Source: Streptomyces fuscigenes (GTDB lineage Bacteria > Actinomycetota > Actinomycetes > Streptomycetales > Streptomycetaceae). From it: a stretch of 36,464 nucleotides of DNA. Positions within the stretch are counted from its first letter, which is position 1. Each line of letters opens with the position of its first letter. The position numbers and the translations under genes are program-made. Positions 1 to 36,464 of this stretch are shown here, in pieces. A model generated the notes under the pieces. That model saw only the letters and a list, made by a program, of their open reading frames with translations. It made no database searches and was not told the origin of the DNA. The DNA lies in the NCBI RefSeq assembly GCF_021556455.1, contig NZ_JAKGCV010000013.1:1-36464 (forward strand). The letters are read 5' to 3'.

Positions 1-2
1 TG

Positions 3-1394
3 CCGGTGCGCGAGCTGGCCCGCGCCACCGTCGGCGCCGCCTCGCTGGCCGCCGCCGAACTGCTCGCCGCCCGCCGCGGCGAGTCCGCGGCGCCCCCGGT
101 GCGCGTCAGGGAGGGCGCCGTCGCCACCGCTTTCGTCAGTGAGCGGCACCTGCGCATCGACGGCCGCCACTCGGCGGGCTTCGCGCCGCTGTCCCGGTTC
201 TGGCCCGCGGCGGACGGCTGGGTGCGCACGCACGCGAACTACCCGCACCACCGGGCCCGGCTGCTGCGCTCCCTGGGCGTCGAGGACATCGGCGACGACG
301 GCAAGCTCGTGGCCCGCATGGCGAACCTCCTCGCCGGGCTGCCCGCCGAGGAGATCCAGGACCGGGTCTATGCGGGCGGCGGGCTGGCGGTGCGCGTCGC
401 CCCCTCCCCGGTCGCCCGGACCCTGCCGCTCGTGGAGATCGACGGTCCCGGGCACGGCGACGGCCCCGGTGGCGACGCCCCGGTCACGGGGCACGCGTCA
501 CGGGCGAACGGCTTGAACGGCGCGCACGACTCGCACGACTCGCACGACACGAACGCCTCGCACGCCTCGCGGGAACCCGGCGGACCGCGCGAGGCACGGG
601 ACCGGACGCTCCCTCCGGCCGCGCTGCCCGCGCAGGGGGTGCGCGTCCTCGACCTGACGCGGGTGATCGCCGGGCCCGTCGCCACCCGCACGCTCGCGCT
701 GCTCGGCGCCGACGTGCTGCGGATCGACTCGCCGCGCCTGCCGGAGACGCCGGAGGCGCACGCCGAGACCGGCCTCGGCAAGCGCTCCGCGCTGCTCGAC
801 CTGGCCGCCTCCGCCGATCGCGCCGCCTTCGACCGGCTCCTCGCCTCCGCCGACGTGCTCGTCACCGGCTACCGTCCCGGCGCCCTCGACCGGCTCGGGC
901 TGGCCGCCGACGACGTGCTCGCCCGCCACCCCGGCCTCGTCGTGGCGCAGCTGAGCGCGTGGGGCTTCAGTGACGTGGGGGCCTGGGCGGGCCGGCGGGG
1001 CTTCGACAGCCTGGTGCAGGCCGCCACCGGGATCGCGGCGCTCGAGGGGGACGAGGACGGCAACCCGGGAGCGCTGCCCGCGCAGGCGCTGGACCACGGC
1101 ACGGGATACCTGCTCGCCGCGGCCGTCCTGCGGTGTCTGACCGTGCGCCGGGCGACGGGCGCGGGCGCCCGCGTACGGCTGTCCCTCGCGGGCACCGCGC
1201 AGTGGCTCCTGCACGGCATCGCGCCCGATCCGCTGCCGGGTCCGGCGTACGTCGCCGACCAGTACGTCACCGAACCGCCGGCCCCGGGCACCGGCGTGCG
1301 CCACGCCCTGTCCCCGGTGCACTACGACGGCTCCCCCGCCGACTGGAACCATCTGGCCACGCCCTGGGGTTCGGACACCCCGAACTGGCTGTGA
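3..1394 (+). CDS. CaiB/BaiF family (class III) CoA-transferase, 5' end outside window
   Basis: The reading frame is open to the left edge, and the GTG at 6 has no ribosome site in view, so the true start is probably upstream. The class III CoA-transferase signature, VLDLTRVIAGP followed by LGADVLRID, lies near residues 212-240. The RGFDSLVQAATG segment near residue 335 carries the aspartate that accepts CoA in this family. About 150 residues before the signature resemble the C-terminal part of such an enzyme, so this is a two-lobed or fused form rather than a single-domain protein of about 400 residues. The lobes are joined by a low-complexity linker with repeated SHD units (about residues 160-200). 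The likely role is transfer of CoA to or from a carboxylic acid; the acid is unknown. It may or may not serve the catabolic cluster to its right. Confidence 0.85.
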   Translation, partial: PVRELARATVGAASLAAAELLAARRGESAAPPVRVREGAVATAFVSERHLRIDGRHSAGFAPLSRFWPAADGWVRTHANYPHHRARLLRSLGVEDIGDDGKLVARMANLLAGLPAEEIQDRVYAGGGLAVRVAPSPVARTLPLVEIDGPGHGDGPGGDAPVTGHASRANGLNGAHDSHDSHDTNASHASREPGGPREARDRTLPPAALPAQGVRVLDLTRVIAGPVATRTLALLGADVLRIDSPRLPETPEAHAETGLGKRSALLDLAASADRAAFDRLLASADVLVTGYRPGALDRLGLAADDVLARHPGLVVAQLSAWGFSDVGAWAGRRGFDSLVQAATGIAALEGDEDGNPGALPAQALDHGTGYLLAAAVLRCLTVRRATGAGARVRLSLAGTAQWLLHGIAPDPLPGPAYVADQYVTEPPAPGTGVRHALSPVHYDGSPADWNHLATPWGSDTPNWL

Positions 1395-1426
1395 GACGAG
1401 ACGCGGCCCCGGATACCGTCGGGGTC

Positions 1427-2032
1427 ATGGCGGGGACGAGTGGGGGAACGGGCCGACCGGCGGACGGCACCGGCACGCCCGGTGACGGCGGCAGCGATGC
1501 CGGGGCGCGCGAGGGCGCCGGTACGCACCATGGCGGCGACACCGGCAGCGACGCCGGCAGCAGAGGTGGCAGCGACCACGGCGGCGCGGCGCGCGTCCGT
1601 GGTGCCGGGGATCCCCGGCAGCGGGACTGGACCGGCCGGCCCGCCTGGTTCGTCCTCAACGAATCGGGCGCCCTCCTCGTGGAGTTGGCGGCCTTCGCGG
1701 CTCTGTGCTGGTGGGGCCTGCACGTGGGCGGTCCGTTGCCCGCCGTGGCCGTGACGCTCGCCGCGATCGTGGTGTGGGGACTGTTCGCGGCGCCGCGCGC
1801 CCGTTTCCGCGTGCCGGCCGGCGCCGTGCTGGCGGTCAAGGCCCTCGTCCTCGGCGGAGGCGCCCTCGCGCTGTGGCCCGTGGGCCACCCGGTGTGGGCG
1901 ATCGTGCTGGGCGCCGTCGTCGTCGTGAACACCGGACTCGCGCAGGTGTCGCGGCGCACGCTCCCGGCGCCGGCGGTCCCGGCGTCCGCCGACCCGGGCA
2001 CCGGCGACGGGCCCCGGGGCACCGCGGCCTGA
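1427..2032 (+). CDS. DUF2568 (YrdB-like) small membrane protein
   Basis: This 201-residue protein has a hydrophilic Gly/Asp/His-rich N-terminal stretch (about residues 1-72) followed by four hydrophobic segments at roughly 78-98, 104-120, 130-148 and 152-172. The order ELAAFAALCWWG, VVWGLFAAPRAR, then two short hydrophobic helices matches the DUF2568 family of small actinobacterial and bacillary membrane proteins. The ATG at 1427 follows the CoA-transferase stop by 32 bases. Family members usually lack the long disordered N-terminus, so part of it may be spurious if a later start is used, although no better start is obvious. Function is unknown. It converges with the XdhC-like gene. Confidence 0.7.
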   Translation: MAGTSGGTGRPADGTGTPGDGGSDAGAREGAGTHHGGDTGSDAGSRGGSDHGGAARVRGAGDPRQRDWTGRPAWFVLNESGALLVELAAFAALCWWGLHVGGPLPAVAVTLAAIVVWGLFAAPRARFRVPAGAVLAVKALVLGGGALALWPVGHPVWAIVLGAVVVVNTGLAQVSRRTLPAPAVPASADPGTGDGPRGTAA

Positions 2033-2055
2033 CGGGGCCGCGGCACGCCACGGCG

Positions 2056-3174
2056 TCACGGGACGACGGACGGCGTCCGGTGGATGTCACCCGCGGCCTG
2101 GCAGAGGCGGGCCCCCGTGCCGCCCCAGCGCAGGGCGACGATCTCCGCGGCTATGGACACCGCCGTCTCCTCCGGCGTCCGGGCCCCGAGGTCCAGGCCG
2201 ATCGGGGACGCGAGCCGTGCCAGGTCGGCCTCGTCGGCGCCCTCCGCGCGCAGCCGCGCCGTGCGGTCCTCGTGGGTGCGCCTGCTGCCCATCACGCCGA
2301 TGTAGGCGGCGGGCGTGCGCAGCGCCTCCAGCAGCAGCGGCACGTCGAACTTGGGGTCGTGCGTCAGCACGCACATCACCGTGCGCTCGTCGACCTCGGT
2401 CCCCGCCAGGTACTCGTGCGGCCAGGCCCGCACGACCTCGTCGGCGTCGGGGAAGCGCTCGCGCGTGGCGAAGGCGGGACGTGCGTCGCACACCGTCACT
2501 CGGTAGCCGAGGAAGGCGCCCATGCGTGCCGTCGCCGCCGCGTGGTCGATCGCGCCGAAGACCAGCATCCGGGCGCGCCGGTTGAAGGACTGCACGAACA
2601 CGGCCACCTCGTCCATCCTTCGCTGCCCGCGGGCGCCGTAGTGCCGCTGGTCCGTCGAGCCGCGTGCGAGCAGGCCGCGGGCGTCGCCGTCGACCGCCGC
2701 GTCCAGCCACGGGTGCCCGCCGAGCGTCCCGGACGCGTCGCCCGCGTCCACGAACCGCTGCGCGCCGAGCGTCGCCGCGCCGCCCGTCACGGTCGCCACC
2801 GCGACCGGCGCGCCCGCCGCGACGCGGCCCAGGGCGGCCGAGAGGGCATCTCGAGCCGGACCCGCCGCGTACGGCACGATCAGCACGCTCAGCACTCCGC
2901 CGCAGGTCAGCCCGACGGCGAACGCGTCGTCGTCGGAGATGCCGTACGTCCTGATGCGTGGCGCACCGCCCGCCAGCGAGTCGAGTCCCTCCTCGTACAC
3001 CGCGCTCTCCAGGCAGCCGCCGGAGATGCTGCCGAGCACGCGCCCGTCGGCGGTCACCGCCATCACGGCGCCGGGGCCGCGCGGCGCGCTGCCGCGCACG
3101 GCGACCACGGTGGCCAGCGCGAACGGCGTATCGGAGTCGATCAGTTCACGCAGCTGCGGCAGGATCTCACGCAT
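2056..3174 (-). CDS. XdhC/CoxI family molybdenum-enzyme maturation protein
   Basis: This 372-residue protein has the two-part layout of the XdhC/CoxI family. An N-terminal XdhC domain includes ALATVVAVRGSAPRGPG and GSISGGCLESAVYEE, and a C-terminal Rossmann-like domain carries LVFGAIDHAAATARM. The ending has YIGVMGSRRTHEDR and SPIGLDLGARTPEETAVSIAAEI, which are typical of the family. Members bind molybdenum cofactor, favour its sulfuration and insert it into xanthine-dehydrogenase-type enzymes. A strong AGGAGG lies 5-6 bases before the ATG. The obvious client is the Mo-hydroxylase at 6239-10196. The gene is divergent from the GntR regulator at 3230 with only 55 bases between them, so the two may share control. 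Confidence 0.92.
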   Translation of the reverse strand: MREILPQLRELIDSDTPFALATVVAVRGSAPRGPGAVMAVTADGRVLGSISGGCLESAVYEEGLDSLAGGAPRIRTYGISDDDAFAVGLTCGGVLSVLIVPYAAGPARDALSAALGRVAAGAPVAVATVTGGAATLGAQRFVDAGDASGTLGGHPWLDAAVDGDARGLLARGSTDQRHYGARGQRRMDEVAVFVQSFNRRARMLVFGAIDHAAATARMGAFLGYRVTVCDARPAFATRERFPDADEVVRAWPHEYLAGTEVDERTVMCVLTHDPKFDVPLLLEALRTPAAYIGVMGSRRTHEDRTARLRAEGADEADLARLASPIGLDLGARTPEETAVSIAAEIVALRWGGTGARLCQAAGDIHRTPSVVP

Positions 3175-3229
3175 CGGTGCCTCCTCGGGGGCGGCGGGCG
3201 CGGCCTAGGAATTCGCGGGTGACGGGGGT

Positions 3230-4150
3230 GTGGTTGTGTGGGACGCGACGGCGGAGGGCGACGGCGATGGCGGTGACGGCGTGAGGGACGAGGGCGCGGC
3301 CGGGAGCGGCCGCGGCGGTGGCACCGGCGGCGGGGGCGACGCGCCCCGGGCGGCCGGGCAGGGCGCGGACACGGACGCCGGTACGGTCTCGGGCGGCGGC
3401 GCCGGGGAGGCGGACGCCGGGTGGGTCCGGGACGTGCTCGACCGGCCGGGGCTGACGGCCGGCGAACGCGAGATCCTGCGCGTCCTCGGCCGGGAGGACG
3501 ATCCCGGCAGCGTCGGCTCGCAGATCGTCGTGTCCCTCGGCGCGTCCATCATCGAGGGCCGGATGCGACCGGGGGACGACCTCAACTCGGTCGATCTGGC
3601 GCGTCGTTTCCGCAGCAGCAGGACGCCCGTGCGGGAGGCGCTCGCCATCCTGGAACGGGAGGGCCTGGTGGAGATCGCCGCGCGCAGGCGGCCGCGTGTG
3701 CGGACGCTGGGCCTCGCCGAGGTCAGGGAGATCTACGAGCTGCGCGCCGAACTGTACGGGCTGGTCAGCCGGCGGATCGTGCTGCACTGCCCGGACCGCG
3801 GGCTGGACGAGCTGCGGGCCGCCCAGGCGGAGCTGGAGTCCGCCGCGGCCGCCGCCGACCTGGAGCGCTACTTCTGGCTGGTCGTCGGCTTCCGCAACAT
3901 GGAGGCGCGGCTGGCCGCGAACGAGACCGTGCGCGGCGTCCTCGACTCCGTCGGCATCAGGACGCTCCAGCTCCGCCACCTCAGCCTGTCCCTGCCGGGC
4001 CGGGTCGAGACGTCCGTGGGCGACCACCGGCGCCTGCTGAAGGCGTACGTGGACCGCGACGCGGACCTCGCCTCCGCCCTCACGCGGTCGATCGTGCGCC
4101 GCGGGCTCGCGGCCGTGGAGGGCTCGGGCTGGACGGGCTTCTCCGGCTGA
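3230..4150 (+). CDS. GntR/FadR (FCD) family transcriptional regulator, copy 1
   Basis: This 306-residue protein has a winged helix-turn-helix at about residues 100-165 (IIEGRMRPGDDLNSVDLA, SSRTPVREAL, LEREGLVEI) and an FCD-type helical effector domain after it (EVREIYELRAELYGLV to the end). The first 75 or so residues are Gly/Asp/Ala-rich and unlike the family, so the GTG at 3230 may be too early; an in-frame GTG at 3272 is an alternative. It is clearly paralogous to the regulator at 10349-11089, with the same SSRTPVREAL, RRRPRV and LQLRHLSLS blocks. It faces away from XdhC and converges on the amidohydrolase. FCD regulators usually respond to carboxylic acid ligands, so the pathway substrate or an intermediate is a reasonable guess. 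Confidence 0.9.
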   Translation: MVVWDATAEGDGDGGDGVRDEGAAGSGRGGGTGGGGDAPRAAGQGADTDAGTVSGGGAGEADAGWVRDVLDRPGLTAGEREILRVLGREDDPGSVGSQIVVSLGASIIEGRMRPGDDLNSVDLARRFRSSRTPVREALAILEREGLVEIAARRRPRVRTLGLAEVREIYELRAELYGLVSRRIVLHCPDRGLDELRAAQAELESAAAAADLERYFWLVVGFRNMEARLAANETVRGVLDSVGIRTLQLRHLSLSLPGRVETSVGDHRRLLKAYVDRDADLASALTRSIVRRGLAAVEGSGWTGFSG

Positions 4151-4335
4151 GCGCACCGCGCCCGCAGGCCGTCCGCCCACTGCCCCCGCGCCGCCCGATG
4201 GGCCGCTCCGCCGCTGTCTGCGGCCGCCAGCCCGCGGGGCGGCTCCGGCCGCCGGATCCCCCGGCGCACGGCCGCCGCCTGCCGCGCCTCCTTCCTCCTT
4301 CGGCGCTCCGGCCGCCGCCGGGCCCCGGGCCGCGC

Positions 4336-5400
4336 TCACGGCTGCCCGCCGCCGCGGCCGGGCCGGCGGGGGAAGAGGCCGGTGGCGCCCAGCAGCCGGG
4401 CCCGGTCGGCGTCGTCCAGCTTCAGGGCGTCGAGCGCGGCCACCGGCTGGTCGGCCCGCATGGGGAACGGGTAGTCGCTGCCGAGCACCACCCGGCCGGG
4501 CGCCGCGAAGTCCAGGAGGTGGCGCAGGGCGTCGTCGTCGTGCAGGACCGTGTCGAACCAGAGTCGGCCGGCCAGTTGCCGCGGGCTCCGCGTGCCCCGG
4601 GCGCGCACGGGCGGCGGGGCCGCCGTGAAGCCCCGCTCCAGGCGGCCGATCTGGTACGGGACGAAGCCGCCGCCGTGCACGAGCAGGACCCGCAGCCCCG
4701 GGTGGGCCTCCAGCACGCCACCCAGCAGGAGCGCCGCCGCGGCGAACGTGGTCTCCGCGGGGTTGCCGACCAGGATGTGCAGGAACAGCCGACGCATCCG
4801 CTCGGGCACGTCCAGCTCGGCGGGGTGCACGATCACCGGCACGTCGAGGTCCTCCGCGGCCCGCCAGAACGGCGCGAGCGAGGGGTCGTCCAGCCCGCCG
4901 TCCCCTACGCGGGCGCCGATCTGCACGGCCTCGTGGCCGAGTTCCGTGACGGCGCGCCGCAACTCGTCCGCGGCCAGGGCGGGTGCCTGGAGCGGGACCG
5001 CCGCGGCGATGCGGAAGCGGTCGGGGTGCGCGGCGCGCAGCGCGGCGGCGGACTCGTTCTGCACGCGGGCCAGCCACAGCCCGTCGTCGGGGGGCAGTTC
5101 GTATCCGGCGAGGTCCATCCACGGCGCGACGAGCTGCACGTCGACGCCGGCCGAGGCCATCCAGGCGAGGCGGGCGCCGACGTCGCTCAGCGGCGGGATC
5201 AGGGGCAGGCCGCTCGGCCGGCCGCCGACCTCGACGCGGGTCACCTGCCCGCCGCCCGCCTCCCGGGTCACCAGGCGCACGCCGTGTGCCGCGCCCTCGT
5301 CCCGGATGCGTTCGACGGCGAGGGCGCCGACGTGGTGGGCGTGGACATCCACAACGGTGCCGCCGGCGCCTCGTGTGCCTGCCGTGGTCCCCGCGGTCAC
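4336..5400 (-). CDS. Amidohydrolase-2 / ACMSD-like metal-dependent decarboxylase or hydrolase
   Basis: This 354-residue TIM-barrel amidohydrolase has the metal ligands in the expected places: H20 and H22 in VDVHAH, H192 in VIVHP, H242 in LVHGGG and D309 in LGSDYPF. The blocks HILVGNPAETT and HGGGFVPYQIGRLE are characteristic of the 2-amino-3-carboxymuconate-6-semialdehyde decarboxylase branch, whose members decarboxylate or hydrolyse aromatic-pathway intermediates. The frame is open far upstream, but the GTG at 5400 overlaps the stop of the upstream alpha/beta hydrolase by 4 bases (GTGA), which fixes the start. It is the last gene of the leftward catabolic cluster. The precise substrate is unknown. 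Confidence 0.9.
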   Translation of the reverse strand: MTAGTTAGTRGAGGTVVDVHAHHVGALAVERIRDEGAAHGVRLVTREAGGGQVTRVEVGGRPSGLPLIPPLSDVGARLAWMASAGVDVQLVAPWMDLAGYELPPDDGLWLARVQNESAAALRAAHPDRFRIAAAVPLQAPALAADELRRAVTELGHEAVQIGARVGDGGLDDPSLAPFWRAAEDLDVPVIVHPAELDVPERMRRLFLHILVGNPAETTFAAAALLLGGVLEAHPGLRVLLVHGGGFVPYQIGRLERGFTAAPPPVRARGTRSPRQLAGRLWFDTVLHDDDALRHLLDFAAPGRVVLGSDYPFPMRADQPVAALDALKLDDADRARLLGATGLFPRRPGRGGGQP

Positions 5401-6242
5401 GACGCGCTCCCCTCGCCGGTCAGCGACCGGCCGGTGAGCTGCTCCAGGGCCGTGACCACCACGTCCGGGTTCTCCAGGGGCGTCAGATGGCGGGTGCCCG
5501 GCACGACCGTGGCCGGTCCGTCCCCGATCCGCTCGGCGAGGTCGCGCGCCATGGCGGGCGGTGTGGCCGTGTCGTCCTCCCCGACGAGCACCCGTACCGG
5601 GTGCGGGACGCGGGTCGCGCGGGCGCGCAGGTCGGCGGCGCCGAGCATCGCGCACGTCGCCTCGTACGCGTGGATGTCGTTGGCGGTGAAGACCGCGGTC
5701 AGCCGTTCCATCAGCGCGGGCTCCGCGGCGCGGAACGCGTCGCCGAACCAGCGGGTCAGCTGGAACGGGATCAGCGCGCCGAGCCCCTCGCGGCGGGCCT
5801 TTCGGGCCCGCCCGGCCCAGTCGTCGGGGGCCGTGGGCCCGTACCAGGCGGTGGTGTCGACGAACAGCGCCCCGCGCGTGCGTTCCCGGTGGCGCGCGGC
5901 GAACTCCTGCGCCACGCAGCCGCCCATCGAGCAGCCCGCCACGACGGCGTCCGGCCAGCCGAGATGGTCCAGCAGGTCGGCCAGGTCGTCCGCGAACTGC
6001 GACGTGGTGTAGGGGCCTTCGGGACGCCCGGAGCGGCCGTGGCCCCGGCAGTCGTACGCGAGCGTCTCGGCCGCGCCCGCGAGCCGGTCCCCGACGCGTG
6101 ACCACAGCGACCGGTCGAGGGCCAGGCTGTGGACGAGGACGACGCGCGGGGCGCCTGCCGGCGCGGGGGTGTGCGTGTAGGACAGGGTGACGCCGTCGCG
6201 GGTGCGCGCCTCGCCCTCGGTCCCCGTGTCCGCGGTGGTCAT
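5397..6242 (-). CDS. Alpha/beta hydrolase, 3-oxoadipate enol-lactonase-like
   Basis: This 281-residue alpha/beta hydrolase has nucleophile S105 in the elbow AGCSMGGCVAQ, an acid within VGEDDTATPP, and H252 in GTRHLTPLENP. The N-terminal DGVTLSYTH and the YDCRGHGRSG block resemble PcaD-type enol-lactonases, which hydrolyse lactones after aromatic ring opening. The ATG at 6242 overlaps the stop of the FAD subunit by 4 bases (ATGA), and the gene's own stop overlaps the amidohydrolase start, so all three are translationally coupled. A lactone or acyl-CoA product of the Mo-hydroxylase step is a plausible substrate. The residues support hydrolase chemistry but not a named substrate. Confidence 0.9.
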   Translation of the reverse strand: MTTADTGTEGEARTRDGVTLSYTHTPAPAGAPRVVLVHSLALDRSLWSRVGDRLAGAAETLAYDCRGHGRSGRPEGPYTTSQFADDLADLLDHLGWPDAVVAGCSMGGCVAQEFAARHRERTRGALFVDTTAWYGPTAPDDWAGRARKARREGLGALIPFQLTRWFGDAFRAAEPALMERLTAVFTANDIHAYEATCAMLGAADLRARATRVPHPVRVLVGEDDTATPPAMARDLAERIGDGPATVVPGTRHLTPLENPDVVVTALEQLTGRSLTGEGSAS

Positions 6243-7186
6243 CGGTCTCCTCCTGCGTGGTGCCCGGTGCCCCGGGCGCGGTGCGCCGCCTCGGTGAGCG
6301 CGCGCCGCGAGAACTCGCCGATCATGCGGGTCTTGTAGGCGGCCGAACCCTTCACGTCGTCGTAGGGACGGGTGCCGGATGCCGCCGCCCGCGCGGCCTC
6401 CTCGACCAGGTCCGCGTCGAACCGCCCGCCCAGCAGCCCGTCGAGGGGGACCGCCACCGGGCCGCCCTCGACCGAACCGACGGCGAGCGAGAGCCGGGTG
6501 GCGCGGCCTTCGCCGTCGAGTCCGACGACGGCGGCGACATGGACGCACGCGTACTCCCACACGCCCCGTACCAGGTACTTGCGGTACGCGGAGCCCGTGG
6601 CGGCGCCCCGCGGGCGGGTCGGCAGGGTGACGGCGACGAGCAGTTCGCCGGGGCGCAGCCCGCCGTCGGCCGCGGGCCGCAGCGCCTCGGGCACGCTCAG
6701 CGTCCGGCTGCCGCCCCGGGCCGCGCGCACCGTGAGGTCCGCGCCGAGCGCGGTGAGCGCGACGGGCGGGTCGTGGGCGTCGTCATGGGCGGCGATGTTC
6801 CCGCCGAGGGTCACGAGGCGGCGTATGCGCCCGGTCGCGACGGAGCCGCACGCCTCGGTGAACACGGGCCAGACCCGCGCGATCGCCGCGGCCTTGGCAC
6901 AGTCGTCGAGCGGGGTGGCGGCGCCGACGGTGATCCGCCCGTCGGGGCCGGTGCGGACGCCCGCCAGTGCGGGCAGGCCGGCCACCGGGACCAGCGTGCT
7001 GGGGCGGTCCGGGGCGCGGTGATGGCGTGCCAGGGTGTGGCCGACGCCGCCGCCGAGCACCGCGGCGCCGTCCTGTGCGAGGAGCGCGAGCGCCTCGTCC
7101 AGGGAGCGCGGGACGGCGAGGGCGACGGGCGGGCGGGGTGCGGGGGCGCCGCCGCCGCTGCCTGCTTCCGCTGCGAGGGTCGTCAT
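6239..7186 (-). CDS. FAD-binding (medium) subunit of xanthine dehydrogenase-family Mo-hydroxylase
   Basis: This 315-residue protein carries the two FAD-contact loops of the CoxM/HcrB/XdhB family: AVLGGGVGHTLARHH near residue 42 and VTLGGNIAAHD near residue 130. The C-terminal third matches the CO dehydrogenase flavoprotein C-terminal domain (SLAVGSVEGGPV). It passes electrons from the iron-sulfur subunit to an external acceptor. Its start overlaps the stop of the large subunit by 4 bases, and its stop overlaps the next hydrolase. The gene order small-large-medium is compatible with a heterotrimeric enzyme assembled from one transcript. Confidence 0.93.
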   Translation of the reverse strand: MTTLAAEAGSGGGAPAPRPPVALAVPRSLDEALALLAQDGAAVLGGGVGHTLARHHRAPDRPSTLVPVAGLPALAGVRTGPDGRITVGAATPLDDCAKAAAIARVWPVFTEACGSVATGRIRRLVTLGGNIAAHDDAHDPPVALTALGADLTVRAARGGSRTLSVPEALRPAADGGLRPGELLVAVTLPTRPRGAATGSAYRKYLVRGVWEYACVHVAAVVGLDGEGRATRLSLAVGSVEGGPVAVPLDGLLGGRFDADLVEEAARAAASGTRPYDDVKGSAAYKTRMIGEFSRRALTEAAHRARGTGHHAGGDR

Positions 7187-9681
7187 CGTGCCTCCTGTGT
7201 ACGGGAGTCGGGCCCGCGCCCGGCGTCCGGCGCGGACGCGGAGCCGTGCGGCGCGGACGCGGGATCGCGCGGTGCGGGCGCCGCGTCGGGTTCGGGGGCC
7301 GACGAGCGGGCGTCCTGCGCGGTCGGGTCGGCGGTGTCCGGCGGGGCACCCTGCGCGCTCATGCCCCAGAACACCTTCTCGGCGGTGATGGGCAGCTCGT
7401 GCACCCGGACCCCGACGGCGTCGGCGACCGCGCTCGCGATGATGGACGGCACCGGGTCGAGGGAGATCTCGCCGACGCCCTTCGCGCCGAAGGGGCCGGT
7501 GGGCTCGTAGGAGTCGGCGAACCCTATGTGCAGCTTCCGGGGCATGATCCCGGCCGTGGGGAGCTTGTAGTCGCCGAAGTTGGGCCGCCGCGGGCCGCCG
7601 TCGCGCCAGCTGAAGCGCTCCGTGACGGCCATGCCGAGGCCCTGCGCGATCCCGCCCTCGACCTGGCCCTCCGCCAGCGGCGGGTTGAGGACCGTGCCGC
7701 AGTCGACGACCGCCGCGAACTCGGTGACGGTCAGGGCGCCCGTCGCCGGGTCAACCTCCACCTCGGCCGCCTCCGCGGCGAAGTTGTAGGCGCCGGACTC
7801 GTTGCCGTAGCGGGACTGGTCGGGGAACTCGGAGGGGTTGTCGAACGAGCCGATGCCGATGACGGGTTCGCCGTCCGGCCGGTACAGCTCGGCCCGCACG
7901 ACCGTGCCGACGGGCGAGGACACCGGGTCCCCGCCGTCCGGTCCGGCGGGCCCGTGCACCACGCCGTCCGCCACCCACAGCTGGGAGGCGGGCCGGCCCA
8001 GCTGGCGGGCGGCCGCTTCGAGGAGCCGCCCGCAGGCCTGCTCGGCCGCGCGTTTGACGGCGTTGCCCGCGACGTAGGTGACCCGGCTGGCGAGCGCGCC
8101 CAGCGCGTGCGTCGTCAGATCCGTGTCGGGCCTCGACACGGAGACGTCGGCGACGGCCAGGCCGAGTTCGGCGGCGGCGATCTGCGCGAGGGTGGTGCGG
8201 GCACCCGTCCCGATGTCGCCCTCGCCGACGATGACGGTGGCGCGGCCGTCCTCGGTGAGGCGGACGATCGCGGAACTGCCGTCGTAGTCGCCGAAGCTGC
8301 GCCGGCCCGAGACATGGACGCTGACGCCCATCGCGAGGCCCCGGTTCGGGGTGGGGTTCGCCCGCTTGCCGGCCCAGTCGATCGCCTCTGCGGCCTTGGT
8401 GATGCACTGCTTCAGCTCGCAGCTGGTGATCTTGTGGTTGTGCGGGGAGACGCTGCCGGACTCCACCGCGTTCAGCAGGAACAGGTCGGGGACCTCGATG
8501 CCCAGCTTCCCGGCCGCGAGGTCCCACGCCTGCCCGACGGCCCAGTCGGCGGACGGGTTGCCGAAGCCGCGGAACGCCCCGGTCGGCACGAGGTTCGTGT
8601 ACACGAGGCGCGAGTGCGCGCGCACCGCCCGGTAGTTGAACAGCGCGTCGTGGCGCACGGTCGCCGCGCCGAGCACGGCCTGCGCCTTGCCGGTGTAGGC
8701 GCCGTTGTCCGCGATCACCTCGATGTCCTTCGCCGTGACCAGTCCGGAGGCGGTGAAGCCGAGCCTGACGCGGTAGCGCATCGGGATCCGGGGGCGGCTC
8801 GCGAGGAACTCGTCCTCCCGGGTGTTGACCAGTTGTACGGGCCTGCCGGTCCGCCGGGCCAGGATCGCGCAGATCACGGACGTGTTGTCGTCGCCGGACT
8901 TGCCGCCGAAGCCGCCGCCGATCTCGGTCTGCACGACCCGCACCGCGCGCAGGGGCAGGCCGAGCGCCGTGGCGTAGCGCTGCCGGGCGAGGAACGGTGT
9001 CTGCGTGTTGACCCACATCGACACACGGTCCCCGGCCCACTCGGCGGTGCAGCCGATGGTCTCGATGGACGCGTGCCACTGCCTCGCGGTCTCCCAGACG
9101 CCCTCGACGACGACGTCGCTGCGCTCGAACCACGCGTCGGCCCCGCCGCGGTCGAAGGAGAACTCGTGGGCCACGTTCCCCTCAGCGTCGTCGTGCACGA
9201 GCGGCGCGCCCTCGGCCAGTGCCTCGTCGAGCGACAGCACGGCGGGCAGCGGCTCGTAGACGACCTCGATCAGCTCGCAGGCCCGCCGCGCGGTCTCCAG
9301 GTCGCGTGCGGCGACCGCGGCGACCTCGTCCCCGATGTACCGGACGCGGTCGAGTGCCAGCGGGTACAGGTCGGGGCGGAAGGCGCCCCATTTCACCCGG
9401 GCCGTGTCGGCGCCGGTGATGACGGCGTGCACCCCCGGCAGCCGTTTCGCGCGCGAGGTGTCGACGGAGACGACGCGGGCGTGGGCGTGCGGCGAGCGCA
9501 GGACCGCGCCGTACAGCATGCGCGGCAGGCGGGTGTCCGCCGCGTACGTCGCACGTCCGGACACCTTCTCCAGCGCGTCGATGCGCTCGACGGGGCTGCC
9601 GATGAGCGGCGGCAGGACGGCCCTGCCGAGGTCGAGGGCGGAGGACGGCAGGCCGGTAGCGGGCATCTCGGTGGTGGACAT
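7183..9681 (-). CDS. Molybdopterin-binding (large) subunit of xanthine dehydrogenase-family hydroxylase
   Basis: This 832-residue catalytic subunit has the MoCo signatures TEIGGGFGGKSGDDN, GAFRGFGNPSADWAVGQ and the general-base glutamate E738 in GAKGVGE, so it should be active. The enzyme hydroxylates a carbon next to a ring nitrogen or oxygen, or acts on an aldehyde or acyl-CoA, using water as oxygen donor. The HVSGRRSFGDYDGSSAIVRL region resembles the 4-hydroxybenzoyl-CoA reductase-like branch more than true xanthine dehydrogenases, so the substrate is left open. The ATG at 9681 overlaps the small-subunit stop (TGATG). The last 55 or so residues form an Ala/Pro/Asp-rich tail not expected in the family. 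Confidence 0.94.
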   Translation of the reverse strand: MSTTEMPATGLPSSALDLGRAVLPPLIGSPVERIDALEKVSGRATYAADTRLPRMLYGAVLRSPHAHARVVSVDTSRAKRLPGVHAVITGADTARVKWGAFRPDLYPLALDRVRYIGDEVAAVAARDLETARRACELIEVVYEPLPAVLSLDEALAEGAPLVHDDAEGNVAHEFSFDRGGADAWFERSDVVVEGVWETARQWHASIETIGCTAEWAGDRVSMWVNTQTPFLARQRYATALGLPLRAVRVVQTEIGGGFGGKSGDDNTSVICAILARRTGRPVQLVNTREDEFLASRPRIPMRYRVRLGFTASGLVTAKDIEVIADNGAYTGKAQAVLGAATVRHDALFNYRAVRAHSRLVYTNLVPTGAFRGFGNPSADWAVGQAWDLAAGKLGIEVPDLFLLNAVESGSVSPHNHKITSCELKQCITKAAEAIDWAGKRANPTPNRGLAMGVSVHVSGRRSFGDYDGSSAIVRLTEDGRATVIVGEGDIGTGARTTLAQIAAAELGLAVADVSVSRPDTDLTTHALGALASRVTYVAGNAVKRAAEQACGRLLEAAARQLGRPASQLWVADGVVHGPAGPDGGDPVSSPVGTVVRAELYRPDGEPVIGIGSFDNPSEFPDQSRYGNESGAYNFAAEAAEVEVDPATGALTVTEFAAVVDCGTVLNPPLAEGQVEGGIAQGLGMAVTERFSWRDGGPRRPNFGDYKLPTAGIMPRKLHIGFADSYEPTGPFGAKGVGEISLDPVPSIIASAVADAVGVRVHELPITAEKVFWGMSAQGAPPDTADPTAQDARSSAPEPDAAPAPRDPASAPHGSASAPDAGRGPDSRTQEAR

Positions 9682-10196
9682 CAGCGCTCCTCCTCGCGGG
9701 CCCCGGCCCCGCCGGGGTCCGGGTTCGCGGCCCCGGACGCGACGGCCGCGCGGGCGGAGTCGAGGATCTTCACGTAGCCCGTGCAGCGGCAGTAGTTCCC
9801 GTCGACGGTCTCCCGCAGCCGCTCCTCGTCCGGCGCCGGGTCCTCGTCGAGCAGGGCGCGCAGCGCCATGATGTGGCCCGGTGTGCAGAAGCCGCACTGG
9901 AACCCGGCCTTGTCGACGAAGGCCCGCTGCACGGGGTCGAGCCCCTCCGGGCCGCCGAGGCCCTCCACCGTTTGCACGTCGCGGCCCTCGACGAGGCCCG
10001 CCATCTGGAGGCAGGACGGCACGGCCCGGCCGTCGACGACGACCGTGCAGGCACCGCAGTAGCCGATCTCGCAGCCCGACTTCGTGCCGGTGAGCCCCAG
10101 GTCGTGGCGGAGCACGTCGAGCAGCGGTGCGCCGGGGTCCTGGACGTGGACCTCGACGTCCTCGTGGTTGAGGCGGAAACGCAGGGGTACGGACAT
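9681..10196 (-). CDS. [2Fe-2S] small subunit of xanthine dehydrogenase-family hydroxylase
   Basis: This 171-residue protein has both clusters of the CoxS/HcrC family. The plant-type ferredoxin cluster uses C42, C47, C50 and C62, and the second uses C101, C104, C136 and C138 (FQCGFCTPG and NYCRCTGY). It carries electrons from the molybdenum centre to the FAD subunit. The ATG at 10196 begins MSVPLRF. It is the first gene of the enzyme block and lies about 150 bases downstream of the GntR gene, so it might have its own promoter, though none is obvious. The last 20 residues are a low-complexity tail. Confidence 0.95.
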   Translation of the reverse strand: MSVPLRFRLNHEDVEVHVQDPGAPLLDVLRHDLGLTGTKSGCEIGYCGACTVVVDGRAVPSCLQMAGLVEGRDVQTVEGLGGPEGLDPVQRAFVDKAGFQCGFCTPGHIMALRALLDEDPAPDEERLRETVDGNYCRCTGYVKILDSARAAVASGAANPDPGGAGAREEER

Positions 10197-10348
10197 TGCC
10201 TTCTTCCTTGCCTGGTCTCGTCGGTGCGGTTCGTCGGGTGTGCGTCGCAGGGGCTCGCGGAGCGCCGGTTCCCTCCGCTCGGGCGGGCCGGATGCCCGCC
10301 GGGGGCCGGGCCGGTGCCGGGCGGGGCCGCGCGAGCCGCTGCCCGCCG

Positions 10349-11089
10349 TCAGGGCTCCTCCCCCGTCCAGCCGGAGCGCTCTATGGCGGCGAGGCCGCCG
10401 CGCACCAACGACTGGGTGAGCGCCGAGGCCAGATCCGCGTCCTTGTCCTCGTAGGCGCGCAGCAGCCGCGCGTGGTCCTCGACGGAGGGGCCGAGCCGGC
10501 CCGGCTGCGACAGGCTGAGGTGGCGCAGCTGGAGCGCGCGCAGCCCGAGGGTGTCGAGGATGCGCCGCAGGGTGGCGTCGCGGGCGATGGCCGCCTCCGC
10601 GTTGCGGAACTGGACGTTGACCCAGAAGTAGCGGTCCACGTCGTCCTCCGCCGCGGCGGCCTCCAGCGCGAGCTGGTGGCCGCGCAGGAGTTCCAGGTCC
10701 TGCTCGGTGGCGACCCTGCACACGGAGTGGCTGACCACCGCGTACAGCTCGGCACGCAGGTTGTACAGCTCCCGGACCTCGCTGATCAGCAACCGGGCCA
10801 CCCGCGGCCGGCGGCGCGCGGTGATCTGGACGAACCCCTCCCGTTCGAGCACGAGGAGCGCCTCCCGCACCGGCGTGCGGCTGCTGCTGAACGTGCGGGC
10901 CAGCTCCACCGAGTTGAGGTCGTCGCCGGGCGACAGCCTGCCCTCGATGATCTCCGCCGCGACGGCGACCGCTATCTCGTCGGCGATGCTGGTGCCGGTG
11001 GTGCCCCGGTTGAGCATCCGCGTCAGCTCGTGCCTGCGGGCGGTGTCCCCGATGGTCGGGTACGCCGGGCGGATCGGCACCGTGTTCAC
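10349..11089 (-). CDS. GntR/FadR (FCD) family transcriptional regulator, copy 2
   Basis: This 246-residue regulator has a winged helix-turn-helix (EIIEGRLSPGDDLNSVELA, SSRTPVREAL, LEREGFVQI) at about residues 45-105, followed by an FCD domain with EVRELYNLRAELYAVV. The GTG start at 11089 overlaps the UbiD stop by 4 bases (GTGA), so it is co-translated with the decarboxylase, an unusual position for a repressor. It is a close paralogue of the regulator at 3230-4150 but lacks that protein's long disordered N-terminus. It probably senses a pathway acid and acts at the palindromes near 15.4-15.8 kb; that assignment is inference. Confidence 0.92.
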   Translation of the reverse strand: MNTVPIRPAYPTIGDTARRHELTRMLNRGTTGTSIADEIAVAVAAEIIEGRLSPGDDLNSVELARTFSSSRTPVREALLVLEREGFVQITARRRPRVARLLISEVRELYNLRAELYAVVSHSVCRVATEQDLELLRGHQLALEAAAAEDDVDRYFWVNVQFRNAEAAIARDATLRRILDTLGLRALQLRHLSLSQPGRLGPSVEDHARLLRAYEDKDADLASALTQSLVRGGLAAIERSGWTGEEP

Positions 11090-12543
11090 CGGGGACCGCC
11101 GAGGACGTCGGGCCAGCGCCTCATGACCCGGTCCATCAGTTCCGCGCCGGACTCGGCGACCTTCGGGAACGAGGCGAGCCTGTTCCAGGGCCGGCACGCG
11201 TCGATGACGGCACGGGTGTTGAACGGCGCCGCGCCCTTCTCCCGCAGCGGGTCGACCCGGCTGCCCCAGGTCTGGCGCATGGTCTCGATGTCGTCCGCCG
11301 GGTCCGTGCGCGTGCACATCGCCCACACCACGTCGCTGAGGCTGCGCGGGTTGACGTCGGCGTCCACGACGACCACGAACTTGTTCATGTACGCGGCGGC
11401 CGGCAGCTGTGCCGTGAGGTAACCGGCCTGGCGCGCGTGGCCCGCGTAGCGCTGGTCGACGGCGACGGCGAGGAGTTGGCGCCCTCCGCCCGCCTCGTGG
11501 GCCCAGACGCCCTCGACGCCGGGCAGGCCGGTCTGGATCAGCGCGTCCTGGATCATCGCGGACTTCATCACGCTGCGCATGTACGAGTAGTCGTGCGGCG
11601 GCTTTCCCGGGGGCGCCCCGAGCAGGATCGGGTCGTCACGGTGGTAGATCCGCTCGACGTCGAGCGTCAGCACCGCTTCGGTGCCGCCGCTGTAGTAGCC
11701 GGTCCACTCGCCGAACGGGCCCTCCTGCTCGCGGCGGTCGGGGTACAGCCAGCCCTCGACGGCGATCTCCGCCGTCGCCGGGATCGGCAGTCCCGTGACC
11801 TCGCCCCTGATCACGTCGACGGGCCTGCCGAGGACCGCGCCCGCGTATTCGAGTTCCGAGATCCCCGCCGGGACCTCCGTACCGGCGACGACGAGCAGCA
11901 GCGGGTCGTGGCCGAACGACGCCGTCACGGGCGCCCGGCCCTCGCGGGCGAACCACTCCCGCACGTGCGCGGCTCCGTGCTTGCCCGCCTCGATGTTGAC
12001 GCTGGCGGCGCGCCCGCCGTTTTGCACCTGCATGCGGTAGGCGCCCGCGTTCAGCACTCCCGTGGCGGGGTCCGTGGTGAACACGGCGCACCCGGTGCCG
12101 ATGTAGCGCCCGCCGTCCGCCTCGTGCCACTGCGGCACGGGGAAGGCGAGCAGGTCGGCTTCGCCCGCCGCCGTCACGTTCTCCTTCACGGGGCCCGTCG
12201 GCACCTCCCGCACGGGGTAGCGTCCGGCGTTGGCCGCCCACTCGCCGGGCTTGCTGCGCAGTGCCTCGACGAGGGCCCGGTCGTCGAGGTCCGTGCCGAG
12301 CCGGAGCGTCAGGCCGAGCCGGCGGGCGTTGCTCATGGAGGCGGTCAGCACGCGCTGCCCGCTGCGGTACCCGACGATGTCGTCGAAGAGGAGCGCGGGC
12401 GGGGAGGGCCGCCGGTAGTTCGCCTCGGACGCGGCGCCGATCTCCTTGTCCCAGTGCGCGCCGCCGATCGTCGTGACCTCGCCCAGTTTCCCGGCGAGCT
12501 CCAGCCAGCTCCTCAGGTCGTCGATGTCGTCAAGTGACGTCAT
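11086..12543 (-). CDS. UbiD family prenylated-FMN-dependent decarboxylase
   Basis: This 485-residue protein has the UbiD catalytic triad in order: R170 in AYRMQVQNGG, then E274 and E279 in EGPFGEWTGYYS. The family uses prenylated FMN and a metal ion for reversible non-oxidative decarboxylation of aromatic, heteroaromatic or alpha,beta-unsaturated acids. A GTG eight codons further upstream is possible, but AGAGGAAAGG lies about 10 bases before the ATG at 12543, which favours that start. No UbiX-type prenyltransferase is visible in the window, so cofactor must come from elsewhere in the genome. It is followed by an overlapping GntR gene and preceded by transporter genes, which suggests the transported compound is a carboxylate. 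Confidence 0.93.
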   Translation of the reverse strand: MTSLDDIDDLRSWLELAGKLGEVTTIGGAHWDKEIGAASEANYRRPSPPALLFDDIVGYRSGQRVLTASMSNARRLGLTLRLGTDLDDRALVEALRSKPGEWAANAGRYPVREVPTGPVKENVTAAGEADLLAFPVPQWHEADGGRYIGTGCAVFTTDPATGVLNAGAYRMQVQNGGRAASVNIEAGKHGAAHVREWFAREGRAPVTASFGHDPLLLVVAGTEVPAGISELEYAGAVLGRPVDVIRGEVTGLPIPATAEIAVEGWLYPDRREQEGPFGEWTGYYSGGTEAVLTLDVERIYHRDDPILLGAPPGKPPHDYSYMRSVMKSAMIQDALIQTGLPGVEGVWAHEAGGGRQLLAVAVDQRYAGHARQAGYLTAQLPAAAYMNKFVVVVDADVNPRSLSDVVWAMCTRTDPADDIETMRQTWGSRVDPLREKGAAPFNTRAVIDACRPWNRLASFPKVAESGAELMDRVMRRWPDVLGGPR

Positions 12544-12613
12544 GCCACCCGCCTTTCCTCTCGTCACCGGATTCGTGCCCTTCCGCCGTCGAGCGCCGCC
12601 GCGCGGGCGCGGC

Positions 12614-13645
12614 TCATCGGTAGAGCGAGTCGATGAATCCGGACGCCTTCAGCTTGTCGACGTAGGTGTTGTCGACGAACACGTCCGTGTCGGCCGGCAT
12701 CGTGCCCACGCCCTTGGCGACGGTCGCGGCGAACGAGTCGTGGACGAGCCGGGGATCGACCCTGGGGTCCTTGGCCCACAGCCGGTCGAAGAAGTCGTAG
12801 GAGTACTCGGCCAGTGCCTTGTTGTCGACACCGCTGTGCTTCATGATGCTGCGCACCGCCGCTTCCCTGTCGTTGTGCAGCAGGGCCAGGCACTCCGTCT
12901 CCGACTTGGTGAAGGCCGCGACCGCCTTTCCGTTGGCGGAGAGGTAGTCGGTCTTCACCGTGTAGGCGTTGGCGGCCGTCGGCAGGTCCGTGAAGTCCAT
13001 GATCTTCTTGAAGCCCTTCTGCCGGGTCTTCGTGCCCGTGGGGGGCTGGGTGACGATCGCGTCGACGGCGCCGTTCTCAAGGGCGGACACCTCGGCCGGG
13101 CTCGACTTGAGGTAGATCTTCTGGACGTCCTTCTGGGACCATCCGTTCTTCTTCAGGAGCGCGTCCACGGCCGCGTCGCCCAGCGAACCGGGCGAACTGA
13201 GCCCGATCTTGCGGCCCTTGAGGCCGTCTCCCGGTTTCAGCGACTTCCTGCCCCACATCTCCATGTAGTAGCGGTTGATCGGCAGGGCGATGTAGCGCAG
13301 GTCGACGCCCTTCAGATTCATCGCGCCGGCCGCCGTGGCGGTGGTGGCGCCGACCCCTATCTGCACACTGTTGCTGACGAGGGCGGCCACGAGCTGCGAC
13401 GAGCTGTTCAGCAGTGTGATCTTGACGTCGAGCCCGTTCTTCTTGAAGATCCCCTTGTCCTCGCAGATGTACAGGTCCGAGTAGGCCGCTCCGATGGCGG
13501 TGTAACCGATCGTCATCTTCATGCTGGACGGCTGGACCGACGCGTTTCCGGAGACCGCGCAGCCCGACGCCGTCAGCGCGAGTGCCGCCATCAGCGGGAC
13601 GGTGAGCCTCAGGGCGCCGCGGGGGCGCCGCGGGAACAGTGGCAT
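12614..13645 (-). CDS. ABC transporter substrate-binding lipoprotein, SsuA/TauA/NMT1-like
   Basis: This 343-residue protein begins with a lipoprotein signal: arginines at residues 6-13, a hydrophobic stretch, and a lipobox ending ASGC with C29 as the lipidated residue. The mature part matches the NMT1/SsuA/TauA fold (YTAIGAAYSDLYICEDKGIFKKNGLDVKI cut into its usual blocks, and GVGATTATAAGAMNLKG). AGGAGG sits 6 bases before the ATG at 13645. It lies 13 bases after the permease gene. Relatives bind sulfonates, thiamine precursors or aromatic acids such as phthalate; this neighbourhood points to an aromatic or heteroaromatic acid. There are more lysines than in adjacent proteins, as is common for exported proteins. 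Confidence 0.92.
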   Translation of the reverse strand: MPLFPRRPRGALRLTVPLMAALALTASGCAVSGNASVQPSSMKMTIGYTAIGAAYSDLYICEDKGIFKKNGLDVKITLLNSSSQLVAALVSNSVQIGVGATTATAAGAMNLKGVDLRYIALPINRYYMEMWGRKSLKPGDGLKGRKIGLSSPGSLGDAAVDALLKKNGWSQKDVQKIYLKSSPAEVSALENGAVDAIVTQPPTGTKTRQKGFKKIMDFTDLPTAANAYTVKTDYLSANGKAVAAFTKSETECLALLHNDREAAVRSIMKHSGVDNKALAEYSYDFFDRLWAKDPRVDPRLVHDSFAATVAKGVGTMPADTDVFVDNTYVDKLKASGFIDSLYR

Positions 13646-13658
13646 GCGGACCTCCTCG

Positions 13659-14492
13659 TCAGGCCGTCGCGGACCAGAACGTGAACCGGCGCTCCAGGTA
13701 GCCGACACCGCGGGTGAGGGCGATGGCCACCACCGCGATGACGGCGATGGACGCCATCGCGTCGTCCATCTCGAAGTTCGACGTCTGCAACTGCACCTGG
13801 TAGCCGAGGCCCGAGGACCCCATGAACAGTTCCGCGACGATCGCCCCGATCAGCGCACGCCCGACGGCCTGGCGGACACCGGCCAGGATGTACGGGAGGG
13901 TCGCGGGGAACTCGACCGCGCGCAGTGTGTACAGCCGGGAGGCGCAGTAGACGCGGGACACCTGCCCGTAGGCGGGCTCCAGGTTGCGTGTGCCGGCGAT
14001 GACGTTGATCAGCAGTGGGAACATCGCGCTCCACACCACGATGACCAGCCGCGCGTTCATCCCTATGCCGAACCAGAAGATCAGCATGGGCAGGAAGACC
14101 ACGTAGGGCACCGAGTACATGATGCTGATCACCGGGTCCGTCAGCCCGTACAGGTACTTGTTGCGTCCGATCAGCAGGCCCAGCGGTATTCCGACGACGA
14201 CCGAGATCGCCATGCCGAGCGCGACGATCGACAGGGTCGAGCCGAGCGGCGACCAGATCGTGCCCGATCCGACCGCGTCGACGAGCGCCGCGAAGGCCCC
14301 GGCGGGCGAGCTGCTGAAGTTGGGGTCGACCAGGCCCGTCGAGGCGCACAGCTGCCACGCCGCCAGTACCACCGCCAGCCCCACGATGCCGAGCACCAGG
14401 TTCAGGCGGCGGCCCGAGGCGCGCCGGCGGCCCGCCCGGGCCACCCGGACGGGGGGCCGGACCCTATCCGACGACAGTTGCGTTGCTGCCAT
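13659..14492 (-). CDS. ABC transporter permease, SsuC/TauC-like
   Basis: This 277-residue inner-membrane protein has about six hydrophobic segments (from LNLVLGIVGLAVVLAAWQLC to AVIAVVAIALTRGVGYL). The EAA loop that docks on the ATPase is EFPATLPYILAGVRQAVGRA, near residues 188-207. It belongs to the binding-protein-dependent transport family of nitrate, sulfonate and taurine importers. An upstream GTG at 14498 is in frame, but a GAAGGG lies about 9 bases before the ATG at 14492, so the ATG is preferred. The start lies inside the end of the ATPase gene (29-base overlap), indicating translational coupling. Confidence 0.92.
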   Translation of the reverse strand: MAATQLSSDRVRPPVRVARAGRRRASGRRLNLVLGIVGLAVVLAAWQLCASTGLVDPNFSSSPAGAFAALVDAVGSGTIWSPLGSTLSIVALGMAISVVVGIPLGLLIGRNKYLYGLTDPVISIMYSVPYVVFLPMLIFWFGIGMNARLVIVVWSAMFPLLINVIAGTRNLEPAYGQVSRVYCASRLYTLRAVEFPATLPYILAGVRQAVGRALIGAIVAELFMGSSGLGYQVQLQTSNFEMDDAMASIAVIAVVAIALTRGVGYLERRFTFWSATA

Positions 14493-15303
14493 GGTCACTC
14501 GCCCTTCGGCCTGGTTGCGTCTGGCTCATGACGAGCCCGAGGATGTAGTCGCTGATCTCCTGGAATTCGGGGGACCTCTTGACGGCCGCGTCGCGCGGGC
14601 GCGGCAGATCCACGTCCACGACCTCGACCAGGTGCGCCGGCCCGCTGGAGAAGACGACGACCCGGTCCGCGAGGAACACGGCCTCCGGCACGTCGTGCGT
14701 GACGAACACGGCGGTCTTGCCCCGGCCCGCGCCGTCGACCTGCCAGATCCGGGTCAGCTCCTCCTGCATGACCTCCCTGGTCTGCGCGTCGAGCGCGGAG
14801 AACGGCTCGTCGAGCAGGAGGAGATCGGGGTCGGTGGCGAGCGCCCGGGCCAGGTTCACCCGCTGGCTCATGCCGCCCGACAGCTCACGCGGATACGCCT
14901 TCTCCTTGCCGGCGAGCCCGACCAGCTCCACCAGCTCGGCGACCCTGGCCCGGCCCCTCTCGTCCAGCCGCTGCTGGGCCTTCAGGCCGAACTCGATGTT
15001 GGCCGCCACCGTCCGCCAGGGGAACAGTGACGCCTGCTGGAAGACGAGCGACCGGTCGGGCGAAGGCCCTTGTATCGGGGCGCCCGTGAGCTCGAGGCGG
15101 CCGGACGCCACCGGCACCAGGCCCGCGAGGGCGCTGAGGAACGTCGTCTTGCCGCAGCCGCTCGGGCCCACGATGGCCACGAACTCGTTCTCCGCGATCT
15201 CGAACGAGAGCCCGTCGCAGGCGAGCGAGAACGCTTCGGTACGCGACGACCAGTGGCCGAGCCTCACGTCGTCGACGACCAGTTTCTGGGATGGATGGTT
15301 CAC
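14464..15303 (-). CDS. ABC transporter ATPase, SsuB/TauB-like
   Basis: This 279-residue nucleotide-binding protein contains every ABC motif: Walker A GPSGCGKT (46-53), Q-loop in VFQQASLFPW, signature LSGGMSQR, Walker B LLLLDEPF and the switch histidine in FVTHD. The closest type is the nitrate/sulfonate/taurine importer ATPase. GGAGGAGG lies 5 bases before the GTG at 15303, which decides the start over an in-frame ATG 14 codons upstream. It is the first gene of the leftward catabolic cluster. A perfect 12-bp palindrome lies about 126 bases upstream of it. Confidence 0.94.
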   Translation of the reverse strand: MNHPSQKLVVDDVRLGHWSSRTEAFSLACDGLSFEIAENEFVAIVGPSGCGKTTFLSALAGLVPVASGRLELTGAPIQGPSPDRSLVFQQASLFPWRTVAANIEFGLKAQQRLDERGRARVAELVELVGLAGKEKAYPRELSGGMSQRVNLARALATDPDLLLLDEPFSALDAQTREVMQEELTRIWQVDGAGRGKTAVFVTHDVPEAVFLADRVVVFSSGPAHLVEVVDVDLPRPRDAAVKRSPEFQEISDYILGLVMSQTQPGRRASDHGSNATVVG

Positions 15304-15427
15304 GGATACCTCCTCCGAGGGAGAGCCGGTCACACCACCGAGCACTCCGCCGGCGGAGCCCGTGAGAGGACGGAGGCGGCGGAGGGGCAGCAGCCCCGCC
15401 GCAGCCGCTTCGTCACGGCTCGTCGCA

Positions 15428-15441
15428 AAGTGTCGACACTA
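15428..15441. promoter_or_regulatory. Palindromic putative operator, copy 1 (AAGTGTCGACACTA)
   Basis: A perfect 12-bp palindrome, AGTGTCGACACT, at 15429-15440 lies about 126 bases upstream of the ABC ATPase start. It is set in locally AT-richer DNA (aagattgaaaca follows on the plus strand). The same core recurs at 15791. Short palindromes built on GT...AC are typical of GntR/FCD binding sites, and two such regulators are in the neighbourhood. Function is inferred. Confidence 0.55.
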
Positions 15442-15790
15442 AGATTGAAACAGCGCCACCCGGCGATGTCCAGAGTGCTGCGAACACCCGTCCACGTTCA
15501 TTCCCGCACACGGACTTGACGCCTCCGCCTCCAGCGGCCGGGCGCCGCGACACCCGTCCGGCCGGCCGGAGGACGCGACGATCAAGGCCGGTTCGGCCAT
15601 GCCCATTACGGATGAAACGTCGCATGAGGCGCGCCGAACTGCAGGAATCAGGCTTCGGCATGACCCTTCGACCAGCACGGCGGCGGACCGCGGAAGCCGC
15701 CAGGGGTGGGCGACGGCGGGCGCCGCCGAGGGACTTCGGGGCCGTTCACGCTGCGCGCGGCGGCCCCGAAGTCTCCGGGATCGCGGGAAG

Positions 15791-15804
15791 AAGTGTCGAC
15801 ACTT
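15791..15804. promoter_or_regulatory. Palindromic putative operator, copy 2 (AAGTGTCGACACTT)
   Basis: A perfect 14-bp palindrome sharing 13 of 14 bases with the site at 15428. The two centres are about 363 bp apart, which could allow a looped or cooperative complex upstream of the ABC operon. A purine-rich GGAGGAGGGAAAG follows immediately, but no start codon or plausible gene lies close behind it. Confidence 0.55.
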
Positions 15805-16032
15805 GGAGGAGGGAAAGCCACCGCACGAGCCTGGCGGGCATGCAGACGGCCGCCCGTGCGGCAGCCGGACGGCGGGAGTTCGGACGGGAAGCTCGGACGG
15901 GAGAGCTCGGACGCGGCGGGAGATCGGACGGTGGGAAGTCGGACGAACAGCGGTCGGACGGACGGACGGATGGCAGTCGACGGCTCAGCGGTCGGCCGAT
16001 GGCGGCCAGTTCGGTGCGGTCGGGCCGGTGAG

Positions 16033-16150
16033 ATCGGTCCGGTGCGGTCGAACCGGTGAAATCGGTCCGGTGCGGTCGAGCCGGTGAAATCGGTCCGGTG
16101 CGGTCGAACCGGTGAAATCGGTCCGGTGCGGTCGGTCCGGTGCGGTCGGT
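16033..16150. repeat. 28-bp tandem repeat array
   Basis: The unit begins atcggtccggtgcggtcg and ends accggtgaa. Copies start at 16033, 16061, 16089 and 16117; the first three are nearly identical and the fourth breaks down into shorter cggtccggtg units. There are no unique spacers, so it is not a CRISPR. It lies about 90 bases beyond the stop of the SDR gene. Confidence 0.85.
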
Positions 16151-16236
16151 CGGTGCCTTCCGGCTGGTGAGGTCGCGCCGGTGCGGTCGATCCGCCGCTC
16201 GCCGACGGCGGCCGGTCCTGCGGGCCCCCGGCGGGG

Positions 16237-17016
16237 TCAGTCCGCCGGGCCCGGTCGCCTCACGGCCGCGCGGAAGCCCGGCTGCGCCGTGAGGATGCCG
16301 CCGTCGACGGGGAGCGCGATCCCGGTGATCCACGCGGCGTCCCGCGAGGCCAGGAACGCGACGGCCGCCGCGATGTCCTCCGGGCGGCCCACCCGCCCCA
16401 TCGGGTAGAGCTGCGCCGCGCGTTCGAGGGCGTCCTCCCGGCCGGCCCAGCCCTCCGTGTGCACGGTGCCCGGCTCGACCAGGTTGACGCGCACGCCCCT
16501 TGGCGCCGCGTGGCCCGACAGTGTCCTCGTCAGGCTCGCGAGGCCCGCCTTCGCCGCGCTGTAGGCGTGGTTGCCGAAGTCCTGCTCGCCGTTGACGGAG
16601 CCGATCGAGACGATGGCGCCGCGTCCGGAGGCGACCAGGTGCGGCAGGGCGGCCCGCGCGCACCGGAACGCCCCGGTGAGGGTGAGGTCGAGGTCCCGCG
16701 CCCATTTGCCGTCCGGCTCGTCCTCGAACAGCGGCTCGTCCGGGCCGCAGGAGAACGCGTTGTTGACCAGGACGTCGAGCCTGCCGAACCGTTCCACGGC
16801 GCGCGCGACGGCGGCCTCCACCTCGGCCCGGTCGCCGACGTCGCAGCGGAACGCCTCGGCGCCCTCGATGCGTTCCGCGGTCGCCGCCGCCCGTTCCGCG
16901 TCCACGTCGGTGACGAGGACCCGCGCGCCCTCCTCGGCCAGCCGCCGCGCGGTGGCCGCTCCGATGCCGCGTCCCGCTCCCGTGATCAGTACGCCGTAGC
17001 CGTCGAATCGCTTCAT
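16237..17016 (-). CDS. SDR family NAD(P)-dependent oxidoreductase
   Basis: This 259-residue classical short-chain dehydrogenase has the cofactor loop TGAGRGIG (residues 12-19), the NNA motif in LVNNAFS, the catalytic serine in VSIGSVNG, and the Y152/K156 pair in AYSAAK. D37 and D39 in VTDVDAE suggest NAD rather than NADP. The ATG at 16 bases inside the region's clean frame begins MKRFDGYGVLITG. It is transcribed leftward and stands apart from the serine hydrolase to its right by about 250 bases. A role with the Rieske oxygenase operon, for example oxidising an alcohol or dihydrodiol, is possible but not shown. Confidence 0.92.
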   Translation of the reverse strand: MKRFDGYGVLITGAGRGIGAATARRLAEEGARVLVTDVDAERAAATAERIEGAEAFRCDVGDRAEVEAAVARAVERFGRLDVLVNNAFSCGPDEPLFEDEPDGKWARDLDLTLTGAFRCARAALPHLVASGRGAIVSIGSVNGEQDFGNHAYSAAKAGLASLTRTLSGHAAPRGVRVNLVEPGTVHTEGWAGREDALERAAQLYPMGRVGRPEDIAAAVAFLASRDAAWITGIALPVDGGILTAQPGFRAAVRRPGPAD

Positions 17017-17265
17017 CGGACGATCAGATCACTCGTGTCCCACGTGCACCAGAGTGCCGCCGCGCGCGCCCTGCCGGAGCGGTCCGGTCCGAACCGGCAC
17101 GGGGCGTACCCGATGAATGGGTGGCCCGGGCGGGCACCGGCCCGTCCCTCCCGCCCCTCCCGTCGCCCCGTCACCCGTCGCCCCGCCCCCCGTCGCCCGG
17201 TCAGCCGTCCCCGCGCGCGGCGCCGTTCCGTCGCCCGCCCGCCGCTCGGCGGCGTCGGCAGCGGG

Positions 17266-18423
17266 TCAAAGGACCGACCGCAGCGCCCGTACGAGGGCCT
17301 GCGCGCGGGGGTCCGCCGTCACGCCCTTGCGCATGCCGTTGGTGACGTAGCCGAACGCGATGCCGGACTCCGGGTCCGCGAAGCCCAGCGAGCCGCCGCG
17401 CCCCGGGTGCCCGAACGAGCCCTTCGCCAGCATCGGGGCCGCCGGGCCGTGCAGCATGTAGCCGAGACCGAACCGGGTCGACACCACCAGGACGCGGTCG
17501 GGGCCCGCCGACTCCTCGGTCCGCGCGAGGGTCAGCGTCGCCGGGGCGAACAGCCGGTGCCCGTCCACCGGGCCGAGCATCGCCGCGTACACGCGCGCAA
17601 GGCCGCGCGCCGTCGCGATGCCGCCCGAGGCGGGCATCTCCGCCGCGTGGTACTCCGGCGCGTTCTCGTCCAGTCCGGGGCTGATCACTCCGAACGCCCG
17701 GCGTGTCAGCGACCGGGGATCCTCGTACGCGTCGGAGACGGAGCGCTTCGGCCGCAGCCTCAGTTCGCCGCCCGCCGCGGGCGGCTCCGCCACCGCGGCG
17801 ATCCGGCCGACCCGGCGCGCCTCCTCGTCGGGCAGCCCGATCCAGAAGTCGAGGCCGAGCGGGCGCGCGATCTCCTCGGCCACGACCCGGCCGAGGGAGC
17901 GCCCGGTGACGCGCCGCACGAGCTCGCCGACCAGCCAGCCGTAGGTGTGCGCGTGATAGCCGTGGTCCGCGCCCGGCTCCCAGACCGGCGTCTGTGCCGC
18001 CAGCGCGCGCGGCCCGGACACCCCGTCCAGCGCCTGCGCCGGGGTCAGCGGGGTGTCGAGCACGGGAACGCCCGCGCGGTGCGAGAGCAGATGACGGACG
18101 AGGACCCGCTCCTTGCCGTACGCCTTGAACTCGGGCCAGTACGTGCCGACCGGCGCGTCCAGGTCGATCCGGCCGCGCTGGTGGAGCAGCAGCGGCACGG
18201 CCGCCGCGACGCCCTTCGTGGCGGACCGTACGACCTGTGCGGTGTCCAGGGCCCACGGTTCCCGCCCGGTCGCGTCGCGCGACCCGGCCCACAGGTCGAC
18301 GACCTTGCGGCCGTCGCGGTAGACGGCGACGGCCGCGCCGCGTTCGCCCAGTCGTTCGAAATTCCGTACGAAGGCGTCCCTGACCGGCTCGAAACCGGTC
18401 GCCACCGTGCCCTGGACGTCCAC
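17266..18423 (-). CDS. Serine hydrolase, class C beta-lactamase / EstB-type esterase family
   Basis: This protein has the beta-lactamase/transpeptidase fold with nucleophile S67 and K70 in the SxxK motif RSATKG and the tyrosine Y161 in HTYGWLVG. The third motif region reads GHPGRGGS rather than a KTG box, as in EstB-like esterases. These proteins usually hydrolyse esters rather than beta-lactams. The frame is open far upstream, so the start is uncertain. The GTG at 18423 gives VDVQGTVATGFEPV, preceded by GGAG at 7 bases, and is preferred; the GTG at 18456 would add 11 residues. No signal peptide is visible, so it is probably cytoplasmic. A 19-bp palindrome sits just upstream. Confidence 0.85.
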   Translation of the reverse strand: MDVQGTVATGFEPVRDAFVRNFERLGERGAAVAVYRDGRKVVDLWAGSRDATGREPWALDTAQVVRSATKGVAAAVPLLLHQRGRIDLDAPVGTYWPEFKAYGKERVLVRHLLSHRAGVPVLDTPLTPAQALDGVSGPRALAAQTPVWEPGADHGYHAHTYGWLVGELVRRVTGRSLGRVVAEEIARPLGLDFWIGLPDEEARRVGRIAAVAEPPAAGGELRLRPKRSVSDAYEDPRSLTRRAFGVISPGLDENAPEYHAAEMPASGGIATARGLARVYAAMLGPVDGHRLFAPATLTLARTEESAGPDRVLVVSTRFGLGYMLHGPAAPMLAKGSFGHPGRGGSLGFADPESGIAFGYVTNGMRKGVTADPRAQALVRALRSVL

Positions 18424-18906
18424 GCCCGCACTCCCGCTCGTCAATCGCTCGGCCACCGCACACCGCTCGGCACCACAGTGGTGCCGCCTCTCTATGGTGC
18501 AACGTTTCTGGAGCCTTCCGGACCAGTGTCCGCCCCGCCCGCCCCCGGGTGCCGGCGGGCCGCCGCCGGGGCGATGCGGCCGGGCGCGCGGGCGAGTACC
18601 GCGGAGCGTCCCGGGGGCGGGCGGGCGAGTACCGCCGGGGCGTCCCGGGGGCTTCCTTCCGCTGAGCGGAAGTCGCCCTGTGCGCCGCGCCCGTGGCCGT
18701 GCACGCTGAGGTCGGCCCGGTCGCGTGAGCCACGCTCCGGCCGGTGTCCGCCCGCGGTCCGACCCGAAAGACGGGGGGGTGCGGAGGAACCGGCACCGCG
18801 GTGATCGGCCCGTCGCGTGCCGGGCGGGCGAGCAGTCCAAGCCGGTCCCGACTCCGGGGCCGGGCGGCCACCCTCCCCGCCGCCGTGGAGGAGAAAGGCA
18901 GGAACC
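18424..18906. other. Divergent regulatory region between serine hydrolase and Rieske operon
   Basis: This stretch of about 480 bases contains no convincing gene. It holds a 19-bp inverted repeat next to the serine hydrolase start, a related partial site at about 18791, and the purine-rich leader GAGGAGAAAGGCAGG before the oxygenase gene. The middle is low-complexity cgg-rich DNA with a duplicated cgagtaccgc segment (about 18591-18634). Confidence 0.55.
18468..18486. promoter_or_regulatory. 19-bp inverted repeat, putative operator
   Basis: The sequence CGGCACCACAGTGGTGCCG is a perfect 9-1-9 inverted repeat. It ends 12-45 bases before the two possible starts of the leftward serine hydrolase, where a repressor would block transcription. 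The half-site CGGCACC recurs at 18791-18797 within CACCGCGGTG, upstream of the rightward oxygenase. The IclR protein encoded at 21484-22407 is the nearest candidate binder; this is inference. Confidence 0.5.
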
Positions 18907-19959
18907 ATGAGTTCGTTCGTCCGCAATCAGTGGTACGTCGCCGCCTACGGCACCGAGGTGGGCCGCGAGCCCTTCTCCCGCACGGTCTGCGGCGAGCCGG
19001 TCCTCCTGTGGCGCACGGAGGACGGCGCGGTCACCGCCATGTCCGACCGCTGCGTGCACCGCCGCTTCCCCCTCTCGCAGAAACCGAGCCACCTGGCCGG
19101 GGACCGACTCGTCTGCGGCTACCACGGGTTCACGTACGGGGCCGACGGCGTCTGCGTGTCCGTGCCGGGTCAGCGCAGGGTGCCGAGGACGGCCCGCCTG
19201 ACCACGTACCCGGTCGCCGAGCTCGACTCGTTCGTCTGGGTGTGGATCGGCGACCGGGAAGCGGCGGATGCGGAGGCGATCCCCCGGGCCCCCTGGCTGG
19301 CCGACCCCGCGTACACGACGGTCTGCGGCATGGAGCCTCTCGCCGCGCGCTACGGGCTGCTCGTCGACAACCTGCTCGACCTGTCGCACGAGACGTACCT
19401 GCACGGCGGGCACATCGGCACCCCCGAGGTCGCCGAGACGCCCATCACCACCGAGGTCGACGAGGCGGCGGGCGTGGTCCGGGTCAGCCGCCGCATGGAC
19501 GACGCGGCCTGCCCGCCGTTCTACGCCCGCTCGACGGGCATCGAGGGGCGCATCACGCGCTGGCAGGACATCGAGTACCACGCGCCGTGCCTGTACCTGC
19601 TCCACAGCCGGATCGCCCCGGTCGGCACCCCGCCGCCCGCCGCCGACGGCACCGATCCGGACGCCTTCCACGTCGAGGTCGTCTACGCGATCACGCCGGA
19701 GACCGAGCACAGCACGCACGATTTCTGGGCGGTGGCCCGGGACTTCGCGCCGGGCGACCGGACGGTGAGCGAGTTCCTGCACGACAGCAATCGCACGGTC
19801 GTCCTTCAGGACGTGGTCGCGCTGGACGTCCTGGAGAAGGCGGTGGCGGCCGAGGGCCGCGCGTACCAGGAGCTCAGCATCAACATCGACACCGGCGGCC
19901 TCGCCGCCCGGCGCATCCTGGACCGGCTGCGGGCCACCGGCGCGGGAGCCCCGGCGTGA
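18907..19959 (+). CDS. Rieske non-heme iron oxygenase, vanillate O-demethylase (VanA)-like
   Basis: This 350-residue terminal oxygenase has the Rieske [2Fe-2S] ligands C49, H51, C70 and H73 (RCVHRRFPL and VCGYHGFTY). The mononuclear iron site is DNLLDLSHETYLH, with N155, D158, H161 and H166. The length and the N-terminal RNQWYVAAY match the VanA/PobA group that demethylates or hydroxylates aromatic acids and related compounds. GAGGAGAAAGGCAGG precedes the ATG. Its stop overlaps the GTG of the next gene by 4 bases. Electrons presumably come from the reductase two genes downstream. The substrate cannot be told from sequence. Confidence 0.94.
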   Translation: MSSFVRNQWYVAAYGTEVGREPFSRTVCGEPVLLWRTEDGAVTAMSDRCVHRRFPLSQKPSHLAGDRLVCGYHGFTYGADGVCVSVPGQRRVPRTARLTTYPVAELDSFVWVWIGDREAADAEAIPRAPWLADPAYTTVCGMEPLAARYGLLVDNLLDLSHETYLHGGHIGTPEVAETPITTEVDEAAGVVRVSRRMDDAACPPFYARSTGIEGRITRWQDIEYHAPCLYLLHSRIAPVGTPPPAADGTDPDAFHVEVVYAITPETEHSTHDFWAVARDFAPGDRTVSEFLHDSNRTVVLQDVVALDVLEKAVAAEGRAYQELSINIDTGGLAARRILDRLRATGAGAPA

Positions 19960-20363
19960 CCGGCGGCCCCGCGGGCCCCGGCGGGTCGGATGCCCGGGCC
20001 GGGGCGGCGCCGGAGGGCGCCACGGCGGTTCGGGCGGGTGCGGGCCCGGGGGACGCCATCGGGGTTCCGGCCGGGGAGCAGGTCTTCCGCATCCGCTGGG
20101 TGCCCGGGACGGACCAGTTGCTCGCGGTCTGCTTCTGCGGCGCGGAACGGCCGTTCGAGGGCCCGGTGGAACTCTGGGAGTGGCTGCTCGCGCACCCGGA
20201 GCATCCGGACGCACCGCCCGCACCGGCCGCCCCGGCCGCCCCTGCCGGTCCTGCCGGTCCTGCCGGTCCTGCCGGTCCTGCCGGTCCTGCCGGTCCTGCC
20301 GTACCGTCCGACCCCGCCGGGCCGGCCGGCCCCGCCGCACACAATCCGGAAGACGGGACATGA
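19956..20363 (+). CDS. Small CxC-motif protein of unknown function between oxygenase and reductase genes
   Basis: This 135-residue protein is read from a GTG that overlaps the oxygenase stop (GTGA), and its own stop overlaps the reductase start (ATGA). That position strongly supports translation. Residues 1-40 are Ala/Gly-rich, and the core (about 41-88) reads FRIRWVPGTDQLLAVCFCGAE, then PVELWEWLLAHPEHP. C59 and C61 form a CxC motif that could bind a metal or cluster. The tail is a collagen-like Gly-Pro-Ala repeat. I do not recognise a named family. A role as an accessory or assembly factor for the Rieske system is suggested only by context. Confidence 0.75.
   Translation: MTGGPAGPGGSDARAGAAPEGATAVRAGAGPGDAIGVPAGEQVFRIRWVPGTDQLLAVCFCGAERPFEGPVELWEWLLAHPEHPDAPPAPAAPAAPAGPAGPAGPAGPAGPAGPAVPSDPAGPAGPAAHNPEDGT
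20241..20300 (+). repeat. 9-bp tandem repeat encoding a collagen-like (Gly-Pro-Ala)n tail
   Basis: The unit cctgccggt is repeated about 6.7 times without interruption inside the 3' part of the small CxC gene. It encodes Pro-Ala-Gly triplets. The copies are identical at DNA level, so the array is recent or length-variable. Confidence 0.9.
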
Positions 20364-21343
20364 GCTTCCACGCCGATGAGTTCGACGTCGTCGTCGCCCG
20401 CCGGGAGAGCGTGGCGGACGGCGTCGTACGGCTCAGCCTCGCCGATCCGGCCGGGGCCCCGCTTCCGCCGTGGGAGCCGGGCGCCCATCTGGACCTCCTG
20501 CTCGCGCCCGGCCTCGAACGGCAGTACTCGCTCTGCGGCGACCCGGCCGACCGCTCGGTCCTCAGGATCGCCGTGGCCCGCGATCCGGCGGGCCGGGGCG
20601 GGTCGCGGCACGTGCACGCCGAACTCACGGAGGGCACGGTGCTGCGGGCGCGCGGCCCCCGCAACCACTTCCCGCTGGTGGAGGCCGCCCGCTACCTGTT
20701 CGTCGCGGGCGGCATCGGCATCACCCCGCTCGCGGCGATGATCGGCGCGCTCGCCGCGCGCGGCGCCGAGTGGCGGCTCGTGTACGGGGGACGCACGCGG
20801 GCCTCGATGGCGTTCGCGGCGAGCCTGGCCGCCGCCCACCCGGACCGGGTGGAGATCTGCCCCCAGGACGAGACGGGGCTGCTCGACCTCTCCGGCCTGC
20901 TCGGCGTGCCCCGTACGGACACGGCCGTGTACTGCTGCGGCCCGGAGCCGCTGCTCGCGGCGGTCGAGGAGCGCTGTGCGGCGTGGCCGGCCGGAGCCCT
21001 GCACACGGAACGCTTCGCGCCGAGGCCCGGCCCGCCCCCGGAGACCGGTCCGCGCACGCACCCGAGCGCGGCGGAGGGCGCCTTCGAGGTGGAACTCGCC
21101 GCGTCGGGAAGGACGCTGACGGTGCCGCCCGGCCGGTCGATCCTGGAGGTGGTGGAGGACGCGGGCGTCCAGGTGCTGTCGTCGTGCCGCGAGGGCACCT
21201 GCGGGACCTGCGAGACGGATGTCCTCGCGGGCGAGCCCGACCACCGCGACGCGCTGCTCACCGCGGACGAACGCGCGGCGAACGACGTCATGTTCATCTG
21301 CGTGTCGCGCTGCCGCTCGGAGCGGCTGGTACTCGACCTGTGA
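20360..21343 (+). CDS. PDR/VanB family ferredoxin-type oxidoreductase
   Basis: This 327-residue reductase has the class IA phthalate dioxygenase reductase order. First is a flavin domain with RQYSLCGDP (residues about 54-62), then an NAD domain with FVAGGIGITPL and YCCGPEPLL, and last a C-terminal plant-type ferredoxin with C276, C281, C284 and C314 (SCREGTCGTC and ICVSRC). It takes electrons from NAD(P)H and passes them to the Rieske centre of the oxygenase. The ATG at 20360 overlaps the small-protein stop, so all three genes are coupled. It is followed by about 140 bases containing a 44-bp direct repeat and then the convergent IclR gene. Confidence 0.95.
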   Translation: MSFHADEFDVVVARRESVADGVVRLSLADPAGAPLPPWEPGAHLDLLLAPGLERQYSLCGDPADRSVLRIAVARDPAGRGGSRHVHAELTEGTVLRARGPRNHFPLVEAARYLFVAGGIGITPLAAMIGALAARGAEWRLVYGGRTRASMAFAASLAAAHPDRVEICPQDETGLLDLSGLLGVPRTDTAVYCCGPEPLLAAVEERCAAWPAGALHTERFAPRPGPPPETGPRTHPSAAEGAFEVELAASGRTLTVPPGRSILEVVEDAGVQVLSSCREGTCGTCETDVLAGEPDHRDALLTADERAANDVMFICVSRCRSERLVLDL

Positions 21344-21346
21344 CCT

Positions 21347-21475
21347 GCGTCGGCCGTGCCCGGCTCGCTGTCCGTGCCGTGTCCGCCCGCGGGGCCTCCC
21401 GCGCCTCGTGCGTCCGTCTGCCGCGCCCGGCGCGTCGGGCGTGCCCGGTGCGCTGTCCGTGACGTGTCCGCCCGC
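21347..21475. repeat. Imperfect 44-bp direct repeat between reductase and IclR genes
   Basis: The segments 21347-21390 and 21432-21475 both start gcgtcgg, contain cgctgtccgtg and end cgtgtccgcccgc. They differ at four positions and lie 85 bp apart. They sit between the convergent 3' ends of the two genes and have no evident coding role. Confidence 0.75.
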
Positions 21476-21483
21476 CGTGCCGC

Positions 21484-22407
21484 CTAGGACACGGACGCCG
21501 GTTCGGCGCCCAGCGAGCGGGAGATGCCGCGTGCGGCGACCTGCACCAGCGGGACGAGCGTGTGCGGCTGCACCGCACCGGCGTGGGCCACGACGGACAC
21601 CGCCGCGACCACGTCCCCCCGAGGTCCGTACACCGGGGCGGCGACCGACACGCTGTCCAGCGTCACCTGGCGCTCGCACACGGCCACTCCCGTGCGCCGC
21701 ACCTCGGCGAGCAACTGCCGCAGCAGGGACGGATCGCACACGGTCGCCTCGGTGCACCGGGCCGGCGGCCCCGCCAGCACCTGTTCCTGCACCTCCGGCG
21801 GCGCGTACGCGAGCAGGACGCGGCCCACCCCGGTGGGCATGAGGGCGAACCGCCCCGCCACCCTGGTCAGCACGGGCACCGCGCCGCGCCCCGCGAGCCG
21901 CTCGACGAAGACGACCGAGAGGCCCTCGCGCACGGCCAACTGCGCGTTCTCCCCCGTGACATGCACCAGGTCGGAGAGCTGCGGCAGGGCGAGTTCGCGC
22001 AGCCCGAGGCCGCGCGGCGCCAGCGACGCGATCTCCCACAGCCGCAGGCCGATGCGGTACGAGCCGCCGCCGTCGCGCTCCAGTGCGCCCCACCGGGTGA
22101 GCTCGCCGACGAGGCGGTGCGTGGTGGTGAGCGGCAGGCCGGTGTGGCGCGCGAGGGCGGTGAGGGTGCGGACGGGCGCGTCGGGCGTGAAGGCCTCCAG
22201 CACCCGCAGGGCGCGCATCGTGACCGAGACGGGCACCTCCCGGGCAGGGGCGGAACGCTTCCCGGTGGTGGCCGCGGGCACCGCTCCCGCACCGGAAGCC
22301 GCCCCCGTCCCGAGCATCACCTCTGCCCCGGAAGCTGCTTCTGCCCCCGCCGCTCTGGCGCGCACCGCTCCCGTGTCGCCCGCCGCACTCGTTCCCCGTA
22401 CAGCCAT
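21484..22407 (-). CDS. IclR family transcriptional regulator
   Basis: This 307-residue protein carries an IclR winged helix-turn-helix at about residues 60-118 (ALRVLEAFTP, LTALARHTGLPLTTTHRLVGEL). An effector domain follows, with LSVVFVERLAG, PTGVGRVLLAY and a DSVSVAAPVYGPRGDVVAAVSV ending cut into its usual blocks. The first 55 residues are Ala/Gly/Thr-rich and atypical, so a later start is possible, though the ATG at 22407 is the one in view. It converges on the Rieske operon and is the most likely regulator of it. IclR proteins commonly sense aromatic acids. Confidence 0.92.
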   Translation of the reverse strand: MAVRGTSAAGDTGAVRARAAGAEAASGAEVMLGTGAASGAGAVPAATTGKRSAPAREVPVSVTMRALRVLEAFTPDAPVRTLTALARHTGLPLTTTHRLVGELTRWGALERDGGGSYRIGLRLWEIASLAPRGLGLRELALPQLSDLVHVTGENAQLAVREGLSVVFVERLAGRGAVPVLTRVAGRFALMPTGVGRVLLAYAPPEVQEQVLAGPPARCTEATVCDPSLLRQLLAEVRRTGVAVCERQVTLDSVSVAAPVYGPRGDVVAAVSVVAHAGAVQPHTLVPLVQVAARGISRSLGAEPASVS

Positions 22408-22764
22408 CCGGTCATCGTCGAACCGTCCCCGCCGGGGGTCAACGGTCCGCGCGCCACTTCACCGCTCCGGCACCGCTTCACCGGCCCCCCGCCGCTTCGT
22501 CGCTTCCGGCGCACGTCGGCGCGGGTCGACGCGGGTCGACGCGGGGGAAGTGGCGGGATGCCGGGGTGGCCGGCCGGGATGCCGGGGTGGCCGGCCCGCC
22601 CACCGCCGACGCGTTCCCCCGAAGCCGTCACCAGAGCCCCGGCCGCCTCGGCTCCGTGCCCTTCCGCATCCGCCGTGCGTAATTTACATATATTTGTACT
22701 ATTGAGGGTGATTTTGTCGTGCCGGGGCGACCAGGCCTCCGGCATCCGTACTGAGGAGTCGCCG
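22408..22764. other. Intergenic region with short repeats and an AT-rich island
   Basis: No gene was found. Two perfect 21-bp copies (gggatgccggggtggccggcc) lie at 22555-22575 and 22576-22596, preceded by repeated gcgggtcgac units at about 22521-22545. At about 22679-22715 the composition turns sharply AT-rich (aatttacatatatttgtact), which stands out in this GC-rich DNA and contains a TACTAT -10-like box at 22697-22702. It probably holds the promoter of the SsgA-like gene. Confidence 0.6.
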
Positions 22765-23172
22765 ATGTCACCCGTCGTCGAGCAGTCCGCCAAGGCGCGC
22801 CTCATAAGCGACGCCCCTCATCCCCGCATCGTCTCCGTGCTGCTGCGCTACGACGGCTCCGACCCCCTCGCGCTGCGGATGGTCTTCCCCGCCGAGGTCT
22901 CCCTCGACGACAGCGAGGTCGTCTGGGCCTTCGCCCGCGACCTGGTCGAGACGGGCCTGCGGGAGCCCGCGGGCGAGGGCGACGTGCACGTATGGCCGTG
23001 CGGGCGGGCGCAGACCGTGTTCGAGTTCCGGGCCCCCGAGGGGGTCGCGCTGGTCCAGTTCGACAACGCCTCGCTGCGCCGCTTCCTGCGCAGCTCGTAC
23101 GCCGTCGTGCCGGCCGGCGCGGAGGCCGACCACCTCGACGTGGAGCAGCACATCGGCAGCCTCATCGTCTGA
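22765..23172 (+). CDS. SsgA-like protein (SALP), sporulation and cell-division regulator
   Basis: This 135-residue protein matches the actinomycete SsgA/SsgB family. It has VLLRYDGSDPLALRMVF, WAFARDLVETGL, GDVHVWPC and DVEQHIGSLIV in family order and is near the usual length of 130-145 residues. Family members guide septum placement, cell-wall remodelling or spore separation in mycelial actinomycetes. TGAGGAG lies 7 bases before the ATG. Which SALP subtype it is cannot be said from memory. The AT-rich island upstream suggests developmental or otherwise special promoter control. The tricorn protease gene follows after 71 bases and may be co-transcribed. Confidence 0.93.
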   Translation: MSPVVEQSAKARLISDAPHPRIVSVLLRYDGSDPLALRMVFPAEVSLDDSEVVWAFARDLVETGLREPAGEGDVHVWPCGRAQTVFEFRAPEGVALVQFDNASLRRFLRSSYAVVPAGAEADHLDVEQHIGSLIV

Positions 23173-23243
23173 GCCGAGGGTCCACCCGGAGAAGTTCCCG
23201 GTGATGAGTTGCCCGAGACCCGCGCCGCGGAAAGCATGGAAAG

Positions 23244-26200
23244 GTGAGTGACGACGCCGCGTATCTCCGCTTCCCGCATCTGCACGAGGACTTGGTCTGC
23301 TTCGCCGCCGAGGACGACATCTGGGTCGCCCCGGTGGCGGCGGACGGCGACCGGCCCGGGCGGGCCTGGCGGGTGAGCGCCGACCGATCGAGGGTGGGGC
23401 CTCCCCGCTTCTCGCCCGACGGCCGCTCCATCGCGTACACGAACTGGCGCAGCCTCGACCCGGAGATCCATCTGGCTCCCGTCGACGGGGGCCCGGCGCG
23501 CCGGCTGACGTACTGGGGCTCGACCGACGCCCGGGTGTGCGGCTGGAGTGCGCCCGACCCGGCCGACCCGGACGGCGCCCCGGGCATTCTGGCCGTGTCC
23601 TCGCACGGGCAGCCGTTCTCCTACTACTCGTGGGCCTACACGGTCCCCACGGACGGCTCCCCCGGCGCCAAGCTGCCCTGGGGCCCGGTGTCCGACCTCG
23701 CGGTCGGGGACATCGGCGGCGAGCGCAAAACCCTGCTGCTGACCGGTACGCCCCCGCACGAGCCGGCGTCGTGGAAGCGCTACCGGGGAGGGGCCACCGG
23801 GCGCCTGTGGCTGCACGGCGAACGGCTGCAGGCCGACCTCGACGGCCACCTCGAGAGCCCCATGCTGGTCGGCGAGCGCGTCGCCTTCCTCTCCGACCAC
23901 GAGGGAATCGGCAACCTCTACTCGTGCCGGCCCGACGGCACGGACCTGACCCGCCACACCGACCACGACAGCTTCTACGCCCGCAACGCGTCCACGGACG
24001 GACGCCGGGTGGTCTACCAGTGCGCCGGTGACGTCTGGATGGTCGACGCGCTGACGGCGGACTCCGTCCCGCGCCGGCTCGACGTGCGCCTCGGCGGGCC
24101 CCGCCCGGGCCGCCGCGTCTACCAGGTCCCGGCCGCCGCCCACCTCGGGGCGATCTCCGTCGACACGACGGGCCGGGCGAGCGCCGTGTCCGTGCGCGGC
24201 AGCCTCTACTGGCTCACCCACCGCGACGGCCCGGCCCGCACCATCGCCGACACCCCCGGTGTGCGGGTCCGGATGCCCGCGATGCTCGGCAGCAGCGGCC
24301 GGGTCGCGTACGTGACCGACGCGGAGGGGGACGACGCCGTGGAGATCGCGTACCTGCCGCGGGCGAGCGGCGAGCGCCCGCCGTACCGGCCGGCTGCCGG
24401 GCGGCTCGGGCGCGTGCACGAGATGGAACCGGACCCCGAGGGCGAACGCGTCGCCATCGCGACCCACGACGGCCGCCTCCTGCTCCTCGACGTGACCGGG
24501 CCCGAGGTCTCGGTACGAGCCGGGGGCGGCGAGGCCGCCGCACCGGCCGGGGCCGCCGGGGCGAGCGGCACCGCCGAGGGCGCGGCCGGGGCCTCCGCGG
24601 ACGCCGGGGACTCCACGGACGCCGCGGGCGCCGGGGCCTCCGTAGACGCCGCGGACGCCGGCGGAGCAGCCGTCTCCGGCGAGACCCGGGACGCCGGGAC
24701 CGCCGAGGGTTCGGCCACGGCCACGGACGGCGGGGCCTCCGGGGCCTCCGGGGACTCCGGGGCCTCCGCGGACGCCGGATCGCTCCCCTTCGTCACCGAG
24801 GTCGTCCGTTCGTCCAACGGCCCCGTGACCGACCTCGGCTTCTCTCCCGACGGGAACTGGATCACCTGGTCGCACCCCGGCATCGGCCGCTCGCTGCGCC
24901 AGATCCGGATGGCCCGGATCGGCGGGCCCGGCGGCCCCGCGGGGCCCGGCGCGGCACCGGTGGTCGTGGACGTCACCGATGGCCGCTTCGAGGACGAGAA
25001 CCCGGTCTTCACCCGTGACGGCCGCTACCTCGCGTTCCTCTCGTGGCGCGGCTTCGATCCGGTCTACGACGTGCACACCGGCGATCTCTCGTTCCCGCTC
25101 GGCTGCCGCCCCTACCTGGTCCCGCTGTCTTCGGCGACCCCGTCGCCCTTCGCGCTCTCGCCCGAGGGGCGGCCGGCCGCCGGCGGGCTCGACCCCCGCG
25201 ACGACGAGGTCGAGGGCGGCGCGCCCATGGTCGAGCTGGAGGGGCTGGCGAGCCGCGTCACGCCGTTCCCGGTCTCCGCCTCCAAGTACTCCTCCCTGCA
25301 CCCGGTCAGCGGGGGCGGGCTCGTCTGGCTGCGCTGGCCGATCTCCGGCGCGCTCGGCGAGACCTTCGCCAACCCCGCCGACATGTCCGGGCGCCCCACA
25401 CTCGAACACTTCGACCTCGCGAAGGCACGCCGGAGCGAACTGGTCGACCACCTCGACTGGTTCGCGCCCAGCGGCGACGGCACCCGGCTGGTCGTCGTGG
25501 ACGACGGGGACATGCGGGTCGTGCCCGCCACCGAGACGGGCGACGGCGACGGATCGGTCTACGTGGACCTGCGGCGCATCCTGCACGAGGCCGATCCGGA
25601 GGCGGAGTGGCGGCAGGCCTTCGACGAGGCGGGACGCATCATCCGCGCGTACTTCTGGGACCCGGGGATGAGCGGCATCGACTGGGACGCCGTACTCCGG
25701 CAGTACCGCCCGCTGGTCGAACGGGTGGCCTCGCCCGACGAGTTCGCCGACCTGCTGCGCGAGACCCTGGGCGAACTGGGCACGTCCCACGCGTACGTGC
25801 TGCCCGCCCGGCGCGACGAGGGACCCCCGCACTACCAGCGGCCGATGGGCCTGCTCGGCGCGAACCTCGTCTGCCGCGACGGCGACTGGATGGTCAAGCG
25901 CATCCTGCCCGGCGACTCGTCCGACTCCCGCGCCCGTTCGCCGCTCGCCGGCACCGGTATCCGCGAGGGCGCGGTCCTCACCCACGTGGACGGGCGGCCG
26001 GTCGACCCGGTCGCCGGACCCGGCCCGCTGCTGTCCGCCGCCGGCGGCACGACGGTGGAGCTGACCTTCCGCGTCGCCGAGCCGGCCGCCCCGGCCCCGG
26101 CCCGTGAGGTGACTCCCGCGACGGACCCGGCTCCCGCTCCCGCTCCCGCTCCTGCCCCTGCTCCTGCTCCTGCCCCTGCCCCTGCCCCTGCCCCTGCCCC

Positions 26201-27179
26201 ACAGGAGAGCGCGGGTCCGGCTCCGGCTCCAGATCCGGCTCCGGCCCCTGCTCCGGCGGCGGGGCGGGTCGCGGCCCCGGACCGGGCCCCGGATCCGGCC
26301 CCCGCCGCTGCCGCCGCTCCGATTCCGGCCGTGGCCCCCTTCTCCTCCGTGGCCGCGTCCGCGGCTCCCGACCCGACCCTCGCCGAGGGCCTCGCGCCGG
26401 ACGCCGGGCCCGTCGCCGTCCCGCGCTCGGGCGCCCGCTCGCACGCGCGCCGCGTCGCGGTGGTGCCGCTGATCGACGAGCGTTCGCTGCGCTACCAGGA
26501 CTGGGTCGCCAAGCGCCGCGAGGTCGTGCGCGCGCTCAGCGACGGCCGCTGCGGCTACCTGCACATCCCCGACATGCAAGGGTCGGGGTGGGCCCAGTTC
26601 AACCGGGACCTGCGCATGGAGATGTCCCGGCCCGCGCTGATCGTGGACGTACGGGGCAACGCCGGCGGCAACATCAGCGAGCTGGTGGTGGAGAAGCTGA
26701 GCCGGCGCATCATCGGCTGGGACCTGACCCGCGACGCGCAGCCGGTCTCGTACGCGTCGAACGCGCCACGCGGGCCGATCGTGGCGATCGCCGACGAGGC
26801 GACCTCCTCGGACGGCGACATGATCACGGCGGCCTTCCGGCTGCTCGGCCTGGGACCCGTGGTCGGTCAGCGCACCTGGGGCGGCGTCGTCGGCATGACG
26901 GGCCGGCACCGGCTCGGCGACGGCACGGTGATCACGGTGCCGATGAACGCCGCCTGGTTCGACGCGTACGGCTGGTCCGTCGAGAACCACGGCGTCGAGC
27001 CCGACATCGAGGCGCTGCGTACGCCGCTGGACTGGGCCGAGGGCCGCCACGCGCAGCTCGACGACGCGGTCTGGGTGGCGCTCGACCTGCTGGCCGCGCA
27101 CCCGGCGGCGGAGCCGCCCGGCTACCAGTCGGTGCCGGACCGCCGCCGCCCGCCGCTGCCGCCGCGCGCGACACGGTAG
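23244..27179 (+). CDS. Tricorn protease homologue (peptidase family S41)
   Basis: This 1311-residue protein has the tricorn layout: two beta-propellers (YLRFPHLHEDLVCFAAEDDIW at the start, split WSxPDG/FSPDG blades after), a C1 helical domain, a PDZ domain and the S41 core. The catalytic residues are H1107 in YLHIPDM, nucleophile S1189 in DEATSSDGD and E1247 in SVENHGVEPD. These enzymes degrade peptides released by the proteasome or other proteases in the cytoplasm. It is longer than the usual 1050-1100 residues because of two inserts: Ala/Gly/Ser/Asp-rich at about 425-511 within the second propeller, and Pro/Ala-rich at about 948-1066 between PDZ and the S41 core. The GTG start follows GGAAAG. 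Confidence 0.94.
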   Translation: MSDDAAYLRFPHLHEDLVCFAAEDDIWVAPVAADGDRPGRAWRVSADRSRVGPPRFSPDGRSIAYTNWRSLDPEIHLAPVDGGPARRLTYWGSTDARVCGWSAPDPADPDGAPGILAVSSHGQPFSYYSWAYTVPTDGSPGAKLPWGPVSDLAVGDIGGERKTLLLTGTPPHEPASWKRYRGGATGRLWLHGERLQADLDGHLESPMLVGERVAFLSDHEGIGNLYSCRPDGTDLTRHTDHDSFYARNASTDGRRVVYQCAGDVWMVDALTADSVPRRLDVRLGGPRPGRRVYQVPAAAHLGAISVDTTGRASAVSVRGSLYWLTHRDGPARTIADTPGVRVRMPAMLGSSGRVAYVTDAEGDDAVEIAYLPRASGERPPYRPAAGRLGRVHEMEPDPEGERVAIATHDGRLLLLDVTGPEVSVRAGGGEAAAPAGAAGASGTAEGAAGASADAGDSTDAAGAGASVDAADAGGAAVSGETRDAGTAEGSATATDGGASGASGDSGASADAGSLPFVTEVVRSSNGPVTDLGFSPDGNWITWSHPGIGRSLRQIRMARIGGPGGPAGPGAAPVVVDVTDGRFEDENPVFTRDGRYLAFLSWRGFDPVYDVHTGDLSFPLGCRPYLVPLSSATPSPFALSPEGRPAAGGLDPRDDEVEGGAPMVELEGLASRVTPFPVSASKYSSLHPVSGGGLVWLRWPISGALGETFANPADMSGRPTLEHFDLAKARRSELVDHLDWFAPSGDGTRLVVVDDGDMRVVPATETGDGDGSVYVDLRRILHEADPEAEWRQAFDEAGRIIRAYFWDPGMSGIDWDAVLRQYRPLVERVASPDEFADLLRETLGELGTSHAYVLPARRDEGPPHYQRPMGLLGANLVCRDGDWMVKRILPGDSSDSRARSPLAGTGIREGAVLTHVDGRPVDPVAGPGPLLSAAGGTTVELTFRVAEPAAPAPAREVTPATDPAPAPAPAPAPAPAPAPAPAPAPAPQESAGPAPAPDPAPAPAPAAGRVAAPDRAPDPAPAAAAAPIPAVAPFSSVAASAAPDPTLAEGLAPDAGPVAVPRSGARSHARRVAVVPLIDERSLRYQDWVAKRREVVRALSDGRCGYLHIPDMQGSGWAQFNRDLRMEMSRPALIVDVRGNAGGNISELVVEKLSRRIIGWDLTRDAQPVSYASNAPRGPIVAIADEATSSDGDMITAAFRLLGLGPVVGQRTWGGVVGMTGRHRLGDGTVITVPMNAAWFDAYGWSVENHGVEPDIEALRTPLDWAEGRHAQLDDAVWVALDLLAAHPAAEPPGYQSVPDRRRPPLPPRATR
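26128..26204 (+). repeat. (Pro-Ala)n hexanucleotide repeat inside the tricorn gene
   Basis: A run of gctccc, gctcct and gcccct hexamers encodes about 13 Pro-Ala pairs. It is the core of a longer Pro/Ala-rich linker that reaches to about 26440. Purity at DNA level suggests expansion by slippage. Confidence 0.9.
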
Positions 27180-27193
27180 CCGGGGCACGGCGA

Positions 27194-27229
27194 AGGGGCC
27201 GCGACCCGGTGCACCCGGTCACGGCCCCT
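27194..27229 (+). terminator. Hairpin terminator after the tricorn gene
   Basis: The arms aggggccg...gacc and ggtc...cggcccct pair with two mismatches, 15 bases after the stop codon. There is no clear U-run, as is usual in Streptomyces. Confidence 0.7.
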
Positions 27230-27266
27230 GCTGCCGAAGGCCCCTGCCCCCGCGGGCCGTTCGGAC

Positions 27267-27434
27267 CCCGAGGCGGCACTCGGCCCACGTCCCGAAGCGG
27301 CGCTCGGCTCACGCCCCGAGGCAGTGCCACGCCCACACCCCGAAGCGGTCCTCAGCTCACGCCCCGAAGCAGTGCCACGCCCACACCCCGAAGCCGCGCT
27401 CAGTTCACGCCTCGAAGCGGTCCTCGAACCGGTC
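27267..27434. repeat. 24-bp tandem repeat array, seven units
   Basis: Seven units of 24 bp start at 27267, 27291, 27315, 27339, 27363, 27387 and 27411, each opening with cccgaagc, cccgaggc or ctcgaagc. Alternate units are more similar to each other, suggesting a 48-bp higher-order unit. The last part overlaps the 3' end of the leftward small gene, which terminates within unit six. Confidence 0.85.
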
Positions 27435-27731
27435 CTCGCCGCGCTGCCCGGTCTCCGGCGCACGGCCCTCGCCCCCGTCGCGGGAACCGGAACGGGAACG
27501 CGAACCGGAACGGCAACGGTCAATCGCGTCCCGCGCCGCCGCGGCCGACCGGCCCGGCTCCGGGCGGCCGCCCTCGCGGGTGCCACCGCCCGACGGCCCG
27601 CCGCCCTCACCGCCCGCGTCGCCTGCCTCGGCGCCGGCCTCGGCGTCGGCGAGGCGCCTGCGGGCCTCTTCCTTCAGGCGGTCGGCCTTCATGCGGTCGG
27701 CCTTGTCCTGGAACTGCTCCTTGAGACCCAT
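27405..27731 (-). CDS. Small charged hypothetical protein
   Basis: This 108-residue protein starts MGLKEQFQDKADRMKADRLKEE, which can be split into an amphipathic helix of about 30 residues rich in Lys, Glu and Gln. The rest is Gly/Ser/Arg-rich and disordered, ending RFEDRFEA. A short amphipathic start of this type is common in small Streptomyces proteins of unknown function. GGGAG lies about 10 bases before the ATG. The last codons fall inside the 24-bp repeat array, so the C-terminus may have been rewritten by it. A function cannot be proposed. Confidence 0.55.
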   Translation of the reverse strand: MGLKEQFQDKADRMKADRLKEEARRRLADAEAGAEAGDAGGEGGGPSGGGTREGGRPEPGRSAAAARDAIDRCRSGSRSRSGSRDGGEGRAPETGQRGEDRFEDRFEA

Positions 27732-27820
27732 GGATGCGTCACTCCCGGAGGGGGGAAGGGGGCTGCCCCCGACCGGGGGTCCGATCAGGCTCGCACGGCC
27801 GGACACCCCGCGCATGTCGA

Positions 27821-28771
27821 TCAGTGACGCTGCGTACGGCCCGCCTCGTCGGCCTCGCCGCCCGCCCCCACCAGGCCCTTGGCGATCCCCGCGAGCCGGG
27901 GTTCGAAGCGGCGCATCTCCCGCTTCCCCACGGTGGCGATCAGGCCCGGCAGGTAGCCGCGCATGCCCTGCATCCCGCGCAGCCACCACTGCCCGTACAC
28001 GTGCGGGGAGCGGCGCTCGATCCCGGTGACCAGCCGGTCGACCGCGGGGCCCAGCGGGTACGTGCGGTTCGAGGGCCACGGCAGCCGCTCGCGCAGTTCG
28101 CGCATCACCTCGTCCTCGTCGGCGCCGCGCACCATGTCGGTGTCGGTCCAGGACAGGTAGCCGACACCGACGCCCACGCCCCGGTGCCCCACCTCGCAGC
28201 GCAGGCCGTGCGCGAACGCCTCCACGCCCGACTTCGACGCGCAGTACGCGGTCATCATGGGCGCCGGCGCCAGCGCGGCGAGCGAGGCGATCTGGAGGAA
28301 GTAGCCGCGGGCGGCGAGCAGATCGGGCAGGAACGCGCGCGCGGTGTTGGCGCCGCCGACGAGATTCACCTCGATGACGCGCCGCCAGGTCTCCGGATCC
28401 GAGCTCGCGAACGGGCCGCCGTTCGCGACCCCCGCGTTGGCGACGGCGATGTCGACGCGGCCGAACCGCTCGCGTATCTCCCCGGCGACGCGTCCCAGCG
28501 CCGCGTGGTCGGTGACGTCGGCGTACCAGTGGCCGTACTCGCCGTGCAGCCGCTCGCCGACCTCCTTGAGCCGGTCCTCCTCCAGGCCGACGAGTGCGAC
28601 GGTCGCGCCGCGCGCGGAGAGCTTGCGGGCGAGCAGTTCCCCGACGCCGCGCGCCGCGCCGGTGACGACGGCGACCCTGCCCTCCAGGACGGGCCGCCGC
28701 TCGGCCCGCCCCGTTCCCCCGGGGCCCTCCGCGCTTCCGGTGCCTGCCGTGGTCTGCCTCGGAACGCTCAT
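27821..28771 (-). CDS. SDR family oxidoreductase, third gene of the monooxygenase operon
   Basis: This 316-residue short-chain dehydrogenase has TGAARGVG as its cofactor loop, NAG in VANAGVANG, the serine in IASLA and the catalytic Y176/K180 in AYCASK. The C-terminal extension of about 60 residues (YGQWWLRGMQGMRGYLPG) is found in the group that accompanies Baeyer-Villiger monooxygenases in mycolic and mycelial actinomycetes. Its ATG overlaps the hydrolase stop by 4 bases (ATGA). It would oxidise an alcohol produced by the upstream hydrolase or supply the ketone to the monooxygenase. Confidence 0.92.
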   Translation of the reverse strand: MSVPRQTTAGTGSAEGPGGTGRAERRPVLEGRVAVVTGAARGVGELLARKLSARGATVALVGLEEDRLKEVGERLHGEYGHWYADVTDHAALGRVAGEIRERFGRVDIAVANAGVANGGPFASSDPETWRRVIEVNLVGGANTARAFLPDLLAARGYFLQIASLAALAPAPMMTAYCASKSGVEAFAHGLRCEVGHRGVGVGVGYLSWTDTDMVRGADEDEVMRELRERLPWPSNRTYPLGPAVDRLVTGIERRSPHVYGQWWLRGMQGMRGYLPGLIATVGKREMRRFEPRLAGIAKGLVGAGGEADEAGRTQRH

Positions 28772-29673
28772 GCGACTCCCTCCGCGTGCTTCAGGTGGCC
28801 GGCGGCGAGGCCCCGTATCGCCGCGTTGACGGCCTCGGGCGCCTCGACCGGGCTCATGTGCCCGATGCCGGGCAGGACGGTCAGGTCCGTGCAGTGGGGC
28901 AGCCAGCCGGCCAGCCTGCGCGCGTGCACGGGCGGCGTGAGCCGGTCCGCGGTGCCGGCCAGCACCGCCGTCGGCATCGTCAGCTCCCGTACGCCCAGTT
29001 CCAGATCGAGCGTGTCGAGGACCGCCGACCAGCCGACGCGGGCGGCGCGCGGGCAGGCGTGCACGATCTCGGCGCAGGCCCGCACCCGGTCCTTCGGGGT
29101 GGCGGGCCCCATCGTCCCGTAGCGCAGGGCCCGTACGGACAGCGGCGTGACCGGACCGAGCGGCGCCCGGGCGCCGAGGACGCGGCGCGTGAGGCCGGTG
29201 CGCAGCCGGCCGGCCCGCAGCGGCACGACCAGCGAGTCGGAGACCAGCCGGGAGGCGCCGGTGCTGCACAGCAGGACGGCGGCGGCGTGCTCGCGGAACG
29301 AGGGCCGGGCCGAGGCGGCCATCATCGTCATGCCGCCCATGGAGTGGCCCGCGAGGACGGCCTGTTCGCCCGGCGCGAGCGTGGCGTCGAGCACGGCCTC
29401 CAGGTCGTCGGCGAGCGCCTCGGCGGAGTAGCCGCCGGGTCCGGCGGCCGGGCTGCCGCCGTGGCCGCGCTGGTCGTAGGCGACGACGCGGTGGTCCCTG
29501 GCGAGGTCCTCGATCTGGGCGGCCCAGAACGCGATGGAGCACGTCCAGCCGTGGGAGAGGACGACGGCCGGGGCGCCGTCGGGACCGAACACCTCGGTGT
29601 GGACGCGGGATCCGTCCGCCGAGACGGCCTCCAGCGACCGGACCGGCCGCGGTGCGGGGGGCGTCGGCCTCAT
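28768..29673 (-). CDS. Alpha/beta hydrolase, second gene of the monooxygenase operon
   Basis: This 301-residue alpha/beta hydrolase has nucleophile S111 in LAGHSMGGM, an acid in LAGTADRLTPP and H272 in PGIGHMSPVEAP. VVLSHGWTCSIAFW forms the oxyanion-hole strand. It resembles esterases and haloperoxidase-like hydrolases. Its ATG overlaps the monooxygenase stop by 4 bases. The natural job in this setting is hydrolysis of the ester or lactone made by the monooxygenase. Confidence 0.92.
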   Translation of the reverse strand: MRPTPPAPRPVRSLEAVSADGSRVHTEVFGPDGAPAVVLSHGWTCSIAFWAAQIEDLARDHRVVAYDQRGHGGSPAAGPGGYSAEALADDLEAVLDATLAPGEQAVLAGHSMGGMTMMAASARPSFREHAAAVLLCSTGASRLVSDSLVVPLRAGRLRTGLTRRVLGARAPLGPVTPLSVRALRYGTMGPATPKDRVRACAEIVHACPRAARVGWSAVLDTLDLELGVRELTMPTAVLAGTADRLTPPVHARRLAGWLPHCTDLTVLPGIGHMSPVEAPEAVNAAIRGLAAGHLKHAEGVA

Positions 29674-31226
29674 CGTGCTCCCTCCTTCGCCTCTGCCGCT
29701 CCGGCCCCGGCGGGCGCGGCCGGGACGAGCGTGCCGGGCCGGCGGACGATGTCGTACTCGGCGGGGTCGACGCGCAGCGTCTCCCGCTTGAACTCGGCGG
29801 TGGTGCCCGGCCAGATGGTGGTGTTGCGGCCCTGCGCGTCCATGTACCAGCTGGTGCAGCCGCCGGTGGCCCACACGGTGCGGGCCATCCGGCGCTGCAC
29901 GTTCTCGTTCCACGCCTCGACGGCGGCGGGGCGTGCGTCGAGCGCGGCCCGGCGGCCCTTGCCCCTGCGGTCGAGGGAGTCGAGCTTGCGGAGGTAGTCG
30001 GCGAGGTAGTTGAGCTGCGCCTCGATCATCAGGATCATCGAGGAGTTGCCGAGGCCCGTGTTGGGTCCGATGATCGTCATCCAGTTCGGGAAGCCGTCGA
30101 CGGTGGCGCCCCGCAGCGAGCGCATGCCTCCGTCCGCCCACGCGTCGGCGAGGGTGCGCCCGCCGGCGCCGACGACGCGGCGCGCGATGGGCATGTCGGT
30201 CACGTGGAAGCCGGTGGCGAAGACGATCGCGTCGGCCCGCGCGGTGGAGCCGTCCGCGCCGACGAGCTCGGAGCCGCGCACCTCGGCGAGGCCCGCCGTG
30301 ACCACGTCGACGTTGGGGCGGGTCAGCGCCGGATAGTACGTGTTCGACAGCAGGATGCGCTTGCAGCCGATGCGGTACGACGGGGTCAGGCGCGCCCGCA
30401 GGTCCCGGTCGGACACCGCCTTCGCGAGGTGGCGCCTGGCCAGTGCCTCCACGAGGCCCAGCTCGCCGGGGTGCCTGGTGAACGCCTGGACCTGCAGCTC
30501 CCGCATGCCCCACAGGCTCTGGCGGCGCAGCGCGACGGTCGCGGGGACGGCACGGTGCAGGGCCCGTTCGAAGCGCGTGATGTCCCGGTCGCGGCGCGGC
30601 ATGACCCAGGGCGGCGTGCGCTGGAAGAGGGTGAGCCGGCCCACCTCCGGCTGGATGGCCGGTACGACCTGGATCGCGGAGGCGCCGGTGCCGACGACGG
30701 CGACCCGCTTGCCGCGCAGGTCGACGTCGTGGTCCCAGCGCGCGGTGTGGAAGACGGGACCGGGGAACGTCGAAAGGCCCGCGATCTCCGGGGTCTTGGG
30801 GTCGGAGAGGGGGCCGCCCGCCGAGACGACGACGTCGGCGGTGAACGTCGCGCCCGGCGCGGTCTCGATGACCCAGTGGAGCGCGTCCGCGTCCCAGCGC
30901 GCGGAGGTGACCTCGTGGCCGAGCCGCAGGTGGGGGCCGATGCCGAACGTGTCGACGACGTTCTCCAAGTACGCCCGGATGTAGGGCTGGCCGGAGAAGG
31001 CGCGGGGCCATTCGGCGTTGGGCGCGAACGAGAAGGAGTACAGGTGCGAGGGCACGTCGCACGCGCATCCCGGGTAGTCGTTGTCGCGCCAGGTACCGCC
31101 GATGGAGTCAGCGCGCTCCAGCACCACGAAGTCGGTGACGCCCTCGCGGCGCAGTCGTACGGCGGCTCCGATGCCGGCGAACCCGGACCCGATCACCGCC
31201 ACGCGCACATGCCTGTGCTGTCCCAT
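29670..31226 (-). CDS. Flavin-containing Baeyer-Villiger-type monooxygenase
   Basis: This 518-residue flavoprotein has an FAD-binding GSGFAGIGA near residue 13, an NADPH-binding VGTGASAIQ near residue 182, and between them the Baeyer-Villiger fingerprint FPGPVFHTARWDHD with H160. GTWRDNDYPGCACD and the FATGFHVTD block are also typical. It would insert oxygen next to a ketone to give an ester or lactone, using NADPH and O2. GGGAGG lies 7 bases before the ATG at 31226. It heads a three-gene coupled operon with a hydrolase and an SDR, similar in content to the mycobacterial mymA-lipR-sadH group. A perfect inverted repeat sits 15 bases upstream. Confidence 0.94.
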   Translation of the reverse strand: MGQHRHVRVAVIGSGFAGIGAAVRLRREGVTDFVVLERADSIGGTWRDNDYPGCACDVPSHLYSFSFAPNAEWPRAFSGQPYIRAYLENVVDTFGIGPHLRLGHEVTSARWDADALHWVIETAPGATFTADVVVSAGGPLSDPKTPEIAGLSTFPGPVFHTARWDHDVDLRGKRVAVVGTGASAIQVVPAIQPEVGRLTLFQRTPPWVMPRRDRDITRFERALHRAVPATVALRRQSLWGMRELQVQAFTRHPGELGLVEALARRHLAKAVSDRDLRARLTPSYRIGCKRILLSNTYYPALTRPNVDVVTAGLAEVRGSELVGADGSTARADAIVFATGFHVTDMPIARRVVGAGGRTLADAWADGGMRSLRGATVDGFPNWMTIIGPNTGLGNSSMILMIEAQLNYLADYLRKLDSLDRRGKGRRAALDARPAAVEAWNENVQRRMARTVWATGGCTSWYMDAQGRNTTIWPGTTAEFKRETLRVDPAEYDIVRRPGTLVPAAPAGAGAAEAKEGAR

Positions 31227-31240
31227 ACTCGCCTCCCAAC

Positions 31241-31262
31241 CGTGCCAGCAATCACTGGCACG
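31241..31262. promoter_or_regulatory. 22-bp perfect inverted repeat, putative operator of the monooxygenase operon
   Basis: CGTGCCAG and CTGGCACG are separated by six bases (caatca), an 8-6-8 perfect inverted repeat. It ends 15 bases before the monooxygenase start codon, where a bound protein would block transcription. The divergent MerR regulator is the nearest candidate binder, though MerR proteins more often bind within the promoter spacer. Confidence 0.65.
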
Positions 31263-31351
31263 ATGGGAGCGTAGAGCACGGGCGTACCGATGGGTAGGGG
31301 TCCCGCGCAAAGGAGTTACCGGCGGTACGCCCGGCCGCCCGGGGCGGGCCA

Positions 31352-31357
31352 TAAGCT
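31352..31357 (+). promoter_or_regulatory. Possible -10 box (TAAGCT) of a leaderless MerR transcript
   Basis: TAAGCT ends six bases before the ATG of the MerR gene. No Shine-Dalgarno-like sequence lies before that ATG, so transcription could begin at the start codon. No -35 match was found. Confidence 0.3.
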
Positions 31358-31363
31358 GGCGCA

Positions 31364-32077
31364 ATGCCCGACGACCACCAGGATCCCGCGCGCGGCGCGA
31401 GCGGCACGGCCCCTTCGAGCCGCGAGTTCCGCATCGCCGAACTGGCCGAGGCGGCCGGCGTCCCGGTCCGCACCGTGCGCTACTACCGTGAGCGCGGACT
31501 GCTGCCCCCGCCGCGGCGGCAGGGCCGGATCGCCTGGTACGACGAGCACCACCTCGCGCGGCTGCGCACGATCGCCGGCCTCCTGGAGCGGGGGCACAAC
31601 CTCAACGGCATCGCCGACCTCGCGACCGCCCTGGAGCACGGCCGCGGCATCCGCGACGTGCTCGGCATGAACGCGCCGACGGAGGAGACCCCGGTCAGCC
31701 TCTCGCCGGAGGAGATGGCCGACTACTTCGAGGCGGAGGTGACGCCCGGCAACCTGACCGAGGCGCTGGAACTGGGCTACCTCGCCACGGACGGCGACCA
31801 CCTGGTGCACATGAGCCGGCGCCTGCTGGAGGTCTCCTCGACGCTCGTGCACGCGGGCGTCCCGCTGTCCGCCGTGCTCGCGGCGGGCCGCGAGGTGCGC
31901 GCCCACGCCGACGCCCTCGCCGCCCTCTTCACCGGCCTGCTGAGCGAACACGCCCCGGACACCGACCCGGCGGCCCTGCGCCCGCTGGCCCGCAGCGTCG
32001 TGGAGGCCGAACTCTCCCTGGCGCTCGACCACCACCTCGCGCCGGGCAGCGGCGCGGACGCAGGGCCGGCGCGGTAA
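31364..32077 (+). CDS. MerR family transcriptional regulator
   Basis: This 237-residue protein has an N-terminal MerR DNA-binding domain at about residues 21-90 (FRIAELAEAAGVPVRTVRYYRERGLLPPP, shown here only by its blocks AELAEAAGV and RTVRYYRERG). A helical coupling segment and a 130-residue C-terminal domain without the cysteine pattern of metal sensors follow, so an organic ligand is more likely. It is divergent from the monooxygenase operon with 137 bases between starts and is the probable regulator of it. Confidence 0.92.
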   Translation: MPDDHQDPARGASGTAPSSREFRIAELAEAAGVPVRTVRYYRERGLLPPPRRQGRIAWYDEHHLARLRTIAGLLERGHNLNGIADLATALEHGRGIRDVLGMNAPTEETPVSLSPEEMADYFEAEVTPGNLTEALELGYLATDGDHLVHMSRRLLEVSSTLVHAGVPLSAVLAAGREVRAHADALAALFTGLLSEHAPDTDPAALRPLARSVVEAELSLALDHHLAPGSGADAGPAR

Positions 32078-32148
32078 CGGCGGGGCGGCGGCCCGGAGGC
32101 GGGTACAGAGGGCGACGATCCAGGAGCCGCGGCCACGGCACGGGGCAA

Positions 32149-32169
32149 GGGCCACGGGCCACGGGCCAC
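32149..32169. repeat. 7-bp tandem repeat (gggccac)x3
   Basis: Three perfect copies of gggccac lie in the short gap between the convergent MerR and exonuclease genes, within generally ggccacgg-rich DNA. Confidence 0.7.
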
Positions 32170-32238
32170 GGGTCAGGAAAGGGCCCCGCGCGACGGACTA
32201 CCGGCCACCAGTTGCGGCACAGGGGGCAAGGCCACGCC

Positions 32239-33036
32239 CTACGGGCCGTACGTGACCGTCACCGGCGCGTGGTCCGACCAGCGCTCCTCGTGGCTCGGGG
32301 CGCGTTCCACGACCGCCTTCAGCGCGCGGGCCGCGAGGCCCGCCGTCGCCGCGTGGTGGTCGATGCGCCAGCCGGAGTCGTTGTCGAACGCCCGGCCGCG
32401 GTAGGACCACCACGAGTAGGGGCCCTCCTGGTCGGGGTGGAGGGCGCGGACCACGTCGACGTAGCCGGCCTCGTCGTACACCCGCGACAGCCAGGCCCGT
32501 TCCTCGGGCAGGAAGCCGGAGTTCTTGCGGTTGCCGCGCCAGTTCTTGAGGTCGGCCTCGCGGTGCGCGATGTTCCAGTCGCCGCACACCAGCACCTCCC
32601 GGCCGTCCGCCGCCGCCTTCGCACGCAGTTCGCCCAGGTGGGTGAGGAAGGCGTCCATGAAGCGGTACTTCTCGTCCTGGCGGGCGGTGCCCACCTCGCC
32701 GGACGGCAGGTAGAGGCTGGCGACGGTCACGCCGGGCAGGTCGATCTCCGCGTAGCGGCCGCTCGCGTCGAACTCGTCGCTGCCGAAGCCGATCCGCACC
32801 CGGTCCGGCTCACGCCGCGAGTACAGCGAGACGCCCGCCCTGCCCTTGGCCTGCGCCGGTGCGTGCACCGTGTGCCAGCCCTCGGGCGCCCGGACCTCCT
32901 CGGGCAGCTGATGGGGTTCGGCCCGCACCTCCTGGAGGCACAGCACGTCGGCGGAGGTCCCCGCCAGCCAGGGGAGGAAGCCCTTCTTCGCGGCGGCACG
33001 CAGGCCGTTCACATTCACGGAGGTCACGGTGAGCAC
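32239..33036 (-). CDS. xthA: Exodeoxyribonuclease III
   Basis: This 265-residue EEP-superfamily nuclease has the full active-site series: N9 in SVNVNGLRA, the metal-binding glutamate in CLQEVRA, YLPSG with the catalytic tyrosine, GDWNIAH with Asp/Asn, and the terminal SDHAPV with the Asp-His pair. The WRGNRKNSGFLPEERAW block is typical of ExoIII rather than endonucleases of other types. It removes nucleotides from 3' ends and incises abasic sites in base-excision repair. It is a housekeeping gene, apparently monocistronic, lying between accessory and developmental genes. Confidence 0.96.
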   Translation of the reverse strand: MLTVTSVNVNGLRAAAKKGFLPWLAGTSADVLCLQEVRAEPHQLPEEVRAPEGWHTVHAPAQAKGRAGVSLYSRREPDRVRIGFGSDEFDASGRYAEIDLPGVTVASLYLPSGEVGTARQDEKYRFMDAFLTHLGELRAKAAADGREVLVCGDWNIAHREADLKNWRGNRKNSGFLPEERAWLSRVYDEAGYVDVVRALHPDQEGPYSWWSYRGRAFDNDSGWRIDHHAATAGLAARALKAVVERAPSHEERWSDHAPVTVTYGP

Positions 33037-33138
33037 CCCAGCACACTACACACGCACGCCGAAGGCCCGGAGACACCGCACACCGCGGGCCCGGAGACAC
33101 CCCGCACCCCGGACCGGGCAGCCACCGGGCACCGCACG

Positions 33139-33183
33139 CCGGAGGCCCGGCCCCGCGCGGTGTGCGCGGGGCCGGGCCTCCGG
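33139..33183 (-). terminator. Very strong hairpin terminator after rodlin gene 1
   Basis: Two 20-base arms (33139-33158 and 33164-33183) pair perfectly around a five-base loop. The hairpin starts 11 bases after the stop codon of the leftward rodlin. No U-run follows. Confidence 0.9.
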
Positions 33184-33194
33184 TACGTGGGATG

Positions 33195-33602
33195 TCAGTG
33201 GTTGCCGACACCGTTGCCCGACAGGACCGGGATCTGGTCCAGGATGTGCGACAGCGGCTCGTCGCCCTTGGCCTGGGTGGAGTTCTCGGTGCACTGCTGG
33301 TTCTGCGGGTTGGACAGGACGTTGACGTCCTGGACCGCGATCGGCACCAGGCCGACGAGGGAACCGGCGTTGACCTTGGCCGGCAGGCCGACACAGGGCT
33401 TGTTCAGCGAGCCCTGGACCAGGCTCAGCTGGGGGCTCATGTCGCCCATGGTGGCGGAGTTGCCGAAGGCCTGCTGAGCACCGTTGCCGCTGGCCGACAC
33501 CGTGCCCGAGTCGTCGCCCACGGCCATGGCCGGGGCGGCCGAGGCGGCGACGCCACCGGCGATCGAGACGGCGACGGCGGCGGTTGCCCACAGCTTCTTC
33601 AT
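33195..33602 (-). CDS. Rodlin family protein 1 (RdlA/RdlB-like)
   Basis: This 135-residue secreted protein has a signal peptide (KK, a hydrophobic stretch, cleavage near APAMA-VGDD). The mature part is rodlin: SGNGAQQAFGNSAT, QGSLNKPCVGLP, LSNPQNQQCTENSTQAKGDE and IPVLSGNG. Rodlins form the paired-rod layer on aerial hyphae and spores together with chaplins. GGAAAGG lies 7 bases before the ATG. This copy has the most divergent signal peptide of the three (MKKLWATAAVAVSIAGG). A sigma-BldN-like promoter lies 50 bases upstream and a strong hairpin follows the stop. Confidence 0.96.
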   Translation of the reverse strand: MKKLWATAAVAVSIAGGVAASAAPAMAVGDDSGTVSASGNGAQQAFGNSATMGDMSPQLSLVQGSLNKPCVGLPAKVNAGSLVGLVPIAVQDVNVLSNPQNQQCTENSTQAKGDEPLSHILDQIPVLSGNGVGNH

Positions 33603-33651
33603 TTTGGAACCTTTCCGGAAAGTCGGACTCCACGGAAGGAGTCCGATGGGT

Positions 33652-33679
33652 ACAACGCGGCCGTCCGGGGCTGGTTTCG
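33652..33679 (-). promoter_or_regulatory. Sigma-BldN-like promoter of rodlin gene 1
   Basis: On the minus strand, CGAAAC (33674-33679) and CGTTGT (33652-33657) are separated by 16 bases. The recalled BldN consensus is CGTAAC-N16-CGTTGA/T. The -10 box ends 49 bases before the start codon, like the two other rodlin promoters. Confidence 0.7.
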
Positions 33680-33735
33680 CGCCCTCCCTCGAACGGCCCA
33701 CCGCGGCGGGTCACCGCGCTTAGGCAAGGCGGCCT

Positions 33736-33768
33736 GGCCCGCGGCGCGCGGCATCCGCGCCGCGGGCC
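33736..33768 (-). terminator. Hairpin terminator after rodlin gene 2
   Basis: Two perfect 13-base arms (ggcccgcggcgcg and cgcgccgcgggcc) flank a seven-base loop, about 17 bases after the stop codon of the second leftward rodlin. Confidence 0.85.
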
Positions 33769-33785
33769 GGCCGGTCAGCGGACGG

Positions 33786-34196
33786 TCAGCGGTTGCCCGC
33801 GCCGTTGCCGGAGAGCACCGGGATGTCGTCCAGCAGGTGCGACAGCGCCTCGTCGCCCTTGGCCTGCGTCGAGTTCTCGGTGCACTGCTGGTTCTGCGGG
33901 CTCGACAGGACGTTGATGTCCTGGACCGAGATCGGCACCAGGCCGACGAGCGAACCGAGGTTGGCCTTCGCGGGCAGGCCGATGCACGGCTTGTTCAGCG
34001 AGCCCTGGATGAGCGCCATCTGCGGGCTCATGTTGCCGTAGGTCGCGGAGTTGCCGTAGTACTGCGCGGCACCGTTGCCACTGAGCGAGGTGGTGCCGTG
34101 GCTGTCGCCGACGGCCATCGCCTGCGGGGCGAGTGCGGCCGAGGCGCCCACGACGGAGGCGGCGACGGCCGCACCCGCCATAACCTTCTTGATCAC
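33786..34196 (-). CDS. Rodlin family protein 2 (RdlA/RdlB-like)
   Basis: This 136-residue secreted rodlin has signal peptide IKKVMAGAAVAASVVGASA and cleavage near PQAMA-VGDS. The mature blocks are SLSGNGAAQYYGNSATYG, QGSLNKPCIGLPAKAN, LSSPQNQQCTENSTQAKGDE and DDIPVLSGNG. AAGGGG lies 8 bases before the GTG at 34196; an in-frame upstream ATG would spoil the signal peptide. It is divergent from rodlin 3, with which it shares a nearly identical signal peptide, implying recent duplication with inversion. Confidence 0.96.
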   Translation of the reverse strand: MIKKVMAGAAVAASVVGASAALAPQAMAVGDSHGTTSLSGNGAAQYYGNSATYGNMSPQMALIQGSLNKPCIGLPAKANLGSLVGLVPISVQDINVLSSPQNQQCTENSTQAKGDEALSHLLDDIPVLSGNGAGNR

Positions 34197-34244
34197 GATG
34201 AGTCCCCTTCTGATGGATCGCCCCAACTGCCAGGGGCTCACTGA

Positions 34245-34272
34245 GCAACTGCGGACCACGGGTTTAGTTCCG
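34245..34272 (-). promoter_or_regulatory. Sigma-BldN-like promoter of rodlin gene 2
   Basis: On the minus strand, CGGAAC (34267-34272) and AGTTGC (34245-34250) are 16 bases apart. The -35 matches the recalled consensus at five of six positions and the -10 keeps the GTTG core. The -10 ends 48 bases before the start codon. Confidence 0.6.
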
Positions 34273-34336
34273 TGCATTCACCCCAATGGCCCAGCGGTCA
34301 GGGCGCGGCCCGGGGCAAGCCGAACGGGTGAAGAAG

Positions 34337-34364
34337 CGGAACCAAACCGGGAGCCCGCTGTTGG
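34337..34364 (+). promoter_or_regulatory. Sigma-BldN-like promoter of rodlin gene 3
   Basis: CGGAAC (34337-34342) and TGTTGG (34359-34364) are 16 bases apart. The -35 and the first spacer bases (aaacc) are the same as in the divergent rodlin 2 promoter. The -10 ends 46 bases before the GTG start. Confidence 0.6.
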
Positions 34365-34410
34365 TACAGGTCGCACCACTTGCATTCTTGAGAAAAGGAA
34401 AAAGCCAACC

Positions 34411-34824
34411 GTGATCAAGAAGATTATGGCCGGAGCCGCGGTCGCCGCTTCCGTCGTCGGCGCCTCCGCCATGGTGGCGCCCCAGGCGATGGCCGTCGGC
34501 GACAGCCACGGCACCACCTCGGCCAGCGGCAACGGGGCGCAGGACTCGTTCGGCAACGCCGTCACCAAGGGGAACCTGTCCCCGAACGCCACCCTCGTGG
34601 GCGGCTCCCTGAACAAGCTCTGCCTCGGCGTTCCGGTCAAGGTCAACGCCGGTTCCCTGGTGGGCGTCCTCGTGCCCGTCGCGGTGCAGGACATCGACGT
34701 CCTGTCCAACCCGCAGAACCAGCAGTGCGCCGACAACTCCACCCAGGCGAAGGGCGACGAGGACCTGTCGCACATCGCCGACCAGATCCCGGTGCTCTCC
34801 GGCAACGGCGCGCACAACGGCTGA
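34411..34824 (+). CDS. Rodlin family protein 3 (RdlA/RdlB-like)
   Basis: This 137-residue secreted rodlin has signal peptide IKKIMAGAAVAASVVGASA and cleavage near PQAMA-VGDS. The mature part has SASGNGAQDSFGNAVTKG, GGSLNKLCLGVPVKVN, LSNPQNQQCADNSTQAKGDE and DQIPVLSGNG. It differs from the other two in having an additional residue in LVGVLVPVAVQ, KLC in place of KPC, and CADN in place of CTEN, so it is the most derived mature domain. AGAAAAGGAAAAAG precedes the GTG. It reads rightward toward the chaplin genes. Confidence 0.96.
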   Translation: MIKKIMAGAAVAASVVGASAMVAPQAMAVGDSHGTTSASGNGAQDSFGNAVTKGNLSPNATLVGGSLNKLCLGVPVKVNAGSLVGVLVPVAVQDIDVLSNPQNQQCADNSTQAKGDEDLSHIADQIPVLSGNGAHNG

Positions 34825-35135
34825 TCCGTGCGCCGAGGGGCCGGTCCGGGCGGTGCCGCCGCCGGGACCGGCCCTTCGTCTTCCCCTCTTCTTTTCGGCC
34901 CGGGTTTCGGCCCAGGCCCGCCATCTCACCGGCTTTCGGGCGCCGTTCACCGCAGAAACGAATTTGCGGGGCGCGGCATTCGAGTGAACGGGAAAGAAGT
35001 GGTAATGCCGAACAGTTTCCTGCCCACATTCTGATCGTTGAAGTTCCCGCAGCGGCTGCACGGGAACCGCTTTTCGGGACCCACGGACCACGACAGTCGT
35101 GCGAACGCGCTTTCCCCGCTGCGGAAGGGCTCGAA
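34825..35135. other. Intergenic region between rodlin 3 and the short chaplin
   Basis: No gene is apparent. The left third is the rodlin terminator. The right part is less GC-rich than its surroundings and should hold the chaplin promoter. CGTTGA at 35036-35041 equals the recalled sigma-BldN -10 consensus, but no matching -35 lies 16 bases upstream, so it is not called as a promoter. Confidence 0.55.
34836..34876 (+). terminator. Hairpin terminator after rodlin gene 3
   Basis: Arms gggccggtcc (from 34838) and gggaccggccc (34864-34874) pair around a gc-rich middle, 13 bases after the stop. A pyrimidine-rich tract with several T runs follows (ttcgtcttcccctcttctttt in part). Confidence 0.8.
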
Positions 35136-35372
35136 ATGAAGAGCATCAAGACCGCCTCGGTCGTCGCCGGAGTCCTCATGGCGGTCGGCGCCGCCGCCCC
35201 CGCCATGGCCGACGCGGGCGCGGGCGCCCTCGCCGCCGGTTCCCCGGGCGTCCTGTCCGGCAACGTGGTCCAGATCCCGGTCCACGTCCCGATCAACCTG
35301 TGCGGCAACAGCATCGACGTCATCGCGCTGCTGAACCCGGCCTTCGGCAACACCTGCGTCAACGCCGACTGA
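35136..35372 (+). CDS. Short chaplin (single chaplin domain)
   Basis: This 78-residue protein has a signal peptide with cleavage near APAMA-DAGAG and one chaplin domain: GSPGVLSGNVVQIPVH, NLCGNSIDVIALLNPAFGN and a final cysteine in TCVNAD. The two cysteines are the conserved disulfide pair. Short chaplins are secreted, assemble into amyloid-like fibrils and make aerial structures hydrophobic. GGAAGGG lies before the ATG at 35136. Size and architecture match the ChpD-H group of S. coelicolor; which member cannot be assigned. Confidence 0.96.
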   Translation: MKSIKTASVVAGVLMAVGAAAPAMADAGAGALAAGSPGVLSGNVVQIPVHVPINLCGNSIDVIALLNPAFGNTCVNAD

Positions 35373-35514
35373 CGCAGTACCTTCCGCGCCCCCGCGCTCG
35401 GGCCGCCGGTCATCCCCGGCCCCCGCGCGGGGTCCGCGCATCCGGCCGCCAGGTGAGGCGGCCCGGCGACCCGCAACGGTGCCGAACCCCTGTCAGCAGG
35501 AGAGAAAAGACCAG

Positions 35515-36464
35515 ATGCGAGACCTCATCAGCAAAGGGCTGCTCACGGCCGCCGCGGCGACGAGTGTGCTGTCCCTCGGCGGCGGGAACGCCATCGCCTC
35601 GGACGCGCAGGGTGCCGCGGCCGGCTCCCCCGGCGTGCTGTCCGGCAACAACGTGCAGGTTCCCGTGGAGATCCCGGTGAACCTCTGCGGCAACTCGATC
35701 GACGTCGTCGGACTGCTCAACCCCGCGTTCGGCAACCACTGCGCGAACGTGACGGCGCAGCACACGCACCGGCAGTACGAGCAGGCCTCCCGCGACGCGC
35801 TGGGCCGCGCATCGGGACCGTCCGGGGCACGCGCCTCGGCGCCCGGCGACGGGCACCAGGCGGCCCCCGCGCCGCTGCCCGCCCCGGCGCACAAGCCGAT
35901 GCCGCGCCCCGAGGGGACGCCCGCGCACGCCGTGCCGTCCCCGCAGACGCCGATGGGCACGCCCGGGCAGGCCGCCCCGGCCCCCGAGCACGCGGCCGGG
36001 CCCGAGCACCAGGGGCAGTACCACGCGCCCCAGCAGCACCCGGACCAGCAGGGCCAGCAGGGCCGGCAGGAACACCACGGGCACCAGGGCCAGGAGGCCC
36101 AGGCACCGCACCACCGCCCCGGTGGCGCGGACGCCTACGGCCAGGACGCGTACGCCGGTTCCGGCGCACACGCCTCGGGCGTCGCCCAGGGTTCGCCCGG
36201 TGTCCTGTCGGGCAACCTGGCCCAGCTGCCGATCGACATCCCGGTCAACGCCTGCGGCAACTCGATCGACGTCGTCGGACTGCTCAACCCGGCGTTCGGC
36301 AACGACTGCGAGTCGGGGACCGTCCCGGCCCCGCCGCAGCCCCACTCCGAGCCCCCGGCGCCCGAGCCGCCGGCGCCGCACCACGAGGTGCCGCCCGTCC
36401 CGGTCCGGCACCACACGCCGCCGCACGTCCCCGTGCACGCGTACGTCCCGCCGGCGCCGCAGGA
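35515..36464 (+). CDS. Long chaplin with two chaplin domains, 3' end outside window
   Basis: The frame runs open to the window edge (at least 316 residues). After a signal peptide (cleavage near NAIA-SDA) comes chaplin domain 1 at about residues 36-80 (GSPGVLSGNNVQ, NLCGNSIDVVGLLNPAFGN). A Pro/Ala/Gln/His-rich linker of about 140 residues follows, then domain 2 at about 224-266 (GSPGVLSGNLAQ, NACGNSIDVVGLLNPAFGNDC). A Pro/His-rich stretch follows, which in this class should lead to an LPxTG sortase signal beyond the edge. Long chaplins are wall-anchored and hold the fibril layer. AGGAGAGAAAAGA precedes the ATG. The linker is much longer than usual: complete long chaplins are about 210-260 residues. 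Confidence 0.95.
   Translation, partial: MRDLISKGLLTAAAATSVLSLGGGNAIASDAQGAAAGSPGVLSGNNVQVPVEIPVNLCGNSIDVVGLLNPAFGNHCANVTAQHTHRQYEQASRDALGRASGPSGARASAPGDGHQAAPAPLPAPAHKPMPRPEGTPAHAVPSPQTPMGTPGQAAPAPEHAAGPEHQGQYHAPQQHPDQQGQQGRQEHHGHQGQEAQAPHHRPGGADAYGQDAYAGSGAHASGVAQGSPGVLSGNLAQLPIDIPVNACGNSIDVVGLLNPAFGNDCESGTVPAPPQPHSEPPAPEPPAPHHEVPPVPVRHHTPPHVPVHAYVPPAPQ

Follow-up and report, generated by a model that had tools for sequence, protein, structure and literature searches.

A gene pair of a familiar demethylase type in Streptomyces fuscigenes encloses an unrecognised and widespread third gene, which encodes a small protein with a CxCG motif. Our analysis suggests that, in many soil actinobacteria, this probable demethylase has an overlooked third partner. 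The operon lies in a 36,464-nucleotide stretch of DNA (contig NZ_JAKGCV010000013.1, hereafter the window) and comprises a Rieske oxygenase gene, the small open reading frame and a reductase gene, all on the forward strand (Table 1).

Layout of the operon

A previous sequence-only reading of this DNA had placed the middle gene in 4-base overlaps with both neighbours, and the coordinates of all three genes proved exact. The oxygenase gene and the small open reading frame share GTGA (19956-19959), and the small open reading frame and the reductase gene share ATGA (20360-20363), from which we infer translational coupling of the three genes. Window genes were called by codon usage, with a model trained on the genes of the window itself. 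In addition to the operon and a convergent regulator gene, the window holds a catabolic-looking block on the opposite strand with genes for an amidohydrolase, an alpha/beta hydrolase, molybdenum hydroxylase subunits, a regulator, a UbiD decarboxylase and an NMT1-type ABC importer, of which the regulator and the remaining importer genes were named by eye.

Table 1 Features of the operon and its surroundings in the window
Feature	Positions	Strand	Basis or remarks
Catabolic-looking gene block	4336..15345	-	Gene calls; Pfam for 7 of its genes
Rieske [2Fe-2S] oxygenase, VanA/DdmC kind, 350 aa	18907..19959	+	ATG...TGA; Pfam PF00355, PF19112; CxH and CxxH
Small CxCG protein, 135 aa	19956..20363	+	GTG start; 4-base overlap with each neighbour
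Conserved core of small protein, about residues 40-84	20073..20207	+	Family alignments and single-sequence fold
9-bp tandem repeat, 6.8 copies, 100% matches	20241..20301	+	Codes GPA repeats in tail of small protein
PDR/VanB-like reductase, NAD-binding and 2Fe-2S domains, 327 aa	20360..21343	+	Pfam; 2pia
IclR-family regulator, convergent with operon	21484..22407	-	Pfam HTH_IclR and IclR_C (region scanned 21484-22320)

The flanking genes encode a VanA/VanB-type pair

The oxygenase matched the Pfam Rieske domain (1.3e-19, 70.4 bits, cut-off 20.3) and, more strongly, VanA_C (5.1e-41, 141.4 bits, cut-off 23.5), and the CxH and CxxH motifs could be read in its translation. Its top solved relative was dicamba O-demethylase DdmC (E 2.5e-47, residues 1-342). 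In the reductase, Pfam placed NAD_binding_1 (PF00175) at residues 114-203 (4.5e-7) and Fer2 (PF00111) at 247-318 (1e-13), which is the PDR/VanB domain order with a C-terminal 2Fe-2S ferredoxin domain; a weak match to DmmA-like_N (1.5e-6) stayed under the Pfam cut-off. Reductases of the relatives are annotated as PDR/VanB family oxidoreductases, and among solved structures the nearest were phthalate dioxygenase reductase (2pia, 7.9e-62) and the reductase portions of two P450 chains. With a Rieske and VanA_C oxygenase and an NAD-binding and 2Fe-2S reductase, the pair has the domains of a VanAB-type Rieske O-demethylase.

The middle gene is conserved beside the pair in actinomycetes

Searching 246 genomes of the genus with a 52-residue core of the small protein returned 95 places in 93 genomes (E <= 1.5e-9), and this recurrence makes the family more than chance. 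The Rieske gene adjoins the core at every one of these strong places. Conversely, 95 of 99 Rieske orthologs in the genus with at least 67% identity have the core, a count that omits five rows at 53% identity or less, and one of the four orthologs without a counted core (in genome G197) is a contig end showing the start of the core. A middle gene this regular among close orthologs (95/99) sets the operon apart from the VanAB type, which has two components only. At class level, 394 genomes yielded 25 core places (E <= 6.4e-7), all flanked by Rieske and reductase genes; 12 of them lie outside the genus, in five other actinomycete family codes. Lack of conservation of the core or of its position in other genomes was to count against the sequence-only reading; all 95 places in the genus and all 25 in the class keep the position. 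A phylum sample of 149 genomes gave three strong core matches, all of the genus. Among plasmid records, two Pseudonocardia plasmids carry the middle gene with the label hypothetical protein, and at locus L154 (Streptomyces NBC_00342, NZ_CP108001.1), where the motif is CHCA and not CHCG, the gene is unannotated.

Weaker matches were left uncounted. In the genus these were 23 rows (E 0.0056-0.097); none of the three inspected (L047-L049) had a Rieske or reductase match, and G197, a genome among them, holds a true core copy broken by the contig end. Nine rows were set aside in the class (E 2.7e-4 to 0.01); none of the five inspected (L098-L102) had a Rieske or reductase match, and the same was true of the sole weak match in the phylum sample (L103).

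A tree of 92 Rieske rows was built from a subset of the places found, with 21 duplicate or weak loci dropped; it also leaves out L001, L003-L008, L032 and L098-L133, which were weak or repeated wider loci, and L156, whose Rieske match was too short. The core is present in 79 rows, and a reductase gene is adjacent in all 79. Among the 13 core-less rows, seven also have no adjacent reductase, one of these merely from a contig end. Five rows fall outside the main clade of 87 (L138, L139, L144, L153 and L157), all of them core-less. The tree requires at least six changes of core state, one of which (L136) is possibly just a contig end. The pattern fits a gain of the core near the base of the 87-row clade with later losses, the root of the tree not being inferred.

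Sequence constraint on the small protein

The conserved domain of the small protein is limited to its core, and the outer parts in the window are low-complexity and rich in proline, alanine and glycine. Core residues are W48, D53, L55, C59-x-C61-G62, P70, W74, H80 and H83. The closely spaced cysteines noticed earlier are residues 59 and 61 of the window protein. In an alignment of 58 genus proteins CxCG is invariant, and nine positions (W, D, L, C, C, G, P, W, H) are the same in 58/58. This 58-place set has one row per place and leaves out L001, ten narrower duplicates and L047. In a wider comparison, the CxC motif and a later H-(P/S)-H pair are retained in 77 of 80 proteins, the exceptions being L036, L145 and L156. 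At 135 aa, the window copy is longer than the 57 other genus proteins (51-95 aa) because of its Pro/Ala/Gly-rich ends and the 9-bp tandem repeat, which is absent from all 57.

Pooled over 2642 non-independent pairs, the core had a dN/dS of 0.44, as against 0.27 in the Rieske gene and 0.36 in the reductase gene. The core is thus under purifying selection and changes somewhat faster than its flanking genes. Synonymous divergence of the core (0.35) was close to that of the Rieske gene (0.37), and together with the dN/dS value this appears to reflect constraint on the small protein itself.

The tight arrangement is also shared. At 57 of the 58 places an in-frame start would let the small gene overlap the Rieske gene by 4 bases, the remaining one having a 1-base overlap; the start codon nearest the Rieske stop was picked, and the 57/58 therefore counts available overlaps and not measured start use. 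On the reductase side, 49 of the 58 places overlap by 4 bases and 3 by 8 bases, whereas in the other 6 the genes are 10-85 bases apart.

Operons without the gene and altered copies

Several close relatives do without the small protein or carry altered forms of it. In L137, L140 and L141 the Rieske and reductase genes are present and the middle gene is absent. L134 holds a remnant in which the overlap and the helix are kept and the strand and CxC part are gone, and L135, L142, L143 and L144 have neither the core nor an adjacent reductase. In L145 the open reading frame is kept with both cysteines changed to arginines, in L036, the closest Rieske relative (84%), the second histidine is missing, and the small protein of L156 is truncated. 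Because of the close pairs without it, the remnant in L134 and the cysteine-less copy in L145, the small protein is an accessory and not an obligatory component. The proposal that it is a third component of a VanAB-like system thus stands as regards a conserved family with a fixed place between VanA-like and VanB-like genes, and falls as regards a strict requirement (L137, L140, L141, L134, L145).

Neighbouring genes and the probable reaction

Protocatechuate 3,4-dioxygenase genes occur at core-bearing loci, with pcaH over the cut-off at L145 and a counterpart recognised by similarity at L149, and 4-hydroxybenzoate 3-monooxygenase and pcaDBGH are annotated near the operon of L154. An aromatic-acid-type MFS transporter (below the cut-off) was found at L034, and acyl-CoA ligases at L040, L146, L148 and L152. 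Directly downstream of the operon at L036, the nearest relative locus, lies a gene for S-(hydroxymethyl)mycothiol dehydrogenase (NCBIfam equivalog, over the cut-off); L038 has a gene resembling it. A glutathione-independent formaldehyde dehydrogenase (FdhA) is encoded near the core-less L142 and L144. Most loci have no neighbour of these kinds at all. IclR-type genes recur near many relatives, and 32 of the loci included in a clustering of neighbouring genes contain the IclR cluster.

It is the protocatechuate dioxygenase, the aromatic-acid transporter and the formaldehyde dehydrogenases among these neighbours that lead us to read the pair as a putative aryl demethylase. They fit an operon that would act as an aryl O-demethylase, releasing formaldehyde and feeding protocatechuate, and the oxygenase and reductase probably strip methyl groups from plant-derived aromatic acids.

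The small protein has no convincing match among the families searched

No Pfam or NCBIfam profile names the small protein, in agreement with the earlier remark that its core resembles no familiar family, and neither database gave a convincing match when further members of the family were included. A profile search of PDB sequences likewise gave nothing convincing (best E 0.38), and its matches to the WD-repeat protein Ciao1 (E 0.75-0.93) were taken as chance, as were weak matches to the hepatitis C NS5A zinc finger (0.012), DUF3604 (0.07) and aIF-1A (0.11). Other matches came from the repeat-rich tail: Collagen (PF01391, 14.2 bits, cut-off 27.2), adhesins and, as the sole return of a full-protein scan for relatives, a clostridial sequence similar to residues 76-133, which was taken as chance.

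Two families were compared more closely. The GFA/CENP-V family (PF04828) has the CxCG motif in common with the small protein; unlike the core of about 45 residues, the GFA domain spans 115 positions with further cysteines (3 sequences). None of 24 members matched it at E <= 10, and hhalign gave a probability of 1.2% against three GFA proteins. DmmA is a subunit of dimethylamine monooxygenase, a formaldehyde-releasing demethylase, and its DmmA-like_C domain (PF22289) is likewise small (44 positions) and cysteine-bearing. In 8 sequences of this domain the cysteines number four and form two CxxC pairs, whereas the core has two cysteines only, in one CxC. Again, none of the 24 members matched, and the hhalign probability was 0.7% over 7 columns, in a comparison that used 8 sequences from the class-level search and left out L161, whose locus is cut short.

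Single-sequence AlphaFold2 predicted a beta-beta-beta-alpha fold for the 50-residue core (window residues 39-88), with strands at 6-10, 17-21 and 26-29 and a helix at 32-41; the mean pLDDT was 78.7 for this one sequence, modelled with no alignment. Foldseek returned no match to this fold at E <= 0.001, which is not by itself a sign of a new fold, and in VIA-align the best Z of 4.0 was scattered over unrelated proteins, with no solved fold standing out. In the prediction, strand two terminates at the first cysteine and H80 comes right after the helix, a placement that makes a single metal site plausible. The two cysteines and two histidines may work like those of a small C2H2-like zinc domain, although the cysteine-less L145 copy means that such a site is not universal.

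Possible roles of the small protein

We tentatively propose that the small protein is a dedicated accessory, probably a zinc-stabilised subunit that tunes the VanA/VanB-type aryl demethylase pair of actinomycetes. A domain of about 45 residues with three short strands and a helix would hold a structural metal site, most likely for zinc, with C59, C61, H80 and another histidine shortly after it as ligands. The subunit would be translated between its two partners and may bind in or close to the region where oxygenase and reductase meet; there it could stabilise or tune electron delivery. That a reductase gene is adjacent in 79/79 core rows speaks for a role where VanA and VanB touch. A bolder version, in which the whole actinomycete Rieske demethylase clade is a three-part enzyme whose metal-binding mini-protein gates electron transfer or carries the released formaldehyde, we regard as doubtful.

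Its position between two iron-sulfur enzymes, the possible coupling through 4-base overlaps and the conserved CxC would also suit an assembly factor, as the sequence-only reading suggested, or a metallochaperone that brings iron or a 2Fe-2S cluster to the oxygenase or reductase, or retains it, during folding. We consider this unlikely, as several close pairs have no such gene, the L145 copy has no cysteines, and profile scans showed no convincing likeness to a family of Fe-S assembly.

The formaldehyde that a demethylase would release raises another candidate role, in which the Cys/His-rich protein would capture it and pass it on to mycothiol or formaldehyde dehydrogenase. The mycothiol-type dehydrogenase genes at L036 and L038, the CxCG motif, which by eye resembles that of the GFA family, and the occurrence of FdhA near two (L142 and L144) of the eight core-less orthologs with downstream DNA versus none of 49 core-bearing loci (of 8-36 kb) all point in this direction. 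However, the FdhA contrast is confounded, because L142 and L144 have no reductase either, the mycothiol-type gene is found at only two of the 49 core-bearing loci, and neither the Pfam scans nor the GFA profile comparison described above bear out the resemblance. Such a role appears quite improbable.

Two cysteines and two histidines are also the ligand set of Rieske clusters, and the small protein of the tree set is found only where a reductase adjoins (79/79), as would be expected of a redox relay that binds iron or a [2Fe-2S] cluster and ferries electrons between reductase and oxygenase. This seems very improbable: a Fer2 domain is already part of the reductase, the CxC spacing is unlike that of a Rieske cluster, and both cysteines are missing from L145 and one histidine from L036. 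Finally, the 4-base overlaps on both sides, the low-complexity ends and the operons without the gene might suggest a translated spacer that merely couples the flanking genes and has a functionless product, an idea made hardly credible by the nine invariant residues, a dN/dS below 1 with Rieske-like synonymous divergence and the fairly confident, compact predicted fold.

The conversion of lignin to products is often held back at the step of aryl O-demethylation (PMC6021390). If the clade normally uses a third small protein, as our proposal of an accessory subunit would have it, assays without it may undervalue these enzymes, and if the three-part reading is true, two-gene expression of such enzymes omits a working part. 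Annotation can miss the gene, as it did in NZ_CP108001.1. The operons without the gene and the cysteine-less copy are natural controls, and the role is directly testable.

Comparison with known demethylase systems

The closest parallel is VanAB of Pseudomonas, Rhodococcus and Streptomyces sp. NL15-2K, which has the same VanA_C Rieske oxygenase beside a PDR/VanB-type reductase, a likeness drawn from domains and not from the sequence of a characterised VanA. The pcaHG(B) genes and the aromatic-acid-type MFS transporter at several relatives of the window operon add to this likeness. The window operon differs from VanAB in the conserved third gene between the oxygenase and reductase genes. PMC9867520 distinguishes VanA types I-III and treats the characterised VanAB systems as having two components; PMC13288931 reports that compatibility between VanA and VanB governs VanAB activity. 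None of the titles and abstract openings listed by literature searches mentions a third gene in operons of this type, subscription papers lying mostly outside this coverage.

DdmC, the best solved relative of the window oxygenase, belongs to a different arrangement. The electron chain of DdmC consists of a separate ferredoxin and a reductase, whereas the window operon has its ferredoxin domain built into the reductase, and no ferredoxin profile matches the extra small protein. The caffeine N-demethylase NdmCDE is a Rieske system that does have extra proteins besides oxygenase and reductase, and the ferredoxin domain of NdmD (6icm_D) is related to that of the window reductase. The accessory protein there, NdmE, is GST-like and differs from the small CxCG protein in both size and motif.

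Variation of the small gene

The small CxCG protein in the window is extended by GPA repeats encoded by a 9-bp tandem repeat, and these were absent from the 57 other small proteins compared. In-frame growth of this repeat would leave the small gene intact. Altered copies were also found in other genomes. At locus L145, the helix and the HP..H end are kept despite the loss of both cysteines, and at L134 (G006:C12) the small gene consists of the N-terminus and helix alone, as if reduced by an internal in-frame deletion, with the overlap with the Rieske gene retained. In the Streptomyces NBC_00342 plasmid (locus L154), the annotated reductase start (9107) falls within the small gene.

Features in the window and at related loci
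Feature	Location	Strand	Remarks
Catabolic-looking gene block	window 4336-15345	(-)	UbiD decarboxylase, three molybdenum-hydroxylase subunits, amidohydrolase, alpha/beta hydrolase, NMT1-type importer
9-bp tandem repeat	window 20241-20301		6.8 copies, 100% matches; inside small gene
Small-protein copy	L145 5293-5409	(-)	both conserved cysteines replaced by arginine
Small gene	L154 8986-9165		CHCA in place of CHCG; no annotation in plasmid record NZ_CP108001.1

Rieske genes without the small gene

Genome G086 (loci L038 and L137) carries three Rieske operons. Two are divergent copies that adjoin and each include the small gene; the other lies at a separate place and lacks it. The Rieske genes of L142, L144 and L139 (only 44% identical) lack both the small gene and a reductase directly 3', and a glutathione-independent formaldehyde dehydrogenase, assigned at L139 by similarity only, lies near each of them.

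Surroundings in the window

A series of short secreted proteins, putatively rodlin- or chaplin-like by eye, is encoded at 33195-36464; rodlins and chaplins are Streptomyces spore surface proteins. The catabolic-looking block at 4336-15345 is perhaps an aromatic degradation cluster, and its substrate could reveal that of the Rieske enzyme too.
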